From the NCBI GenBank assembly GCA_017477465.1, contig JAFUVU010000054.1, forward strand, positions 1-64,000: a stretch of 64,000 nucleotides of DNA. Reading direction: 5' to 3'. The notes under the pieces were generated by a model. It was not told the DNA's origin. It did not search any database and saw only the letters and a program-made list of their open reading frames with translations. Shown here in pieces: positions 1 to 64,000 of this stretch (position 1 is the first letter of the stretch; each line of letters begins with the position of its first letter). This stretch comes from Bacteroidales bacterium (GTDB taxonomy: Bacteria > Bacteroidota > Bacteroidia > Bacteroidales > UBA932). Both the position numbers and the translations under genes were made by a program.

Positions 1-149
1 AATTGACACTTTTTTCAGGCTTTTTAATGCCTGCCTTCCGTCGTCCCTCAGGGACAGCTTACGGCAGATGTGATTATACGTAAAGTATTGAATATTAAAT
101 ATTAAACAAAAATATTGTTAATTTCTAACGAAGTATTGTAAGTAAGCTT
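1..149. other. Intergenic region upstream of dapA
   Basis: No gene is visible here. Two short hairpins can be drawn near the start: CAGGC/GCCTG around 17-34, and GTCCC/GGGAC around 44-56. The first half could be the tail of a neighbouring gene's terminator region. The stretch 60-149 is A+T-rich and probably holds the dapA promoter, but I see no clean TAnnTTTG box. I looked for a lysine riboswitch and saw no convincing fold. Confidence 0.35.
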
Positions 150-1022
150 ATGGAAAATAATCAGATAAAAGGTTTAGGTACTGCCCTTCTCACTCCCTTC
201 AAAGGAGAAGAAGTTGATTACGAGGCCTTTGCCGCCACTGTTGACTGGCAGATAACTACCGGTGTCGATTTCCTTGTCCCGCTTGGAACCACCGGCGAAA
301 CCCCCACCCTTACGGAATCGGAAAAACTTCAGGTACTGGAAGTTACGCTACAGCATGCCGCCGGGCGTCCCGTGGTTGCCGGCGTCGGGTCAAATTCCCT
401 CCGCGGCACTTTGGAGAATATGCGCCTTCTGCAGGATGCGGACGCCTTCCTGGTAGTGGTTCCGTTTTACAACAAGCCTCCGCAAAGAGGTATGTATGAA
501 TACTTTAAGGCCGTTGCCGCAGCAACGCCAAAGCCCATAATCCTGTACAACGTCCCCGGTCGCACCGGCTCCAACATAGAGCCGGACACCGTCCTGGCAC
601 TGGCGCGGGATGTGGACAATATCATCGGCATTAAAGAAGCCTCCGGTAAGTTTGAACAGGCCAAGGCTATCCTTGACGGCATGCCGGAAGGGTTCACGCT
701 TCTAAGCGGCAATGACGAGGACACCCTCCGCCTGATGGAAGCAGGTGCCGGTGGCGTTATCTCCGTGGCATCAAATGTGTTCCCATCGGCAATGGTGGAC
801 TTTGTCCGCGCCATGCAACAGGGCCGCTTCCAGGAAGCCCGGCAAATGCACGAAAGGCTGCTCCCCCTGTTCAAAGCCCTGTTCGTGGAGCCCAACCCCA
901 TCCCGGCAAAGGCGGCCATGGCCCAGCTTGGACTGATGGAAAACAGCCTCCGGCTGCCGCTTGTCCCGGCCGCCGAAGCTACGGAGCAACTATTGAAACA
1001 AACCTTGCAACAATTATTCTGA
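150..1022 (+). CDS. dapA: 4-hydroxy-tetrahydrodipicolinate synthase
   Basis: This cytoplasmic class I aldolase condenses pyruvate with aspartate semialdehyde, the first committed step of lysine and meso-diaminopimelate synthesis. The 290-residue product is of normal family length and forms a single TIM barrel. Family motifs are present: PLGTTGETPT near residue 44, LYNVPGRTG near 132 with the catalytic tyrosine, and IIGIKEASGK near 158 with the Schiff-base lysine. The ATG at 150 gives the expected N-terminus (MENNQIKGLGTALLTPF). Its stop overlaps the dapD start (TGATG at 1020-1024), so the two are probably translationally coupled in a lysine/DAP operon. Confidence 0.96.
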   Translation: MENNQIKGLGTALLTPFKGEEVDYEAFAATVDWQITTGVDFLVPLGTTGETPTLTESEKLQVLEVTLQHAAGRPVVAGVGSNSLRGTLENMRLLQDADAFLVVVPFYNKPPQRGMYEYFKAVAAATPKPIILYNVPGRTGSNIEPDTVLALARDVDNIIGIKEASGKFEQAKAILDGMPEGFTLLSGNDEDTLRLMEAGAGGVISVASNVFPSAMVDFVRAMQQGRFQEARQMHERLLPLFKALFVEPNPIPAKAAMAQLGLMENSLRLPLVPAAEATEQLLKQTLQQLF

Positions 1023-1798
1023 TGGAAATTACACTGGAAAGATTCAACGAGGTGCTGGACGCGCTGGAAAAAGGCGAAGTACGTGTAGCGGAGAAGGTTA
1101 ACGGCACCTGGATAGTCAATAAATGGGTTAAGGAAGTGATTCTGGCCGGTTTCAGGCTGGGCGCCGTCAAGGACATGTCCCAGGGGCAGTTCTCATTTTT
1201 CGACAAAGACACCTTCCCTGTCCGCCAATTCTCTGAGGCCGACAAGGTCCGCATCGTTCCGGGAGGCTCCTCCATCCGGCGCGGCGCTTACCTCGCCCCC
1301 GGCAGCATCGTCATGCCTCCCGCTTACATTAACGTAGGCGCATACGTCGGCGAAGGCACCATGGTGGACAGCCACGTCACCATCGGCTCATGTGCACAGG
1401 TCGGGCGCAATATTCATATCTCGGCATCGACGCAGATCGGCGGAGTGCTGGAACCTGCAGGCGCACTGCCCACCATCATCGAGGACGGAGCGTTCGTCGG
1501 CGGCAACTGCGGCATTTATGAAGGCACAGTCGTTGAAGAGGGAGCGGTTATTGCTTCGGGCGTCATAATCACCTCTTCCACAGCTATTTTTGACGCCACT
1601 AAAGGAGAGTTCATCGGCAGGAATGCCGACGGGCGCATCGTCGTACCCCGCGGCGCCGTAGTAGTGAGCGGTTCCAAACCCATAATCCGTAACGGAAAGC
1701 CCCTGGAAAGCGGCGTCCATCTGTATTGCCCCGTAATCGTCAAATACAGAGACGAAAAAACCGCCGGCAGCATTCACCTGGAAGACCTTTTAAGATAA
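1022..1798 (+). CDS. dapD: 2,3,4,5-tetrahydropyridine-2,6-dicarboxylate N-succinyltransferase
   Basis: DapD uses succinyl-CoA to acylate tetrahydrodipicolinate, which commits this organism to the succinylase branch of DAP synthesis. The 258-residue protein has a helical N-terminal domain (about residues 1-85). A left-handed beta-helix of hexapeptide repeats follows (about 90-200; for example GGSSIRRGAYLAPG, NVGAYVGEGTMVDSHV, IEDGAFVGGNCG), then the C-terminal substrate-binding segment. Many Bacteroidota instead use the direct DapL aminotransferase, so the presence of DapD suggests that the aminotransferase two genes downstream acts as DapC. No dapE is in the window. The gene overlaps the dapA stop by one base. 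Confidence 0.95.
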   Translation: MEITLERFNEVLDALEKGEVRVAEKVNGTWIVNKWVKEVILAGFRLGAVKDMSQGQFSFFDKDTFPVRQFSEADKVRIVPGGSSIRRGAYLAPGSIVMPPAYINVGAYVGEGTMVDSHVTIGSCAQVGRNIHISASTQIGGVLEPAGALPTIIEDGAFVGGNCGIYEGTVVEEGAVIASGVIITSSTAIFDATKGEFIGRNADGRIVVPRGAVVVSGSKPIIRNGKPLESGVHLYCPVIVKYRDEKTAGSIHLEDLLR

Positions 1799-1804
1799 GC
1801 GTTT

Positions 1805-2362
1805 ATGAAAAGACTGATCGCCACCTTTGCCGCCGTACTCGTATGCCTGTCGGCCCTCGCCCAAGCCACCATAGTTGGAAGCTGGACCTACACTGACAAA
1901 GAATCAGAAAACGCCAGCGAAGACGGAGTAGATGCCGACCTTAAAATGGAAGGCATCGACAACCTGCGTCTTGCCGCAGACGGCACCTACTTCCATGAGA
2001 TGATTGCCATCGTCACCATCGAAGGCAGCAAGGACGGCGAAACCGTAAACATGGGAATGACACTCACCGCATCTTGTACCGGAAGCTGGAACAATGCCGA
2101 CAGTCAGCTTGTTCTCACCCCGGACAAGAAAGCAAAGCCCAAGGTAGAGGTAAAGTCCGACGGTTTCCCGGCCATCCTAAAGGTTCTGCTCATAAATCCC
2201 CTGAAGTCGGAACTTAAGAAAACCCTCAAGCAGACAGAATATTACAAGATCATATCGGTGAGCGATAAACAGCTCGTCCTCAAGGATATGGACGCTCCCG
2301 GCACAAAGAAGCCGTCCAAGCCGGAAGATCTTAAAACTCAAACCTTCACCCGTGTACTTTAA
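1805..2362 (+). CDS. Small secreted protein, lipocalin-like
   Basis: This 185-residue protein starts with a clear signal peptide (MKRLIATFAAVLVCLSALAQA) and lacks a lipobox cysteine, so it is probably periplasmic. After the signal it reads as alternating beta strands (IVGSWTYTDKES, LRLAADGTYFHEM, TASCTGSWNN, LVLTPD, QLVLKDMD). Bacteroidota lipocalin-like domains that open with a G-x-W motif have this look. Function is unknown. It lies 6 bp after dapD, and the next gene starts with GTG inside its last codons, so it travels in the dap operon although nothing links it to lysine synthesis. Confidence 0.7.
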   Translation: MKRLIATFAAVLVCLSALAQATIVGSWTYTDKESENASEDGVDADLKMEGIDNLRLAADGTYFHEMIAIVTIEGSKDGETVNMGMTLTASCTGSWNNADSQLVLTPDKKAKPKVEVKSDGFPAILKVLLINPLKSELKKTLKQTEYYKIISVSDKQLVLKDMDAPGTKKPSKPEDLKTQTFTRVL

Positions 2363-3608
2363 TAAGTTCTTTTCGGCCGATGTCCCGTCCTTCCTGCGCT
2401 CGCCGGTCAGGGAGATTTTCAGGAAGGTGGACCTCAGCGCCATTTGCTCTTTCGCAGGAGGGTATCCTGCTGCGACCACATTCCCGCTTTCGCAGATTCC
2501 GTCGCTCTCAAGCACAGTGCTGGAAAAGTATGGCACCAAGCCTCTTCAGTATGGTGCCACGCAAGGCGTGCCGGAGCTTAGGGAAGTGATAGCTGGGCGC
2601 TACGGAGTGCCCGTTTCGCAGGTTCAGATTACCACCTCCTCCCAGCAGGGCATCGACATTTGCACCCGCATCCTGGCCGATCCGGGCGACGTCATCCTGG
2701 CCGACAACCCCGTTTACCTTGGCGCCCTGCAAAGTTTCAGGGCCTACAGGGCCGATGTGATGACCATCGCGGAGTATCTCCGGATGGAAGGAGGCACAGG
2801 CTCTGAAATCTGTGGGCATCCTCGGCATAATAAGAGGAAGGAGCCCGCAGCCTGCTGTGGGAGCGAAGCGGAGGCGATTTCAGGGTCTGTGCCCGCTTCC
2901 ATCGGCCCGGCGAAATTCATCTATGTGATTCCGGATTTCAATAATCCCAGCGGGCGGACAATGAGCTTGCAGGAAAGGGAAGAGCTGGTCCGGGTGGCGC
3001 GTGAGTTGGATGTGCTTATCGTGGAGGACAGCCCCTACCGGGAGCTGCGCTACTCCGGGAAACCCCTGCCCACCATCCGTTCCATGGCCCCCGAGCGCAC
3101 CCTTCACCTTGGCAGCTTTTCCAAAATCTTTGCTCCCGGGTTCCGGCTGGGGTGGATTATCGGCCCGGAGGAACTGCTGGAACAGATCTACGTCTGCAAA
3201 CAATGCCTGGACCTGTGCCCGCCGGTGTTCGACCAGTATCTGGCGGCCGAGTTTATGGGCAGCGGTGCGCTTGACGAGAACCTGACGCATACGATTGCCG
3301 AGTATCGGCAAAGGAGGGACGACATGGTTAACCTGCTGCAGAAGTACATGCCCGAGGGCGTTTCCTGGACCTACCCCGAAGGCGGGCTCTTCCTTTGGCT
3401 CACCTTGCCGGAACAAATTGACACAGTGGCACTTTACGACCGTGCCCTAAGCGCAGGGGTTGCCTACGTCGCCGGTTCCTTCTTCTACACCGACGGCAGC
3501 CACCGCAACACAATGCGCCTCAATTTCTCCTTCATCGACAAAGCAAAGATGGAGCCCGGCATCCGCCTCCTAGCCCAACTAATCCGTGGCACACAACTCT
3601 CTGATTAA
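2352..3608 (+). CDS. PLP-dependent class I/II aminotransferase, probable DapC
   Basis: A fold-type I aminotransferase of the LysN/2-aminoadipate (MocR-related) group. Visible motifs are TTSSQQGID near residue 90, FNNPSGRT near 196 in the substrate/PLP region, VEDSPYRELRY, and the Schiff-base lysine in LGSFSKIFAPGFRLGW. It sits between dapD and dapF, so transamination of N-succinyl-2-amino-6-oxopimelate is the natural guess; this rests on context, not on sequence. Translation starts at GTG 2352, overlapping the previous stop by 11 bp. Residues about 148-181 are an in-frame palindromic insertion absent from the family consensus. The C-terminus (GTQLSD and the stop) is encoded inside a 101-bp repeat element. 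Confidence 0.85.
   Translation: MYFNKFFSADVPSFLRSPVREIFRKVDLSAICSFAGGYPAATTFPLSQIPSLSSTVLEKYGTKPLQYGATQGVPELREVIAGRYGVPVSQVQITTSSQQGIDICTRILADPGDVILADNPVYLGALQSFRAYRADVMTIAEYLRMEGGTGSEICGHPRHNKRKEPAACCGSEAEAISGSVPASIGPAKFIYVIPDFNNPSGRTMSLQEREELVRVARELDVLIVEDSPYRELRYSGKPLPTIRSMAPERTLHLGSFSKIFAPGFRLGWIIGPEELLEQIYVCKQCLDLCPPVFDQYLAAEFMGSGALDENLTHTIAEYRQRRDDMVNLLQKYMPEGVSWTYPEGGLFLWLTLPEQIDTVALYDRALSAGVAYVAGSFFYTDGSHRNTMRLNFSFIDKAKMEPGIRLLAQLIRGTQLSD
2793..2893 (+). repeat. In-frame palindromic insertion in the aminotransferase
   Basis: The two ends are inverted copies of an 18-bp arm (2793-2810 and 2876-2893, 16 of 18 matching). The interior encodes about 34 residues (around SEICGHP... to SEAEAISG) in the open frame. 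The inner sequence closely matches the insertion in ksgA at 12728-12896: both contain CTCTGAAATC, CCTCGGC, ATAAGAGG, GCCCGCAGC and a block of nearly 20 bases starting GGAGCGAAGCGGAGG. The family resemblance is read directly from the sequence; mobility is inferred. Confidence 0.85.
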
Positions 3609-3688
3609 TAACGTTTTATGAAAATCAAGTGTGTCTTTTTGCCGCACTTGATTTCAGGAAGTGATTGTATGATAGATACTTACGTGCA
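3588..3688 (+). repeat. 101-bp double-palindrome element, copy 1
   Basis: The core hairpin is AAATCAAGTGTG (3622-3633) against CGCACTTGATTT (3643-3654), one mismatch. The ends are GGCACACAACT (3588-3598) and a decayed ACTTACGTGCA (3678-3688). Each end lies 34 bp from the hairpin, exactly as in copies 2 and 3. The left half encodes the last residues and stop of the aminotransferase, and the right half contains the dapF start codon at 3669. Confidence 0.85.
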
Positions 3689-4598
3689 TAGGTTGTTTAA
3701 GTTCTCCGGGGCGGGGAACGACTTTGTGGTGCTGGATGGCAGGAAGGCCGATGCCGGCGCTTTCCGCGAGCCGGAGCGGATAGGGCAGCTGTGCCGAGAA
3801 TTCGGCACCGACGGCCTGATGATTCTTGACGATGCCCCGGGGCTGGATTTCAGTATGGAATTCTTCAACCCAGACGGCAGTGGCGGCATGATGTGCGGCA
3901 ACGGCGGCCGATGCATAGTAGCCTTCGCCAACTATCTGGGTATCAAGCCTGCCGATGGTTCCGTCTATCGCTTCCAAGCCCCTGACGGCCTCCACCGCGC
4001 CGAGATTCTGGAATATCCGAAGGAGGGGGCCGACGGGTGCATCCTGCAGGCATCGGCCAAGGATTTCCCATGCTGGACGGTGCGTCTGCAAATGATTGAT
4101 ACAAAGGAATATCGGCCTTGCAAAGAAGGTTGGTTCCTGAACACGGGGACACGCCACTACGTGCAGTTTGTGCCGGATGTGGACGCGCTTGACATGGACG
4201 TCTGCGCCAGGCCCATCCGTCACGACGCAGAATTCCAGCCCATCGGCACCAACGTCAATTTCGTCGAGCAAAGGGCCGACGGGCTCCACGTCCGCACCTT
4301 CGAAAAAGGCGTCGAAGGCGAAACGCTCGCATGCGGCACGGGGCTCACCGCATCGGCCATAGCTGCGTTCCTCGCCGGCATCGGCCCTGCCGGGAAGCGC
4401 CTGGCCGATGTGAAGAGCGGCATCGGCACAGATGTGTCTGAAGGCACACCGGACAATTCCACCACCAGACGCATCACATATCGGCTCCAATGCCGCAGGG
4501 GCGACTGGCTCACCGTAGATTTCCTCCCCGGCGAAGGCTCCTTCTCCTCAATCCACCTTACCGGCCCCGCCGAGCTAATCTCCGTGACACGCAACTAA
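3669..4598 (+). CDS. dapF: Diaminopimelate epimerase
   Basis: DapF interconverts LL- and meso-diaminopimelate with two cysteines and no cofactor, supplying both lysine and peptidoglycan. Both cysteine motifs are present: MMCGNGGRC near residue 76 and ETLACGTGLTASA near 220. The N-terminal KFSGAGNDFVVLDGR is the standard substrate-binding segment. I choose the ATG at 3669 (MIDTYVHRLFKF). The upstream in-frame ATG at 3618 would add 17 residues read through the hairpin of a repeat element. At 309 residues it is slightly long, with an extended loop near residues 240-265. Its stop codon lies inside the next 101-bp element copy. Confidence 0.94.
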   Translation: MIDTYVHRLFKFSGAGNDFVVLDGRKADAGAFREPERIGQLCREFGTDGLMILDDAPGLDFSMEFFNPDGSGGMMCGNGGRCIVAFANYLGIKPADGSVYRFQAPDGLHRAEILEYPKEGADGCILQASAKDFPCWTVRLQMIDTKEYRPCKEGWFLNTGTRHYVQFVPDVDALDMDVCARPIRHDAEFQPIGTNVNFVEQRADGLHVRTFEKGVEGETLACGTGLTASAIAAFLAGIGPAGKRLADVKSGIGTDVSEGTPDNSTTRRITYRLQCRRGDWLTVDFLPGEGSFSSIHLTGPAELISVTRN

Positions 4599-4686
4599 TT
4601 GACCCTCAACGAATAATGAAAATCAAGTGTGGCAAAAAGTCACACTTGATTTCTGCAATACACTGATAATCAGAGAGTTGCGTGTC
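4586..4686 (-). repeat. 101-bp double-palindrome element, copy 2 (inverted)
   Basis: Outer ends are a perfect 11-bp inverted repeat, GACACGCAACT (4586-4596) and AGTTGCGTGTC (4676-4686). The core is a perfect 12-bp stem, AAATCAAGTGTG (4620-4631) and CACACTTGATTT (4641-4652). The loop reads GCAAAAAGT, the complement of the loop in copies 1 and 3, so this copy is reversed. It fills the gap between the convergent dapF and barrel genes and supplies the dapF stop codon (4596-4598). It may also act as a bidirectional terminator. Confidence 0.88.
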
Positions 4687-4691
4687 GAGGT

Positions 4692-7580
4692 TTACCAGAC
4701 CATATTCCAGGCGGCGCTTTGTGCGCGGCGGCTGTTGGCGGCATTCATCTTTCCGAAATTCCACTTGACGCCTATCAGGAAATAGCGGCCCATGACCAGG
4801 CGGAAGGCGTCTTCCTCATAGTTGGCGGTGACCGTATGGCTGCGGCCGCGGGTCTGGTTGAGTATGTCGTGCACGGTAAGGCTTATATTGAAAGCGCCGA
4901 TATTACGCGACACTCCCGCATTCCACTGCCATTCGGGCTGGTTGTAGCCCTCCTTGAAACCGGTGTAGAAATGATACGAAAGGTCTGTCTCCAGCTCGAA
5001 TTCGTGCGGAGTCACATAGCTTCCTTCAAAGCCCACATGACTTTCCGTAGTGTTCATATTCAGAGACTTATCCATTGAATAGCGGGCCAGGTTAGCCAAT
5101 ATCCCGGTATTGAGAACCAGCGAAAAACGCTCCGGATTGAACTTGAGGGAAAATGTTGCTCCGGGGCCGAACACGCGCGTTGTGCTTTCCGTGAAACCGC
5201 TCTCACCGCCATAGAAACGACTGCCCGACTCATCGCCCCAGAATCCCTCCATGAAGGCGCTGTAGTCGAACGCGTCCTTGTCCGGACCGGGAAGGCTTCC
5301 CATGGCCTGATAGCTGGCCGACGAAGTATATGTCAGATACCAGTTCACCGTAATCGACCATAGTTTTTTACTGTCCAGCGGCGTAGTATAACTGCCGTTC
5401 GCCCACAATTGGGCCGATGGTTTCCTGGCATTGACCGGAATGGAATACAGGATGCCTGAAGGGTCATACCACCTTGCATAACCAACTGGCGAAGAGGTGA
5501 TTTGCCCGAACAGGTTGACCATTATCGTAGAGAAGCGCTTAGTGTCATTCCGAGTCCAGCCGGCGTTGAGATAAGTGGTGCTGAACGGCCTGAGATAGAT
5601 ATTTCCCAGGGTAAGGCGGGAAAGGTCGGCAACGCTGAGCACCGGAAGCATGGCCGATGCCGACGGCTGCTGCACCCAACCCGACGCGCCGGCATAAAAG
5701 CGGTTCATTCCCGGATTGTACTGGAAACGCATCGCAGGGGAAACGTACCAGTCCCATTCCCCTACACCGGTTCTCTCCTCAATGCCGTAACTTTTTGATA
5801 ACGTTTCGTTTAAAGAGCCCGACACGGAGGCTCCCAGGGTAATCCAACTATGTTCCGACCACTTGTACTGGGTGGTGAAGGAGTAACGCTGGCGGGTATA
5901 GTTGTTCTGGCTCAGAGAGGAATAGTAGTCGTTGGGGGTGCCATCGGCCTCGAAGGCGTCGCGGGTGCGGTCTCTTCTGCTGTAGGTATAAGCGGCGGAG
6001 GCTGAGAGCAGCCATTTCTTGCCTAGCGGCTCGGTGTATTGAACTGAGCCTTCAAATCCATAACGAGTGCCCAAGCTGTTGTAGCGGAGGTCCCGAAGAT
6101 CGGCCGTAGCGCCGCCCACTTTAAGGAGGGAATACTCCGTACTTTCGCCATTGTCGCCCTGCCACGCTCCGTCAAGGTTCAACGCCAGTTGGCGGCCTTC
6201 TTTCCCGCCCAGGTCGCGGAAGGTGACATCGGCCGACAAAGATGCCGTCTTGCTCTTATTCAGGGCCTTGGAAGAGCGCTCCGACTCGTTGACAGTAACG
6301 GATTCGCGGGAGGTGAGGCTGTTCCCCTCCGACAGGGTGTTAGTGAATGAGTAGCTGAAATCGGGCCTCAGGTGGAACCAGACCTTGCCGCTTTCTTTCT
6401 GGAACTCGGCATTGCCGGTGACGGAGGAGGCATACTGCTTCCCGGTAGAACTACTTTCGCTCTCGAGGTCGCCGCTTTCCTGATAGGTGGTCCGAAGGGT
6501 CTTGTCGGCACTGTCAACGTCTGAGTATTTGGCGTTTACGCCGACGGTGGTCTCCACACCCTTGATGCGGGAGGTATTGGCGTTCACCCCAGCCTGGGCC
6601 GATGTGGACAGCCCCGACATGACGTCCATCCCCTCGTCTTCGTTGAAAACGATCACGACAGCACCGCCATCCGACACATTCTGCCCGCTGGCAATCACCG
6701 TCACCTGGTCCTTCTCGTTATAGGCCGATACAAGGGCATTCGCGCCCCATAGGAAGCCACGGTTGTCGCGGAGGGGTTCATCGGCCTTGGCGGCGGCAAG
6801 GGTGCTGCCTCCTTTGACTCCGGCATTGCCGAACCAGCCTTTTTCGTACTCTTTCTTGAGGCCTACGTCCAGCACTTTTTCACGCTGTCCGTCCTGCAGG
6901 CCCGTTGCACGGGTGCTTTCCGACTCCCTGTCGATCACCCTCACCTTGTCCACCACCGCCGCAGGGAGGTTGCTCAGCGCGGTGCTTTGGTCGCCGAAGA
7001 AGAAGGTGCGGCCGCCTACGGTGATTCGGTCTATCTCCTCGCCGTTGAATTTCACTTTGCCGTCTTCGGTGACTTCCATTCCGGGCATGCGCTTAAGGAG
7101 GTCCTTGAGCATGGCGTTGGAGCCCACCCGGAAGGAGGAGGCGTTGAATTCTACGGTGTCCTGCTTCACTACGATGGGATTGCCGATGTCCGTAACTGTA
7201 GCCGCCTGAAGGAACTGAGTGTCTGTCTTAAGGCGGATGGTTCCCATGTCCTCTTTGGCGTTACGGAAATAGCGCTCTTTGATAAACGGCTTATAGCCAA
7301 GCATTTCCACATGGAAGACATAGCTGCCGAAGGGGACGTCGTCGAGCGTGGCCTCGCCCTTGTCGTTGGACAAGGTGAAGTTGGTGATGGTGGTATCCTT
7401 GGACGGAACCACATACACGGAAGCGAAGCCCACCGGCTCGTTGGTGAGGGAATCCAGCACGGTGGCATGGATTTCACTCATCCGCTGCTGCCAGAGGTTG
7501 TCGCTCAGAATTACCACTTGTCCCCGCGCCGAAAGGCACAGGGACAGGAGAAACAGTACGGGGAGAAAAATCTTTTTCAT
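4692..7580 (-). CDS. TonB-receptor-like outer-membrane beta-barrel protein
   Basis: This 962-residue protein has a signal peptide (MKKIFLPVLFLLSLCLSARGQ), a carboxypeptidase-regulatory-like beta sandwich (about residues 35-110), and a plug-like domain (about 125-210, with FNASSFRVGSNAMLKDLLKR). A large beta barrel follows, rich in alternating aromatic strands and ending at an aromatic residue. It matches the Bacteroidota family of outer-membrane barrel proteins related to TonB-dependent receptors, not SusC. The substrate is unknown. An upstream ATG at 7646 lies inside murA, so I use the ATG at 7580 in front of the signal peptide, 4 bp after murA. Coupling with murA-murB-aspS hints at an envelope role. 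Confidence 0.82.
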   Translation of the reverse strand: MKKIFLPVLFLLSLCLSARGQVVILSDNLWQQRMSEIHATVLDSLTNEPVGFASVYVVPSKDTTITNFTLSNDKGEATLDDVPFGSYVFHVEMLGYKPFIKERYFRNAKEDMGTIRLKTDTQFLQAATVTDIGNPIVVKQDTVEFNASSFRVGSNAMLKDLLKRMPGMEVTEDGKVKFNGEEIDRITVGGRTFFFGDQSTALSNLPAAVVDKVRVIDRESESTRATGLQDGQREKVLDVGLKKEYEKGWFGNAGVKGGSTLAAAKADEPLRDNRGFLWGANALVSAYNEKDQVTVIASGQNVSDGGAVVIVFNEDEGMDVMSGLSTSAQAGVNANTSRIKGVETTVGVNAKYSDVDSADKTLRTTYQESGDLESESSSTGKQYASSVTGNAEFQKESGKVWFHLRPDFSYSFTNTLSEGNSLTSRESVTVNESERSSKALNKSKTASLSADVTFRDLGGKEGRQLALNLDGAWQGDNGESTEYSLLKVGGATADLRDLRYNSLGTRYGFEGSVQYTEPLGKKWLLSASAAYTYSRRDRTRDAFEADGTPNDYYSSLSQNNYTRQRYSFTTQYKWSEHSWITLGASVSGSLNETLSKSYGIEERTGVGEWDWYVSPAMRFQYNPGMNRFYAGASGWVQQPSASAMLPVLSVADLSRLTLGNIYLRPFSTTYLNAGWTRNDTKRFSTIMVNLFGQITSSPVGYARWYDPSGILYSIPVNARKPSAQLWANGSYTTPLDSKKLWSITVNWYLTYTSSASYQAMGSLPGPDKDAFDYSAFMEGFWGDESGSRFYGGESGFTESTTRVFGPGATFSLKFNPERFSLVLNTGILANLARYSMDKSLNMNTTESHVGFEGSYVTPHEFELETDLSYHFYTGFKEGYNQPEWQWNAGVSRNIGAFNISLTVHDILNQTRGRSHTVTANYEEDAFRLVMGRYFLIGVKWNFGKMNAANSRRAQSAAWNMVW

Positions 7581-7584
7581 GGAA

Positions 7585-8892
7585 TCAGGCACGGGTAATG
7601 TGGGCACCGAGGGCGTTAAGACGGCCTTCGATGTCTTCGTAACCACGGTCTATCTGTTCAATATTGTCGATTGTGGAAGTGCCACGGGCGCTCATTGCAG
7701 CCAGCAGCATGGCAATACCGGCACGGATATCGGGGCTCACCAGCCGGGCAGCCTTAAGCGTAATCCGGTGGTCATGGCCGATCACAACGGCGCGGTGAGG
7801 GTCGCAAAGGATAATCTGCGCACCCATGTCGATGAGGCGGTCGACGAAGAAGAGCCTGGATTCGAACATCTTCTGGTGGATGAGGACGCTTCCCTTGCAC
7901 TGCGTTGCCACGACGAGCATAACCGACAGAAGGTCAGGCGTTAAGCCGGGCCAGGGGGCATCGGCCAGGGTCATGATTGAGCCGTCGAGGAAGGAGTCGA
8001 TCTCGTAGCTGTCCTGGGCGGGGACGAAGATATCGTCGCCCTGCTGCTCCAGCTTTATGCCCAGCCGGCGGAAGGAGTCGGGAATGATGCCCAGATCGTA
8101 GTACGATACGTTTTTGATGGTGATGCTGCTCTGGCAAATGGCAGCCATGCCGATAAAGGATCCCACCTCGATCATATCGGGCAGAATCTTGTGCAAAGTG
8201 CCATGCAAAGCCTCTACGCCATGGATGCGAAGGAGGTTGGAGCCCACGCCGTCGATGAAAGCGCCCATGCGGTTGAGCATCTTGCAAAGCTGCTGGAGAT
8301 AGGGCTCGCAGGCGGCGTTGTAGATGGTGGTGGTGCCTTTGGCGAGCACGGCGGCCATGACAATGTTGGCCGTACCGGTGACGGAGGCTTCGTCAAGGAG
8401 CATGTATCGGCCCGTCAAGCGGCCTTCCTGCGTGAGGTGGAAAGCCCTGCGGGACGCATCATACTCCATTGCGGCGCCAAGTTTCACCATGCCGTCCAGG
8501 TGGGTATCTACCCTTCTGCGGCCGATCTTATCCCCGCCGGGCTTGGCAAACCATGCATGGCCGAAGCGGCTCAGAAGCGGGCCGACAACCATCACGGAGC
8601 CGCGGAGCTTGGCGCATTTCTGGACGAATTCCTCGGTCTCGATATAGGTGGTGTCCACATCATCGGCCTGGAAGGTGTACATGCCTTTGGCAAGGCGCGT
8701 CACCTTGACGCCCATATTTTGCAGAAGCTCGATTAAATTCTTGACATCCAGGATTTCAGGGATGTTGGAAATGGTGACGGGTTCGCTTGTCAGGAGCACG
8801 GCGCTGATTACTTCCAGTGCCTCGTTCTTTGCTCCCTGCGGGGTTATGGTGCCGGAGAGCTTATGCCCTCCTTCGATGATAAATTTTGCCAT
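7585..8892 (-). CDS. murA: UDP-N-acetylglucosamine 1-carboxyvinyltransferase
   Basis: MurA transfers enolpyruvate from PEP to UDP-GlcNAc, the first committed step of peptidoglycan synthesis, in the cytoplasm. The 435-residue protein has the full two-domain EPSP-synthase-like fold, with the usual KNEALEVISA start region and LRGSVMVVGPLL. The PEP-loop residue that is cysteine in E. coli (Cys115, motif PGGC) is aspartate here: PGGDKIGRR, Asp121, codon at 8530-8532. In other bacteria this substitution keeps activity but removes the fosfomycin target. The start lies 3 bp after the murB stop, in one transcription unit with murB. Confidence 0.95.
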   Translation of the reverse strand: MAKFIIEGGHKLSGTITPQGAKNEALEVISAVLLTSEPVTISNIPEILDVKNLIELLQNMGVKVTRLAKGMYTFQADDVDTTYIETEEFVQKCAKLRGSVMVVGPLLSRFGHAWFAKPGGDKIGRRRVDTHLDGMVKLGAAMEYDASRRAFHLTQEGRLTGRYMLLDEASVTGTANIVMAAVLAKGTTTIYNAACEPYLQQLCKMLNRMGAFIDGVGSNLLRIHGVEALHGTLHKILPDMIEVGSFIGMAAICQSSITIKNVSYYDLGIIPDSFRRLGIKLEQQGDDIFVPAQDSYEIDSFLDGSIMTLADAPWPGLTPDLLSVMLVVATQCKGSVLIHQKMFESRLFFVDRLIDMGAQIILCDPHRAVVIGHDHRITLKAARLVSPDIRAGIAMLLAAMSARGTSTIDNIEQIDRGYEDIEGRLNALGAHITRA

Positions 8893-8895
8893 AGG

Positions 8896-10440
8896 TCAAA
8901 TATGTTCTACCTCCGGGTGAAGGGTGATGCCGTATTTGGTTTGGATTGCTTTTATTACCTCCTGCTCCAGGCCGATAATATCTTCGGGGGTGGCTGTGCC
9001 TGAGGCGTTTACGATGACAAGAGGCTGGTTCTGATATACCTGGGCGCCGCCGTTTCTTCTGCCCTTGAAGCCGCACTGCTCGATCATCCAGGCAGCTGGA
9101 ACCTTTATGCCGCCGGGGGCGTCATAATGCGGGACTGCATACTCCGGGCCATTGTCTTCCTTAGCAATTGCGACTATGCGCTCAAAGTGCTCATGGCTTA
9201 TGACAGGATTGCAGAAGAAACTTCCGGCACTGCCGATTTCCTCAACGGCAGGCAGCTTCTTCCGACGAATGTCGATGATGGCGTCCCGGATAATTTGTGC
9301 CGACAGAGGAGTGGCAGTACCCTCTTCAGGGAACTCCGTTCCGCTGCGCTCCACTCCGGCCCCTCCCATTTCCTTCGGAAACGGGCCCCTCCCCCTACCC
9401 ATGTGCGGGGGTGCACATGTCCCTGAAGAGGGTACTGCCACTCCTCTGTCCTCCAAGACTTTGCGGAGGCCGCCGTAGTCCAGTTTGGGCTGAGGTGTGC
9501 GGCTGAGGCGGTAGGTGACGGCGGTGATAATGTATCGGCCTTTCCAGATGGTTTTGAAGTTGGAGGTGCGATAGCCGTAGCCGCAGGTGGCGGGGTCTAT
9601 GTTTACGAAGCTGCCGGTTTCACGGTCGTAAGCCCTTATATCGGCAATGATATCCTTTGCCTCAACGCCGTAAGCGCCTATATTTTGCACTGCCGATGCA
9701 CCGCACTCCCCGGGTATGAGCGAGAGGTTTTCCGGGCCCCAAAGGCCCTCGGAGGCCGCCCACGCACAGAAATCGTCGAAGACGGTGCCGGCAGGGACTG
9801 TGACAAGGACATCCGCATTATCCGGACAGTCAGGACTGATGTTGGGGTCTGCGACATCGGAAGATTGACCTGCGGATGAGGGATCTGCAACGGCTGAGGA
9901 TTGGGCTGCGGATGAGGGCTCTGAGACGGACGAGGTTTGGGCTGAGGATTGGGCTGCAGACGGGGGCTCGCACGAGGATGTGGACCTGGTCCAGCCTATT
10001 TTTGGACTTGGTCCAATTTCACCCCGTGGACCTGGTCCACCGATTCCGCATTCTACAGCATTCTGAGGCACACTTGCTGGACCAGGTCCACCACCTAAAA
10101 TCTGACCTCGTCCAAAAACACCTTGGACCTGGTCCAACTTGGCAGCTTGATCCTGGACTTGGTCCAACTTGGCAGCCTGACCTTGGACCTGGTCCAACTT
10201 GGCGGAAGAGTTAGTGCTGAAATCGGCACAGATAGCGACATGCAGCACCGTGCCGGGGAAATCGCCTGTGAAAAGGAGGTTGCTGCCGCCGCCCATTACG
10301 AAGACGGGCTGGGGCAAAGAGGCCCAGTCAATGGCCAGAAGGTCCTCTTCCTCAGTTACTTCCACATACAGGGCACAACTCACCTTCATCCTGAAAGTGT
10401 TCCGGGTGGAAAGGTCGAACTGTGCCTGCTTGGTAATCAT
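8896..10440 (-). CDS. murB: UDP-N-acetylenolpyruvoylglucosamine reductase with two large insertions
   Basis: MurB reduces UDP-GlcNAc-enolpyruvate to UDP-MurNAc using FAD and NADPH. Conserved parts are FVMGGGSNLLF (FAD pyrophosphate loop, about residue 47), LSLIPGECGASAVQNIGAYG (about 239-258), YGYRTSNFK, and GSAGSFFCNP near 403 with the catalytic serine. At 514 residues it is far longer than the usual 300-350. The excess is two in-frame insertions: about residues 77-208 (low-complexity repeats with KLDQVQ and Ala-Gln-Ser-Ser blocks) and about 333-382 (a palindromic element). Both fall between conserved blocks, so the enzyme is probably functional. It lies just upstream of murA on the same strand. 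Confidence 0.93.
   Translation of the reverse strand: MITKQAQFDLSTRNTFRMKVSCALYVEVTEEEDLLAIDWASLPQPVFVMGGGSNLLFTGDFPGTVLHVAICADFSTNSSAKLDQVQGQAAKLDQVQDQAAKLDQVQGVFGRGQILGGGPGPASVPQNAVECGIGGPGPRGEIGPSPKIGWTRSTSSCEPPSAAQSSAQTSSVSEPSSAAQSSAVADPSSAGQSSDVADPNISPDCPDNADVLVTVPAGTVFDDFCAWAASEGLWGPENLSLIPGECGASAVQNIGAYGVEAKDIIADIRAYDRETGSFVNIDPATCGYGYRTSNFKTIWKGRYIITAVTYRLSRTPQPKLDYGGLRKVLEDRGVAVPSSGTCAPPHMGRGRGPFPKEMGGAGVERSGTEFPEEGTATPLSAQIIRDAIIDIRRKKLPAVEEIGSAGSFFCNPVISHEHFERIVAIAKEDNGPEYAVPHYDAPGGIKVPAAWMIEQCGFKGRRNGGAQVYQNQPLVIVNASGTATPEDIIGLEQEVIKAIQTKYGITLHPEVEHI
9302..9450 (-). repeat. In-frame palindromic insertion in murB
   Basis: The ends are perfect 31-bp inverted repeats (9302-9332 and 9420-9450; the arm contains GGAGTGGCAGTACCCTCTTC), enclosing an 87-bp centre. 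It encodes about 49 residues (GVAVPSSG... to ...EEGTATPL) between conserved MurB segments. Arm length equals that in ksgA, but the sequence is unrelated, so this appears to be a second family with the same architecture. Confidence 0.88.
9817..10212 (-). repeat. Low-complexity repetitive insertion in murB with seven TGGACCTGGTCCA-type palindromes
   Basis: This in-frame stretch adds about 132 residues between the FAD loop and the second half of domain I. Its distal part holds seven copies of a 13-bp palindrome, TGGAC(C/T)(T/A)GGTCCA, starting at 9981, 10003, 10027, 10078, 10124, 10154 and 10184. The last three lie in 30-bp tandem units encoding AKLDQVQ-type decapeptides. The proximal part (9840-9975) is an imperfect repeat of Ser/Ala/Gln/Pro codons. 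Confidence 0.88.
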
Positions 10441-10503
10441 CGTTTAGAACGTAAAGACATAACGGGTATGTACGCCAGTTCTGTCCTTTTTGATGTGGGC
10501 ATC

Positions 10504-12270
10504 TTATTTTAGGTTAACGGATATCTGCAGCTCGTCCAGTTGGGCTTGGTCAATCTGGGACGGGGAGTCGATCATCACATCGCGGCCTTGGTTGTTCTTG
10601 GGGAAGGCGATGTAGTCGCGGATCGTATCCTGCCCGCCCATGAGGGCGCAGACGCGGTCGAAGCCGAAGGCAAGGCCGCCGTGGGGCGGAGCGCCGAATT
10701 TGAAGGCGTTGATGATGAAGCCGAACTTGTATTCAGCCTCTTCAGGGCCGATGCCGAGCACTTCGAACATGCGTTTCTGCATATCGGCATTGTGAATACG
10801 GATGGAGCCGCCGCCCAGTTCGTTGCCGTTGAGGACGAAGTCGTAGGCATTGGCGCAGACGCGCTCAAGGTCCTCTTTCTTATCGCTGTAGAACCATTTC
10901 TCATGCTCCGGCTTGGGGGCGGTGAAGGGATGGTGCATGGCGTAGAAGCGCTGGGTTTCGTCGTCCCATTCCAGAAGCGGGAAGTCCACAATCCACAGCG
11001 GTGCGAACTCCTTGGGGTTGCGAAGGCCCAGCCGGCCGCCCATTTCCAGACGGAGGACGCCCAGCATGGTCTGCACTTTGCGCTTGGAAGGGCCGCTCAT
11101 CACCAGCATCAGGTCGCCGGGCTTGGCTTCGGCCTTTTCTGCCAGTTTGGCGAGGTCGTCGGCCCCGTAGAATTTGTCGATGGAGGATTTGAAGCTGCCG
11201 TCGGCATTGACTTTTACGTAAATGAGGCCTTTGGCGCCCACCTGCGGGCGTTTTACCCATTCGGTGAGCTCGTCAATCTGCTTGCGGGTGTACTCGGCTG
11301 CTCCGGGTACGCAGATTGCGCCGATGTATGCCGCATCGTCAAGGACGCTGAAACCTTTGCCCTTGGCGACATCCGTGAGTTCATGGATGGTCATGCCGAA
11401 GCGGACGTCGGGTTTGTCGGAGCCGTAGTTGTCCATGACGTCGTACCAGCTCATGCGGGGCATGGGGTTGGGGATGTCCACATCGAGGACATTCTTGAAG
11501 ATGGTGCGCATCATGCCCTCGAAGGTATTGAGGACGTCTTCCTGCTCCACGAAGGACATCTCACAGTCGATCTGGGTGAATTCGGGCTGCCTGTCGGCAC
11601 GTAAGTCTTCGTCACGGAAGCAGCGGACAATCTGGAAGTAGCGGTCGTAGCCTGCTACCATCAGGAGTTGCTTGAAGGTCTGGGGGCTCTGCGGCAGGGC
11701 GTAGAACTGACCGGGGTTCATGCGGGAAGGGACTACGAAGTCGCGGGCGCCTTCCGGGGTGCTCTTGATGAGGTAAGGGGTCTCAATCTCCATGAAGCCG
11801 TTGGCGTCCAGGTAGTTGCGGACCTCGTGAGCTACGCGGTGACGCAGGGCCAGGGCGCGCTGCAGCGGGCCGCGGCGAAGGTCAAGATAGCGGTATTTGG
11901 CGCGAAGGTCCTCGCCGCCGTCGCTCTCTTCCTCGATGGTAAAGGGCGGGGTTACGCTCTTATTCAGGATATTGATTGCCGATACTTTTATCTCGATATC
12001 GCCGGTGGGCATCTTGGCGTTTTTCGCCTGACGCTCAACTACTTCACCTTCGACTTGGATGACGAATTCGCGTCCCAGGGAGGTGGCTGTCTCCACAAGT
12101 GAAGCGGGGGCATCGGCCTCTACTACAAGCTGCGTGATACCATAGCGGTCTCTGAGGTCGATGAAGGTCATACCGCCCAGTTTGCGGGCTTTCTGTACCC
12201 ATCCGGCCAGCGTTACTTGCTTTCCTTTGTCTTCAATGCGGAGCTCCCCGCAAGTGTGTGTTCTGTACAT
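10504..12270 (-). CDS. aspS: Aspartyl-tRNA synthetase
   Basis: A class II synthetase that charges tRNA-Asp. The 588-residue protein has the bacterial-type layout: N-terminal OB-fold anticodon-binding domain ([22 protein letters not shown]), then the catalytic core with motif 2 ([18 protein letters not shown], about residues 217-234). A bacterial insertion domain (about 290-420) and motif 3 ([15 protein letters not shown] near 535) follow. The start is the ATG at 12270. It is followed by murB after a 63-bp gap. A possible minus-strand promoter box (TATTTTTG, 12318 to 12311) lies 40 bp upstream. Nothing is unusual in the protein. Confidence 0.96.
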
Positions 12271-12372
12271 AGTTTTATGCTGTTTTTGTCTATTGCATTA
12301 TAACAATCTACAAAAATAGCAAAAAAACATGAATTACATGCACTGCGACCCGCCGAAAGCAGCAAGCCGGCA

Positions 12373-12603
12373 TTGACTACCAAGTATATTTCCTCCTGCA
12401 TCAACGCCGGAGCGGGATGTTCCTATCTGGACTATATGAACGGATATCGCGTCCGCTTTGCTCAGAAAAAGATGCGGGAAGAGCCGCAGATGCGTCTTTC
12501 AGAGATTGCCGATGCGGCGGGGTTCGCTTCGGAATCGGCCTTTTACAGGATTTTCAAGGCTATCACAGGACAAACGCCGGCCGAATGGCTGAACAAGCAA
12601 TAG
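12373..12603 (+). pseudogene. Fragment of an AraC-family regulator (C-terminal HTH only)
   Basis: The 76 codons encode the typical AraC/XylS DNA-binding end: a first-helix region (TTKYISSCINAGAG), YLDYMNGYRVRFAQKKM, then LSEIADAAGFASESAFYRIFKAITGQTPAEW. It has no ATG start (only TTG at 12373) and no effector or sensor domain. The frame upstream does not continue the family. It looks like the 3' remnant of a longer regulator whose front has been deleted, left between aspS and ksgA. A separate small HTH protein is possible but less likely. Confidence 0.7.
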
Positions 12604-12623
12604 GTATCCCCGATAAAAAATCG

Positions 12624-12631
12624 TATCTTTG
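12624..12631 (+). promoter_or_regulatory. Bacteroidota -7 box (TATCTTTG) for ksgA
   Basis: TATCTTTG matches the TAnnTTTG consensus of the Bacteroidota primary sigma factor. Only 7 bases separate it from the ksgA ATG at 12639, so transcription should begin at or next to the start codon. No clear -33 TTTG is visible. Confidence 0.55.
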
Positions 12632-12638
12632 CGCCGAT

Positions 12639-13592
12639 ATGATGGAAGTACGTGCAAAAAAAGCCTTAGGGCAGCATTTCTTGACGGACCAGAAGGTGGC
12701 CCGTGCCATTGTGGACGCATTGCATGCCACCGGCAGAGTGGGCATAGCCTCTGAAATCTCTGGCCACCCTCGGCCGGATAAGAGGGAGGGGCCCGCAGCA
12801 GGTTGCAAGGAGGACTCGTCCGACGAAGCATCACGTGACGGGAGGGGCCGGAGCGAAGCGGAGGCGATTTCAGAGGCTATGCCCACTCTGCCGGTGCTTG
12901 AGGTTGGTCCGGGTATGGGTGTGCTGACGCAGTACCTACAGGAGCGCTCCGACATCGACCTAAAACTCATAGAAATTGATTCTGAGTCGGTTGAATATCT
13001 GCTAAGCCATTTTCAAGGCATGCAGGGGCGCCTGATGGAAGGCGATTTCCTGACTCTTAAACTGGAGAAGATTTTCCCGGAGAAGTTTGCCATAATCGGC
13101 AATTTCCCTTATAACATTTCTTCGCAGATTTTCTTCAAAGTACTTGATTATAAGGACAGTATCCCCGAAGTTGTGGGCATGGTCCAAAAAGAAGTAGCGG
13201 AAAGAATTGCCGAAAAGCCGGGCAGCAAGACCTACGGAATACTTTCCGTCCTGCTTCAGGCGTGGTACGACATCGAGTACCTTTTCACCGTCGGCTCCGG
13301 TTGTTTTGCTCCGCCGCCTAAGGTAGAATCGGCCGTTATACGCCTCACCCGCAACTCCCGCACTGCACTTGGCTGCGACGAAGCCCTTTTCAAAACGGTG
13401 GTTAAGACCGCCTTCGGCCAGCGCCGCAAGATGATGCGCAATCCCTTGAAGCCACTTGCAAATGCAAAAGCCGCACGCGAAGGATGGTCGGATGCAGAAT
13501 TATCGGCCTTCTTGGCACAACCTGTTTTCTCTCAGCGCCCCGAGCGCCTCTCCGTGGAGGATTTTGTAGCGCTGACCAATCTGCTTGTCTAA
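12639..13592 (+). CDS. ksgA: 16S rRNA adenine(1518/1519) dimethyltransferase
   Basis: KsgA dimethylates two adjacent adenines in helix 45 of 16S rRNA during 30S maturation. Motifs present: KKALGQHFLTD (N-terminal), LEVGPGMGVLTQYL (SAM motif I), IEIDSE (motif II), and IGNFPYNISSQIFF (motif IV, the NxPY catalytic motif). From ATG 12639 the product is 317 residues, against about 265 for relatives. The excess is a roughly 55-residue palindromic insertion (about residues 30-86) directly before motif I. The frame is open further upstream, but that part overlaps the AraC fragment. A TATCTTTG promoter supports this start. A relic of another ksgA 3' end lies at 14707-14751. Confidence 0.93.
   Translation: MMEVRAKKALGQHFLTDQKVARAIVDALHATGRVGIASEISGHPRPDKREGPAAGCKEDSSDEASRDGRGRSEAEAISEAMPTLPVLEVGPGMGVLTQYLQERSDIDLKLIEIDSESVEYLLSHFQGMQGRLMEGDFLTLKLEKIFPEKFAIIGNFPYNISSQIFFKVLDYKDSIPEVVGMVQKEVAERIAEKPGSKTYGILSVLLQAWYDIEYLFTVGSGCFAPPPKVESAVIRLTRNSRTALGCDEALFKTVVKTAFGQRRKMMRNPLKPLANAKAAREGWSDAELSAFLAQPVFSQRPERLSVEDFVALTNLLV
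12728..12896 (+). repeat. In-frame palindromic insertion in ksgA (31-bp perfect inverted repeats)
   Basis: Arms 12728-12758 and 12866-12896 are exact reverse complements over 31 bp (inner part CTCTGAAATC / GATTTCAGAG). They enclose a 107-bp centre. The insertion is translated in the ksgA frame (peptide with SEISGHPRPDK and RSEAEAISEA). The centre shares several long blocks with the 2793-2893 insertion and carries about 48 extra bases in the middle. Confidence 0.92.
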
Positions 13593-13604
13593 TACTTTCT
13601 TATC

Positions 13605-14681
13605 ATGAAATTCAGACTGATAACTTTTATTTCTTTTGTTGTTTCATGCCTGTCGGCAAATGCGCAGACATATGAGGATAGTATGCGCTATTGGGACGAA
13701 GGTCCTCTTTCTTGGGATGACCTAAACCTCAAATCTCCCAAAAATTTCAGGACTAGTGATCTCACGTTCAGGTGGACGACAACGACACAGAAGCAAAAGA
13801 TTTCATGGAATACTGTACAGTATACGCCAATAGCAAGAGTGGCTCTGGACAAATCTGTTTCCTGGCACAACGTTGAACGGCTTTATCCGTGCACACTTGC
13901 CTATGATCAGCTACTGTTTGACTTGAATGAGCTCTACTTCAGAAAGACTCTCACCGAACTGTATTCAGAAGGCAACAAGCAGTCTAGCGATGCTCTGTTC
14001 TCCTTTTATTCCAATCAGAGCAGAACACGCTGGGAAGAGATAGTTGAGGACACTGAAGATGGTCTTGATTCCGCAATGGTTGCATATCATTCCGCCAGGG
14101 TTGCAGAAGAGCTTGCCAACGCATCTTATCCGGACATGCTATCCAACACCGGACATTTCTCTATAAGTTTCGGAGCAGGATTGACAGGAACTTTGTTTTT
14201 GGGCTCGGCCGGTCAAACATTCCTTCCCGGCCTAGGAGCCAATATAGATTTGAGTTTCGGCTATAAAAGACATATTTTTTCACTTTTAGCAAGTTCTACT
14301 TCAGGTCGCTTGGCGCAAAACTATAAAAACGGAGATGTCTCGTGGGAATCCGGACAGTCATATAATCATAACAATGTGGGATTTATGTACGGTTATAAAG
14401 TCTATGACGGCCCTGTTTTCTCTGTCAAACCGTTTGCAGGAATTGCCGGCAGGATACTATCTGTCTCCAGCAAAGACACCAGCAAAGAATATAATAAAAA
14501 TGTCACCAACACAACTGCTGCCGTTGGTGCTGACTTTTTCTTTAAGTTTCACCGGACCATTACACAGAACAGCGGTTTTGAGCATAGTCTTTATCTGAGA
14601 CTGTTTGGCACCAGGGATTTCTCCAGCCTCCAATCTTTTGCCATAGGTTTTTCGTTGGGATATGATTGGTTGATTTTGTAG
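13605..14681 (+). CDS. Uncharacterised secreted protein with possible C-terminal outer-membrane barrel
   Basis: This 358-residue protein starts with a signal peptide (MKFRLITFISFVVSCLSANAQ). The first half is Trp/Tyr-rich (YWDEGPLSWDDLNLK, ISWNTVQYTPIARVALDKS) and contains a helical segment. From about residue 185 it shows alternating beta strands ending in an aromatic strand (AIGFSLGYDWLIL), as in small outer-membrane barrels. I do not recognise the family. It is visibly richer in A+T than its neighbours and sits between ksgA and a duplicate of the ksgA tail, which suggests acquisition by recombination. The start follows the ksgA stop by 12 bp. Confidence 0.7.
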   Translation: MKFRLITFISFVVSCLSANAQTYEDSMRYWDEGPLSWDDLNLKSPKNFRTSDLTFRWTTTTQKQKISWNTVQYTPIARVALDKSVSWHNVERLYPCTLAYDQLLFDLNELYFRKTLTELYSEGNKQSSDALFSFYSNQSRTRWEEIVEDTEDGLDSAMVAYHSARVAEELANASYPDMLSNTGHFSISFGAGLTGTLFLGSAGQTFLPGLGANIDLSFGYKRHIFSLLASSTSGRLAQNYKNGDVSWESGQSYNHNNVGFMYGYKVYDGPVFSVKPFAGIAGRILSVSSKDTSKEYNKNVTNTTAAVGADFFFKFHRTITQNSGFEHSLYLRLFGTRDFSSLQSFAIGFSLGYDWLIL

Positions 14682-14706
14682 TGCCACCTATCGGCTAGTA
14701 TAAAAA

Positions 14707-14751
14707 CTCTCGGTAGAAGACTTCATCGCCCTGACCAACCTCCTCTCCTAA
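14707..14751 (+). pseudogene. Relic of a second ksgA 3' end
   Basis: These 14 codons plus stop read LSVEDFIALTNLLS, against LSVEDFVALTNLLV at the true ksgA C-terminus (12 of 14 identical). Several synonymous positions differ, so it is a homologous allele, not a recent exact copy. No start or further coding sequence precedes it. Confidence 0.85.
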
Positions 14752-14757
14752 AACCTC

Positions 14758-14858
14758 GACACACAACTCCCTAACAATCAACAACTTCCTGAAATCAAGT
14801 GTGACTTTTTGCCACACTTGATTTTCACAATTCGGTGAGTACCAGGCACTTGCGTGTC
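14758..14858 (+). repeat. 101-bp double-palindrome element, copy 3
   Basis: Ends are GACACACAACT (14758-14768) and ACTTGCGTGTC (14848-14858). The core is a perfect 12-bp stem, AAATCAAGTGTG (14792-14803) and CACACTTGATTT (14813-14824). The total is again 101 bp with 34-bp spacing on both sides. The bases just left of it (AAACCTCG) also match the flank of copy 2 in reverse, so the unit may extend about 8 bp further. It separates the ksgA relic from the MBOAT stop. Confidence 0.88.
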
Positions 14859-14862
14859 TGGG

Positions 14863-16881
14863 TTAGAATTGGAAGTAGATGAAGCTTTGGAGGTCGGCGG
14901 TGATGAATTGGAAGAAGAAGACAATTATCAGTACCACGACCACGGCCATCCAGAACAGCGGCAGGCGGGCGAAGACCAGGCGGTAGCGGCGTTTGAAGCG
15001 CTCCGGGAGCCAGTGGATGAGCATGCCGGCAACAAAGACGACAAGTACGGCGCGATGCTCCCAGGCCATAGTAGGCACGAGCGCAAGGTCCCAGGCCGAT
15101 CCTATCTGATTGACCATGTTTTTGGCAGTATTCCAGGCCTGCTCGTTAGCCAGAGCAGGGTCCAGATTGGAGCCGCTGCGGAAGAAAAGACGCGTGAAGG
15201 TTATGAAGACAAAGGTCTGGAATATGTCCCAGGCGCGGTCCAGCCATGCCGCGGCGGGGCTGTCGATTTTCCGCTGAATGACAACGCCTTTCGCATTTCG
15301 GGCAGGGGCCGATGAAATGGCCTTCCAGCCAAGAGAAAGGGCCGACGGTGCAGGAGATTCTTCGCTGCGCTCAGAATGACCGGTGGAATCTGATTGACCG
15401 GTGGAGCCAGAGCTGTCGGGGGCGATGAACCGGCAGATTGTTTTTATCAGGGTGCCGATCCAGATTATCAGAAGCCAGACAAAGAACATGTTCCATACCG
15501 GGGCTGGGGTCCAGACTGAGAGCGCCCACACCAGCGCGGTGAAGAAGCTGATTATCCCGAACTTGGCAAGCTGCGAATGGCGCGTCCAAACTTTGTAGAT
15601 AACCTGGCCGAGGCCGTTAAGACCGCCCCAAATCATGAAATTCCAGCTTGCTCCATGCCAAAGGCCGCCCAGCAGCATGGTGTTCATGGAGTTTATGTTG
15701 GTGGTAATGAGCTTACGGTCCGAAGGTTTGAGCCAAGCCCATAGGCCGATGCCGGCAGCAAGCAGCGCAACGCCGAACGCCACCCACCATGAACCACTTA
15801 AGAATGAGCCGATTACGGCAATCGCAGCGATAATGACAAAGGTAGCCGGAGTAGCATTGCGGTTGCCTCCGAGGGGAATATAGAGGTAATCCCTGAGCCA
15901 GCGCGACAGAGTCATGTGCCAGCGGCGCCAGAACTGCTGTGTATTCACCGCCTTGTAAGGCGAATCGAAGTTCTTTGGCAGCCAGAAGCCCATGAGCATG
16001 GCAACGCCGGTGGCTATGTCGGTGTAGCCGGAGAAGTCGGCATATACTTGGAGGGAATAGCAGAAAAGGGCGCTCAGATTCTCGAAGCCGCTGTACATGA
16101 GGGGATTCTCGAAGACGCGGTCGCAGAAATTGACGGCCAGATAATCGGCCAGAATAAGCTTCTTGAGGAGGCCGTTCATTATCCAGAAGATGGCGATTCC
16201 GAACCAGCGGCGGGAAAGGTTATAAGGCTGATGTAGCTGCTGGATGAACTCCGACGCGCGGACGATGGGACCGGCCACCAGCTGCGGGAAAAACGAGAGG
16301 TAAAAGCCGAAGTCCAGGAAATTCCCAACCGGCTCTATCTGCCGACGTTTCACATCGACGATATAGCTCACCGCCTGGAAGGTGAAGAAGGAGATGCCCA
16401 CCGGCAGGATGATGGCATCGACGCGGAAGATATCGGCCCCTATCAGCATATTCAGCCATTCGCCGAGGACGTCGTGCACCTCGATGGACGTGCCGAAGAG
16501 GTTGTTCACGAAGTCGGTGATGAAGTAGGCGTACTTGAAATAGGCAAGGATGCCAAGGTCCACCACTACGCTGAGGACAGTAAGCGCCTGTCGCCATCCT
16601 TCTTTTTTGAGCCGATGCAAACACTTGGCCGCGAAGAAGTTATAAACTATCACAAAGACCAGAAGGGCCAGGAAGACACCGCTTGTCTTGTAATAGAAAA
16701 ACAGCGAGACGGCGAAAAGATAGGCGTTGCGCAGAAGCGGCTTCGAGTGGATGAGGGAGAAGCCTGCGAACACCAGTGCGAAGAAGGCCCAGAAGTAGAA
16801 CTGCGTGAACAGCAGAGGATGAGCCTGGTCAAAGGAGAGCAGGTTCTGCAGGAAATCCCGTATGACGTCCCAGAGATTCAT
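14863..16881 (-). CDS. MBOAT-family membrane O-acyltransferase (AlgI/DltB-like)
   Basis: A 672-residue polytopic membrane protein of the AlgI type, which moves acyl (usually acetyl) groups across the inner membrane onto an extracellular polymer. Conserved pieces are YIVDVKRRQIEPVGNFLDFGFYLSFFPQLVAGPIVR, QQFWRRWHMTLSRWLRDYLYIPLGGNR, and GGLWHGASWNFMIWGGLNG with the catalytic histidine. A hydrophilic insertion (about 50 residues, including HSERSEES) lies after this core, between transmembrane segments. The start overlaps the upstream SGNH gene by 4 bp (ATGA). Two SGNH partners next door are typical of polysaccharide O-acetylation machines. The polymer is not known. Confidence 0.9.
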   Translation of the reverse strand: MNLWDVIRDFLQNLLSFDQAHPLLFTQFYFWAFFALVFAGFSLIHSKPLLRNAYLFAVSLFFYYKTSGVFLALLVFVIVYNFFAAKCLHRLKKEGWRQALTVLSVVVDLGILAYFKYAYFITDFVNNLFGTSIEVHDVLGEWLNMLIGADIFRVDAIILPVGISFFTFQAVSYIVDVKRRQIEPVGNFLDFGFYLSFFPQLVAGPIVRASEFIQQLHQPYNLSRRWFGIAIFWIMNGLLKKLILADYLAVNFCDRVFENPLMYSGFENLSALFCYSLQVYADFSGYTDIATGVAMLMGFWLPKNFDSPYKAVNTQQFWRRWHMTLSRWLRDYLYIPLGGNRNATPATFVIIAAIAVIGSFLSGSWWVAFGVALLAAGIGLWAWLKPSDRKLITTNINSMNTMLLGGLWHGASWNFMIWGGLNGLGQVIYKVWTRHSQLAKFGIISFFTALVWALSVWTPAPVWNMFFVWLLIIWIGTLIKTICRFIAPDSSGSTGQSDSTGHSERSEESPAPSALSLGWKAISSAPARNAKGVVIQRKIDSPAAAWLDRAWDIFQTFVFITFTRLFFRSGSNLDPALANEQAWNTAKNMVNQIGSAWDLALVPTMAWEHRAVLVVFVAGMLIHWLPERFKRRYRLVFARLPLFWMAVVVVLIIVFFFQFITADLQSFIYFQF
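15354..15405 (-). repeat. In-frame repeat insertion in the MBOAT gene (HSERSEES-type)
   Basis: On the minus strand this encodes STGQSDSTGHSERSEES. TGACCGGTGGA occurs twice (15377-15387 and 15395-15405), next to the GATTCTTCGCTGCGCTCAGA block. I recall the HSERSEES peptide recurring in predicted proteins of several uncultured bacteria as a translated repeat. The flanking stretch down to about 15260 is also hydrophilic and may belong to the insertion. Confidence 0.65.
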
Positions 16882-18059
16882 CGGCTCCTGTAAGACTCGA
16901 GGATAGCGTCAAAAAGAAGATCGGCCACTAAGCGGTAACCTTGGGGCGTAAAATGGACTTTGTCGCCTTGGGCGAGGCCTGCCGACTGCCATGCAGCCAT
17001 CGAGCCTTGGCCGCCCATGACAGCATACCAGTCCCAGAAGACGCCGGTACATTCGCGCGCAAGCTCGTAAAAAGCCTGTTCTACGGCTGCCGTATGGGGA
17101 TTTACGTCCCTCTTGCGCCAGCTGTCGTTGATGCCGGTGAAAAGAATCGCGCAGTAAGGATTCACCCGGCGGACCGCTTTCATAAGTTCGCGGTAGTGAG
17201 CCTTGAAGCGGGAAGGGTCGAAATCGGCCCCTTGGATGTCGTTAATGCCGATGGAGAATATCACAAGGTCGGGCATTACGCGCCTGAGGTCTTGTTCCCA
17301 AAGCTGGCAGCGGGTCCACGAAAGTGTGGAGGCACCGTTGACGCCGGCCTCGCTGAAAGTGAAGCCCGTGCCAGGCTTGTCGAGGTAGAGTCCGCGGAGA
17401 TTGTAATAGCCCGTTCCCTCGAAGGCAAGCTGCACCCAGTCGGTGTAGTAGGGAAGGTCGAAATGGCCTTTGACGCCCCTCAGCGTGTCTTTTTTGCCAA
17501 TAAGCAGCACCGGTTCAAGCGTTCCTTCGCCCAGAAGGTCAACCTTGTTGAAGCTGTAACGGTGCTGAAGAAGGCGCTTCTCCCTGGGCAGCAAATCTAT
17601 CGCCACTTTGGCCGATGTATCCCGCGCAGTGACGACCATTCCGCTGAGGCCCAGCTTTGCATCGGCAGGTTTAAGGCAGGTGGAACTTTCCCAACTGCCG
17701 CTGTACGAGCTGGTATAGCTAACCGGAGTATTGGTGCCGGCGGCCGAAAAGGGGAAAACCAGTCCCCTGCCGCCGTCGATACCGTAACGCAGGCTTAGGA
17801 AATGGGCACGGAGCCTGTCGCTGAATGCACCGCCCTGCACATGAGAACCGCCGACATGCAGGATGCGCACGTCCGTTCCGCCGGTGCGCAGCAGGGTATC
17901 CAGCTTGCGGAGGAAAAGGCTGTAGGTGGGAGAGGCCCCCGAGGGCATCTCTATAGTGTTTTTCTCCGCCCTTATAAACGGATAATAATGAGCCTGCCGA
18001 CGCTGCCCGAAGCTTAGTATCGGCAAAAGAAGCAGTATTACCAAGGCGATGCGTTTCAT
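16878..18059 (-). CDS. Periplasmic SGNH/GDSL-like protein, probable acyltransfer partner of MBOAT
   Basis: A 393-residue protein with a signal peptide (MKRIALVILLLLPILSFGQ). SGNH-type blocks are visible: VRILHVGGSHVQGG near residue 63, with Ser in the GDS-like position, IFSIGINDIQGA near 270 (Gly/Asn block), and DKVHFTPQGYRLVADLLF near 370 (Asp-x-x-His block). Between them is a beta-rich domain like the carbohydrate-binding parts of AlgX/AlgJ-type proteins. It overlaps both neighbours by 4 bp (ATGA), so the three are tightly coupled. The likely role is the periplasmic O-acetylation step on a surface glycan; an esterase role is the alternative. Confidence 0.8.
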   Translation of the reverse strand: MKRIALVILLLLPILSFGQRRQAHYYPFIRAEKNTIEMPSGASPTYSLFLRKLDTLLRTGGTDVRILHVGGSHVQGGAFSDRLRAHFLSLRYGIDGGRGLVFPFSAAGTNTPVSYTSSYSGSWESSTCLKPADAKLGLSGMVVTARDTSAKVAIDLLPREKRLLQHRYSFNKVDLLGEGTLEPVLLIGKKDTLRGVKGHFDLPYYTDWVQLAFEGTGYYNLRGLYLDKPGTGFTFSEAGVNGASTLSWTRCQLWEQDLRRVMPDLVIFSIGINDIQGADFDPSRFKAHYRELMKAVRRVNPYCAILFTGINDSWRKRDVNPHTAAVEQAFYELARECTGVFWDWYAVMGGQGSMAAWQSAGLAQGDKVHFTPQGYRLVADLLFDAILESYRSR

Positions 18060-19489
18060 GGATGCATTGCCCCACGAACCTGCTCCCGGGGAAGAGTCTT
18101 GCGGAGCTCGTAAAAATCGTAATAAGTGAGAAGTGAGCGGCTTAGGGCGTCGCCAACCTTCTGGGCGCCGGCGGGGGTGAAGTGGATGTAATCCGGGCCG
18201 GCATACGCGGGATTATGCTTAACCCACTGAGCCATGGAATTTTCGCCGCCCATCATGCGGTAGAGGTCCCAGTAAGCTGCATTGTTGCGAAGGGCCGTAG
18301 CCTTGAGGGAATCCACCATCTCCGGGAGGCGCGGCCAGGTGACAATTCTGCCGTTCACGCTTTTACCCATGTCGGACGGGCCGATAAAGAGAATCTGCGC
18401 ATCTGGCGCCGCCTCATGGAAATAATTGATTTGCTTTGCTATCTGCACCTGATACTGCTCGATAACCTTGGTGCTGCGGGTGACGGGCATGTAGTTGCCG
18501 CCGAACTGGAGGATGATGAGCCTGGTGTCGGTAAGGGACAGGCAATCGGCCATCAGGGGCTCGGAGATGCGAGTGAAAATGGTGCCTGAGCAGCCTCTGA
18601 GCGGGACATTGTCAACTGCTGCGCCGCTTTCTCCATCGGCACCTATTGCATAGATTTCGGCACTGCCGCGGAAATTTAGGACTGCTTTCTGGACAGGACG
18701 GGAGAAGCGCCAGGTGATGAGGGTGGCGCCGCTTTCGCCTTTGCGGATGACGGCCTTGGGCCTAAGCGTATCCGATACAGCCCTGACGCTGAAGTCTTTG
18801 GACTGCCTGCCGCAGAGGACCGTGACGGTGGAAAAGGTTTTTACGCCTTCCCTGGCTGTCTTGTTTTTGGTGGCCCGGAGGGAGACGGTGCCGCCGCCGC
18901 TTAGCTGAACCACCTGAGCCAGAATGCCGTAGCGATTATGCCCGGCGCGCATGGTGGTGGAGTCTCCGTACATGGTGTACTGCACGAAACCGCCTGAAGC
19001 AGACTTGCTTATACTTGCCGACGGAACATTGCTAAGGGCCGGGAACATGCCCGTACCGGAGCCGCCGAAACGCTGCTGCAAAGCCTCACGGAGGTCCTGG
19101 GAAATGCGGTCCATTTCCAGCTGCGAGTCGCCGTAATGTACGACGCGGACGGTTTTATCATGCGCCGATGCCCGCTCCAACTCTTTGAAGAAGGGGTCGA
19201 AAAAGGTATAATCGTCGTCCGGGAGGTAGATGCGGTCCGGATTGTCGTAGAAGAATTTGCGGTAATACTGAAGAGTGTCGGCCTCCATTTGGAAACGGGC
19301 GTCCACGGCATTCAGGACCGAATCGACATCCACTTTTGCTTCTGCCGCATCGCGCAATGTGCGCTGGTAGGAAGCAAAACGGAGCGTAAGCGGGCCGATT
19401 GGAACGCCATCGGCAGGGGCCGTGAGCCACAGCACGCCCAGCATGGCGAAAACGCCCAGGAAAAATATGAGTACTTGCCTTGCTTTCAT
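18056..19489 (-). CDS. Membrane-anchored SGNH/GDSL-like protein
   Basis: A 477-residue paralogue of the next gene with one N-terminal membrane segment (MKARQVLIFFLGVFAMLGVLWLTA). It has VVHYGDSQLEMDRIS (GDS block), ILQFGGNYMP (Gly/Asn block), and PDYIHFTPAGAQKVGDALS (Asp-x-x-His block), so the catalytic Ser, Asp and His are all present. I start at 19489 rather than the ATG at 19501, because the membrane segment follows and a TACCTTTG promoter box overlaps 19499-19506. It probably works with the following SGNH protein and the MBOAT channel in surface-polymer O-acetylation. Confidence 0.8.
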   Translation of the reverse strand: MKARQVLIFFLGVFAMLGVLWLTAPADGVPIGPLTLRFASYQRTLRDAAEAKVDVDSVLNAVDARFQMEADTLQYYRKFFYDNPDRIYLPDDDYTFFDPFFKELERASAHDKTVRVVHYGDSQLEMDRISQDLREALQQRFGGSGTGMFPALSNVPSASISKSASGGFVQYTMYGDSTTMRAGHNRYGILAQVVQLSGGGTVSLRATKNKTAREGVKTFSTVTVLCGRQSKDFSVRAVSDTLRPKAVIRKGESGATLITWRFSRPVQKAVLNFRGSAEIYAIGADGESGAAVDNVPLRGCSGTIFTRISEPLMADCLSLTDTRLIILQFGGNYMPVTRSTKVIEQYQVQIAKQINYFHEAAPDAQILFIGPSDMGKSVNGRIVTWPRLPEMVDSLKATALRNNAAYWDLYRMMGGENSMAQWVKHNPAYAGPDYIHFTPAGAQKVGDALSRSLLTYYDFYELRKTLPREQVRGAMHP

Positions 19490-19498
19490 AGCGAAGGG

Positions 19499-19506
19499 CA
19501 AAGGTA
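19499..19506 (-). promoter_or_regulatory. Bacteroidota -7 box (TACCTTTG) for the SGNH-SGNH-MBOAT operon
   Basis: Read on the minus strand, 19506 to 19499 is TACCTTTG, matching TAnnTTTG. It lies 9 bases before the ATG at 19489 and in the 33-bp gap after the GH13 stop, so the acetylation operon may be transcribed separately from GH13 with almost no leader. Confidence 0.45.
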
Positions 19507-19522
19507 CGGAAAATCTTTTGAT

Positions 19523-21478
19523 TTACCGCTTGAATTCCACCACGAGTGAACTCATCGGCCCCACTGCGGTTTTGTCGCTGATTTCCATGCTTTCACCAGT
19601 GATGACGTTGCGGCCTTTGCCCAGGCCTTCGCTGATTTCTTTGAACCGCGTCCAGGGAACGTTGCAAGGCTCCTCTGAATTGTTTATGAAGACGAAAACC
19701 ACGTCGCCGTCATTGTAGCGGAAATAGCCGTAAGTGTTGTTTTCCGGGATGAAATGCAGCGTTTTTCCGCTGTGAATCACTTCTTTATCCTTGCGCCAGC
19801 GGAAGAGCGTACGGGCATAGTCGTGCAACTCTTTTGCGTGGGAGTATGTACTGTCCTTCATTGCCGCTTTCCGGCCTTTTTCGGTGAAAAGGTTCACGAT
19901 GTCCCCTTCCCAGCCGCCGGGGAAATCAAGCCTCAGGCGGCCGTCCTCCCGCTGGGGATTTCCGGTGGAGAACATCATCTCGTCGCCATAGAAAAGCTGC
20001 GGAATGCCGCGAAGGGTGGCAAGCAGGGTGAACGCCATCTTCATCCTGCGGGGATCGCGGCCGAAAAGGTCGCCGATACGGGCACAGTCGTGGTTGGAAA
20101 GGAAAATGAGCATGTGACTTAGGTCGGTGTACTGGAAGTCATGGCTCAGGGCGTTGTAAACCGCGGCGATATCGGCCCTCTTCTGCCATCTGGGCTCTTT
20201 GCGCTGCACCTGGAAGGCTTCGGTAATGGCGGCCTGGAGCGGGAAGTCCATGATTGACGGAAGGAAAGAGTTGAAGCCGTCTTTGTTGGGATGGTCTTTC
20301 TGCCAGTAGGCCACATAGTCCGGATTGGTGTTCCAGTTTTCGCCGACTATGTTCAGCCAGGGGTACTCGTCCGTAACGGCTTTTGCCCAGGCCGACATGG
20401 GAATTTTCTCGTTGTAGTACCAGGTGTCCACCCTGTAACCGTCGAGGCCGGAATATTCCACCCACCACACGGCCCACTGCTGGAAGTACTTGAGAAGGAA
20501 GGGGTTGTCCAGGTTCATATCCGGCATGCTGGGCACGAACCAGCCTTCTTCCATTACGGCTTTGTCGGCCTTTGAAGCATTGGGATCCATGGCAAGGGAC
20601 ATCTGGTGATTGGAGTTTATGTAAGGATCGTTCAGATGTACCCAGTCCTTGAAAGGTAGGTCTTTCATCCACCAATGTTCCAGGGAAGAGTGATTGGTGA
20701 CAACGTCCATGATAACCTTCAGGCCCTTCTTGTGCGCCTTTTCAACAAATTGCCGATACAGTTCGTTGCTGCCGTAGCGGGGGTCTATACGGTAATAGTC
20801 CGCGCAGGCGTAGCCGTGGTATGAGCCTTTGGCGTCGTTGTCAAGCAGCAGCGGAGTGCACCAGATGGCCGTTGCGCCAAGGTTCTCGATGTAGTCCAGA
20901 TGCTTCATGATGCCCTTGAGGTCTCCCCCGTGACGGGAATTGGGACGCTTGCGGTTCACCCCTTCTTTGGTGAAGGCCGTGGAGTCGATGGAGGGGTCTC
21001 CGTCGGCAAAACGGTCGGGCATTATCAGATAGATAAGATCTTCCGGGCCGAAACTTTTCTCCGTGCGGGCCTGGCGCTCTTCCAGTTTGTAAGGATGCCT
21101 GATGGTCTGCGTGCCGTTTTTGAATACGAGTGTATAAGTGCCCGCTTTAGCCGAGCTGTCAATGTGCATGTCCAGGAAAAGGTAGTTGGGACTGTCGGCC
21201 TTGTGGACGGCTTTTACATAAACACCCGGCGTACCCTCTACAGAGGCCTGGAACGCACCTATTCCGCTGCCCTTCACAAGCAGTTGCAGCTCGGTTTTCA
21301 TTCCAACCCACCAGGACAGGGGTTCCACACGCTCTACGGTTGCAGGCTCCACATGCTCTACGTACGCGGGCTCCACATGCTCTACGTACGCGGGCTCCAC
21401 CGCCTGCGAGGGCAAATCTTTTTGCTGCACGGCGCCAAGAGCCAGTGATATTGCAGTGACTGTCATCAGTTTCAGCAT
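19523..21478 (-). CDS. GH13 neopullulanase/cyclomaltodextrinase-type alpha-amylase
   Basis: A 651-residue secreted glycosidase acting on alpha-1,4-glucans such as maltodextrins. After a signal-like start come a repeat segment (residues 27-53), an N-terminal beta-sandwich as in cyclomaltodextrinases (about 54-135), and the TIM barrel. Catalytic motifs: DVVTNHSS near 258, DGYRVDTW with nucleophile Asp351, IVGENW with acid/base Glu380, and FLSNHDCARI with the third Asp near 455. A C-terminal beta domain ends in MSSLVVEFKR. It resembles SusA but no starch SusCD is nearby. The preceding transcription unit ends at a terminator, so GH13 must have its own promoter or read-through. Confidence 0.9.
   Translation of the reverse strand: MLKLMTVTAISLALGAVQQKDLPSQAVEPAYVEHVEPAYVEHVEPATVERVEPLSWWVGMKTELQLLVKGSGIGAFQASVEGTPGVYVKAVHKADSPNYLFLDMHIDSSAKAGTYTLVFKNGTQTIRHPYKLEERQARTEKSFGPEDLIYLIMPDRFADGDPSIDSTAFTKEGVNRKRPNSRHGGDLKGIMKHLDYIENLGATAIWCTPLLLDNDAKGSYHGYACADYYRIDPRYGSNELYRQFVEKAHKKGLKVIMDVVTNHSSLEHWWMKDLPFKDWVHLNDPYINSNHQMSLAMDPNASKADKAVMEEGWFVPSMPDMNLDNPFLLKYFQQWAVWWVEYSGLDGYRVDTWYYNEKIPMSAWAKAVTDEYPWLNIVGENWNTNPDYVAYWQKDHPNKDGFNSFLPSIMDFPLQAAITEAFQVQRKEPRWQKRADIAAVYNALSHDFQYTDLSHMLIFLSNHDCARIGDLFGRDPRRMKMAFTLLATLRGIPQLFYGDEMMFSTGNPQREDGRLRLDFPGGWEGDIVNLFTEKGRKAAMKDSTYSHAKELHDYARTLFRWRKDKEVIHSGKTLHFIPENNTYGYFRYNDGDVVFVFINNSEEPCNVPWTRFKEISEGLGKGRNVITGESMEISDKTAVGPMSSLVVEFKR
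21320..21400 (-). repeat. 24-bp tandem repeat in GH13 (octapeptide EPAYVEHV)
   Basis: Three and a half in-frame units encode VEPAYVEH, VEPAYVEH, VEPATVER and VEP just after the signal peptide. The DNA units (CTCTACGTACGCGGGCTCCA) are nearly identical, which points to recent slippage or expansion. Confidence 0.85.
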
Positions 21479-21514
21479 TTCTTGTAAGTTTTACCCTGCA
21501 AGTTAGCAAAAAAA

Positions 21515-21551
21515 TGCACTAAACGTGACTTGGAATGCCACGTTTAGTGCA
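21515..21551 (-). terminator. Intrinsic terminator closing the large PUL transcript
   Basis: Read on the minus strand, a perfect 13-bp stem (TGCACTAAACGTG at 21551-21539, complement at 21527-21515) with an 11-base loop is followed immediately by a run of T (21514 down to 21508). It lies about 70 bp after the FISUMP stop at 21620. A third copy of the same 13-mer at 21602-21590 precedes it and could pair with the distal arm instead. Confidence 0.85.
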
Positions 21552-21619
21552 AAAACGCCTAATAATGCAATAAACAGTACAATTCAAAGCACGTTTAGTG
21601 CACTATCGTCAATTATTCT

Positions 21620-23512
21620 CTATTCGGCTACGCAGCGGACAGAGCCGGCGCGGGAACGTGCCGGAGAAGACAGCTGGTGCCGGCTTCCCGCACGTATATC
21701 TGCACCATAAGAAGTAACAGAGCCTGAACGGTGCGACGTCCAGTACATTGCCCTGCTGCCCGCATACTTATAGCTGAGTCCATCGTCATCTATATATCCG
21801 GCGAAGGGGAACACCGCAACGGGATTTCCTAAGGTAAACCAGCCGTTCGTTCCATCTTCGGCCCAGCCTGTCTTGGCGCTTAAATCACTGCTCCAAAAGT
21901 CCTTGGAATTATCTCTAGCCGGGACTCTATATCCAGCAGGGCAAGGGTCATAGATGGTCCTTTCCGCATTCTTCCACAGGTTATCATCCGAAACATCAAT
22001 CCAGTCACCGTTGGCAGTGTAACCCATCAACGTAGGATTGGCAATTGACTCTTCAAGGGTAATAACACCGGCAGCTTTGGTGATACTGCCACCCGCCAGA
22101 GCGGCAGAAGAAGGTGAACTGGCCAACGAGGCAGCACCGGGGAAAGGGTCCTTTCGGCCCCACTGGTATAACAGGCCGAAGGATGTTACATCTACAGGTG
22201 ATGTTCCGGCAGTCGCGGCAACCAGAGCGCCAAGGTTCCTGTCCATAGCTACAGCGCCCATAATATCACCATAGGTATTAGTGGAAATGACTGTTTCAGG
22301 TATCCAGATATGCCAACTCCAGAGTATCTTGCCGGCTGCGCCCTTGGCGGCAATGAGGGCGTTGCCGGGCTTGAGAGTGGCCGGGGTCTTAAATACTATT
22401 ACGGCATCTTCTCCGTCCTGCAAATCGTAGTCTGCCGCGGCTATCACACTGTTCACTTCCGGAGCAGTCGTGGTGTTTACGGTCTCCCAAAGGATATCCA
22501 CTTTATTTATGCCGCTCAGGGCTATGCTGCTATTGCCTTTCACAGCTTTGAACTTGTAGTCGCCGGCTGCAGAAACAATATAGCTGTTTGCCGAAGCGGA
22601 AGCACTCAAATCAGTGGCAGAGGCAACTGTGACGCCTATTTCATTATCGTGCGTGGTCGGCGCCACATAGTCCTTCAATGCTGCGGCAGGGAGAGCCCCC
22701 AGATTAACTGCATGTCCGTGAGTGAGCGTCAGAGGAGTATTTGTCGATATTACTTTCTTAATTACGCCTGACTCAAGGAATTGGATTGTAAATCCGGAAG
22801 ATAGATCTGCTTCATTTTGGATATAAATAGCATTGACCGTACTGCCATCCGCTATAACGGAGCCCGTCAGTTTTGTTACCGGATCAAGAGTCCCATAGGT
22901 AGCAGCGCCCAACTTGGCAAGATAAGAAGGAGAAGAAGAGTTAATCTCTACCAGATACTTTTCATAACCAAGCACTTCGGTGCCGCCATTTCCAAAAAAG
23001 ATGTAGGAATCGAAATCCCCTGAAACCTTGAAAAGGATAGATGCGGTCACATGATTCATCACAATTGAAGTCATATCATCAGATACATATCCCGCCAGGA
23101 GAAGACGATTGGTTCCCTCAAAGCGGCTTCTTCCATACATATGAGATGAAGAATAAGGGCTCCAAATCTCTGCCGGATAAGCTACGTTCCATTTGTGAGG
23201 AGTAGATTCATCCTCGGTTGTAAGAGGAGAAAGGTCCACCGTAATCTTTGCCAGCCGTGGATTTGTCAGTTCTTCAGCAGTAAGTGTATGAACCACTTTT
23301 GCAGTAGGCCGTCCGGAAAACACAATCTGATCACCAACTTCCCACTGTGTTTTACCGTCAGCATCTACGCTCACTTTTGTATTATCCATTGAAGGAAACT
23401 CCAGAGAGAAGGTATAAATGCCCGGATTACGAACTTCATTCTGATTCGGCTCGAATTTTTCACAAGACGCAAACAAAAGCGCTGTCAGCAAAATCCCAAT
23501 ATACTTTTTCAT
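21620..23512 (-). CDS. FISUMP-domain surface lipoprotein C (fimbrillin-like N-terminus)
   Basis: A 630-residue predicted lipoprotein (lipobox LLFASC). Residues about 25-290 resemble fimbrillin-like sandwich domains (WEVGDQIVFSG, WNVAYPAEIW). A second domain follows (about 305-430; ANSYIVSAAGDYKFKAVKGNS to GKILWSWHIWIPET). The C-terminal FISUMP-type region (about 430-630) has MDRNLGALVA, LLYQWGRKDPFPG, IYDPCPAGYRVP and the closing RAGSVRCVAE. FISUMP folds resemble C-type-lectin/FGE folds, so binding is likely, but the ligand is unknown. I start at 23512, before the lipoprotein signal; upstream in-frame ATGs overlap the preceding small peptide region. It is the last gene of the locus. Confidence 0.82.
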   Translation of the reverse strand: MKKYIGILLTALLFASCEKFEPNQNEVRNPGIYTFSLEFPSMDNTKVSVDADGKTQWEVGDQIVFSGRPTAKVVHTLTAEELTNPRLAKITVDLSPLTTEDESTPHKWNVAYPAEIWSPYSSSHMYGRSRFEGTNRLLLAGYVSDDMTSIVMNHVTASILFKVSGDFDSYIFFGNGGTEVLGYEKYLVEINSSSPSYLAKLGAATYGTLDPVTKLTGSVIADGSTVNAIYIQNEADLSSGFTIQFLESGVIKKVISTNTPLTLTHGHAVNLGALPAAALKDYVAPTTHDNEIGVTVASATDLSASASANSYIVSAAGDYKFKAVKGNSSIALSGINKVDILWETVNTTTAPEVNSVIAAADYDLQDGEDAVIVFKTPATLKPGNALIAAKGAAGKILWSWHIWIPETVISTNTYGDIMGAVAMDRNLGALVAATAGTSPVDVTSFGLLYQWGRKDPFPGAASLASSPSSAALAGGSITKAAGVITLEESIANPTLMGYTANGDWIDVSDDNLWKNAERTIYDPCPAGYRVPARDNSKDFWSSDLSAKTGWAEDGTNGWFTLGNPVAVFPFAGYIDDDGLSYKYAGSRAMYWTSHRSGSVTSYGADIRAGSRHQLSSPARSRAGSVRCVAE

Positions 23513-23526
23513 ACTCATTCCTCCTC

Positions 23527-23679
23527 TTACATATTCCACAAAGGATCGTATTCGTCCAAAATATAATCCGGATTCTGTGTTGCTTCATCACCTCCGGACA
23601 ATGTGATGCACAACTGCTCCGCATAACGCAATTCCAAAGCGTCGGTCTTGGGAGAACAATAGTTTTCTTTTATTTTCAT
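23527..23679 (-). CDS. 50-residue peptide preceding a FISUMP gene
   Basis: Reading the minus strand from the ATG at 23679 gives 50 codons: MKIKENYCSPKTDALELRY..., then the acidic tail DYILDEYDPLWNM and a stop at 23527. It ends 14 bp before the FISUMP ATG, with AGGAGGAATGA serving as the next gene's ribosome site. Bacteroidota often encode such short peptides (a few lysines, SPKT, a hydrophobic stretch, SGG, acidic end) next to fimbrillin-like or FISUMP genes. Function is unknown. It fills what otherwise looks like an empty gap after the chitinase. Confidence 0.6.
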   Translation of the reverse strand: MKIKENYCSPKTDALELRYAEQLCITLSGGDEATQNPDYILDEYDPLWNM

Positions 23680-23688
23680 AATTTCTAG

Positions 23689-25791
23689 TTATAGATTTGT
23701 GAATTCAACTTTATGCAGCCAGGAAGGATTGCCGGAGTCGCAGTCGTCGCCAATCCAGATGCAATTGTTCTTGTGGTCAACGCAGACAGCCTCGGGGTTC
23801 CAGTTGGCGAAATCGCCCACGTAGTAGGTGTTCAGCAGCTTGGTGGCGTCGCCGTTGAACAGATACAGCGTAAATCCCAGATACTGGGGCCTGTCTTTGT
23901 TGGAATTGGAGTCAAGCACCCAGAGATAGTCGCTCACGGGGTCGTAGCAAAGGTCGCCCACTTCCGAGATTGTGGAAGTGACATCCCTCAGGCTCTTTTT
24001 CCACAGCATGGTTCCGTCAAGCTGGTATTCGAAGAGCTGGGCGCCGGTCTGAGTGCCGAAGTACAGGTTTCCGTTATGCCAAGTAATACCTTCGCAGCCG
24101 GAGTTGCCCATGCTCTCGACACCTTCAACCTTGATGACGAAATTGTCATCCTTGCCGTTGTATCCGGGAGCAGGAACCCTGTAAACAGACTTGGAACTGC
24201 TTTCAAGGCCGATATACAAATCTCCGGTGGCCGGGTCCATGGTGATGCCTTCGAAATCAGCCTCACGGTACCACTGCTTCTGGAAAGTACCGTCGAAGTT
24301 GATCCTGTAAAGAGTTCCTTTGTCGTGCACGCCCCAGAGGAAGTCGCCGTCCTTCGAGAGGCACAGGCCGGACAGTTCCTCAACCATGTCGGCACCTTTG
24401 GTTCCAAGGACAAACTTGGTCACCTTGCCCATCACGGGCAGTTCCTTTGGCTCTGCGGGCTGGTTTTCATCGGGACGCTCCCATCGGCCCGGGGCATCGG
24501 GATTGCCGTCCATGGCGTGTTTCACCGCATGGCGGAGGGTGCCTTCGTCATTGTCTTCCCGGTACTCCCAGATCATGGCGCCCAGCATATTCCTGGATTT
24601 GAGGAATTCCACCTTGGCGTTGACGGATTCGATGTCTTCGTAGCTGGCGTACATGCGGCCCATGGCATCGGCAAGATAAGGGACCTTGGCCACGTTGTCC
24701 CAGACGCGGTAATTCTTGCCCGCTACGCTCTTGCCGTCGCAGGTGCCTTTGAAGAAGATTTCCTCAAGGTCGCCATAGTTCACCGTGCCGGGATAGTAAT
24801 TGCCCGTCTTGAGCTTGTATCCGTCGCCATGCCCATAGAACGGAATACCAAAGTTCATCATCTGGTAAGGGATGCCCTGCTTGCCGTGGAAGATGTCGTC
24901 GATGGCTTCGGCGCAGGTGCGGGAACTGGCGATGGGACTGCGGTACAGCGGAGCGTTGTGGTAGGGCGGATTCCCCTCGTCATAAGTCATAACGTTGATG
25001 TAATCCACATACTGTAGGGCGCTTACATTATCCGTGTACTTTCCGCTGGAAGATGCCGCATAAGAGAGAATCTTGTCCGGCATGGCTTCCCGCATCTCCC
25101 TCAGGAGGGCGATGAAATTGCCCCAGTCGGAAGGATCGGCCCCGTTGACGTAGTCGCCGTCCTTGGCAGCGTAGGTGGGATACTCCCAGTCGATGTCATA
25201 GCCATCGACGCCGTACTGCTCGCATATAGCGACGCACTCGTCCACGAAGGCTTTGCGCTTCTGAGGGTCGCGTGCCATCTGGGACCAGCCGTCGGCATTC
25301 TTGCCCCAGCCGCCCATCTGGAGTTTTACTTTGAGCTCGGGGTAATCGGCCTTGTAGGCCACGAATTTCTGGATCAGAGGAATCGAGCCGGAGGCTATTT
25401 CCAGGCCCACGCCGTTCACTTTGTCCTTGAAGCGCACGTGGCCCACGTTGATGTGGGTGAAGTTGTCTTTCACCTCTTCGAGCGAGGGGAAAAGGGACGT
25501 CCTGGTGTACTCGGTGTAATAAATCTCGATGATGGGAGTCTGGCCGATTCGCGCCAGGCGCTCGGGGTTGTTGACTATGTCTCCCATGGGGTCGTCCGGA
25601 GTCACCGGATCGTCGGGGACAGAGGGCCCGTCCGGATTCGCCGGGTCGTCAGGAATGGTGCCCACGGTAGGCTTTGTATTCGGCGAAGGCACAAGCATTC
25701 CCATTACCTCCGGCGTGCAGCCGGTGCAGGTGAGCATCAGAAGGCTGACCGCCGATGTAAGCAAAAAGAGGAAAAGTTTTGAGGTTTTCAT
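23689..25791 (-). CDS. GH18 chitinase fused to an SdiA-regulated beta-propeller domain
   Basis: A 700-residue lipoprotein (lipobox near Cys25) with a Pro/Asp-rich linker (about 35-70) that would hold it off the membrane. The GH18 barrel (about 82-420) has VKLQMGGWG and the catalytic DGYDIDWE motif (Asp196 to acid Glu203), plus YINVMTYDEG. GH18 enzymes cleave beta-1,4 GlcNAc links in chitin. Residues about 445-700 form a propeller of the SdiA-regulated/YjiK type (ELSGLCLSKDGDFLWGVHDKG, DFEGITMDPATGDLYIG, NSGCEGITWHNGNLYFG, NPEAVCVDHKNNCIWIGDD). This pairing is unusual. The propeller may bind substrate or protein; its role is unknown. Confidence 0.88.
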   Translation of the reverse strand: MKTSKLFLFLLTSAVSLLMLTCTGCTPEVMGMLVPSPNTKPTVGTIPDDPANPDGPSVPDDPVTPDDPMGDIVNNPERLARIGQTPIIEIYYTEYTRTSLFPSLEEVKDNFTHINVGHVRFKDKVNGVGLEIASGSIPLIQKFVAYKADYPELKVKLQMGGWGKNADGWSQMARDPQKRKAFVDECVAICEQYGVDGYDIDWEYPTYAAKDGDYVNGADPSDWGNFIALLREMREAMPDKILSYAASSSGKYTDNVSALQYVDYINVMTYDEGNPPYHNAPLYRSPIASSRTCAEAIDDIFHGKQGIPYQMMNFGIPFYGHGDGYKLKTGNYYPGTVNYGDLEEIFFKGTCDGKSVAGKNYRVWDNVAKVPYLADAMGRMYASYEDIESVNAKVEFLKSRNMLGAMIWEYREDNDEGTLRHAVKHAMDGNPDAPGRWERPDENQPAEPKELPVMGKVTKFVLGTKGADMVEELSGLCLSKDGDFLWGVHDKGTLYRINFDGTFQKQWYREADFEGITMDPATGDLYIGLESSSKSVYRVPAPGYNGKDDNFVIKVEGVESMGNSGCEGITWHNGNLYFGTQTGAQLFEYQLDGTMLWKKSLRDVTSTISEVGDLCYDPVSDYLWVLDSNSNKDRPQYLGFTLYLFNGDATKLLNTYYVGDFANWNPEAVCVDHKNNCIWIGDDCDSGNPSWLHKVEFTNL

Positions 25792-25820
25792 CTCCGTTAA
25801 GTTTTAATGTTACTTGGCAC

Positions 25821-25846
25821 CCGGGGTCCGGGTCAGCGGGCCCCGG
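25821..25846 (-). other. Strong GC-rich intercistronic hairpin
   Basis: Arms CCGGGGTCCG (25821-25830) and CGGGCCCCGG (25837-25846) form a 10-bp stem with one G-U pair and a 6-base loop. There is no T-run, so it is not a standard terminator. It lies between the duplicated FISUMP gene and the GH18 start and could mark an mRNA processing or stability point. Confidence 0.6.
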
Positions 25847-25855
25847 ATGAAATGA

Positions 25856-28800
25856 TTATTCGGCTACGCAGCGGACATTGCCTGCGCGGGACTTGCGCTG
25901 TTCCTCAACATAAACCGAGCCGCCTTCTCCGCGCACCTGGTAGGCCAGGTCGGCAGACGAAGAGTATGCGCTCCAGATGTACACGCGGGAACCCATCTTT
26001 ACAAGGTCGCCCTGGTCGATATAGCCGCATACTGGGAATACGGCATATCCGGTGGTAGTGGGATTGGCCTCATCGTAATCCACACCGGCCTTGAACCAGG
26101 AATTGTCGCTGGCGAAGGACAGATTGACGGCAAGCTTTTCTCCCCACCATTTGGTTGTCTTGTCACGAGTGGGAACAATGTATCCCGGAGGGCACGGGTC
26201 GTAAATGGTCTTTTCTACGCCCCAGAGGTCGGTAGGGCTTTCGTTGCTCCAGTCCTTGACAGAATCGCCGCCGGTTTTGACATAGGCCGTAGGATTCTGG
26301 ATGGCATCGGCCACATTCATCTTGGCAGCATCGTAAGTCATTGTGCCGGCGATGCCCGTGGAAGGTGCCACGAACGGGTCTTTACGGCCCCACTGGTAAT
26401 ACATGCCGTAGGACTTTGCATCCGGGGTCCCGTCAGCGGCAGTAGCCACCAGCGCACCGAGGTTGCGGTCCATGATAAGGGCTTCGCCGTAAAGTCCGCC
26501 GAATGTGCTGTTCTCAATAGGTGTTTCGGGCACCCAGATGTGCCAGCTCCAGAGAATGTTGTCGGAAGCGTCCTTGGCGGCGATGAGGGCGTTGCCGGGA
26601 GTGCCGGTGGCGCCGAAGATGATGTATCCTTCGCTGATGCCGCAGGAGTTGACGATGCTGGCTGCCTCGGGAGCCGTTTCGGTATTGACCGTCTCCCAGA
26701 GAACCTCTACGCTGGCCACGTCACCTACGCTTTCTTCGGAATTACCCTTAACTGCAGCGAACTTGTATTCGCCTTCCGCATAGACGATGTAGCTGTTGGC
26801 GGTGCCTTCCTCGCTGAGGTCGATGGTCTCTGCCACAGGCTCTGCAGGCGTGGGAGGAACGATGGCGTCCTCATTGGCCACGACGCAGCGAACATTGCCT
26901 GCGCGGGACTTGCGCTGTTCCTCAACATAAACCGAGCCGCCTTCTCCGCGCACCTGGTAGGCCAGGTCGGCAGACGAAGAGTATGCGCTCCAGATGTACA
27001 CGCGGGACCCCATCTTTACAAGGTCGCCCTGGTCGATATAGCCGCATACCGGGAATACCGCGTATCCGGTGGCGGCGGGATTCGCCTCATCGTAATCCAC
27101 ACCGGCCTTGAACCAGGAATTGTCGCCGGCGAAGGACAGATTGAGGGCAAGCTTTTCTCCCCACCATTTGGTGGACTTGTCACGAGTGGGAACAATGTAT
27201 CCCGGAGGGCACGGGTCGTAAATGGTCTTTTCTACGCCCCAGAGGTCGGTAGGGCTTTCGTTGCTCCAGTCCTTGACAGAATCGCCGCCGGTCTTGACAT
27301 AGGCAGTAGGATTCTGGATGGCATCGGCCACATTCATCTTGGCAGCATCGTAGGTCATTGTGCCGGCGATGCCGGTGGAAGGTGCCACGAACGGGTCTTT
27401 ACGGCCCCACTGGTAATACATGCCGTAGGACTTTACATCCGGGGTCCCGTCAGCGGCAGTAGCCACCAGCGCACCGAGGTTGCGGTCCATGATAAGCGCT
27501 TCGCCGTAAAGTCCGCCGAATGTGCTGTTCTCAATAGGTGTTTCGGGCACCCAGATGTGCCAGCTCCAGAGAATGTTGTCGGAGGCGTCTTTGGCGGCGA
27601 TGAGGGCGTTGCCGGGAGTGCCGGTGGCGTCGAAGAGGATATATCCGTCGCTGTAACCGTAAGAGCCGATGATGTCGCCTGCGGCAGGCGCGGTGTCGGT
27701 ATTGACGGTCTCCCAAAGCACCTCGACATTAGCTACTTCGCCTACGCTTTCTTCGGTATTACCCTTAACTGCCTTGAACTTGAAGGCACCGGCGCCGAGC
27801 ACGATGTAGCTGTTTGCGCTTTCCTTCTCGCTCAGGTCGGCAATTCCGTCCGGTTCTTCGGGAATAGGAGCCTGCATCTGGGCGATGGTGATGGTCTGAT
27901 AGATGTCGGACTCGGTGACGGCGTCTGCGGGAATCCCTTCCTTTACAATAAGCACAGTGCCCAGACGGCCGCTTTCGGTGTCCTCATTGGGATCCAGGCT
28001 CAGGGTGATGGTGTAGGTCTGGCCCTTAACCGACTCAAGGTGAATCCACTCTTCCTGAGGGAGTACCTGGAAGTTGACATTGGACACGACGATAGCTTCA
28101 ATCACGTCGCCGGCTCCGTCGGCAACATAGTCGGCCATGCCGAAGAGTGAATCAGCCTCAGAATTCACTACCGTTACGCCTTCGGGTTCGATGAGAAGGG
28201 TGGCGGTAGATACCATGCCGATTCCGCTGTCAGCCACAACAAGCATCTGGGCGGCGGCGCCCTTCTTTATGGGAGTGATCTCGATGGTCTTGGCATCGGC
28301 ATCAATCTTGACGCCGAATTCGAGGGGATTGTAGCCCGCTACCTTTACGACGGTGCCGGCAGTTGCAGCGGTGACGTCATAGTGCACGGTGATGGGTGCG
28401 CCTGCGGTATAGGCATATTCTTCCACTTCCAGCGTGAGCTTGAAGGCTTCGGCGAAGGGAATGTTCACCGTTGAACCGTCCGAGAGGGTGAGAACAACCG
28501 CCTCGTCAGTGATCTTGATGTCGGTAAAGATACCGTCTACCAGGGTTGCGCCTTCATTCTGCACCTGGCCGAGGACAACGGGCTCGCCGCCGTCGATGGA
28601 CACAAGCAGATTGCCGTCTTCGTCAATTGTGAACTCGGGAGTCTGGTAAACAGGTACTTCCTTACCGTTTACCTCGATTGCGACACCGTCTATGGCCCAT
28701 ACAAGGTCGCCGGAGCCGCTCTTGATTACACTGAGCACCGGGCCGTCATAGTCGGCCTTGGGAGTGATTTCGAAGTACTTGATGTCACCGTTGGTGTAGG

Positions 28801-29029
28801 TGATGGTGACACCTACGATCTTGCCGGTTTCAGGGTCGGCCAGTTCTTGCACTTTGGCCACGAGAACACCGTCACCGACTGCGGTCTGGATGGCCGTGAT
28901 TGAGCCTTCCAGGTCGCTCACCCTCTTTTCCAAACCATCAATCCGGGCCTTGAGGGTGCTGTCGTCATACTCTTTGGCGCAGCCCACAAGCAGGAGGGCG
29001 GCAGCAAAAGCTAGTAAAATCTTTTTCAT
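25856..29029 (-). CDS. FISUMP-domain surface lipoprotein B with tandem-duplicated C-terminal half
   Basis: A 1057-residue lipoprotein (LLLVGC). A short coiled coil (LKARIDGLEKRVSDLEG, about residues 27-43) opens a DUF4988-like N-terminal region. Beta-sandwich and BACON-like segments follow to about residue 385. Then come two copies of a roughly 320-residue module: ANSYIV...YKF domain plus FISUMP region (MDRNLGALVATAADGTPD, MYYQWGRKDPF, IYDPCPPGYIVPTRDK, RAGNVRCV). The copies are offset by 339 codons and nearly identical. It is probably displayed on the cell surface with the PUL proteins. The ligand is unknown; lectin-like glycan binding is an inference from fold resemblance. Confidence 0.82.
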   Translation of the reverse strand: MKKILLAFAAALLLVGCAKEYDDSTLKARIDGLEKRVSDLEGSITAIQTAVGDGVLVAKVQELADPETGKIVGVTITYTNGDIKYFEITPKADYDGPVLSVIKSGSGDLVWAIDGVAIEVNGKEVPVYQTPEFTIDEDGNLLVSIDGGEPVVLGQVQNEGATLVDGIFTDIKITDEAVVLTLSDGSTVNIPFAEAFKLTLEVEEYAYTAGAPITVHYDVTAATAGTVVKVAGYNPLEFGVKIDADAKTIEITPIKKGAAAQMLVVADSGIGMVSTATLLIEPEGVTVVNSEADSLFGMADYVADGAGDVIEAIVVSNVNFQVLPQEEWIHLESVKGQTYTITLSLDPNEDTESGRLGTVLIVKEGIPADAVTESDIYQTITIAQMQAPIPEEPDGIADLSEKESANSYIVLGAGAFKFKAVKGNTEESVGEVANVEVLWETVNTDTAPAAGDIIGSYGYSDGYILFDATGTPGNALIAAKDASDNILWSWHIWVPETPIENSTFGGLYGEALIMDRNLGALVATAADGTPDVKSYGMYYQWGRKDPFVAPSTGIAGTMTYDAAKMNVADAIQNPTAYVKTGGDSVKDWSNESPTDLWGVEKTIYDPCPPGYIVPTRDKSTKWWGEKLALNLSFAGDNSWFKAGVDYDEANPAATGYAVFPVCGYIDQGDLVKMGSRVYIWSAYSSSADLAYQVRGEGGSVYVEEQRKSRAGNVRCVVANEDAIVPPTPAEPVAETIDLSEEGTANSYIVYAEGEYKFAAVKGNSEESVGDVASVEVLWETVNTETAPEAASIVNSCGISEGYIIFGATGTPGNALIAAKDASDNILWSWHIWVPETPIENSTFGGLYGEALIMDRNLGALVATAADGTPDAKSYGMYYQWGRKDPFVAPSTGIAGTMTYDAAKMNVADAIQNPTAYVKTGGDSVKDWSNESPTDLWGVEKTIYDPCPPGYIVPTRDKTTKWWGEKLAVNLSFASDNSWFKAGVDYDEANPTTTGYAVFPVCGYIDQGDLVKMGSRVYIWSAYSSSADLAYQVRGEGGSVYVEEQRKSRAGNVRCVAE
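25866..26817 (-). repeat. Distal copy of the 1,017-bp-period internal duplication
   Basis: This stretch matches 26883-27834 at a constant offset of 1,017 bp with only scattered substitutions. The near-identity is strongest from 25866 to about 26700 and weakens towards 26817. The period is a multiple of three, so the protein module is duplicated in frame. Confidence 0.9.
26883..27834 (-). repeat. Proximal copy of the 1,017-bp-period internal duplication
   Basis: Partner of 25866-26817. The two copies share even many synonymous bases, so the duplication or a later gene-conversion event is recent relative to the divergence from the other FISUMP genes in the locus. Confidence 0.9.
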
Positions 29030-29055
29030 AAGAGGTTATATTTTTAGTTTATCAA

Positions 29056-30879
29056 TTACTCTGTAACACAACGGACGCTGCCGCCGATGGCGCGGGCCTT
29101 CTGTCCTTTCTTGGAAGAGCCTCCTTCTACGAGTTGACAATAAGTCAGGTTGGCCGTGTCGGCATCCATGTGGGTGTTCCAGATGATGGATGCGCCGGCG
29201 ACGAAGCTGCCGTCAGGGTTCATGTAACCGCAAAGCGGCAGGGTAGAAACAGGGCTTCCAACCTGGAAGTAGCCGTTGTCGGCATCGTAAAGCCATCCGG
29301 CAAGGGTGTTTCCGGCATCAGTGAAGATAGTTGCCTGTTTACGGCCGGCTACACAGTATCCGGGCGGGCACGGGTCATAAATGGTTTTGCTGCCGCTGCG
29401 CTCCTGGTCGCCCCAATCCATACGGTCTCTGTCGGTACACCAGTCGATGCTGCCTACATTTATGATACTTGTAGGCATTGCGGCTGCCTCGGCATGGGTC
29501 ACAGCCCCTTCATGGACAGAAGTGGTAACTCCTGCAACAGCGGCAGCCTCGGTGGAACCGGCAGCTCCGACACCGGGGAACGGGTCTTTGCGGCCCCACT
29601 GGTACAGCAGGCCGAAGGAACGGGAATCGGCCACTGCGCCGCTTTGTGTATCAACCAGAGCACCCAGGTTGCGGCTCATCATGGAAACACCGGTCATGTA
29701 GCTGTACATGATGGTTTCGGGCTGGGTTTCGGGAATCCACAAATGCCAGCTCCAGAGGACCTGGTCGTTATCGTCCATCAGGGCCACAAGGGCATTGCCC
29801 GGCTGCAGCGGATCCGGAATCTGGAAGCATACCGCTCCGGTTTCTTCGTCGTAGGTAACGCCGCTTACTATGCTGCGCTCGGCAACCGGTTCAATGCCGC
29901 ACTCTGTTTCCCAAAGAATTTCGGCATGGTCGCCGCCAGTGACCGCATCCATGGAATTACCCTTCACGGCCGTAAACTTGTACAGGCCGGGGGCCGAGAT
30001 GATGTAGCAGTTGGCACTCTCGGCAGCGTCGATACGGACGGCAAGGGACGGGTCGATATCGTCGGCAGCCTCGACAAGATGTTCGGTAACATTGCCCAAA
30101 TCCAGAACGCCGCCCACTTCCACGGCTACGGCTTCCTTCTCAGTTATACCTTTCACAGCTTTTCCTTCCTTATTGAAACGAAGGATAAAGCCGCCGGTGA
30201 GGTCCAGGCCTCCGGGGATGAAAAGGGTGTTGGGAGTTACGCCGTCGGCCACCAGGTCGGTGGACTCGATGGAGGTTGAAGGGTTCTGGAGGAACTGCTT
30301 TAGATTCTTTTCCGTATCGGTAATCTTCACCTGATAGGTGTCGAAGCTGACAGGAACGTCCTTGCGGCCTATGAAGGTATAGCTGTCATAGTCACCTTCT
30401 ACCACGAAGGAGAGGACGCCGCACAGGTTCAGGAACTGGAAAGTGTCCCCGCTGTTGCACGCGGCCAGAAGCTGTGCGTTGACGTTTTTGAAGGCGCTGT
30501 AATAGAAGCAGTGCTTAAGGTTCGCCACCGCCTCTGCGGGATAAGCCGCATAGAGCGTGCTGGAGCATTCATCACTCTTGTAGGGATAAAGGCCGTCCAC
30601 CTTTTTGGTGGCGCTTTTTCCGTCGGAGGAAATGTCTCCCGCTTCAAGGGTAACGACAACCTGGTTCGCCGAGTATTCGCCGTGCACGACAATCTGGTCT
30701 CCGCTCTGCCATGCAGTTTTCAAACCTTCCGAATCTGTCTCGGGCAGGACGAATGTCAGGGTGCGGGACTCAGGCTGGACCTTCGGAGTCTCGGGCTCAA
30801 CTGGATCCGCTTTTGGGGTGCAGCCGAAAATGGCAGCGCAAACGCTTGACAATAAGGCTATTTTAAATATCGCTTTCAT
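29056..30879 (-). CDS. FISUMP-domain surface lipoprotein A (fimbrillin-like N-terminus)
   Basis: A 607-residue lipoprotein (ATG at 30879; lipobox AAIFGC). It has the same layout as lipoprotein C: a fimbrillin-like domain (WQSGDQIVVHGEYSA, about residues 45-270), the ANCYIISAPGLYKFTAVKGNS domain (about 290-420), and a FISUMP end. The latter has MSRNLGALVDTQSG, LLYQWGRKDPFPG, IYDPCPPGYCVAGRK and GGSVRCVTE. Sequence between these anchors differs clearly from lipoproteins B and C, so the three are diverged paralogues on a common scaffold. It lies 26 bp before lipoprotein B and directly after the second BACON lipoprotein, so it is co-transcribed. Confidence 0.82.
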   Translation of the reverse strand: MKAIFKIALLSSVCAAIFGCTPKADPVEPETPKVQPESRTLTFVLPETDSEGLKTAWQSGDQIVVHGEYSANQVVVTLEAGDISSDGKSATKKVDGLYPYKSDECSSTLYAAYPAEAVANLKHCFYYSAFKNVNAQLLAACNSGDTFQFLNLCGVLSFVVEGDYDSYTFIGRKDVPVSFDTYQVKITDTEKNLKQFLQNPSTSIESTDLVADGVTPNTLFIPGGLDLTGGFILRFNKEGKAVKGITEKEAVAVEVGGVLDLGNVTEHLVEAADDIDPSLAVRIDAAESANCYIISAPGLYKFTAVKGNSMDAVTGGDHAEILWETECGIEPVAERSIVSGVTYDEETGAVCFQIPDPLQPGNALVALMDDNDQVLWSWHLWIPETQPETIMYSYMTGVSMMSRNLGALVDTQSGAVADSRSFGLLYQWGRKDPFPGVGAAGSTEAAAVAGVTTSVHEGAVTHAEAAAMPTSIINVGSIDWCTDRDRMDWGDQERSGSKTIYDPCPPGYCVAGRKQATIFTDAGNTLAGWLYDADNGYFQVGSPVSTLPLCGYMNPDGSFVAGASIIWNTHMDADTANLTYCQLVEGGSSKKGQKARAIGGSVRCVTE

Positions 30880-30892
30880 AATCGCATGCATT

Positions 30893-32416
30893 TTAATCGT
30901 CCCAATTCATCGGAGCCGTGTATTCATACCATTCGCAGACTGCGCTTCCGCCCTCGTCCACGCCAAAGTAGATTGTGGAGCTCTTGCCCCAGAGGATGGT
31001 CCTCAGAAGGTTCTCGCTGCTGTCGAAACTGCCGGCCTCAATGCCGTTCACAAGGAAGGTGACATGGCAGTGTTCGGCTCCGCTGGGGTCGAACTTGACT
31101 GTGAGGTCGATGGGCTGCGTGAAGTCCACGTCAGTGAAGGCGGAGATGCTGGGCTTGTTGCCGTCGCCGGCCACATTGAAGTCGAAGCTTACCTTGGCAT
31201 CACCGGGACGCAGGTCTGCCTTGATTTCGGCACTCTCGCTATAGGTGAACCAGTGCCTCACGCGCGGATTGCCGCCGTTGGCGTCGGCCTGCAGGTCTTT
31301 CCAGTGGAAAGTATAGGAGCCGAACTCCATGCTGCGGCTCAGACGGCACCTGGCCGCAAACAATGTTCCGACATCCTTCGTGTAAACCGGGGCGTTGGCC
31401 CAGTCTGATTTCCACAGGCTGATTTCGTCATTGTTTACATAATAGCGGACAGGGTCTATCTTGTAAGCTTGCTTTACGATGACCGGCTTTTCGACCTGGA
31501 ACTCGTCTGCGCTGTCCACTACGTTCTTCACCACAATTTCGGCCCTGCGCATAGAAGAACCGGTGTTTTCGGTAAAGCTGATACTGACGGTACCGTTGCC
31601 TTCGCCGGAAGGGGTTTCGATGGTAAACCAGTCGTCGGACTCGGCTGCTTTCTCAACAGTCCATTTGGAGTTGGAAAGGAGCTCCAGTTCGGCAGAAAGC
31701 TGGTCGTAACCGGCGCGGATTTCTTCAGACAGAGGAACCAACTGGACACCGTCCTGAGTGAATTTCACCAGGGCCACGGGCTCGTCATGCCGGTCATAGA
31801 CGGTGACTTCCGCATAGCGAAGCTCAGATACGTTCTCTTCTGCGTTGATTATGACTTCGCCTTCTCCTTCACCGCTTTCTCCTTCCTCGATGGAGACCCA
31901 GTCACCGTCGGTGACTTTGCTGGACCAAGGCTGATTGGAGTGAATGTGGATCGTGAACTGACCGCCGGACTTCTCTACGTCAAGGGCCAGTTCATCCTCG
32001 GGAACGCTCAGGAAAGCTATGCCTTTCTGGGTCACGGTAATGGTCTTGCCCACCCAACCGTTACTCTGAATGGTAATCCGGTCGGTGCGGTCGTCCAGGA
32101 AAGTATTGTCGTAGTACTGGACTCGGACGGTGGTGGGTTCCGCTTTGCCTACATGAAGGGTTTCCGGATCCACCGGCTGGCCGTCTTCGTCGGATATTAT
32201 GCACCAGGTAGGGTGCTCGCTTGTTATGGTCCAAGGCTTGGAGGAGGCCACCAGGATGGTAAACGCCCTGGCGTTCACTGCCTCCAGCGAGTAGCTGTCG
32301 TCGGCCCGGTAGCGTAGTTCCACCGTGTCAAGCGGCTCCTGCTTGGACTGCTGGCAGCCCGCAAGCCCCGGTAACAGGGCTGCAGCCGCACAGAGTATGT
32401 TGAACAACTTTTTCAT
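30893..32416 (-). CDS. BACON-domain surface glycan-binding lipoprotein 2
   Basis: A 507-residue lipoprotein (LLPGLAGC). After the anchor it has two to three BACON-type beta-sandwich repeats of about 90 residues, recognised by WTITSEHPTWC, IHIHSNQPWSSKVTDGDWVSIEEG and WTVEKAAESDDWFTIETPSGEGNG. The C-terminal domain (about 330-507; YVNNDEISLWKSDW, VSFDFNVAGDG, YFGVDEGGSAVCEWYEY) is Trp/Tyr-rich and resembles carbohydrate-binding sandwich modules. Genes in this position, just after SusD, usually encode surface glycan-binding proteins that feed polymer to SusCD. It sits 2 bp downstream of its paralogue. Confidence 0.82.
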   Translation of the reverse strand: MKKLFNILCAAAALLPGLAGCQQSKQEPLDTVELRYRADDSYSLEAVNARAFTILVASSKPWTITSEHPTWCIISDEDGQPVDPETLHVGKAEPTTVRVQYYDNTFLDDRTDRITIQSNGWVGKTITVTQKGIAFLSVPEDELALDVEKSGGQFTIHIHSNQPWSSKVTDGDWVSIEEGESGEGEGEVIINAEENVSELRYAEVTVYDRHDEPVALVKFTQDGVQLVPLSEEIRAGYDQLSAELELLSNSKWTVEKAAESDDWFTIETPSGEGNGTVSISFTENTGSSMRRAEIVVKNVVDSADEFQVEKPVIVKQAYKIDPVRYYVNNDEISLWKSDWANAPVYTKDVGTLFAARCRLSRSMEFGSYTFHWKDLQADANGGNPRVRHWFTYSESAEIKADLRPGDAKVSFDFNVAGDGNKPSISAFTDVDFTQPIDLTVKFDPSGAEHCHVTFLVNGIEAGSFDSSENLLRTILWGKSSTIYFGVDEGGSAVCEWYEYTAPMNWDD

Positions 32417-32418
32417 AA

Positions 32419-34104
32419 TTACTCAGCAATGACGGTAGGGGTGCATGATTTTACAATATACCAAGTGGCAGAGCCGGAGGAGCCGCTGTCCGTTCCAAAG
32501 AAGTAGTGACCGTTGGCGTCGGAGTTGCCGGCAAACGGAGAGGTGCTTGTGTGCACTTTCTTGCTGTTTCCGTTGTAGAAGAACTCCAAGTCAATTTTGG
32601 TTGCATAGTCCGCATTGGGCTTGAAGTCCACGCGATACTCGGTTATGGCATTCATCTCGTCTTTGGTAATATCGAACGTGGTCGATCCATAGGTAGTATG
32701 GCCACCATTGGTGCGCAGGCGCTTGTTGCCGTTCAGGGAAATCTGGCACTGAAGTTCAGAGTCTCCGGCTGCATCGTGGGTGCACATCCAGAACTGTCCG
32801 GCATCGTCAAAGTTCTTGTCGCCTATTTCAAGGACGATTGATACATAACGGAAGGGATCCTTAAGCGTGACGCGTGACTTCCTGTCACCGAAAATCTTAA
32901 CGGAACCGTCTTCCTGAACTTCCGCACCCTCGAAAGTGAAGTTTATGTCCTTTGTGAGTTCCAGCTCAGCCCTGTTGGCGCCGGCGACTATGGCCACGGT
33001 GCCGGTCTGGGGAGCGAAGTACTTGTTGAAAGGAGTGGTCAGTTTGAACTGGGTGCCGTCAACTTTTTCGACCGTCCAGTCAGGGTTGCTGGTTTCGGGA
33101 GTCCAGTCCATGTCGGCATTCACTTCTATGAAGGATATTGCATAGCCGCCGGGGATGGTTGTGGATTCGGGGGTTACGATTTCAAAGCTGAGACCCTTTT
33201 GCGTTACGTCGAAGGAGTAAGAGGTATCTCCTGCCGATACAGTGATGGTTCCACCGCGCACCGCACCGTCGTTGGCTCCGGCGGTAGCGGTTACAGTGGC
33301 ATTGCCTTCGCCGCTGTCGCTGTCGAAGCTGAGCCAGGTCTTGTCGGCCGTTACTGTCCAGGGCAGTTCGGTGCGGATCTGGAATGTCTGGGAGCCACCC
33401 TTGGAATCGAATGCATCCTCGAAGGCGCTCACCTCGAACTTGGCTTTCTGAGTAACCTCGAAGGATTCCTCTTCATCGCCGGCAGTCACGGTAATCGTTG
33501 CCGTGCGCTCCAGGACCGTGGAAGGATCAGCCGTGGCGATTATGGTGAGGGTGCGGCCCTCGGGGTCGGGGGCTCCGTTTTCGCGGTTAAAGTGCAGCCA
33601 GCTGACGTCGGTAGTGATTTGCCAGTCCTCGTTGGTGAGGATAGTAAATGACAGCGGACCGCCTGCCGCGGAGTAATCCTGAGCAATCGGGGTGACGAAG
33701 AGCCTGCCGAAGCGTGCCTGCGTGATGCTTATCACATAGGTTTTGCTCACGCCCTCGCCGCGGATGGTGAGGGTGGCCCGGCGGTCGTAATCCTCTTCAT
33801 TGGGCTCGAAACTTACCACCACGTCGCTTATCAGCGAAGAGCTTGCGCTCGACGAGGGGGTGACGGTACACCAATCGGCACCGCTGGACCGGGTGATGGT
33901 CCAAGGGGTGTTGGAACTCACATTGAAGGTAATTGTTCCGGGATTGGTGGAGGGAACGGTATAGGTTGTCAGCGCATCGCATTCCATCCGGACGGCGGCC
34001 GCAGCCTTTTCAGGAGTCACCTGCGTGTCGATATGGAACTGCTGGCAGGCAGCGGCTCCGGCAAAAGCAACAAGCAGGGCTAACGTTCTTACGATTGTTT
34101 TCAT
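32419..34104 (-). CDS. BACON-domain surface glycan-binding lipoprotein 1
   Basis: A 561-residue lipoprotein (ATG 34104; lipobox GAAAC). Four BACON-like repeats can be traced: NVSSNTPWTITRSSGADWCTV, TILTNEDWQITTDVSWLHF, QIRTELPWTVTADKTWLSF, and a degenerate fourth ending at about residue 370. A distinct C-terminal domain follows (about 375-561; VSIVLEIGDKNFDDAGQFWMC, HYFFGTDSGSSGSATWYIV) that is similar in plan to the next gene's C-terminus. The BACON repeats likely act as spacers and the last domain as the sugar-binding part. Position after the second SusD supports a surface glycan-binding role. A longer reading from 34125 is possible but lacks a good signal. Confidence 0.82.
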   Translation of the reverse strand: MKTIVRTLALLVAFAGAAACQQFHIDTQVTPEKAAAAVRMECDALTTYTVPSTNPGTITFNVSSNTPWTITRSSGADWCTVTPSSSASSSLISDVVVSFEPNEEDYDRRATLTIRGEGVSKTYVISITQARFGRLFVTPIAQDYSAAGGPLSFTILTNEDWQITTDVSWLHFNRENGAPDPEGRTLTIIATADPSTVLERTATITVTAGDEEESFEVTQKAKFEVSAFEDAFDSKGGSQTFQIRTELPWTVTADKTWLSFDSDSGEGNATVTATAGANDGAVRGGTITVSAGDTSYSFDVTQKGLSFEIVTPESTTIPGGYAISFIEVNADMDWTPETSNPDWTVEKVDGTQFKLTTPFNKYFAPQTGTVAIVAGANRAELELTKDINFTFEGAEVQEDGSVKIFGDRKSRVTLKDPFRYVSIVLEIGDKNFDDAGQFWMCTHDAAGDSELQCQISLNGNKRLRTNGGHTTYGSTTFDITKDEMNAITEYRVDFKPNADYATKIDLEFFYNGNSKKVHTSTSPFAGNSDANGHYFFGTDSGSSGSATWYIVKSCTPTVIAE

Positions 34105-34133
34105 ATGGCTATTTGTTTTATTCAAAGGTTAGA

Positions 34134-35810
34134 CTACCATCCGGTATTTTGGGTAAGGTTGGGATTGGCGAAAACTTCGGACTGGGGGATAGGATACAGA
34201 TTCTGGCGTGCTGCCCAGGTGCGGGACTCCACCGTGAAGCGGCTGTAGTCAAAGTCGGATCCGCTGCGGGTAATCTTGACACCGTCTATCTGCCCCTGTG
34301 TCTGCTGGCCGATATCCCAGCGGCGCACATCCCAGAAGCGGTGGTCTTCGAAGGCGAATTCCACCCTCCACTCACGGCGCACCGCTTCGCGGAAATCGCT
34401 GTAGGAAGTGGCTTCCACATCCGGCATGCCGGCGTTGAGACGCACCTGGTTGATGGCATCGGCAGCACTGATGGTGAGGGTGCCATCGGTCTGGGTGGGA
34501 CTCTGGAAGTACTCGTTGGCGGCTTCGGCATAGCTCAGGAGTATTTCCGCGTAACGGGAAACAATCCATTGATGCTTGAAACTTGAGCGGGCCTCAGGGA
34601 CGAAGCTCGTCTCTTCCTGGATATACTTTCGGAGGTAATACCCGGTAGGAGTGCCAAGGTCGCTGCGGGTTGCGCTATAATCGCGTCCGCCTTCAAAAGT
34701 CTCTATGGTGCTACCCTTGAAGGCCATCCCATTTGCAAGTATGGCCCGCGCAAAACGTGGATCGCGGTTCTCGTACGGCTTGGTGATGTCGAATTCGGGA
34801 TCGGCAGTATGCCATCCGTCCTGGTCAAGCGTAATGTCATAGCCGTTCAGGGTCTGGAAAGCATCTACCAGGTTTTGCGTAGGATAGTTTCCTGCAATAT
34901 AAGAACGGTAACCTTCCGTGAAACGGACCGGGAAGTTTGTCAGTTCAAATCTGTCGTCTTCGCTTCTCAGTATGGACATTATCACTTCCGGCGAGAGATA
35001 ATTGTTGGCCTTTTCGGCCGGATCCAGCCGATACAGCTGCATATCCATCACCTCTTTTGCCGCCTTGGCTGCTTCCAGCCACTTTGCCCGGTCGCCCGAA
35101 GGATTGTGAAGTGGTGACGCTGCATAAAGAAGAGCCTTGGCTTTTACCGCCAGGGCAAAGCCCTTGGTGACACGGCCGATTTCCTCTCCCAGCATTCCGG
35201 TCCAGTTAATGGGGAGGTTGGCGGCACATTCGGTACACTCGCTCTCAATGAATTCAATCACCTCATCGAACGGCGTTTTCTCGATTTCATTGGCCTGCTC
35301 TGCAGTGAGCATGGTCATGGGAACCGGGATGTCGCCATAGCGCCTGGCCAGTTCAAAGAGATAATAGGCACGGAGAACACGGGCTTCGTAAGGATAATAC
35401 TTCAGGTGTTCCAGCCACTGACTGTAATTGGCATCATACTGGAACATGCTAATATCCACGGTTTCCATCGACTCGAGGAACTCTGCAACACTGCGGACAG
35501 CATTATAGAGGCTCCATTTGTCGTCCACGGTCTGGAGCGGGCTCCAGTTTCCGTTGATGAAACGCTGGACAGAGGCGTCCTGATCGGCATACTCGGCATC
35601 ATCGGAGCCGCACTCACGCATGGCATTGGAGACGTCGGCGATATTTTTGCACGGCATATATCCGTAAATATTGGTAAGCATCCGCTGGATATTGCTGTAT
35701 GTCGTATACATATCCTCACGGGAGTAATCGCTGGATGTTTCGTCGAATTCCAGGAAGTTGCAGCCTGCAAGAAGGAGCGCAGCGGATAAAATATAGAATA
35801 ACTTTTTCAT
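34134..35810 (-). CDS. SusD-like glycan-binding lipoprotein, second pair
   Basis: A 558-residue lipoprotein (MKKLFYILSAALLLAGC). The N-terminal part has the SusD TPR-like helical scaffold (YEARVLRAYYLFELARRYGDIPV near 140, EKTPFDEVIEFIESE, TKGFALAVKAKALLYAASPLHNP). The C-terminus has the RagB/SusD domain (YAEILLSYAEAANEY, LNAGMPDVEA, VRREWRVEFAFEDHRFWDVRRW, YPIPQSEVFANPNLTQNTGW). SusD lids bind glycan at the cell surface and close over a SusC channel. Its partner is the SusC-OmpA fusion 15 bp upstream. The substrate is inferred from neighbours to be chitin-derived. Confidence 0.93.
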   Translation of the reverse strand: MKKLFYILSAALLLAGCNFLEFDETSSDYSREDMYTTYSNIQRMLTNIYGYMPCKNIADVSNAMRECGSDDAEYADQDASVQRFINGNWSPLQTVDDKWSLYNAVRSVAEFLESMETVDISMFQYDANYSQWLEHLKYYPYEARVLRAYYLFELARRYGDIPVPMTMLTAEQANEIEKTPFDEVIEFIESECTECAANLPINWTGMLGEEIGRVTKGFALAVKAKALLYAASPLHNPSGDRAKWLEAAKAAKEVMDMQLYRLDPAEKANNYLSPEVIMSILRSEDDRFELTNFPVRFTEGYRSYIAGNYPTQNLVDAFQTLNGYDITLDQDGWHTADPEFDITKPYENRDPRFARAILANGMAFKGSTIETFEGGRDYSATRSDLGTPTGYYLRKYIQEETSFVPEARSSFKHQWIVSRYAEILLSYAEAANEYFQSPTQTDGTLTISAADAINQVRLNAGMPDVEATSYSDFREAVRREWRVEFAFEDHRFWDVRRWDIGQQTQGQIDGVKITRSGSDFDYSRFTVESRTWAARQNLYPIPQSEVFANPNLTQNTGW

Positions 35811-35825
35811 ACCTTTCGCTCTTTA

Positions 35826-38800
35826 TTATTTGATGATACAGACGGCTACGCGGTTGCTGTCCGGGCTCATGGAGCTGTCCTTGTCGCTTCCGGTGCTGGA
35901 ATAGCTGATTCGGCTTGCGGCAATGCCTGCCTCTTTGAGCTTTTCTACCACGACGGCTGCGCGTTCGGCCGACAGGCGCTTGTTGACATCGACTGTACCG
36001 GTAGCGGTATCGGCATAGCCGGTGACCGTGATTTTTGCATCGGGGTTGTCCTTCAGAATCTGGGCGATGCGGCCGAGTTTGAAGGCCTCATCGGGTCTGA
36101 GCTCAGCCTTTCCGATGACAAAGAGAAGGTCGTCCTCGTACGTGCCTTCCAATGTGGAGGCGGGAACTTTCACTTCTTTCACGACTTCTTTCACCACCTC
36201 TACGGGGACTTCCTTAACAACTTCGCGGTCAACGTATTCGATGACCTTTTCAGGGACGTAAGGATCGACCTTGCTTACGCTTGCAGGACGTTTGGAAGAA
36301 GCCTTTGAGCCTTCGGACGAGCCGAAGTTGAGCTTGATTCCGCCCCAGAAGGTACGAGTAGAAGGATAATAGGCGCCAAGCTGCTCCGGATCGGCAAAGT
36401 GGATATTGTCCAGGCTGAACAGGTTTGTCGCCATGAGGAATACCGTAGCGTCGCAGAGACGGAGCAGGCGCTGAGGGATGGTATAGGAGATACCAACGTT
36501 GCGCAGCTTGATAAAGGAACCGTCGCGGTACCACAGGGAGTTATTACGGTAGTTGTTGGAGTTGGCCTGCGTTGTGAGTCTCGGCATGGTAGCCAGGTGT
36601 TCGCGGCCGGGAGCCCAGGTGACCTCCCTGTTGAGGAAGGTATCGGAAATGGTGCCGTTGCCGACAAGCGGCTGGTACAACGGGCTGTCAAGGAGGTTGA
36701 TGGTGACACCGGTCACACCTTGGAAGTCGGCATACAGCTTAAGCCCTTTCCATCCCAAATTGAGGCCGAAACCAAAAGTGCACAGCGGAGTTGAGGAGCC
36801 GAACATCTTCACGACATCCTGGCTGTCGATGACTCCGTCGAAGTTCTGGTCCTGGTATTTGAGGTCGCCGGGACGCACCTCGCCGAAGGTCTGGCGGGGA
36901 GAGTTGTTAATCTCCAGCTGACTCTGGAAGATGCCAATGACTTCAAGACCGTAGCGCTGTCCCACGGGGTTGCCCTTGTGGTACAGGTAATCGTACATCT
37001 GGTAAGCCTGGCCGTCGTTGATGACTTTGGAGAAAAGCCAGGCGCCGTTGGCATAGGCCCCATAAGAGAAGTCGCCTATCCTGTCGTTCCAGTTCAGGGA
37101 GAGATCGACGCCTTTGTACGACTGTTCGCCCAGACTCTGCTCGTTCACGCTAACGCCAAGAACGCCGGAGATGTTGGAAGGACTGATGAGGATATGGCTG
37201 CGGTTTTCTATGAAGGCATCGGCATTAACTGCCAGGCGCTTGTCGAAGAAACGGACATCTGCGCCCACGGTGACCTTCTTGGAAAGCTCGGGGGCCAGGG
37301 TAATGGCTGCCATGGCACCTTCCTGACGTCCGCTGAAGGAAGATCCACCGTTCTGGCCGAAGTAATAGCTGTTGCCACTCACATAGCGCTGGCGCCAGAG
37401 TTCATGCTCAAGGTCGCCGTCGCTGCCGGCAAGGCCTGCCGATGCATAAAGTTTCAGATACGGGTCGCCCGGCAGAACCACTGCCGCAACACTCAGGGCC
37501 GGGTACAGGTTGAAACGCTGTCCTTTGGGCAGATATGCCGATCCTGAATAGTTTACGACTGCATCTGCGAAGATGCGCTCTTTCCAGTTATAACTGACAC
37601 TGCCCAGGATTTCCTGAGTTCTGGATGAGTTGTTCTGGCCGCTGAAAATCCAGGAGCGCTGCCTGTAAGCTGCGTGAGCCTCAAGGTGATGGGGGCCGAA
37701 TTCGCGGGCCCAGTTCAGTCGGCCCTGGATCTCAAACTTCATCTGAAGGTTGGAGAACCAGTGGGAATAAGAAGGAGTCTTGGGGTCAACTCCGTAGTAA
37801 AGCTGTTCGCTGAGAATGTAGCTGTGGTCTCCCGCGGCAGCCGTAGTGCTTACAAGCTCCGAATAGCGGTAACCTTTCGCTACTTCTTCGGACAGGCGGC
37901 CAATGTAATCGAAAGCTACGTTCACATCGGCCCACAGGCCTTTGGTTACAGCCCCAAGGTCCTGACGCAACATAACGTCGGCCAGCACTTTTGTCTGGGA
38001 ATAGAGTTTCTGGCCGCTGTCGCGAAGCATGGCGACCGGGTTGGACGTTCCGTAAAGGGGTGTTCCGCCATAAGTGCCATCCACCTGCTTGATCGGGAAG
38101 GCTGCGGCGGGCAGACTGTACAGAACCGATTCCAGGCGTCCGCTGTAGTCGCCTTTGTTGAACTCTGCAAGACGGGCCATGACGCCCACCTTCATCATGG
38201 TGGTAGGAGTGATGTTGACATCGATGTTGGCCCTTAAGCCAAGACGGTTGTCAAAATGGTTGGCATTGTAACGGTCGTCCGTGTTGCTACGCCTGTAAAG
38301 GAAATCTTCTTTGAGGTAGTCGACGGCCGCAAAATAGCGGAAGTTCCTGTTGCCGCCGGTAAAAGTGAACTGGGCATGGTGGTTGTCTCCATGGCACCTG
38401 TAAATTTCATTCCACCAGTCAACATTCGGGTAAGCGTAAGGATACTGTCCGCTGTATAGAGCAAGGAGCTCGGCGTCGTTGTAACGGGGTGAAAGGCCGT
38501 CCAGGCTGCGTGCCTCGTTCATCATGAAGCCATAAGTATAGGCATCTGAGAAATCAGGAGCCCGGAAAGGAAAGGCAGCGCCGTACTGATACTTTGCCGT
38601 CACCTTGAGCGGGGTGTCTTTCCCTCGCTTGGTAGTGATGCAAACTACTCCGTTGGCACCTTTTACACCGTAAAGAGCAGCTGCCGCAGCATCCTTAAGG
38701 ATAGAGATGGATTCTATCTCCACGCCTGAAAGATCGTCCATTTCCCTGGGGAACCCGTCCACCAGGATAAGAGGGCTGTGGCTGTGCAGACGAAGTGACA

Positions 38801-39074
38801 GTTTCAGTTTGGACTGGTTGGAGTCGTAGGTACTGGAACCGTTTTTCACCAGCAAGCCCGAGAACTGTCCGTAGAGTGCATTGGAAACGTCCGCCTCCGG
38901 GCTCTTGGCGAAAATATCACCGTCCAGCTGCTGGTTTACATTCGCCCGAATCCGGAAGGAATTGCCAAGCGAGACGGAATCCAGCATGGACCGCGTCTTT
39001 TCATCCTGAGCCGCTGCTTGAACAGTTAGCAGGAGGAGAAGCGGAAGAGAAATATATTTAAAAAGCTTTTTCAT
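35826..39074 (-). CDS. SusC-like barrel fused to a C-terminal OmpA peptidoglycan-binding domain
   Basis: A 1,082-residue outer-membrane protein starting at ATG 39074 (MKKLFKYISLPLLLLL signal). It lacks the usual N-terminal carboxypeptidase-like domain and any TonB-box of the VVVAYG kind. The SusC plug begins directly (ALYGQFSGLLV, LILVDGFPREMDDL, IESISILKDAAAAALYGVKGANGVVCITTKRG). The barrel closes at about residue 925 (FWGGIKLNFG). A Val/Glu/Lys linker follows (VIEYVDREVVKEVPVEVVKE), then an OmpA domain (about 960-1082) with FVIGKAELRPDEAFKL, ITVTGYADTATGT and NKRLSAERAAVVVEKL. The OmpA end should bind peptidoglycan. I know of no standard SusC with this layout. Its SusD partner follows. Confidence 0.9.
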   Translation of the reverse strand: MKKLFKYISLPLLLLLTVQAAAQDEKTRSMLDSVSLGNSFRIRANVNQQLDGDIFAKSPEADVSNALYGQFSGLLVKNGSSTYDSNQSKLKLSLRLHSHSPLILVDGFPREMDDLSGVEIESISILKDAAAAALYGVKGANGVVCITTKRGKDTPLKVTAKYQYGAAFPFRAPDFSDAYTYGFMMNEARSLDGLSPRYNDAELLALYSGQYPYAYPNVDWWNEIYRCHGDNHHAQFTFTGGNRNFRYFAAVDYLKEDFLYRRSNTDDRYNANHFDNRLGLRANIDVNITPTTMMKVGVMARLAEFNKGDYSGRLESVLYSLPAAAFPIKQVDGTYGGTPLYGTSNPVAMLRDSGQKLYSQTKVLADVMLRQDLGAVTKGLWADVNVAFDYIGRLSEEVAKGYRYSELVSTTAAAGDHSYILSEQLYYGVDPKTPSYSHWFSNLQMKFEIQGRLNWAREFGPHHLEAHAAYRQRSWIFSGQNNSSRTQEILGSVSYNWKERIFADAVVNYSGSAYLPKGQRFNLYPALSVAAVVLPGDPYLKLYASAGLAGSDGDLEHELWRQRYVSGNSYYFGQNGGSSFSGRQEGAMAAITLAPELSKKVTVGADVRFFDKRLAVNADAFIENRSHILISPSNISGVLGVSVNEQSLGEQSYKGVDLSLNWNDRIGDFSYGAYANGAWLFSKVINDGQAYQMYDYLYHKGNPVGQRYGLEVIGIFQSQLEINNSPRQTFGEVRPGDLKYQDQNFDGVIDSQDVVKMFGSSTPLCTFGFGLNLGWKGLKLYADFQGVTGVTINLLDSPLYQPLVGNGTISDTFLNREVTWAPGREHLATMPRLTTQANSNNYRNNSLWYRDGSFIKLRNVGISYTIPQRLLRLCDATVFLMATNLFSLDNIHFADPEQLGAYYPSTRTFWGGIKLNFGSSEGSKASSKRPASVSKVDPYVPEKVIEYVDREVVKEVPVEVVKEVVKEVKVPASTLEGTYEDDLLFVIGKAELRPDEAFKLGRIAQILKDNPDAKITVTGYADTATGTVDVNKRLSAERAAVVVEKLKEAGIAASRISYSSTGSDKDSSMSPDSNRVAVCIIK

Positions 39075-39093
39075 CTTCGGGTACATTTTTAGG

Positions 39094-40920
39094 TTACCAA
39101 CCCGGATTTTGAGTCATTCCGTAGCCTTTGTTTATTTCACTGGTAAGGATAGGAGCCAGATACCACTTGGTGTCCCAACTGGTGTACCACTGACGTCCGG
39201 GGAAAGCATCAATCTCCTGGAAGGTGAAGGAGGTGGCGTTCTTGGTATCGTTACCAATGGCACGGAGAGCCTTGAGAGGAGTTGTGAAAGCCTCAGTAAG
39301 GCCATAGCGAACCATGTCGAACCAGCGGACTTCTTCAAAGCCGAACTCAAGTTCCCTCTCGAGGAGGAGAGCCTTGCGGAATTCTTCCTGGCTCATTCCC
39401 TCTTCCAAAGGTTTCAGGCCCACTCGTGCGCGGACTGCATTCACCCAGGTATAGGCCTTGTCTGACGGACCGCCGTCGGCCTCGTTATAGGCTTCGGCAG
39501 CATTGAGGAGCACTTCGGGAAGGCGCATCATGCACCAGTGCGGCATTGTATTGCGGTCCGAACTCTGCTGAAGAATGTATTTCATCATCAGGAAGCCGGG
39601 GCAGTTGGACTGCGCATACTGGTGGTTGCTGTAGGAGCGGCCGACAGTACCGTCACGCCAGATGTCACCCGGCACGCAGATATTCTCGTACAGGCGCGGG
39701 TCACGGGTTTCAGAGAATGTTGTCGAACTCACTTTCAGGGTACCGTTCGGATCCTGCTTGAAGAAAGGCTGCTCGGGCCAGGAGCTCTTGTCTTCCCAGT
39801 TGAAATCTTCCGGGAAAGGAGTTCCGTCGGCCCAGGGGAACTTGTTCACCCATGTAAGGGTGGCTCCGTTTCCGAAGTCTCCGGTACGTTTGATCCAGTC
39901 ATCGTGATAGGAAGTACTGTTGCTCTTACGGATGGAAATGATGGTCTCTGTGGTTCCGCGTTCAAAATAACCTTTGCGGTATGCAAGGCGGTAAGCCCTC
40001 GGGGTAATGAGTCCCGTTGTCGCATCCGGGGCGGCCTGAATCATGGCGTAATAGCCGTTGGACAGCAGTTCACGCATAAAATCATCGGCTGCCGCTTTGG
40101 CTGCCTGCCAACGGGCGGGGTCGTAATTCATATAGCAGGCATACTCATTGGCCTGCGGATGGAAGGGCTTGTCGGAATTGAAAGTAGGAGATGCGGCGAA
40201 GCACAGCACGCGAAGCTTGAGGCCAAGGGCAGCCGCACGGGTAAGGCGTCCGTCATCGGCACCGCTTACGCTCCAAGGAAGGTCCGGAGCAGCCTCCGTA
40301 CACATCCTGACTATGAAATCGACCGTCTCCGCAAAGGTATTCCGGGGATATTCCATCGCTTCGTCTAGCTTCACCGAGTGGTCAAGAATAGGCACGCCGC
40401 CCACATAGCGGAGCATGTTGGCGTACGAGATGGCAAGGCACATCTTGGCCTCGGCCTTCTTGCAGGCGAGTATGCCGGGGTCTGCGCCCGGGATACGGTC
40501 TGCGTTCTCAAGGAACAGCCAGGCGTAACGGATGGCAGTATAGTCCTTTTCCGAGCCAAAGCAATAATTCATGCCGGAGGTGCCGCTTGTCAGGGAAGCG
40601 TTGAGGGCGCCGTTATAGTACAGGCCGACGGGGCCGTCGCCTTCGGTGTTGATATTTGAAATATAGTGGTCGGTCAGGGATTCTATGATATCTCTTCCCA
40701 GAAGGTCGTCAAAACCGGAGGGAATGCCGTAGGGAAGATAATAGTATGCCTGGGCCAGCACTTTGTCGGCATCCTTGACAGTGGCGAAAAGGGTGTCCAG
40801 CGTGGCACCGGAACTCTCAGGTGCCTTGCTAAGGCCGGCGTCTCCCAATTTGAGACTCTCGCATGCGACCAGCCCTGCTCCCAGCAGGACGAGGGTCAAT
40901 ATTTCTGCAAATCTTTTCAT
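39094..40920 (-). CDS. SusD-like glycan-binding lipoprotein, first pair
   Basis: A 608-residue lipoprotein (MKRFAEILTLVLLGAGLVAC). SusD hallmarks: AYYYLPYG near residue 60, CKKAEAKMCLAISYANMLRYVGGVPI, FAETVDFIVRMCTEAA, LGLKLRVLCFAASPTFN, RLPEVLLNAAEAYNEADGG, VNAVRARVGLKPL, LLLERELEFGFEEVRWFDMVRYG, and the terminal YGMTQNPGW. It is larger than its paralogue downstream and clearly diverged from it, so the two pairs probably prefer different chain lengths or forms of the glycan. The start is 12 bp after the SusC1 stop. Confidence 0.94.
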   Translation of the reverse strand: MKRFAEILTLVLLGAGLVACESLKLGDAGLSKAPESSGATLDTLFATVKDADKVLAQAYYYLPYGIPSGFDDLLGRDIIESLTDHYISNINTEGDGPVGLYYNGALNASLTSGTSGMNYCFGSEKDYTAIRYAWLFLENADRIPGADPGILACKKAEAKMCLAISYANMLRYVGGVPILDHSVKLDEAMEYPRNTFAETVDFIVRMCTEAAPDLPWSVSGADDGRLTRAAALGLKLRVLCFAASPTFNSDKPFHPQANEYACYMNYDPARWQAAKAAADDFMRELLSNGYYAMIQAAPDATTGLITPRAYRLAYRKGYFERGTTETIISIRKSNSTSYHDDWIKRTGDFGNGATLTWVNKFPWADGTPFPEDFNWEDKSSWPEQPFFKQDPNGTLKVSSTTFSETRDPRLYENICVPGDIWRDGTVGRSYSNHQYAQSNCPGFLMMKYILQQSSDRNTMPHWCMMRLPEVLLNAAEAYNEADGGPSDKAYTWVNAVRARVGLKPLEEGMSQEEFRKALLLERELEFGFEEVRWFDMVRYGLTEAFTTPLKALRAIGNDTKNATSFTFQEIDAFPGRQWYTSWDTKWYLAPILTSEINKGYGMTQNPGW

Positions 40921-40932
40921 CTCTCAAAGGGC

Positions 40933-43900
40933 TTAGAATGTGATATTGATGGCCAGGTTATAAGTCTTCACGAGCGGATACTTACCGTTGGAACTGCTGG
41001 AGGTAGCCTCAGGATCCTGAAGTGTCATGTAGGCGAACGTAAGCATGTTGTAGCCTGTGAACATCAAATTCAGGGAACTGATTCCCAGTTTGTCGAACAG
41101 TTTGTTGCGCGAGAAAGTATAGCCGAAACTTGCGCTCTTGAGGCGGATATAAGAGGCATCCTGAACCCAAAGAGTGGACAGGTAATCGTCTCCGCCATTC
41201 CAGTTCCAGTTTGTCATAGTAAAGCGCGGAAGGGTGCCGTCTTCGCGGCCGGGAGCCCAGGGGTTGTCGTTTGGAATCCAGCAGTTCTCGGCAAAAACGG
41301 TCAACAGTCCGCGGTGACCGGTATTGGTGAAGGGGTTGCGGTAGTCGGCGTTCAGCTTACGGCTCACATTGGTGGCCGCCACCCAGTTGAGGGCCAGGTT
41401 GAAACCCTTGTAGCCGAACTTCCAGTTTGAGCCGAACACCCATTCGGGGCGATTTGGATAACCGCCTCTGACACGGTCGTTTCCGTTGATGCGGCCGTCT
41501 CCGTTCACGTCCTTGTACATGGCATCACCGGGATGAACGGTCACGCTTGGCTGCGGGAGGTCGGGATTGAGGCGCTCAACGCCGTCGGCGTCTGTGTAAA
41601 AGTCGCTTCTCTGATAAAGCCGCTCAAACTGATAGAGAAGATAACGGTCGGTAGAACCTCCTGTTTCGGCCATATAGGGCTCGCCGGGGGTAACCTCGTC
41701 CATGTTGATGATCTTGTTGCGGGCAAAGGTCACATTGGCGTCAAGGTCATAGGTGAACGCGCCGATATGGTCTTTCCAGCCAAGAGCGACCTCGAAACCT
41801 TTGTTGTCAACTATACCCAGATTCATGTCGGGCGGAGAAAGGGCGATGATGCCGGGCAGCGTTTTGGGAGTGATCAGGATACCTGTGCGATGCTCGGAGA
41901 AAATATCACCCGAGAAATGCAGGCGGTAATTGAACATGTCAAAATCCAAACCCACATTGTATTTCAAGGCCGTTTCCCAAGTAACGCCGGGGTTGCCGGG
42001 AGTTCCCAATGCGAAACGGGGAACGCCATCGGTCTTGCCTGCGCCGAAATAATACGAACCGGCATCGGTCCAGACACCTTCCATATACATAAATCGGCTG
42101 TCATTGCCCCTGTCGTTACCAACTTTGCCGACAGATGCGCGCAGTTTAAGGAAGTCTATCCAGCCGACATGCTTCATGAATTTTTCCTCGGAAACTACCC
42201 AGCCGATGGACGCCGACGGGAAAAGACCGTAACGGGTTTTTCCGGGGGCGAAGTTTTCAGAACCGTTATAACCGGCCGAAACGTCCAGAAGATATTTGTC
42301 AGCATAGCCGTAAGTAAGTCTTCCCACGAATCCTACATAGCCGCGGGGCAGATAGGAGAGCTTTTTAAGCGCAGACTTATCAGAATCCTGGTAAGGATAA
42401 TAGTCGCGGGACTGATTGTAAAGCAACAGACCGCTCACTGCATGTTTGCCGCCGAACTTGCGGCTGTAGTCGATGCGGGCTTCCAGATACCAGGACTTGT
42501 CGTCGGACGTGCTTTCGCTATAGCTGAGCGTGGGTTCACTGCCGGAAATCTGGGGGATGATGGTCTTGTCAAAAGCCGGGTCGGATATGCTCAGTCCGGG
42601 GGTATTGACGAAACCGGCGAAGTGCAGGGTCTGTTTGTAACCACCGCTGCCCGTACGCTTTTTGTTAAGCGACATCTCCGTGTCATAGCTTCCTTTGATG
42701 GAAGCACTCAGGCCCTGGGTAATAAAGTCCAGACGTTGGGTAAGGGTAACATCCATACCCAGGGTGGTTTTGTACTTGTTTTGGTAACCGGCCCAGTAAT
42801 AATATTCCCAACCATTCCATGCCGTAAGACTCTTAGGCAGAGTCTCTGCGTCCTTTTCATTTGTAATGGCCATTCCGTTTACGATGCCGGGGCTGCCGGT
42901 AGGGTGAGCCCATAGCATGGAACGCATCCAAATGTTGTCTGCGGTGGAGAGAGGTTCCCGGGTGTCACCGATAACTCCGCTTATATTGAACTTCATGTCC
43001 GTTGTTTCGGTGAGTTTGAAGTCCAGGTTGGCACGGTAGTTATATCTGTTGTAGGAATAGTTGTTGTCATAACCCATGCCCGGAATCTGTTTCAGCAGAC
43101 CGTTCTGGTACATATAGCCCATGGATACGAAATAACGCACTTTGTCCGAACCTCCGCTGATGTTGATATTGTTCTTGGTCTGGAGGAAGGCCTTGCGGAA
43201 CATCAGTTCGTTCCAGTGCGTGTTAGGGTACATGATGGGGTCGCTGCCCGTGCGGAATGCCTCAATGGCTTCCGGAGTGAAATAGTTTGCCACCTGCGGG
43301 TCGTCGTCGTTGTAGTGCATCACGTTGTAGTAACGCGCATAGTCATAGCTGTCGGCCTGGGTGATGTAGGCCATGGGCATCTGCACACCGGTGATGGAAC
43401 TGACAGAAATCTTGGGCTTGCCGGCATCGCCACGCTTTGTCGTGATGATGATGACACCGTTAGCACCACGCACACCGAATACGGCGGTTGAGGCAGCATC
43501 CTTGAGGATTGACAGGCTCTCGATTTCGTTGGGATCGACAGTGTTCATCGGGCGTTCCACGCCATCGACCAGAATCAGCGGGGTAGATGCTCCGTCCGAA
43601 AGGGAACTGGCGCCACGGATGTAGATCTTGGCGTAGTCTTCGCCAGGCTGACCTGACTCCTGCACTGTGGAAACACCCGGCATCTGGCCGGCGAGGACGT
43701 TGGTGACATCGGCCACAGGTGCCTTGATGAGCGCCTTGTTGTCGATGGAGGTGAGGGCGCCGGTGACCGTGGCTTTGGTCTGCGTACCGTAAGCCACCAC
43801 CACCGTTGCCTCGATGGACTGGGTGTCGTCCCTCAGCACAACGGTAAAGTTGCGCTGCTTGCCTACGCGTATCTCCTCGGTCACATAACCAAGGGCCGAT

Positions 43901-44142
43901 ACTTCCAGCACCGCAGTCTCACCGGGGACGGCAAGGGTGAATTTACCGTCCATGTCGGCAGCCGCGCCGGTGGTGGTTCCCTTCAGGGTGACACCGGCAC
44001 CGATAACCGGCAAACCGTCTGCGTCCACGACAGTACCCGTGACGGTAATGCCTCTCTGGGCGCGGGCGGGAAGGCACCACAGTCCCAGACTCAGACACAG
44101 AGCAGCAGCCAGTTTCAGTAATTGGACTACTTTGGTTTTCAT
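40933..44142 (-). CDS. SusC-like TonB-dependent transporter, first pair
   Basis: A canonical 1,069-residue SusC/RagA. It has a signal peptide (to ARAQ, about 29), a carboxypeptidase-like domain (ITVTGTVVDADGLPVIGAGVTLKGTTTG, about 32-108), a TonB-box region (ATVVVAYG near 113), a plug (VTNVLAGQMPGVSTVQESGQPGEDYAKIYIRG, LILVDGVERPMNTV, IESLSILKDAASTAVFGVRGANGVIIITTKRG), and a beta barrel to the end (YNLAINITF). It imports oligosaccharides across the outer membrane using TonB energy with SusD1 as lid. It follows GH18 by 36 bp without a visible promoter, so it belongs to the long transcript begun upstream of the kinase. Confidence 0.96.
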   Translation of the reverse strand: MKTKVVQLLKLAAALCLSLGLWCLPARAQRGITVTGTVVDADGLPVIGAGVTLKGTTTGAAADMDGKFTLAVPGETAVLEVSALGYVTEEIRVGKQRNFTVVLRDDTQSIEATVVVAYGTQTKATVTGALTSIDNKALIKAPVADVTNVLAGQMPGVSTVQESGQPGEDYAKIYIRGASSLSDGASTPLILVDGVERPMNTVDPNEIESLSILKDAASTAVFGVRGANGVIIITTKRGDAGKPKISVSSITGVQMPMAYITQADSYDYARYYNVMHYNDDDPQVANYFTPEAIEAFRTGSDPIMYPNTHWNELMFRKAFLQTKNNINISGGSDKVRYFVSMGYMYQNGLLKQIPGMGYDNNYSYNRYNYRANLDFKLTETTDMKFNISGVIGDTREPLSTADNIWMRSMLWAHPTGSPGIVNGMAITNEKDAETLPKSLTAWNGWEYYYWAGYQNKYKTTLGMDVTLTQRLDFITQGLSASIKGSYDTEMSLNKKRTGSGGYKQTLHFAGFVNTPGLSISDPAFDKTIIPQISGSEPTLSYSESTSDDKSWYLEARIDYSRKFGGKHAVSGLLLYNQSRDYYPYQDSDKSALKKLSYLPRGYVGFVGRLTYGYADKYLLDVSAGYNGSENFAPGKTRYGLFPSASIGWVVSEEKFMKHVGWIDFLKLRASVGKVGNDRGNDSRFMYMEGVWTDAGSYYFGAGKTDGVPRFALGTPGNPGVTWETALKYNVGLDFDMFNYRLHFSGDIFSEHRTGILITPKTLPGIIALSPPDMNLGIVDNKGFEVALGWKDHIGAFTYDLDANVTFARNKIINMDEVTPGEPYMAETGGSTDRYLLYQFERLYQRSDFYTDADGVERLNPDLPQPSVTVHPGDAMYKDVNGDGRINGNDRVRGGYPNRPEWVFGSNWKFGYKGFNLALNWVAATNVSRKLNADYRNPFTNTGHRGLLTVFAENCWIPNDNPWAPGREDGTLPRFTMTNWNWNGGDDYLSTLWVQDASYIRLKSASFGYTFSRNKLFDKLGISSLNLMFTGYNMLTFAYMTLQDPEATSSSSNGKYPLVKTYNLAINITF

Positions 44143-44178
44143 TGGTTAATAAGGTTAGTTAATATTTTATTTGGTTAC

Positions 44179-45504
44179 TTATAAAACTGTTTCTTTTCCG
44201 TAAACGCCTTTTACAAGGGCTTTCAGAAGGTCGTGCTTGTCGGTGTCGCCCCTGTATTCCCAGAACATGGCACCAAGTAGGCCGCCACTGTTCACATACT
44301 GGCCTTTGGCCTCCACCGACTCGGGGTCGTCGTAGGAGAGGCAGTTGCGGCCGCTCTCATCGGCAAGGTAGGGGACCATGGAAGCGGCATCCCACACGCG
44401 GTGGAGCTTGCGCTTTACCTCCACGCCCATGTAAGTACCATTGCTAACGATGGGGACGATGTCTTTGTATTTGATGGAATAACTCGTATTGCCTTTGCTG
44501 TCCACGAAGACCTTATTGGCATCCGACGGGTTCTTTTCCGCCTTGCCGTAGAAGGGAACGCCCATAACCATCCTCTCTTTGGGCACGCCGCCGCTCACAT
44601 GGGCCGATATGCTTTCATCCCAGCTGCGGTGGGTGAATTTCGTCCCCTTGTGCAGCGGGGAATTGTGGCCGTTGGGGGCGGCTCCCATGTCGTAGGTCAT
44701 CACGTTCACGTAGTCCAGATAATTCATGGCTGTTTTCCAATCCACGTACTTGGCGCTGGAAGATGAGGCGAAGGAGATAATCTTGCCGGTTCCCAGCGTT
44801 TCGCGGAGTTCCTTGAGGACAAGATTGAAATTCTGAGTGTCGGAAGGGTCGCAGCCGGTTTCATTGTCGGCGCTTTGGGTGGGATATTCCCAGTCGATGT
44901 CCACCCCGTCCAGCTTATGTTTGTCAAGAAGGGCCTTGACCGATTTGCAGAAAGCGGTACGCTTTGCAGCGTCGCGGGCCATCATTGAGAAACCGTCGGC
45001 ATGAGCTCCCCAGCCGCCGATCATGAGCATCACCTTCAGCTTGGGATTCTGGCTCTTGAGGGCCACCACCTTGGAGATGGGCGCCTGCTTGGATTCGGTG
45101 ATCACAATGCCGCCGTCGCCGGTTTTGGGGTTGCCGAAGCGGCCGTGAGCATAATTGATATGCGTAAGAAGGCTCACTTCGGGGATGGTTTCGGTGTATT
45201 CAGTAAAATACGCCAGAACAATGGGAGTCTGGCCGATGTCGGTGCACAGGGTGCCGGTGCCTGGCTGAGGGTCGGTGCCCGTTCCGGGATCAGTGCCGGG
45301 GTCGGTTCCGGTGCCAGGTTCAGTTCCAGCGCCGGGCTCGGTCCCTTGCTGGTCGCCGGTGCCGCCGGGATTGGTTGAACTGCCGCCGCCCGAGTGCGAA
45401 GAAGGCGGAGGAATCACATAACCCATATTGTCCTTGGAGCAGTCGCCGGAGCTGAGCACCAAAGATAAAACAGCCAAAGCCAGTATGTTAATTATCCGTT
45501 TCAT
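44179..45504 (-). CDS. GH18 chitinase lipoprotein with Gly/Thr/Pro linker
   Basis: A 441-residue surface-type lipoprotein (lipobox LVLSSGDC). Residues about 37-85 are a repetitive Gly/Thr/Pro/Asp linker. The catalytic barrel (about 90-440) shows VMLMIGGWGAHADGF, the DGVDIDWE motif with catalytic acid Glu206, ISFASSSSAKYVDW, and YVNVMTYDMGAAPNG. This is the chitinase pattern, rather than the endo-beta-N-acetylglucosaminidase pattern as far as I can judge. It shares clear homology with the GH18 part of the gene at 23689 but has no propeller. It lies 3 bp after GH20 and is likely the first surface endo-enzyme of the locus. Confidence 0.9.
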   Translation of the reverse strand: MKRIINILALAVLSLVLSSGDCSKDNMGYVIPPPSSHSGGGSSTNPGGTGDQQGTEPGAGTEPGTGTDPGTDPGTGTDPQPGTGTLCTDIGQTPIVLAYFTEYTETIPEVSLLTHINYAHGRFGNPKTGDGGIVITESKQAPISKVVALKSQNPKLKVMLMIGGWGAHADGFSMMARDAAKRTAFCKSVKALLDKHKLDGVDIDWEYPTQSADNETGCDPSDTQNFNLVLKELRETLGTGKIISFASSSSAKYVDWKTAMNYLDYVNVMTYDMGAAPNGHNSPLHKGTKFTHRSWDESISAHVSGGVPKERMVMGVPFYGKAEKNPSDANKVFVDSKGNTSYSIKYKDIVPIVSNGTYMGVEVKRKLHRVWDAASMVPYLADESGRNCLSYDDPESVEAKGQYVNSGGLLGAMFWEYRGDTDKHDLLKALVKGVYGKETVL

Positions 45505-45507
45505 CGC

Positions 45508-47727
45508 TTAAAGCATTTTGATGGAACTGAATTTGTCGTCCGGGCGCCTGCGCACAAGCACGTCTGTCTTGTTGCGGATTGAATTCCAGCCTCCAACTAC
45601 GTTATAAATGAAAACCACCTTAACGCTGTGGGGACCGGCTTCAAGGACCGCCTCGGCGTCGTGCCTTGAGTAGCGTTTTACCTCTGCGCCATTGTCAATG
45701 AGGAGTTTACCGTCTATCCACACCTGGTCGCAGTCGGAGCTGAAGCGGTAGGTATCTGTAGCCTCAACGGAGAAGAAACCCTCTGCCACGGCGGCATAGA
45801 AGACAGTGCTGTCCGGAAGGTTGCGGTTGAAAGGCTCCAGGGTGCTCAGATCGCGCAAACGCTTGATGGAGACATCTTTCCAGGGCACATCCTTGATGTC
45901 TGCGGCCTTAGTGAAGCGCCCGTCGGCCCTTTTTGCCTTGAGGCCGCTTTCGACGGCGGCGGCAGGCTGTGCAGGCCAAGGCTCCTCCTTGGTGAGGGTA
46001 ATGGTGCGCACAGGGCTAAGCTTGCCGTAGGAAGTGACGGAGGCTGTCTTAAGGACGGCGCTTTCGGTGAATTCCAGAGGCTTAGAGTACGCCATCGAGG
46101 CTGATGTGGGCTCGCTTCCGTCCAGGGTATAGACAATCTTGCCAACGGGGCGGGTGGTGGTAAAGCTGACGACGGCCTTGTCCTGGAAGGCCAGCTTGTC
46201 GCAGCTTCCGCCGGGCTGCTCAGGGAGAGGAATATGGTAATTCACTCCCCTTCTGTCAAGATCCCGGCAGGCCTTGTCCACGCGGACGCGGAAGCTTTCC
46301 CAATCCTTGTTTTCCGCTGGCGTCCAGGCGGTTTCGGCCACTGCGAAGGCGCGCGGGAACATCATGTACTCCCGCTGGCTGTCGCTGTAGATGTATTCGC
46401 TCCAGGTATTGCACTGCAGGCCAAGCACGTGAGAGGCCTTTCCATTCTTGATAAGCTCCTCAGGCACAGGCTCATACTTATAAGCCTTTTCCAATGTAGT
46501 GTACCTGCCGATGGTAACGGGCTCGATCTTGGGGTCGCCCTGGAAATGGTCAAGGTACATGCCGTCGTGCGAGGGGGTCATGATAACGTCGTGCCCTGCG
46601 AGGGCCGCGGCGATACCGCCTTCCATACCGCGCCAGCTCATCACCGTTGCGTTTGGACTTAGGCCGCCTTCAAGGATTTCGTCCCAGCCGACAAGCTTGC
46701 GGCCGTGGGCGGCGAGGATGCCCTCCATCCTGCGGACGGCGTAGCTCTGAAGCTTTTCCTCCGCAGTGCCGGCGGCATCGGCCACAAGGCCTTCCGCTTT
46801 GATTCTGGCCTGGCAGGCGGGGCATTTTTCCCATTTGTCTTTCTTGCACTCGTCACCGCCGATGTGGATGTACTCCGAGGGGAAGAGCTGCACCACTTCC
46901 GAAATCACGTCTTCCAGGAACTCGAACATATACTCCCTGCCGGGGCAGAGGGCGAAGTCCGGAGAGCCCCAAGTATAGAAGGTGCTGATGCTTTCCTTGG
47001 TGCAGGTGAGGCCGGGATATGCCCTGGCGGCTGCAGTGGAATGGCCCGGCATCTCGATTTCCGGAACCACGGTGACATGACGCTCGGCAGCGTAGGCCAC
47101 AACCTCGCGAATCTGCTCCTGGGTATAGTAGCCTTCGTGCACTGAGCCGTCGAATTCCACGCGGCTGCCGCCAATTTCCGTAAGTCTTGGATACTTAAGG
47201 ATTTGGATGCGCCAGCCCTGGTCGTCGGTAAGGTGCCAGTGCATGACGTTCATCTTATAGGCCGACAGTATGTCTATGTAGCGTTTGGTTTCCTCAACCG
47301 AGAGGAAGTGACGGCAAGGGTCAACGTGGAAGCCTCTCCATCTAAAACGCGGGTAATCGGTAATTTTTACGCAAGGAAGATTCCCGGTCAAGTTCAGAAG
47401 ATTCCCGGTCAAGCCGGGAATGACAGTAGTGCCGGGAATGACGGTGGTGCCGGGAATGACAAGGGCGTCATGGCCGACTTGATCGGCCATCTGGAGCTGG
47501 CGGAGGGTTTGGCAGGCGTAGAAAAGACCTGCCTCGGAAGAAGCCACTACCTTTAAGCGTGCGCGAGTGATATCTATTGTGTATCCTTCTTCCGGCAGGC
47601 CGGAGGCGGGATCGACCACAAAGGACATCTTTGCCGGATCCACTTTGAACGAGCCGCCCCGCACCTGCATTTGGGCGGGCGCGGGAATTAGCTGGATAGC
47701 GGCGGCTAATATGAGCGTAAGTAGCAT
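45508..47727 (-). CDS. GH20 beta-N-acetylhexosaminidase
   Basis: A 739-residue exported enzyme that removes terminal GlcNAc (or GalNAc) by substrate-assisted catalysis. The domains are an N-terminal GH20b sandwich (about 12-120), the TIM barrel (about 125-480; RGFHVDPCRHFLSVEETKRYID, HWHLTDDQGWRIQI, and HIGGDE with catalytic Asp292-Glu293), a chitobiase C-terminal-like domain (KIVYTLDGSEPTSASMAY), and a PA14-like tail (YRFSSDCDQVWIDGKLLIDNG). Residues 90-117 are an in-frame repeat (VIPGTTVIPGTTVIPG). It overlaps the alkaline phosphatase stop by one base (TAATG). In this locus it would process chitooligosaccharides from the GH18 enzymes. Confidence 0.94.
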   Translation of the reverse strand: MLLTLILAAAIQLIPAPAQMQVRGGSFKVDPAKMSFVVDPASGLPEEGYTIDITRARLKVVASSEAGLFYACQTLRQLQMADQVGHDALVIPGTTVIPGTTVIPGLTGNLLNLTGNLPCVKITDYPRFRWRGFHVDPCRHFLSVEETKRYIDILSAYKMNVMHWHLTDDQGWRIQILKYPRLTEIGGSRVEFDGSVHEGYYTQEQIREVVAYAAERHVTVVPEIEMPGHSTAAARAYPGLTCTKESISTFYTWGSPDFALCPGREYMFEFLEDVISEVVQLFPSEYIHIGGDECKKDKWEKCPACQARIKAEGLVADAAGTAEEKLQSYAVRRMEGILAAHGRKLVGWDEILEGGLSPNATVMSWRGMEGGIAAALAGHDVIMTPSHDGMYLDHFQGDPKIEPVTIGRYTTLEKAYKYEPVPEELIKNGKASHVLGLQCNTWSEYIYSDSQREYMMFPRAFAVAETAWTPAENKDWESFRVRVDKACRDLDRRGVNYHIPLPEQPGGSCDKLAFQDKAVVSFTTTRPVGKIVYTLDGSEPTSASMAYSKPLEFTESAVLKTASVTSYGKLSPVRTITLTKEEPWPAQPAAAVESGLKAKRADGRFTKAADIKDVPWKDVSIKRLRDLSTLEPFNRNLPDSTVFYAAVAEGFFSVEATDTYRFSSDCDQVWIDGKLLIDNGAEVKRYSRHDAEAVLEAGPHSVKVVFIYNVVGGWNSIRNKTDVLVRRRPDDKFSSIKML
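47377..47460 (-). repeat. In-frame VIPG/LTGN repeat in the GH20 gene
   Basis: Direct repeats of GCCGGGAATGAC (around 47415, 47433 and 47450) and of AAGATTCCCGGTCAAG (around 47375 and 47396) give the peptide VIPGTTVIPGTTVIPG followed by LTGNLLNLTGN. The CCGGGAAT and ATTCCCGG parts are inverted relative to one another. It interrupts the N-terminal domain just before the conserved DYPRFRWRGFHVD block. Confidence 0.8.
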
Positions 47728-48890
47728 TACTTCAAAAGTTTACGTACAATTTGGCCGATCTCGGCATTATCGTGGACGCCGGCAAAATGCTCCGCTCCGG
47801 GGCCATAGGCGAAGACGGGCACTACTATGCCGTCGTGGCCTCTGGTGGAGAAATGCACCTTCACTTCATGCTCTTCGATGCTGCCTTTGAGGAGGGTGAG
47901 GCCGCCGGTGTTGTGGTCGGCCGTAACTACCACGAGGGTGTGGCCGTCCTTTTCGGCCCATTCGAGAACGGCGCCGATGACTTTGTCAAAGTCGAAGAGT
48001 TCCTCGCACATGTGGCCGACTTTGTTGCGGTGGGCCCAGTCGTCTATCTGCGAACCCTCGACCATGAGGAAAAATCCCTTCTTGTTGTCCAGCATATCGA
48101 TTGCCTTCATGGTGCTTTCCATGAGGATGGGACCGCGGTCGAGGGCGGGCTTGAGGTCGTATTCGTCGTAAAGGCCCAGGAAGCGGTCGCCTTCGGCATC
48201 TTCAATGTCCTCAAGCTTATCGACGTAGGTGTAACCTTTGGCCTTCATCTCTTCGATGAGGTTGCGGCCGTCGGAGCGCTGGTCCCAGAAATGGGTGCCG
48301 CCGCCGGAAATGAAGTCCACATTGGCGTCAAGATACTGAAGGGCAAGGCCTTCCTCGTCGGTTCTGGTGGGGCCGTAAACGCAGAAATCGGCCGGAGTGG
48401 CGTCGTTTATGCGGCAGGTTACCGTAACGCCGGTTTTCATGCCTTTTACGCGCTTTGCCCACTGGAGGTTGGATTCCACCTTCTCGCCGTTAGGTCCAAG
48501 GCCGATGTAGCCGTATTTGGTCTTTTTACCGTTGGCCAGGGCAGTGCCGCCGGCGCAGGAATCGGTGATAAGCTTGTCGGTGGCGTAGGTGCGGGAATAG
48601 CCTGCCACGGGCATCTGGTCGATATTCAGGGCGCCGCCATTGGCCACCCAACCCACCGACCACTGAGTGAGGCCGGTGCCGTCGCCGATCATGAAGATTA
48701 CGTTCTTCACCCTCTTGCTGCGGGGCTGTTTCACCTTCACTGTCTCGTAGGGAGTCTCCACTTTATAGCGGTCGTCCTTGGAGAAGGAGTAGGTGGCATA
48801 TTTGGAACGGTCCCGGTCCAGGGAATCGGGAGTCTGGGCATAAAGGCCGATGGCACTGAAGGCCAAGAATATGGTAATCAGTCGTTTCAT
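47727..48890 (-). CDS. Alkaline phosphatase (PhoA family)
   Basis: A 387-residue exported metallophosphatase (signal MKRLITIFLAFSAIGLYAQ). Metal and catalytic motifs are present: VIFMIGDGTGLTQ (metal Asp70), ITDSCAGGTALANG with nucleophile Ser111, FFLMVEGSQIDDWAHRN (metal ligands), VVVTADHNTGG, and TRGHDG near 350. It cleaves phosphate monoesters in the periplasm. Its place between two glycosidases, with one-base stop/start overlaps on both sides, shows that it is an integral member of the locus. It may trim phosphorylated sugars or release phosphate from host or dietary substrates. That role is inferred from position only. Confidence 0.93.
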   Translation of the reverse strand: MKRLITIFLAFSAIGLYAQTPDSLDRDRSKYATYSFSKDDRYKVETPYETVKVKQPRSKRVKNVIFMIGDGTGLTQWSVGWVANGGALNIDQMPVAGYSRTYATDKLITDSCAGGTALANGKKTKYGYIGLGPNGEKVESNLQWAKRVKGMKTGVTVTCRINDATPADFCVYGPTRTDEEGLALQYLDANVDFISGGGTHFWDQRSDGRNLIEEMKAKGYTYVDKLEDIEDAEGDRFLGLYDEYDLKPALDRGPILMESTMKAIDMLDNKKGFFLMVEGSQIDDWAHRNKVGHMCEELFDFDKVIGAVLEWAEKDGHTLVVVTADHNTGGLTLLKGSIEEHEVKVHFSTRGHDGIVVPVFAYGPGAEHFAGVHDNAEIGQIVRKLLK

Positions 48891-51346
48891 TATTCTGCGA
48901 GTTTAGCGTTCCATCCGGAGAAAGTGATACTGGCGTTTGCCGATGGCGGAAGCACGCATTTTACCGTGCGGCTTTCGCCGGGGGTGAGGGAGAAGAAATT
49001 GTCGCTCCAGAAGGCGCCGGGAATGAGGTTTCCGTCAGCGTCGAGAGCTTTGAGAATATTCTGATAGGCAATTACTTCCGACTCGTTCTCAAGGCTTACC
49101 TCATAGCCGTCGGCAATCTTTTTCACCTCCATTTCAAGCTTGGCTTCAGGAAGGGCCGACACAAAGCGAAGATCGGCAAATTCTGCGGGCTCGGAACCCC
49201 ACCAATTGGCCTTGCCGGCAACATTGTTCTTGGCGGGGATGGCGTAGAAGTTATAAGCCTGCCCGTCTATCTCAAGAGCCACGAAGCAAGGGCCCTGTAT
49301 CTTTCCGAATACTTTGACGGGTGCGTATGCGCGCGAGACAACTTCCCTTTCTTCCTCCCTGATAAGCTTGGAGTTGACGTCATAGACTTTGAGTTTGGCT
49401 TCGACAAGCTTCTCGGGGACGGCTTCATTCACTGCCCAGACGCAGCCGTCGGCATAATTGTAAACCAGCTGCACGGGGCGGCAGGCGTTGCGGGTGCCGT
49501 AGTAGCCGGCAGTGGGGACACCCCACCAGTCGTAGAGCTGCCAGTAGAGGCTGGGCCAGGCGCTGTTGAGCATCCACTGGACGATACCGGTGGAGGTGGG
49601 TACGTTGGCGCGGAAAGCTTCGAACATTGCCCGCTCGGAGTCATAGTCAAGGGCATGGGCTTTGCGCATATAGTCCTCAAGGTCAGTTGCTTTGCCATAG
49701 ACGCCTTCCATCACTTTCTCCTGGAAAGCGGTGCTGTTCATGTGCGACGAAGAGGCAGTGCAGTGATATGCCCAGTTGGGGCCGATGGGCCAGAGGTCCT
49801 TCTCGCCCACTGTGCGCCTGAGGTTTTCCAGCTGAGGGATGTTGAGGCCGGGGCCGGTTTCGGTGTTGAAACCGTATGCACCGCCGTTTTTGGTATCGGT
49901 CCACCAATAATCGGGGCCTACCCACTCGTAGGGGCCTTCCATCTTCATGCCTGAGGGGCCTGCAAGCGAGGTGAGTCCTTTGGCAGAACAGATATAAGGC
50001 CTGTATTCCAATTTGTTATAGAGTTCAAGATAGCGCGCCTCAAGGCGGGCATTGGGTATGCGGTCGCTACCTGTGAGCCAGCCAATGAGGGAAGGATGGT
50101 TGCGAAGGCGGATAAGTTGGTCGTGGAAATATCGGACGGCCATGTCTTCCGAAGCGGGGTCGTTGATGCAGCCGTAGCCGCGGGTTTCCTCAAGGCCGCA
50201 GTAGTCTTTCCATTCCCACTGGCAGCTGAAGCCGACAAGGGCCAGGATACCGTTCTCGTCGCAGAGATTGTAGATGGTGTCGTCCTTGCCCCATATATTT
50301 TCGAAGCGGATGCAATTGAGGCCCATGTGGGCGACAAGTCCGACTTGCAGGGCCATACTCTCGGGGGTGTCTTGCATGAAGATGTCGTCGGTCCAGCCTC
50401 CAGCCTTTATAAGGACAGGACGGCCGTTGAGGACAAACTGGCGGTGGCCGCGCTCATCGACATAGCCCTTGATGTCCCTTATACCAAAGCTAAGCTCCTT
50501 GCTATGAGATTCTTCCTCGCCTTTAGCGAAGGCTACTCTCATGTGATAAAGCTCCGGGGAGCCCATTTCGCGGGTCCACCAGATGCGGGGATTGTCCACT
50601 TTCTCATTGACCACGACGGTACGCTGCTCCCCTGCTTCAAGCTTTACGGGAACTGAGAAAGATCCATCCTCATAGGTGCCGCAGAGATTGCCTTCCACGG
50701 CACTTGAGGACAGGTTCAAAACAATAATATTAACCACAAGCCCGGCGCTGGAGAGGTCGTCCGGGTTTACTTCGGGTCTTACGAAAACGTCCCGGATCTG
50801 GACATCGGGAGTAGAGAAAAACTCTACAGGACCGGTAATGCCCATGCTTTCATCCAGGGGACGGGGATTCCAGTCCACGTAGCCGTGGTTGAGCTCGCCT
50901 GACTGGGCGCGATAAACTGTGACCTTGAGGGTATTATTGCCCTTCAGGTACTTTGTGACGTCTATTTCCCTCACGGCAAAGCTGCCGCAGGTTGTGTCGG
51001 CCGATGCTATGAGTTTGCCGTTCAGCTCTACATCGGCCCTATAGTTGAGGCCGTTAAAGCGGAGGATGCCGCAGTTGCCCTTTTTGGCGCCGAAGCGGGT
51101 AGTGTAAACCCAGGGCTTGTCGAAGAGCGATTTGTCGGCGGCTTTGTACCTGTCTTCCAGAAGAAGGTCCTTGCCGAAGGCGCCGGCCTCATTGAGGACA
51201 CCGGCTACGGTACAGGGAACTTTTACCTGATACTTAGGGCCTCCGCCCTGCTGCTGAAGCGTCCAGTCCGTTAGAACGTCAAGCTGGGGAGCAGCAGTGC
51301 AACCCATTAGAAAAAACATGGTGGATATAATGGTCAAAAGTCTCAT
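48890..51346 (-). CDS. GH2 exo-beta-D-glucosaminidase-type enzyme
   Basis: An 818-residue exported lipoprotein (FFLMGC) of the GH2 sandwich-sandwich-barrel plan. Most GH2 enzymes have an Asn-Glu acid/base pair, but here the position reads GWLTGSDRIPN (Ser427-Asp428). The nucleophile region is GFNTETGPG (Glu496), and GIVQWMLNSAWPSLYWQLYDWWG lies near 595. The Ser-Asp pair and these flanking motifs match the exo-beta-D-glucosaminidase (CsxA-like) subgroup acting on chitosan oligomers, rather than beta-mannosidase or beta-galactosidase. It would remove non-reducing GlcN, complementing GH20 on partly deacetylated chitin. It precedes the phosphatase with a TAATG overlap. Confidence 0.85.
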   Translation of the reverse strand: MRLLTIISTMFFLMGCTAAPQLDVLTDWTLQQQGGGPKYQVKVPCTVAGVLNEAGAFGKDLLLEDRYKAADKSLFDKPWVYTTRFGAKKGNCGILRFNGLNYRADVELNGKLIASADTTCGSFAVREIDVTKYLKGNNTLKVTVYRAQSGELNHGYVDWNPRPLDESMGITGPVEFFSTPDVQIRDVFVRPEVNPDDLSSAGLVVNIIVLNLSSSAVEGNLCGTYEDGSFSVPVKLEAGEQRTVVVNEKVDNPRIWWTREMGSPELYHMRVAFAKGEEESHSKELSFGIRDIKGYVDERGHRQFVLNGRPVLIKAGGWTDDIFMQDTPESMALQVGLVAHMGLNCIRFENIWGKDDTIYNLCDENGILALVGFSCQWEWKDYCGLEETRGYGCINDPASEDMAVRYFHDQLIRLRNHPSLIGWLTGSDRIPNARLEARYLELYNKLEYRPYICSAKGLTSLAGPSGMKMEGPYEWVGPDYWWTDTKNGGAYGFNTETGPGLNIPQLENLRRTVGEKDLWPIGPNWAYHCTASSSHMNSTAFQEKVMEGVYGKATDLEDYMRKAHALDYDSERAMFEAFRANVPTSTGIVQWMLNSAWPSLYWQLYDWWGVPTAGYYGTRNACRPVQLVYNYADGCVWAVNEAVPEKLVEAKLKVYDVNSKLIREEEREVVSRAYAPVKVFGKIQGPCFVALEIDGQAYNFYAIPAKNNVAGKANWWGSEPAEFADLRFVSALPEAKLEMEVKKIADGYEVSLENESEVIAYQNILKALDADGNLIPGAFWSDNFFSLTPGESRTVKCVLPPSANASITFSGWNAKLAE

Positions 51347-51356
51347 AGCCAGATAT

Positions 51357-52175
51357 TTAAAGTGTTGCTGCGCCGATTATGGCAACATTATCGCCGGGCA
51401 TTGCGAGGATGCGCAGGTCTTCAAGCGTACTTCCGTAAGGATAGCTATTGCGAAGGGATTCCCACATGGCCTCCTTGAACAGATGGAAAGAATTGGCGAT
51501 GCCGCCGCCGAGGACTATGCAGTCGGCGTCGTAGGCGAACATTACAACGGACAGGAAGCTTCCAAGGTGGCTGCCGAATTCCTGATAAAGCCGGAGGGCG
51601 TGGGGGTCTCCGCTTTCTGCATCATCGGCCATCTTTTTGGGGCTGAGCCCTTTGGAATGGAAGAATTTTTTGGAGCAGAAAGATTCGTAATCCTGCCCCT
51701 TATATGGCAGAGAGCCGATTTCCCCGGCGCCGCAGTGGGGCCCGGAGAAGAGCTTGCCTTCGCAGACTATGCCGACGCCGGTGCCGGTGCCGAGGGTTAC
51801 GCCTACCATCATCTCGGCATTGCCGGAGAGGGTGGCCGCACCCTGCGCAAAGCAGTTTGCGTCGTTGTTTACAAATACGGGAACGCTGAACCGGGCTTCC
51901 AGTTTTTCTTTCAGCGGGACTACATCCCATGAGGGGATATTGACGGCATTGTAAACAATGCCTTTCACAGGGTCGGTCACGGATGGCACCCCAATACCTA
52001 TCTTGTCCACTTCGGGGACAAGGATATCGGCAATCCGGTTGCCCAAGTACTCCAGGGTTTGTTCCAGGGTAGCATCGGCCGGGAACGACGGAACGCATAT
52101 CTTTTTGACCACCTTCGAACTCTCTACGAGCCCGAGACTGATGGTTGTTCCGCCAATGTCAATTCCGAGTGTCAT
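51357..52175 (-). CDS. ROK-family sugar kinase
   Basis: A 272-residue cytoplasmic kinase of the ROK (ASKHA) superfamily. It has the N-terminal phosphate loop LGIDIGGTTISLGLVE, IGIGVPSVTD near 82, FVNNDANCFAQG near 114 (catalytic Asp), GVTLGTGTGVGIV, and CIVLGGGIANS near 226. The usual ROK zinc motif CxCGxxGCxE is absent; the segment reads CGAGEIGSLPYKG and later SFCS, a form I recall from other Bacteroidota ROK kinases. Given GH18, GH20 and GlcN-ase neighbours, GlcNAc or GlcN phosphorylation is the likely job. It is the first gene after a TATATTTG promoter. Confidence 0.88.
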   Translation of the reverse strand: MTLGIDIGGTTISLGLVESSKVVKKICVPSFPADATLEQTLEYLGNRIADILVPEVDKIGIGVPSVTDPVKGIVYNAVNIPSWDVVPLKEKLEARFSVPVFVNNDANCFAQGAATLSGNAEMMVGVTLGTGTGVGIVCEGKLFSGPHCGAGEIGSLPYKGQDYESFCSKKFFHSKGLSPKKMADDAESGDPHALRLYQEFGSHLGSFLSVVMFAYDADCIVLGGGIANSFHLFKEAMWESLRNSYPYGSTLEDLRILAMPGDNVAIIGAATL

Positions 52176-52197
52176 TATATTAGTAGGTTAGCTGTTA

Positions 52198-52205
52198 CAA
52201 ATATA
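52198..52205 (-). promoter_or_regulatory. Bacteroidota -7 box (TATATTTG) upstream of the ROK kinase
   Basis: Read on the minus strand (52205 to 52198) this is TATATTTG, a perfect TAnnTTTG match 22 bases before the ATG at 52175. It lies in the 68-bp gap after the regulator gene and is a good candidate for the main promoter of the catabolic and transport genes. No canonical -33 box is evident, as expected if an activator is needed. Confidence 0.55.
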
Positions 52206-52243
52206 ACTGCCAACCCAAGGGCGGAATTACCGAATTTGCGTAT

Positions 52244-53419
52244 TTATACTCCCAATTTGCGCAAATTTTGCTTTCTGTAGGCTGTCGGAGTGCAACCTTT
52301 GAGTGCCTGGAAGCGGCGGGAGAGGTTTTTGGGATCCGGTTCGTCCATACGGGCGCAGATATCGGCCACTGTGTCTTTTGAGGTGAGGAGAAGCTGCGCG
52401 AAACGGTCTATCCTCAGCTTCATAATGTACTGATAGATAGTGGTTCCGGTGGCTTTCAGGAAGCGCTGCTCCAAAAGGCGCCGGGACATGGGGACATGGT
52501 CCAGCACATCGGTGACGAGGATCTTGTGGTCGATGTTTTCGTTGATGTACTGCAGTGCCTGATGGATGCCGGTGTCCCGCGTTGCGATTACGTTGGACGA
52601 TGTGCGGGTGACTATGGAAAGCGGCTGCAATACGATATCCCTGCCTTTGAAATCCTTTTCGCGTACCATCTGCTCCGCCAGGGCTGCGGCCTCGTATCCT
52701 CCCCTCTCGATATCGACGTCGATGGATGTGAGCGACGGGGAGGTCATGTTGCAGAGGATTTCGTCATTGTCCACGCCGATTATCGCCACCTCGAAGGGGA
52801 CGCGGATGCCCAGGGAATTGCATGCTTCCACGAGGATGGAGGCCTGGTTGTCGTCGCAGGCCATCAGGCCGATTGGCTTGGGCAGGGCCTGCAGCCAGTT
52901 CTGGAGCCAGCTTTGGTTGTAGAACCAGAGGTTGGAAACGCGCTGACGCCAGTCGTAGATGTGTATATGCTCTTCGAAGATGCCGGCCTGCACCAGACGG
53001 TCCCGGAAGCCGTCCCTGCGCCCGTCGCTCCAGCACATGCCGTTGTTCCCGAAGAAGGCGAACTCGCGGAAGCCGCGGGCCATGAACCTTTCGGCCGCCA
53101 TGGCGCCTGTGCGGCGGTCATCGGCAGTGATGTTGGGGATGTTGGGGAAAGGAGAAATGTAGTCCTGGGCCAGCACCACTATCCCTTTCTTGTGGAAAAG
53201 GGAGATGTTGTCGCCGGGCTCGAACGTGCCGATTACAACGTCGGCACGCCAGCCTTCCGCAAGATCGACAACCTTCTTGATGCCCATTTGGCGCATGTAG
53301 GAGGGCGGCATCTTGCACACGACCCAGTGGTCTTCCTTTTCCTGGGAATAACGGAGGATTCCGCGGAGCAGCCGGTAAGCGAACTGCTCCGTGAAATCCG
53401 TTATGAACATAAGACGCAT
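52244..53419 (-). CDS. XylR-type transcriptional regulator (LacI-like sensor plus AraC HTH)
   Basis: A 391-residue cytoplasmic regulator. Residues 1-270 form a periplasmic-binding-protein-like sugar sensor (MFITDFTEQFAYRLLRGILRY, ITADDRRTGAMAAERFMARG, IGLMACDDNQASILVEACNSLGI, VAIIGVDNDEILCNMTSPSLTSI). Residues about 285-391 are an AraC HTH domain (ALQYINENIDHKILVTDVLDHVPMSRRLLEQRF, FQALKGCTPTAYRK). This order, sensor first and HTH last, matches XylR. It directly precedes the PUL genes on the same strand and most likely controls them in response to an intracellular mono- or disaccharide. It begins 3 bp after the histidine phosphatase stop. Confidence 0.93.
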   Translation of the reverse strand: MRLMFITDFTEQFAYRLLRGILRYSQEKEDHWVVCKMPPSYMRQMGIKKVVDLAEGWRADVVIGTFEPGDNISLFHKKGIVVLAQDYISPFPNIPNITADDRRTGAMAAERFMARGFREFAFFGNNGMCWSDGRRDGFRDRLVQAGIFEEHIHIYDWRQRVSNLWFYNQSWLQNWLQALPKPIGLMACDDNQASILVEACNSLGIRVPFEVAIIGVDNDEILCNMTSPSLTSIDVDIERGGYEAAALAEQMVREKDFKGRDIVLQPLSIVTRTSSNVIATRDTGIHQALQYINENIDHKILVTDVLDHVPMSRRLLEQRFLKATGTTIYQYIMKLRIDRFAQLLLTSKDTVADICARMDEPDPKNLSRRFQALKGCTPTAYRKQNLRKLGV

Positions 53420-53422
53420 AGC

Positions 53423-54709
53423 TTAGCGGCTGAGCAGCAACTGCTTAAGATCGTCCCATTCGTAGTAGGGGAAGTCATCGCCGTCCAGGCCGATGATGCG
53501 GGTTTCACGCTCGTTCAGCAAGGGTTTTACCAGCACTTCGCCTTTGGAATTGCGGTAGAAGATGAGCTGGATGTTGGCGGCGAAAGGAGTGTAGCGCCAG
53601 CCGGGCCAGTTGACGCAGCCATGCTGGTCAAAGCGTTCGCCGATGCCTTCCAGCCCGATGTATGCGCCCAGCGCAAGCACCTGGTAATCATGGCCGAAGC
53701 GAAGATCGGCAGCGTATTCGCCGGTGGAGATGGCGGCATCGGCCTTTTCTATGATGTCCTTGATGAGGGGCTCCACCACTTTCATGCGGTCGTCGCCGAA
53801 TTCGACGGAATTGCACTGACGCAGGTAGAAATTGATGGCGATGCCCTGCTCGTAGAAGCAAAGATCGTCGAGGGAGAAAAGGCGGAACAGGCGGTCGTCA
53901 AGGCCGAAAGCGGCGCATCCGGCAGCCATGTCGAAGGTCTGTTTCATCATCACCTTGGTGTTGCCGATAAGTTTTCCGGCTGCCTCCGGGTCCGTGAAGA
54001 TGCGCTTTTGGAAGGCGAGGGTGTCGGGGGTGTAATTGGCCCGGAAACGGGCCAGGATCTTCTGGGTGGAGTCCCTGACTTCGCGGGACGAGTCGGTGCT
54101 CAGGATGGGCTGGATGGTTTCGCCTGTGTCCCAGCTTATTTCAAGGTCTTTTTGCTTCGAGAGCAGTTCGCCGGTGAAGGCGGCCATGCTGACAAGTACG
54201 CGAGGCACGACGCTGGAGCGGGCCGTAACCTTTTTGCTTCCTTTGCGGAAGACTCTCTTGTAGTCGTCGTACATGCGGCCGGCAATCTGCCTGTGCTCCT
54301 GGGCGCCAAGGGCTGTGAGGCGGCCGTCCATGCCGTCGTGCAGTTCTATCAGTTTGTCTATCTGTTCCTTGGCTTTGAGGCCTTCGTCCGTCAGGAGGCC
54401 TGCGGCTGCGGCTTTTGCGTATTTTTTCTGAATGCTGGAGTATTCCTTACCGGCCCAGTTGCTACGGGAGCCGTGCCGGCCGTAATGGCTGATATAGAAA
54501 GGCTTGTATCCTCCCGGGGCCGGAGTCCCGGGACCGGGGATGTACTCGTACGGGTCCATGTTCAGGCCGGCACGGAAGATATTGGCCTCGATATCGGCCT
54601 TCAGGGCTTCGTAGGAGGGGGCCTTGGTGGTCTGGGCTACGGCCTTAACCGGCACTGAGAAGTGGGCAAACAGCGACAGCAGAGCTATCAGGAAAATGGT
54701 TCGTTTCAT
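53423..54709 (-). CDS. Histidine acid phosphatase (branch 2), exported
   Basis: A 428-residue protein with a signal peptide (MKRTIFLIALLSLFAHF; ATG at 54709, preferred over 54760, which adds a charged extension). The phosphohistidine motif is SHYGRHGSR near residue 82 and the proton donor HD pair is in LRFGHDYQVLALG near 335. Branch-2 enzymes include phytases and multiple inositol polyphosphate phosphatases, and Bacteroidota use such enzymes on phytate. Specificity is not decidable here. It leads the transcript that continues into the regulator gene. With the alkaline phosphatase and a propeller-bearing chitinase it gives the locus a phosphate-scavenging flavour. Confidence 0.87.
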   Translation of the reverse strand: MKRTIFLIALLSLFAHFSVPVKAVAQTTKAPSYEALKADIEANIFRAGLNMDPYEYIPGPGTPAPGGYKPFYISHYGRHGSRSNWAGKEYSSIQKKYAKAAAAGLLTDEGLKAKEQIDKLIELHDGMDGRLTALGAQEHRQIAGRMYDDYKRVFRKGSKKVTARSSVVPRVLVSMAAFTGELLSKQKDLEISWDTGETIQPILSTDSSREVRDSTQKILARFRANYTPDTLAFQKRIFTDPEAAGKLIGNTKVMMKQTFDMAAGCAAFGLDDRLFRLFSLDDLCFYEQGIAINFYLRQCNSVEFGDDRMKVVEPLIKDIIEKADAAISTGEYAADLRFGHDYQVLALGAYIGLEGIGERFDQHGCVNWPGWRYTPFAANIQLIFYRNSKGEVLVKPLLNERETRIIGLDGDDFPYYEWDDLKQLLLSR

Positions 54710-54785
54710 AGGTTTTGTGCGTATTTTGCGAGCAATATAGGTGTTTTTTTGCAAAAACACAAGAGGGCGCTTATTTGGGCGCAGG

Positions 54786-54817
54786 TTTGCAGAAAAGTTG
54801 CAAAAGCATTATATTTG
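54786..54817 (+). promoter_or_regulatory. Bacteroidota promoter (TTTG, 20 bp, TATATTTG)
   Basis: A -33 TTTG at 54786-54789 and a -7 TATATTTG at 54810-54817 are separated by 20 bases, the expected spacing for the Bacteroidota primary sigma factor. It reads towards the lipoprotein at 54849. Confidence 0.7.
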
Positions 54818-54848
54818 TGTGCTACAGTGCAAATAAATGATTCACAAT

Positions 54849-56483
54849 ATGAAGAAAGTCTTCTTTTTTGCAGCGCTTGCCGCGATAGCAGCTTCTTGCG
54901 CATCACCCGAGAAAATGGCCAAAATGGCCGAAAACGTGAAAGTTAACTGCGTGCCTCCAGTGCTTGAGGTAGTCAACGGCGCCATCGACGCACAGGTTTC
55001 CGTCACTTATCCCAAAGACTATTTCAACCCCAATGTCGTCGTAGAAGTAACCCCCGTAATAGTGTACGAAGGCGGCGAAGCGGCCCTTACTCCCCTGAAG
55101 TACCAGGGAGAAAAGGTGAGAAACAACTACAAGACAGTTTCTTCCGCCGGCCAGACAGTACGCGAAAACCTGCATTTCGACTATGTGGAAGGCATGGAGA
55201 AGAGCTATCTTGAGCTTCGCGGCCGTGTCCTTGCCGGCTCCAAGAGCATTTCCCTCCCTTCCAAGAAAGTGGCCGATGGAGCAAACACGACCTACATGCT
55301 TGCAAAACCTGCCGCCAACATCGCTTTCAAGAAAGACAATTACAAGGAGGTTCTGTCCTCAACCACTGAAGGTCAAATCAAATACCTGGTAAACAGCTCG
55401 GATGTCCGCAATTCGGAGCTTAACAGCAAGTCAGTGAAGGACTTCCTTGCAGAGCTTGACGCCATCAACGCCAACGAGCGCGCCACCATCACCAGCACGG
55501 AAATCGTGGCCTACGCTTCACCCGAAGGCGACGTTCAGAAGAACGACAAATTGTCCGGAAACCGCTCCTCATCGGCAAGCAAGGCCTGGGACAAGGTTAC
55601 CAAAGGGCACGAGACCCTGGATCCCACAGTGCGCAGCGTAGGCGAAGACTGGGAAGGCTTCCAGCAGCTGGTGTCGCAGAGCAATCTGGAAGACAAAGAC
55701 CTCATCCTGAGGGTTTTGTCAATGTACAGCGACCCTGCCGTCCGCGAAAACGAAATCCGCAACCTCTCGCAGGTGTTCACCGCCCTGAAGGGAGAAGTTC
55801 TCCCCGAGCTGCGCCGCGCCCGCCTCATCGCCAATGTGGAATATAAGAACTACACCGCCGAAGAGCTCCTTGACCTTGTGGAAAACAACGCCAACATCCT
55901 TGACGAGGAAGCCCTCCTTCGCGTAGCCTCCCTGGTAAAAGATAACGCACAGAAGGAAAGCATCTACCGCAAAGCCATCGAGCGCTTCTCCAGTGAGCGC
56001 GCCCAGTACAATCTGGCCGCCCTGTACATGAGAGAAGGCAATTACGAAAAGGCCCGCTCCGGTTTTGCAGAGCTTCCGGAAGACGCCGACATCCTCAACG
56101 TCAACGGCGTCCTTGCAATGCAGAAAGAGGATTACAAAGCCGCCGAAGACTTCTTCCGCAAGAGCGGCACCCCGGAGGCCGATGCCAACCTCGGCGCCCT
56201 CCTTATCCAAACAGGCCGATATGAAGAGGCCGCCCGTCTTCTCAAAGACACCGAGGGCTGCTGCCACAACAGCGTTCTCGCATACATCCTCACCGACCAG
56301 CTTGAGAAAGCATCGGCAAGGGCAAAATGCGGAGACCCTAAGGTCTGGTACCTGAAGGCCATCGTCGCCGCCCGCCAAGGCCAGAGCGAAGAAGTCAAGA
56401 AGTGCCTGGAGAAGGCCTTCCGCAATCCCGACCTCAAAGCAAGGGCTGCACGCGACATCGAGTTCGCCGGCTATGAATTCTAA
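54849..56483 (+). CDS. TPR-containing lipoprotein with OmpA-like middle region
   Basis: A 544-residue lipoprotein (MKKVFFFAALAAIAASC, ATG at 54849; a second in-frame ATG lies 12 bases upstream). Residues about 25-180 are beta-rich (VLEVVNGAIDAQVSVTYP, YLELRGRVLAGSKSI). A middle segment resembles an OmpA-type fold (ITSTEIVAYASPEGDVQKNDKLSGNRSS near 220). From about 340 on there are helical TPR-like repeats (AQYNLAALYMREGNYEKARSGF, NVNGVLAMQKEDYKAAEDFF, ANLGALLIQTGRYEEAARLL). Such envelope lipoproteins are common in Bacteroidales, but the function is unknown. It has its own well-formed promoter and ends 3 bp before the LytTR gene. Confidence 0.78.
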   Translation: MKKVFFFAALAAIAASCASPEKMAKMAENVKVNCVPPVLEVVNGAIDAQVSVTYPKDYFNPNVVVEVTPVIVYEGGEAALTPLKYQGEKVRNNYKTVSSAGQTVRENLHFDYVEGMEKSYLELRGRVLAGSKSISLPSKKVADGANTTYMLAKPAANIAFKKDNYKEVLSSTTEGQIKYLVNSSDVRNSELNSKSVKDFLAELDAINANERATITSTEIVAYASPEGDVQKNDKLSGNRSSSASKAWDKVTKGHETLDPTVRSVGEDWEGFQQLVSQSNLEDKDLILRVLSMYSDPAVRENEIRNLSQVFTALKGEVLPELRRARLIANVEYKNYTAEELLDLVENNANILDEEALLRVASLVKDNAQKESIYRKAIERFSSERAQYNLAALYMREGNYEKARSGFAELPEDADILNVNGVLAMQKEDYKAAEDFFRKSGTPEADANLGALLIQTGRYEEAARLLKDTEGCCHNSVLAYILTDQLEKASARAKCGDPKVWYLKAIVAARQGQSEEVKKCLEKAFRNPDLKARAARDIEFAGYEF

Positions 56484-56486
56484 GCC

Positions 56487-57272
56487 GTGAAGAACGAACT
56501 TCTGGTCACGGACATCATCTTCTGCATCGTCCTGCTGCCGGGGATGATGTTCCTTTTTCCCACCGGAGAATGGATCCAGTGGCATGCCGGCTATGTGCTG
56601 GCCTATATGCTCTGGCTCTATGGCGTCTGGCTGCTGTGCCGACGCGCCCTCGGCCCCATCATGCTGCAAGGCTGGCGGGGAAAAGTGACTGTCATGGGAG
56701 TGCTGTTCTTGGTGGGAGTGGTCACTTTCCTGATGACGCTCACCAATGTGGATTTTCCCAGGGATCCGGCCGCTGTCGGCAATATTCAGCCGCACGTTCG
56801 CGCCATGTGGATTCTTCTGCTGGCGGTAATTGCATACGCCGTCCCCGTGGGTATGCTTGCCGCAAGGCTGGAGGCCCTGACGGCCGAAAAAGAGGCCGAT
56901 GAAGCCCTGGACGCCGCCCGCGAAGCCCTGGAAACCAGAAGGGCGGAAGCGGAGGCAGTCTCCGGCGAAGAGATTTGCGTAAAGTCCGACTACAAGACCA
57001 TCCACATCCCACTGTCGGCAATTCAATATGTGGAGGGGCGCAACAACTACGCCTGCTTCCACCTGGACCACAGGGAGGACGTCGTGTCGCAAATTCCTCT
57101 GAAAGACGTACTTGCCCAGCTTCCGGAGGGTAAATTCCTGCGCATCCACCGTTCCTACATCGTGCCTGGATGGCGCATCGAAAAGCGCACCGCCACCCAG
57201 GTCCGCCTGCTTGGCGTAGATAATCCGCTGCCGGTGGGACGCGCGTTCAAAGACAATCTGAACAATGGCTAA
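56487..57272 (+). CDS. Membrane-bound LytTR-type transcriptional regulator
   Basis: A 261-residue protein with about four transmembrane helices (IIFCIVLLPGMMFLF, VLAYMLWLYGVWLLC, VLFLVGVVTFLM, ILLLAVIAYAVPVGM). A charged Ala/Glu-rich coiled segment (about 132-160) and a C-terminal LytTR DNA-binding domain (about 163-258; IPLSAIQYVEGRNNYACFHL, FLRIHRSYIVPGWRIEK) follow. Such one-piece membrane LytTR proteins are frequent in Bacteroidota. The signal and target are unknown. The start is GTG at 56487, 3 bp after the lipoprotein; its 3' end overlaps the symporter start by 8 bp. Confidence 0.85.
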   Translation: MKNELLVTDIIFCIVLLPGMMFLFPTGEWIQWHAGYVLAYMLWLYGVWLLCRRALGPIMLQGWRGKVTVMGVLFLVGVVTFLMTLTNVDFPRDPAAVGNIQPHVRAMWILLLAVIAYAVPVGMLAARLEALTAEKEADEALDAAREALETRRAEAEAVSGEEICVKSDYKTIHIPLSAIQYVEGRNNYACFHLDHREDVVSQIPLKDVLAQLPEGKFLRIHRSYIVPGWRIEKRTATQVRLLGVDNPLPVGRAFKDNLNNG

Positions 57273-58581
57273 AGACTTTTATGCAACCAGGTCCACCGCC
57301 TGGTGGAAGGTTGCCGTAGCGATGATAGGTTCCTGCCTGTCGGGTGTCACCTACGTGTCCGTGCCCGGCATGGTGGGGGCTGTGGGATTCGGATACCTGC
57401 AGATGTGCGTCGGCTTTTTCCTTGGCTATCTGGTCATTGCCTTCGTGCTGGTTCCGCTGTACTTCCGCCTTAACGTGGTATCCGTGTATGAGTACCTTGA
57501 AAAGCGCTTCGGCGCAGCGTCGCACAAAACTGGAGCCTGGTTCTTCTTCATCTCCAAGATGCTGGGGGCGTCGGTGCGCCTGTACCTCATGATAGCCACC
57601 CTGCAGCTGCTCGTAGCAGGGCCGATTGGAGTGCCCTTCTGGGTAACCGTGCTGGTGGTAGTGTTCCTGGAGTGGCTGTACACTGTACGCGGAGGCGTGA
57701 AGGCTGTCATCGGCCTTGATATTGTGAAGACGCTCACAATGCTTGTGGCGGTTGTGCTCTGCCTGGTGATGATTGCCCGTGAAGTGGGCGCGCCGGACTC
57801 TTCGCTCATGCGCGTATTCTATTTTGACGATGTAAACCACCCGCAGTTTTTCTTCAAGCAGCTGCTTGGAGGGCTGTTTACGGTTGTGGCCGCGACGGGG
57901 CTGGATCAGGACATGATGCAACGGACGCTGGCATGCAAGAATGTACGCGACTCGCAGAAGAACCTCATCGTCTCCGTGCTTCTCCAGATTGTGGTTATAA
58001 GCCTGTTCCTGTTTCTCGGTGTCTATCTCTATCAATTCGCCGCCCTTCACGGGATTTCGGAAACAGGCGACGCCATCTTCCCCGCCGTCACATGGAGCGG
58101 CCTGCTGCCGGCTTCGGGCCTTGTCGCCGCACTGTTCATAATCGGACTGGTAATGGCGGGCTTCCCTGCTGGCGGATCGGCCCTTACTGCGCTAACCACT
58201 TCATTTACAATTGATATTCTTGGAGGCAAAAGCGAAAAACGTACGCTGGTGCACAGCGTGATGGCCGTACTGATGGCCGTTTGCATCTGGGTGTTCGGGG
58301 TTGTGAATTCCACTTCAGTGATAGACGCAGTGTACAGGCTTGCAAGCTACACCTACGGGCCGATTCTGGGACTGTTCGCCTTCGGCCTGTGCTGCAAACG
58401 AGAGGTGCGCGACCGCTGGGTCCCGTTTGTGGCCGTTGCCGCCCCTTTGCTATGCCTTGTACTGGACCTTAATTCCGTAAACTGGCTGGGCGGATATCAC
58501 TTCAGCTACGAGCTGCTGCCCCTGAACGCAATCTTTACCATAATCGGCCTGTGCTGCCTTATCAGGCCGGCAAAGTCTTAA
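57265..58581 (+). CDS. Sodium/solute symporter (SSS family), N-terminally short
   Basis: A 438-residue membrane transporter with the SSS core beginning at STAWWKVAVAMIGSCLSGVTYVSVPGMV. It also has VVSVYEYLEKRFG and LDIVKTLTMLVAVVLC, the conserved FTVVAATGLDQDMMQRTLACKN segment, and about eleven hydrophobic helices. Relatives have an extra first helix and a linker before WW (about 35 residues), which are missing here, so the family total is usually 480-550. It may be a real variant or an old truncation. The likely substrate is a sugar or organic acid co-transported with Na+. It overlaps the LytTR gene, suggesting that the regulator controls or is coupled to transport. Confidence 0.85.
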   Translation: MAKDFYATRSTAWWKVAVAMIGSCLSGVTYVSVPGMVGAVGFGYLQMCVGFFLGYLVIAFVLVPLYFRLNVVSVYEYLEKRFGAASHKTGAWFFFISKMLGASVRLYLMIATLQLLVAGPIGVPFWVTVLVVVFLEWLYTVRGGVKAVIGLDIVKTLTMLVAVVLCLVMIAREVGAPDSSLMRVFYFDDVNHPQFFFKQLLGGLFTVVAATGLDQDMMQRTLACKNVRDSQKNLIVSVLLQIVVISLFLFLGVYLYQFAALHGISETGDAIFPAVTWSGLLPASGLVAALFIIGLVMAGFPAGGSALTALTTSFTIDILGGKSEKRTLVHSVMAVLMAVCIWVFGVVNSTSVIDAVYRLASYTYGPILGLFAFGLCCKREVRDRWVPFVAVAAPLLCLVLDLNSVNWLGGYHFSYELLPLNAIFTIIGLCCLIRPAKS

Positions 58582-58600
58582 GTAAATGCAAAAAAATGAT

Positions 58601-58608
58601 TAACTTTG
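58601..58608 (+). promoter_or_regulatory. Bacteroidota -7 box (TAACTTTG) for the sigma-54 activator-lptE-secG operon
   Basis: TAACTTTG fits TAnnTTTG and lies 7 bases before the ATG at 58616, so the transcript would start at or within a few bases of the start codon. No strong -33 box is visible. Confidence 0.55.
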
Positions 58609-58615
58609 CGGTACT

Positions 58616-59830
58616 ATGGACTTACAGGCGTTAAAGAATAAATACGACATCATCGGCAACGATCCTGCGCTTAACGAGGCGCTGGAAACGGCCGTGAAAT
58701 TTGCGCCCACCGGGCTCAGCGTCCTCATCCTGGGGGAAAGCGGCGTAGGAAAGGAGAACGTGGCGCGGATTATCCATCAGTTCAGTCCCCGCCGGCAGGG
58801 AAACTTTTTTGTAGTCAACTGCGGCGCACTGCCAAAGGAACTGGTGAATTCGGAGCTGTTCGGCCATGTAAAGGGCTCATTTACAGGAGCTGTCGATAAT
58901 AGAAAAGGCTATTTTGAAGAGGCCGACGGCGGCACCCTCTTCCTGGACGAAATTGCGGAACTGCCGCTTGAATCTCAGGCCCTTCTGCTAAGGGTACTGC
59001 AAAGCGGCGAGTATCGCAAAGTGGGCTCCAACAAGGTGGAACACACGGACGTGCGTGTTGTGGCTGCCACAAACGTGCATTTGTACGAGGCTGTAAAACG
59101 CGGCAAATTCCGCGAGGACCTGTACTTCCGCCTAAGCGCAGCGCAGATTCGCATCCCCCCGCTAAGAGACCGCAAATCAGATATTTACCTGCTGTTCCGC
59201 AAATTCACTTCGGATTTTTCGGAGGTGAACGGCATGTGCAAGATCTCCCTGAAGCCGGATGCCATCCGCCTGCTGGAAGAGTACCGCTGGCCGGGGAACA
59301 TCCGCCAGCTGCAGGGCTTCACCCAGTCGCTTACAGCTCAGCTCTCCGTCAAGGTGACGCCTACGCTGCAGCGCATCGAACTGTCGGCCCAGGACCTGCG
59401 TCCTTTCATGCCCAGGGAAGAGGGCGAACCCATTCCCATGCTTTATGAAGGTCCGCAGACGCAGGGATCGGCCTTTAACCAAGATGAGAGGCAGGCTATC
59501 TTCAAAGCAATCTTCGACCTGAAACAAGAAGTAGATGCCTTGAAGGCACGCATAGACCGCCGCGAACTGCCCGCACCGCCACAGCCGGCCATGCAGGAAG
59601 AGGCGGAATGGCAAGGCGACGGAGAATTCGACGACAGCGCACCCATCGTCCATGTTCAGGCGATGCAGGAACCGCAGGACCACAGCCTTAGCGTCCGACG
59701 CACAGAGGAAGACCTTATCCGCCAGGCTCTTCAGAAGCACCACGGCAACCGCAAGAAAGCCGCGGAAGAACTTGGCATGAGCGAACGCACCCTATACCGC
59801 AAACTTCCGCCGGAATATCGCAAAAAATGA
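58616..59830 (+). CDS. Sigma-54-interacting AAA+ transcriptional activator
   Basis: A 404-residue protein without a receiver domain. The AAA+ domain starts almost at once: Walker A GESGVGKE (residues 40-47), the sigma-54 contact loop GSFTGA (87-92, normally GAFTGA), Walker B GGTLFLDEIAEL, and FREDLYFRLSAAQIRIPPLRDR (sensor/arginine fingers). After a variable acidic linker (about 260-350) comes a Fis-type HTH (LIRQALQKHHGNRKKAAEELGMSERTLYRKL). It lies upstream of lptE-TPR-secG, an arrangement I recall from other Bacteroidota. The activator may not control those genes but shares their promoter. Input is unknown. Confidence 0.92.
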   Translation: MDLQALKNKYDIIGNDPALNEALETAVKFAPTGLSVLILGESGVGKENVARIIHQFSPRRQGNFFVVNCGALPKELVNSELFGHVKGSFTGAVDNRKGYFEEADGGTLFLDEIAELPLESQALLLRVLQSGEYRKVGSNKVEHTDVRVVAATNVHLYEAVKRGKFREDLYFRLSAAQIRIPPLRDRKSDIYLLFRKFTSDFSEVNGMCKISLKPDAIRLLEEYRWPGNIRQLQGFTQSLTAQLSVKVTPTLQRIELSAQDLRPFMPREEGEPIPMLYEGPQTQGSAFNQDERQAIFKAIFDLKQEVDALKARIDRRELPAPPQPAMQEEAEWQGDGEFDDSAPIVHVQAMQEPQDHSLSVRRTEEDLIRQALQKHHGNRKKAAEELGMSERTLYRKLPPEYRKK

Positions 59831-60321
59831 AGCGCATAGCCCTCATACTCACCGCTGTACTGGCCACCGCCTGCGGCATTTACTCCTTCACCGGCACCTC
59901 AATCCAGGCCGATGTGAAAACCATAACCATCCCCTACGTGGAGTACAAGGCCCTCAGGGTGAATCCTTCCCTGTCCAACGACCTAACAGAAGCCCTGAAG
60001 GACAAGTTCCGCAAGCTCACCCGCCTGGACGAAGTGGACATGGACGGCGATCTGGAACTGGTCTGCGAAGTAACAGGCTACGACGTCAAGGCAACGGCCA
60101 TAACTGCCGACGAGCAGGCCGCCCAAAACCGCCTCACCGTCACCGTGAAAGTGGAATTCAGCAACCACAAATACCCGGAGGACGACGTCTCCAAGAGCTT
60201 CAGCGCTTACGAAGACTTCGACGCAATGCAGTCCCTGGATGCAGTGGAGGGCACTCTTTGCGAAACAATCATCGAAAAACTGGTGGAAGATATATTTAAT
60301 GCAACGGTAGCACAATGGTAG
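59827..60321 (+). CDS. lptE: LPS-assembly lipoprotein LptE
   Basis: A 164-residue lipoprotein (MKRIALILTAVLATAC) with the Bacteroidota LptE start CGIYSFTGTSI. The LptE/VC2346-like fold follows: IPYVEYKALRVNPSLSNDLTEALKDKF, LELVCEVTGYDVKATAITADEQAAQNRLTVTVKVEF, and a C-terminal helix (CETIIEKLVEDIFNATVAQW). LptE plugs LptD and helps place lipopolysaccharide in the outer leaflet. Length and gene order (activator, LptE, helical protein, SecG) support the call. It overlaps the activator by 4 bp (ATGA). Confidence 0.9.
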   Translation: MKRIALILTAVLATACGIYSFTGTSIQADVKTITIPYVEYKALRVNPSLSNDLTEALKDKFRKLTRLDEVDMDGDLELVCEVTGYDVKATAITADEQAAQNRLTVTVKVEFSNHKYPEDDVSKSFSAYEDFDAMQSLDAVEGTLCETIIEKLVEDIFNATVAQW

Positions 60322-60905
60322 GCCCTTCACGCATAGACATCCACACCCTCACGCTGGACGAACTTACCGGCGTGGTGAACCTGTACCCCTGGTACGCCGC
60401 AGCAAGGGTGGAGCTAAGCCGCAGAATGGCAGCCCTGGGCGACTGGAGCGAACAAGAATTTGCCGACCAGGCCCTCTACGTAGCCAACCGCAACAGCCTC
60501 TGGGCCTTCGTCCGCAACAGCCGCAAGACGGACTATGCCGATAAGGACGTCGCCACGATTCTGGCCTCGTACATGGAAGCATCGGCCCCTCAAACGACTG
60601 AGGACGAGGCACATCAGGTGCGCGTTGTAGGCGGCGACTACTTTTCGCAGGCGCAGTACGACAACGTCCGCCAAAGCGCCGACAACATCTTCTCCCGCTT
60701 CGCCGGCAAAGTCAAGGCCGACGGTTCCGCGGAAGAGGAAATCTCAGATATTGCCGACCGTTTCGCCACCGAAACCCTTGCCCGGATATTCGCAGAACAA
60801 GGTAGAAATGAGGAGGCGAGACGCATTTATTCCCGTCTGGTTTTGGATATTCCGGAAAAAAGTGCTTACTTTGCATCCCTTATTGATGAATTAGAACAAA
60901 ATTAG
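60315..60905 (+). CDS. Helical TPR-like protein between lptE and secG
   Basis: A 196-residue soluble protein with no signal peptide. It opens with LTLDELTGVVNLYPWYAAARVELSRRMAALG, a helical-repeat start, and ends with a TPR-like hairpin (TETLARIFAEQGRNEEARRIYSRLVLDIPEKSAYFASLIDEL). The middle is acidic and probably disordered. Bacteroidota genomes commonly have such a protein here, but I do not know a proven function. It overlaps lptE by 7 bp and ends 2 bp before secG, so it is part of the operon. The position suggests a link to envelope biogenesis. Confidence 0.78.
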   Translation: MVGPSRIDIHTLTLDELTGVVNLYPWYAAARVELSRRMAALGDWSEQEFADQALYVANRNSLWAFVRNSRKTDYADKDVATILASYMEASAPQTTEDEAHQVRVVGGDYFSQAQYDNVRQSADNIFSRFAGKVKADGSAEEEISDIADRFATETLARIFAEQGRNEEARRIYSRLVLDIPEKSAYFASLIDELEQN

Positions 60906-60907
60906 AT

Positions 60908-61264
60908 ATGAACGCAGCATTTACCGTACTGGTTGTACTGATTATCATCGCAGCCATTCTTCTGATTGCAGTCGTCCTCCTTCAAAACGGCAAGGACGGC
61001 GGTCTTGCTACCAACTTCACATCGGCCAACCAAACCCTGGGCGTGCGCCAGACGGCCACAATCCTGGAAAAAGCCACCTGGTATCTGGTAGCTTTCATTC
61101 TGGTACTCAGCATCATTACCGTTTTCGTTGCCCGTGGCGGCACCCAGAAGGGTTCCAACGACGCCATCAGCACAGAGATTGTAAACCAGGCAGCAGAAGC
61201 AGCCGACGAGGCTCCCGCCTTCCCTGTCACCCAGGAAAGCCCGGAAGAGCAGCCCGCCGAATAA
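60908..61264 (+). CDS. secG: Preprotein translocase subunit SecG
   Basis: SecG is the small accessory subunit of the SecYEG channel in the inner membrane. The 118-residue protein has two transmembrane helices (FTVLVVLIIIAAILLIAVVLLQ and WYLVAFILVLSIITVFVA) joined by the conserved loop LLQNGKDGGLATNF...GVRQTATILEKATW. An acidic Ala/Glu/Pro-rich tail follows, typical of Bacteroidota SecG. It is the last gene of the operon and is followed by two hairpins. Confidence 0.94.
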   Translation: MNAAFTVLVVLIIIAAILLIAVVLLQNGKDGGLATNFTSANQTLGVRQTATILEKATWYLVAFILVLSIITVFVARGGTQKGSNDAISTEIVNQAAEAADEAPAFPVTQESPEEQPAE

Positions 61265-61271
61265 AAGCGAT

Positions 61272-61300
61272 CAAGGTTGGCTTTTATCCCGCCAGCCTTG
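61272..61300 (+). other. Hairpin after secG without T-run
   Basis: CAAGGTTGGC (61272-61281) pairs with GCCAGCCTTG (61291-61300) with one G-U pair. No U-tract follows. It may be an mRNA 3'-end stabiliser or a decayed terminator preceding the strong one at 61343. Confidence 0.45.
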
Positions 61301-61342
61301 CTCAGCAAAAAAGCATTTTAAGGCCCTGTAAGGCCATTTATC

Positions 61343-61385
61343 TGATAAAGGTTGGTCACCTGAAAACCAACCTTTATCACTTTTT
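61343..61385 (+). terminator. Intrinsic terminator of the sigma-54 activator-lptE-secG operon
   Basis: A perfect 14-bp stem (TGATAAAGGTTGGT at 61343-61356, ACCAACCTTTATCA at 61366-61379) with a 9-base loop is followed by C and TTTTT (61381-61385). The rest of the 324-bp gap up to 61588 has no gene that I can see. Confidence 0.88.
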
Positions 61386-61563
61386 ATGTCTGTCCACGAA
61401 CTCAAAGTAGGAAAAATACGGCGTTTTTACATAAGTATCTAAAATCGTAATTAGCATTTGATTACCAACTTGTTATAACATTATTAAGGCCTTGAGTTGC
61501 GCGAAATGAGGACAAAATAACGCAAATTACCCTATTCCTGCCTCCTATTCCCCGTATCTTTAT

Positions 61564-61584
61564 TGGCAGATAAATAATCTGCCA
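61564..61584 (+). promoter_or_regulatory. Perfect 8-bp palindrome just before the GH92 start
   Basis: TGGCAGAT-AAATA-ATCTGCCA ends 4 bases before the ATG at 61589. It could be an operator or an mRNA hairpin hiding the ribosome site. A weak -7-like TATCTTTA lies just upstream at 61555-61562. Confidence 0.45.
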
Positions 61585-61588
61585 TAAT

Positions 61589-64000
61589 ATGAAAGCGCAT
61601 CCATTAGCCCTGATGGTGGCTCTCTCGCTTATAGTTGCCTGTCAGCAAAAAGACCTGACAGAGTTTGTCAATGTCTTCAATGGTACAGGATTTCACGGGC
61701 ATACTTACCCTGGAGCCACTACACCCTTCGGCCTGGTACAGTTAAGCCCGGACAGCCGTACAGAGGGATGGGATGGCAGTTCCGGCTACCACTATTCCGA
61801 CAATACCCTTCTGGGATTCAGCCATACCCATCTAAGCGGCACAGGCTGCTCCGACCTGGGAGACTTTCTGTTCACACCCGGTCTGGACGAGATTGCTCCC
61901 CTTGCTTTCTCACATGAGGATGAGGAAGCCGAACCCGGTTACTACAAAGTCCGTTTGCCCGCAGGCATCACGGCCGAAGTCACTGCCACCGTCCACACAG
62001 GCATCCACCGCTACACTTTTACCGGGTCAGGGACCCGTCAGCTCCTCATAGATGCTACCCACATCATAGGAGAGAACAACCGTGTAGAAAACTCTTGCGT
62101 GGAAGTAGTAGGTGAAAGGATTTGTGCGTATCACAAGGTGAACGGCTGGGTAATGGGCCGGGAAACCTGGCTGGACGCCATTTTCTCCCCTTCTTTCAAG
62201 GAAAGCAGGGAAATCGCCCCAGGCAAACTGCTCCTGATTTTCCCGGAAGGCACAACAGAGCTTAGTATAGCTGCCGGCCTTTCCACATCGGGTCCGGAAG
62301 GCGCACGGAAAAACAGGGAATTAGAAGTTCCTGAACTGGATTTTGACAAGGTACTGGCTCAAACCAAGGATGTCTGGCGAAAGGCACTGGGGACCATCGA
62401 AGTGAAGGGCGGTCCCCTGAAGCTGTTTTACACTTGTTACTACCACACCTTCGTAACACCCAACAACCAGGCCGATACCGGCGTTCACCCCTTCTATTCC
62501 ACCCTCTCTCTTTGGGACACATTCCGTAGCTGGAACCCTCTCCAGACCCTGATAAACCCCACCTTTGTGAACGATATGGTGGAAGGAATGCTGGACACCT
62601 TTGACCGCACCGGAGAACTCCCAGTCTGGCCCCTGGGCTTCGGCGAAACCCAGTGTATGATAGGCTACCACAGCATCCCTGTCATTGCCGATGCCTGGCT
62701 TCGCGGCATCCGGGGCTTCGACGGGGAGAGGGCCCTGAAGGCCATGGTGGTCTCCTCCAACGAAAACAAAGGGAACACCTCCCAGCTATACACCCAGTAT
62801 GGTTATGTTCCCTCCGATCTCAAAGGCCAATCGGTCTCACAAACCCTGGAATTCGCTTACGATGACTGGTGCATCGCCCGTATGGCGGAAGAGATGGGGA
62901 AAGAGGACATTGCCCACGAATATTACGGGCGGGCACGCGCTTATCGCAATGTATTCGATCCCGCCACGGGCTTTATGCGCGGAAAAGACAGCAAAGGGAA
63001 CTATACCACGCCTTTCGACAAATACGGAAGTACCCGAGACTATACCGAAGCCATCCCCTGGCAATACCGTTTCTTCGTTCCCCACGACACCGAAGGTCTT
63101 GCCATCCTGTTTGGGGGGCACGATGCCCTGTCTGCTGCACTTGATTCCCTTTTTACAGACAACACCGACCTGGGAAAGGACACTTTCTCCGACATCACCG
63201 GTCTGCTGGGCCAATATGCCCACGGAAACGAACCCAGTCACCATATGTCCTACCTGTTCAACTGGGTTGGGCAAGCCTCCAAGAGTCAGAAAGTAGTGCG
63301 CACCCTGCTCAACGAGATGTATGACACCACACCTGAAGGCATCTGTGGCAACGAGGACTGTGGACAGATGAGTGCCTGGTATGTACTATCTTCCATCGGC
63401 CTGTATCCTGTATGTCCGGGGACGGGGGAATATGTTTTCGCCGCTCCGCTCTTCAAGGAAACCATCCTTCATCTCGGAAACGGTAAACAATTAAGAATCA
63501 AGTCCGATCATCCCGCCCGGCCCTATATCCGGAAGGTAAGCCTGAACGGGCGCCTGGTGGAACGCAACTACCTCACGTACGACGAGATCATGGCCGGCGG
63601 GGAGCTCTGCTTCAAGCTCTCCTCCCGTCCCGTCCAGGCACGCGAAACCTATCCCGCCCCGTATTCCCTTACTACTGAAGCATTTGCAACTACTCCGTTC
63701 GTCGAAGAAGACTTGAATCTTTTCCGCGATTCATCCACCGTCACCCTCTCCAGCCGCACGAAAGGGGCAGATATCCGCTACACGCTGGACGGAACAGATC
63801 CCGGGGAGACAAGTCCCCTTTACACGGATCCCTTCATCCTGGACAAAAGCGCTCGCATCCTCGCGCGTTCTTTCAAAGAAGGGCTGGAACCATCGGCCGT
63901 AATGGTGGTCAACGCAACCAAGGTGTTTTATCGAGAGGCGGCAAAATTGTCCGGCGCTCGGAAAGGCTGTCGCTACACCTATCACGAAGGGCCTTTCTTC
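61589..64000 (+). CDS. GH92 alpha-mannosidase, 3' end outside the window
   Basis: The frame opens at ATG 61589 with a lipoprotein signal (MKAHPLALMVALSLIVAC) and stays open for 804 codons to the window edge. GH92 enzymes are calcium-dependent exo-alpha-mannosidases, commonly alpha-1,2, acting on high-mannose N-glycans. Motifs: VNVFNGTGFHGHTYPGAT, GFSHTHLSGTGCSDLG, GNEPSHHMSYLFNW near residue 547 (sugar and metal contacts), and GNEDCGQMSAWYVLS near 588. From about residue 715 there is an extra chitobiase-C-terminal-like sandwich (IRYTLDGTDPGETSPLY), so the protein is longer than a plain GH92 (about 740). It starts its own unit after the secG terminator and is not part of the chitin-type locus. 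Confidence 0.93.
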   Translation, partial: MKAHPLALMVALSLIVACQQKDLTEFVNVFNGTGFHGHTYPGATTPFGLVQLSPDSRTEGWDGSSGYHYSDNTLLGFSHTHLSGTGCSDLGDFLFTPGLDEIAPLAFSHEDEEAEPGYYKVRLPAGITAEVTATVHTGIHRYTFTGSGTRQLLIDATHIIGENNRVENSCVEVVGERICAYHKVNGWVMGRETWLDAIFSPSFKESREIAPGKLLLIFPEGTTELSIAAGLSTSGPEGARKNRELEVPELDFDKVLAQTKDVWRKALGTIEVKGGPLKLFYTCYYHTFVTPNNQADTGVHPFYSTLSLWDTFRSWNPLQTLINPTFVNDMVEGMLDTFDRTGELPVWPLGFGETQCMIGYHSIPVIADAWLRGIRGFDGERALKAMVVSSNENKGNTSQLYTQYGYVPSDLKGQSVSQTLEFAYDDWCIARMAEEMGKEDIAHEYYGRARAYRNVFDPATGFMRGKDSKGNYTTPFDKYGSTRDYTEAIPWQYRFFVPHDTEGLAILFGGHDALSAALDSLFTDNTDLGKDTFSDITGLLGQYAHGNEPSHHMSYLFNWVGQASKSQKVVRTLLNEMYDTTPEGICGNEDCGQMSAWYVLSSIGLYPVCPGTGEYVFAAPLFKETILHLGNGKQLRIKSDHPARPYIRKVSLNGRLVERNYLTYDEIMAGGELCFKLSSRPVQARETYPAPYSLTTEAFATTPFVEEDLNLFRDSSTVTLSSRTKGADIRYTLDGTDPGETSPLYTDPFILDKSARILARSFKEGLEPSAVMVVNATKVFYREAAKLSGARKGCRYTYHEGPFF

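Follow-up and report, generated by a model that had tools for sequence, protein, structure and literature searches.

An OmpA-type tail on a SusC-like protein of a chitin-type locus: a candidate exchangeable tether between a glycan importer and peptidoglycan

The SusC2 gene of this uncultured, gut-type Bacteroidales bacterium encodes a SusC-type plug and barrel that continues, behind the last barrel strand, into a linker and an OmpA-like domain. SusC importers are a main glycan uptake route in gut Bacteroidota. We consider it reasonably likely that SusC2 is such an importer, probably driven by TonB and tied to peptidoglycan by an OmpA cassette that recombines, and that it acts as the second SusC of a two-pair locus of the chitin or chitooligosaccharide type; wall binding, TonB use, substrate and benefit are all predicted parts of this account. 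The tail seems to be a tether that can be exchanged, and it does not look like a new means to power import.

In the window (the whole analysed stretch of 64,000 nucleotides) SusC2 occupies a single uninterrupted open reading frame of 1086 aa, at 35826-39086 on the minus strand. The gene end at 39074 given in the earlier note is an in-frame Met, four codons after the start at 39086. The parts of the gene and of its product are the following, where CPL stands for the carboxypeptidase-like domain.

35826..39086, minus strand: SusC2, a CPL-less SusC with a C-terminal OmpA domain, 1086 aa (open reading frame, Pfam, NCBIfam)
39009..39086, minus strand: signal peptide, about residues 1-26 (by eye; the ...AQ end is conserved in orthologs)
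38961..38984, minus strand: TonB-box-like segment LDSVSLGN, residues 35-42 (conservation in 52 orthologs; column common with canonical boxes)
38646..38927, minus strand: plug domain, residues 54-147 (Pfam PF07715)
36324..38930, minus strand: SusC/RagA plug and barrel, residues 53-921 (TIGR04056)
36126..36320, minus strand: Val/Glu/Lys-rich linker, residues 923-987 (sequence)
35877..36125, minus strand: OmpA-like peptidoglycan-binding domain, residues 988-1070 (Pfam PF00691)
36009-36011, minus strand: Asp1026 (residue conservation)
35961-35963, minus strand: Arg1042 (residue conservation)

The SusC/RagA family TIGR04056 matches residues 53-921 with 546.7 bits (cut-off 368.25, NCBIfam), and the SusC signature TIGR04057 is present in the plug (61.5 bits, cut-off 46.2, NCBIfam). 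The Pfam plug match at residues 54-147 barely clears its cut-off (25.9 vs 23.9 bits). The OmpA family PF00691 covers residues 988-1070 (E 1.8e-14, 54.3 bits, cut-off 27.2). Of the solved structures, 8aa4 ('SusC homolog', 1.2e-45) comes nearest to the whole protein; for the OmpA part it is 9uu2 ('Major outer membrane protein', 2.4e-14), with Pal and other OmpA-type proteins behind it. The order of parts proposed in the earlier note, a plug and barrel, then a Val/Glu/Lys linker, then an OmpA domain, is thus borne out by TIGR04056, Pfam and the sequence, as is its observation of an absent CPL domain, for which Pfam gives no family match in SusC2 and one in the adjoining SusC1. A CPL domain is usual in SusC/RagA proteins and was not treated as obligatory for membership.

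The fusion is genuine, because a second assembly (genome G741) carries the SusC2 frame at 99% identity and the SusC2 orthologs of five further genomes are fused as well. The host genome (2.42 Mb in 73 contigs, 82.5% complete) holds three more SusC-OmpA genes, with open frames of 1140, 1194 and 1256 aa; contig C67 carries one of them and C15 the other two. Both C15 genes run from CPL through VVVTALG, plug, barrel and linker to OmpA, and the C67 copy reads VVTAMG with its CPL part out of frame. The search for co-occurring SusC and OmpA domains that had been suggested found the fusion in orthologs, host paralogs and other genomes. A frameshift fusing two genes, named in the earlier note as the finding that could overturn it, is ruled out together with an assembly chimera by the second assembly, the five fused orthologs and the fused loci in named records. 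The incompleteness of the assembly to which the contig belongs would be compatible with an artefact of sequencing or assembly, but the identical architecture in those six other genomes, and a tail fused to SusC in 29 of 67 named-record loci among those listed, leave this explanation practically without probability.

At least 67 loci in the named genome collection match the tail alignment, and the 29 fused ones among those listed comprise 18 from uncultured Bacteroidales or Bacteroidia, one labelled Bacteroidaceae and 10 from Prevotella, Prevotellaceae or Segatella. Segatella copri iA622 is one of them; its fused protein has CPL, plug, barrel and OmpA matches (Pfam), and a SusD gene and two GH92 genes come after it. 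Among the named matches listed, Bacteroidales bacterium UBA4231 is closest to SusC2 (tail 98%). Within the genus (151 genomes), at least 49 tail matches lie in open frames of at least 900 aa, distributed over at least 19 genomes, with a maximum of six fused SusCs in one genome among the matches listed. Outside the host genome, the open frames of the matches listed do not exceed 851 aa in the order (393 genomes, host included; search threshold 1e-12, matches listed down to about E 5e-14) and 739 aa in the phylum (345 genomes). A Prevotella-type tail gave three matches in 324 order genomes, each at a barrel end with a stop behind. The genus of SusC2, probably Cryptobacteroides of GTDB, is where the fusion is concentrated, and the named collection adds Prevotella and Segatella; the order and phylum samples miss fused cases, since the named collection has the Prevotella, Prevotellaceae, Segatella and Bacteroidaceae loci counted above.

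That a known SusC stops at its last barrel strand, as the earlier note states, is true of 45 of the 52 close orthologs and fails within the host itself, with its three additional fusions. The possibility that the architecture is common and already described is correct in its first half as regards the genus; as to the second, no description of it was found in the open-licence literature. There, the titles and abstract openings contained no description of a SusC-OmpA fusion under SusC or TonB-dependent proteins with OmpA parts, and likewise no mention of one in connection with SusCs and TonB-box loss. The parts are known; in that literature we found no description of their union on a SusC, of how widely it occurs or of its exchangeability.

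The surroundings of SusC2 in the window are as follows.

30893..34125, minus strand: two BACON-domain proteins, at 30893-32416 and 32419-34125 (Pfam)
34134..35810, minus strand: SusD2, the partner lipoprotein, directly downstream of SusC2 (Pfam SusD_RagB, 3.2e-49)
39094..40920, minus strand: SusD1 (Pfam SusD_RagB)
40933..44142, minus strand: SusC1, a canonical SusC with CPL domain and VVVAYG TonB box (Pfam, NCBIfam, column comparison)
44179..45504, minus strand: GH18 enzyme (Pfam)
45508..47727, minus strand: GH20 enzyme (Pfam)
47727-48890: alkaline phosphatase-like gene (by eye only)
48890..51346, minus strand: GH2 enzyme with an exo-beta-D-glucosaminidase-type Ig domain (Pfam)

A ROK kinase and an AraC-type regulator are also found near the two SusC/D pairs. 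With GH18 and GH20 genes next to these pairs, the locus is by gene content a chitin-type PUL; chitin or chitosan oligomers are the predicted substrate that fits best, and N-glycans are a possible one. All 12 related loci compared preserve the order SusC1-SusD1-SusC2-SusD2, six of them with the tail and six without. BACON and enzyme genes come next in these loci, as far as each stretch extends, with gaps: a GH18 match is absent in L202, L207 and L208, and a GH20 match in L204, L205, L206 and L148, the last having one BACON match.

Since an outer-membrane barrel has both its ends on the periplasmic side, a tail behind the last strand can reach the wall. The OmpA domain of SusC2 has the Asp and Arg ligand residues, as judged by motif: Asp1026 and Arg1042 are taken here, through the motifs GYAD and LSxxRA, to correspond to Asp271 and Arg286 of Acinetobacter baumannii OmpA. 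All 63 tails of the SusC2 type retain both equivalents. The Arg is kept in 73 of 73 when 10 Prevotella-type tails are added, and the Asp is missing in all 10 of these Prevotella/Segatella tails (YASPEG or alike). In A. baumannii OmpA, the two residues bind diaminopimelate (PMC5974059). The sequence thus gives good support to the earlier idea of a peptidoglycan-anchored SusC, with the tail in its place behind the last strand and the ligand residues retained, and the SusC2 tail very probably binds the cell wall.

Homologs of SusC2 show that the tail is optional. Matches at E 1e-140 or better occur in 83 of 400 genus genomes. Among 61 homologs examined (a part of those found, with an identity of 45% or more across about 800 residues and duplicates removed), seven carry a tail, 155-162 residues long, and the other 54 end at the last strand; with eight distant and one truncated homolog set aside, 52 close orthologs remain, seven tailed and 45 tail-less. 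On a tree of the barrels (60 rows) the seven tailed rows require 5 changes, compared with a mean of 6.8 after shuffling, and 8 of 500 shuffles were as low, so the tailed rows are somewhat clustered. A tree forced to unite them in one clade was rejected (p 4.85e-7), and the neighbour of SusC2 and its near-copy is the tail-less L207 (79%). The seven tails by themselves do not group as a clade, and a single origin was not rejected for them either (p 0.53; from few columns, the constrained tree having a slightly better score).

The flanking bases point to how the tail may come and go. The bases TAAACCGGG follow the stop in 35 of 46 tail-less homologs and in none of the seven tailed ones (by eye; truncated L188 counted, the eight distant homologs left out), and most of these tail-less copies then show GAAACGAT-type bases up to the SusD2 ATG. 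AAAGCGCGA lies behind the stop in the other tailed SusCs L036 and L110 and in the tailed orthologs L027 and L176, a hint that the tail and the bases behind it may move together. Because of this difference in post-stop bases, replacement by recombination is favoured over a new stop codon, and loss of the tail by simple stop mutation is unlikely. In the canonical SusC family of a C15 gene (200 genomes), six members with at least 81% identity are tailed, host gene included, and those at 73, 62 and 59% are tail-less; G164 adds a partial match at 81% that counts with neither group. These comparisons indicate that tail presence changed repeatedly, most simply by recombination; they speak for repeated change, not for repeated independent gain. 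For 10 of 45 rows the closest tail comes from the same genome, versus 0 of 45 for barrels, and the proposal that tails are more alike within than between genomes was rejected, as label shuffling gave no significance (63/500).

Recombination at SusC 3' ends could also deliver a mere passenger, tolerated in the periplasm without a selected role and lost in the same way. The patchy occurrence (7/52) and frequent change of the tail agree with this, as does the identical gene order with and without it. The tails of SusC2 and its 99% relative differ by 3 synonymous and 3 amino-acid changes, against 33 and 12 in the barrel; such numbers are too small to demonstrate purifying selection and leave little from which to judge. 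A passenger is, however, unlikely in view of the ligand residues retained throughout the SusC2-type tails, of tails remaining open across divergent copies, and of a genome with at least six fused SusCs among the matches listed.

The earlier note had also proposed that SusC2 lacks a TonB box and may be independent of TonB. Residues 35-42 (LDSVSLGN), right behind the signal peptide, occupy the TonB-box column. Across the 52 close orthologs, residues 35-48 read [LMIV]-D-S-[IV]-x-[LI]-G-N-x-[FY]-x-[LIFV]-x-A, with Asp36 and Ala48 in 52/52, Asn42 in 51/52, Ser37 in 50/52 and Gly41 in 49/52, and much of the stretch from there to the plug varies. The segment is diverged, without the canonical Tyr and Val run, but it grades through relatives to the canonical form: remoter CPL-less SusCs have LDTIRLGYG, LDEISLGYG, AQTVDLGYG and KTVDVAYG in the same column, and canonical SusC1 has EATVVVAYG. 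TonB boxes of Escherichia coli receptors also start with Asp-Thr and have alternating hydrophobic residues. The supposed absence of a TonB box, as worded, is not borne out by this comparison, in which the column holds a conserved, TonB-box-like segment.

Nor is TonB independence supported by the tail, whose role as a mark of it was rejected: of the 71 fused SusCs with a closed 5' end, 61 carry CPL and, behind it, a TonB box (by pattern in 53 of the 61, by eye in the remaining 8). The 10 without a CPL match are seven members of the SusC2 ortholog group, L001 with its CPL out of frame, L040, which starts at VVTAMG and whose corresponding site in G165 contains TAG, and the fragment L102; CPL loss and the OmpA tail are for this reason best read as separate traits that coincide in SusC2. 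SusC2 is probably still driven by TonB.

It would be otherwise if SusC2 were a wall-fixed passive channel, scaffold or receptor beside canonical SusC1. Such a role agrees with the missing CPL domain, the divergence of the TonB-box segment, the weak plug match and the two SusCs standing side by side in all 12 compared loci. We nonetheless regard it as improbable: the segment is clearly constrained, as its invariant Asp attests, most fused SusCs elsewhere combine CPL and TonB box, and tail-less orthologs retain both the segment and the gene order. A fixed scaffold for SusC1 in particular is weakened, because tail-less and tailed orthologs share that order equally.

For the TonB-driven, wall-tied importer, the following course may be envisaged. 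SusD2 would capture the sugar for SusC2, the plug would gate the barrel, and TonB would pull the short diverged TonB box, which would have come to lie directly behind the signal peptide through loss of the CPL domain. The OmpA cassette, consisting of linker and peptidoglycan-binding domain, would be swapped behind the last strand by recombination between tailed and tail-less copies, and the tail would run from the periplasmic barrel end into the sacculus, tying the importer to the wall. The benefit could be an importer kept in the envelope and out of shed vesicles, additional anchor points for the outer membrane, or both; on whether retention or tethering is indeed the benefit, our judgement is evenly balanced. 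Retention in the envelope and out of vesicles would be such a benefit by analogy. In Bacteroides thetaiotaomicron a porin F ortholog with a peptidoglycan-binding domain is retained in the outer membrane, and some SusC-like proteins are enriched in membrane and vesicles alike (PMC6222051). B. thetaiotaomicron SusC, which has no tail, mostly remains in the outer membrane, and a tail is thus not required for retention in every case (PMC6222051).

The tail might instead serve the envelope and not import, SusC being merely an abundant barrel that bears an extra outer-membrane tether. PUL genes are usually induced by their glycan, and a glycan-induced PUL is a poor way to run a constant tether; moreover, the host genome has non-fused OmpA-domain matches as well, so tethers are not lacking. 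Tails on many different SusC barrels, and the precedents of OmpA/OprF and OmpM (PMC10628300), lend this view something, but we hold it to be very improbable.

More tentatively, and with some doubt on our part, the wall tether of these Bacteroidales could be a mobile cassette that nutrient importers gain and drop via recombination, with anchoring shared among many SusCs. SusCs with an anchor would then be a class of their own: they would keep their position, escape loss in vesicles and have TonB at a set distance, and the CPL-less branch would join such a tether with a re-shaped TonB box. Tailed and tail-less copies at the same site in the same locus offer a natural series in which the effects of anchoring are directly testable, and the cultured S. 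copri example opens uptake, vesicle sorting and envelope strength to testing.

Compared with SusC/RagA proteins (TIGR04056), SusC2 is alike in plug, barrel, SusC signature, SusD partner gene and PUL location, and differs by the absent CPL domain, the diverged TonB-box-like segment and the added linker and OmpA domain. The Flavobacterium johnsoniae chitin locus likewise has two SusC/D-like pairs, CusC/D I and II, with GH18 and GH20, and differs from the SusC2 locus in its two-component regulation; there, deleting a single cusC was without phenotype, and growth on chitin was crippled once both pairs had been deleted (PMC5127042). With OmpA/OprF-type proteins (PF00691) SusC2 shares the succession of barrel, linker and periplasmic domain with Asp and Arg ligand residues, its barrel being of the SusC type with a plug and not the small barrel of OmpA. 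OmpM of Veillonella parvula is a porin that forms trimers and binds polyaminated peptidoglycan through a periplasmic stalk (PMC10628300); its fold and phylum are unlike those of SusC2, but it unites a nutrient channel and an outer-membrane tether in one protein, as is proposed for SusC2.

Ten loci in Prevotella/Segatella (L046, L048, L050, L052, L058, L062, L063, L073, L080 and L086) encode SusC-OmpA proteins, and they look like a single conserved ortholog. The tails of these proteins, that is, the linker and the OmpA domain, are 81–88% identical to that of L048 (nine aligned). The diaminopimelate-binding Asp is absent from their OmpA domain while the Arg is retained, and this domain may bind a different ligand. 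In five further SusC-OmpA proteins (L142, L143, L144, L145 and L146), the Val/Glu/Lys linker is replaced by an Ala-rich, coiled-coil-like one; hence, there are at least two linker types among SusC-OmpA proteins.

The genome to which the window belongs encodes a SusC-OmpA paralog, the tail of which is 63% identical to that of the window gene:

Contig C67, 5528-8806 and upstream: L001, SusC-OmpA paralog

The carboxypeptidase-like (CPL) domain of L001 is out of frame, reflecting either decay or an assembly error.

Two homologs of the window protein, SusC2, are encoded in a single genome, G741:

Contigs C12 and C25 of G741: SusC2 homologs L201 and L226

One of them is tailed and the other tail-less, the latter being 63% identical to the window protein.

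Within the window, repeats were observed in another gene:

25856-29029: DUF4988 protein, 1057 aa

Part of this gene is duplicated internally: a stretch of 300 nt is repeated at 96% identity with a spacing of 1017, and parts of the repeat are found again at 73–75% in the next gene (both genes within 25856-30891).

More CPL-less SusCs of 887–961 aa lack the OmpA tail (L149, L150, L151, L016, L155 and L156). Several of them share their contig with a longer SusC located a few kb away; therefore, PULs in this group may generally pair a long SusC with a short one.
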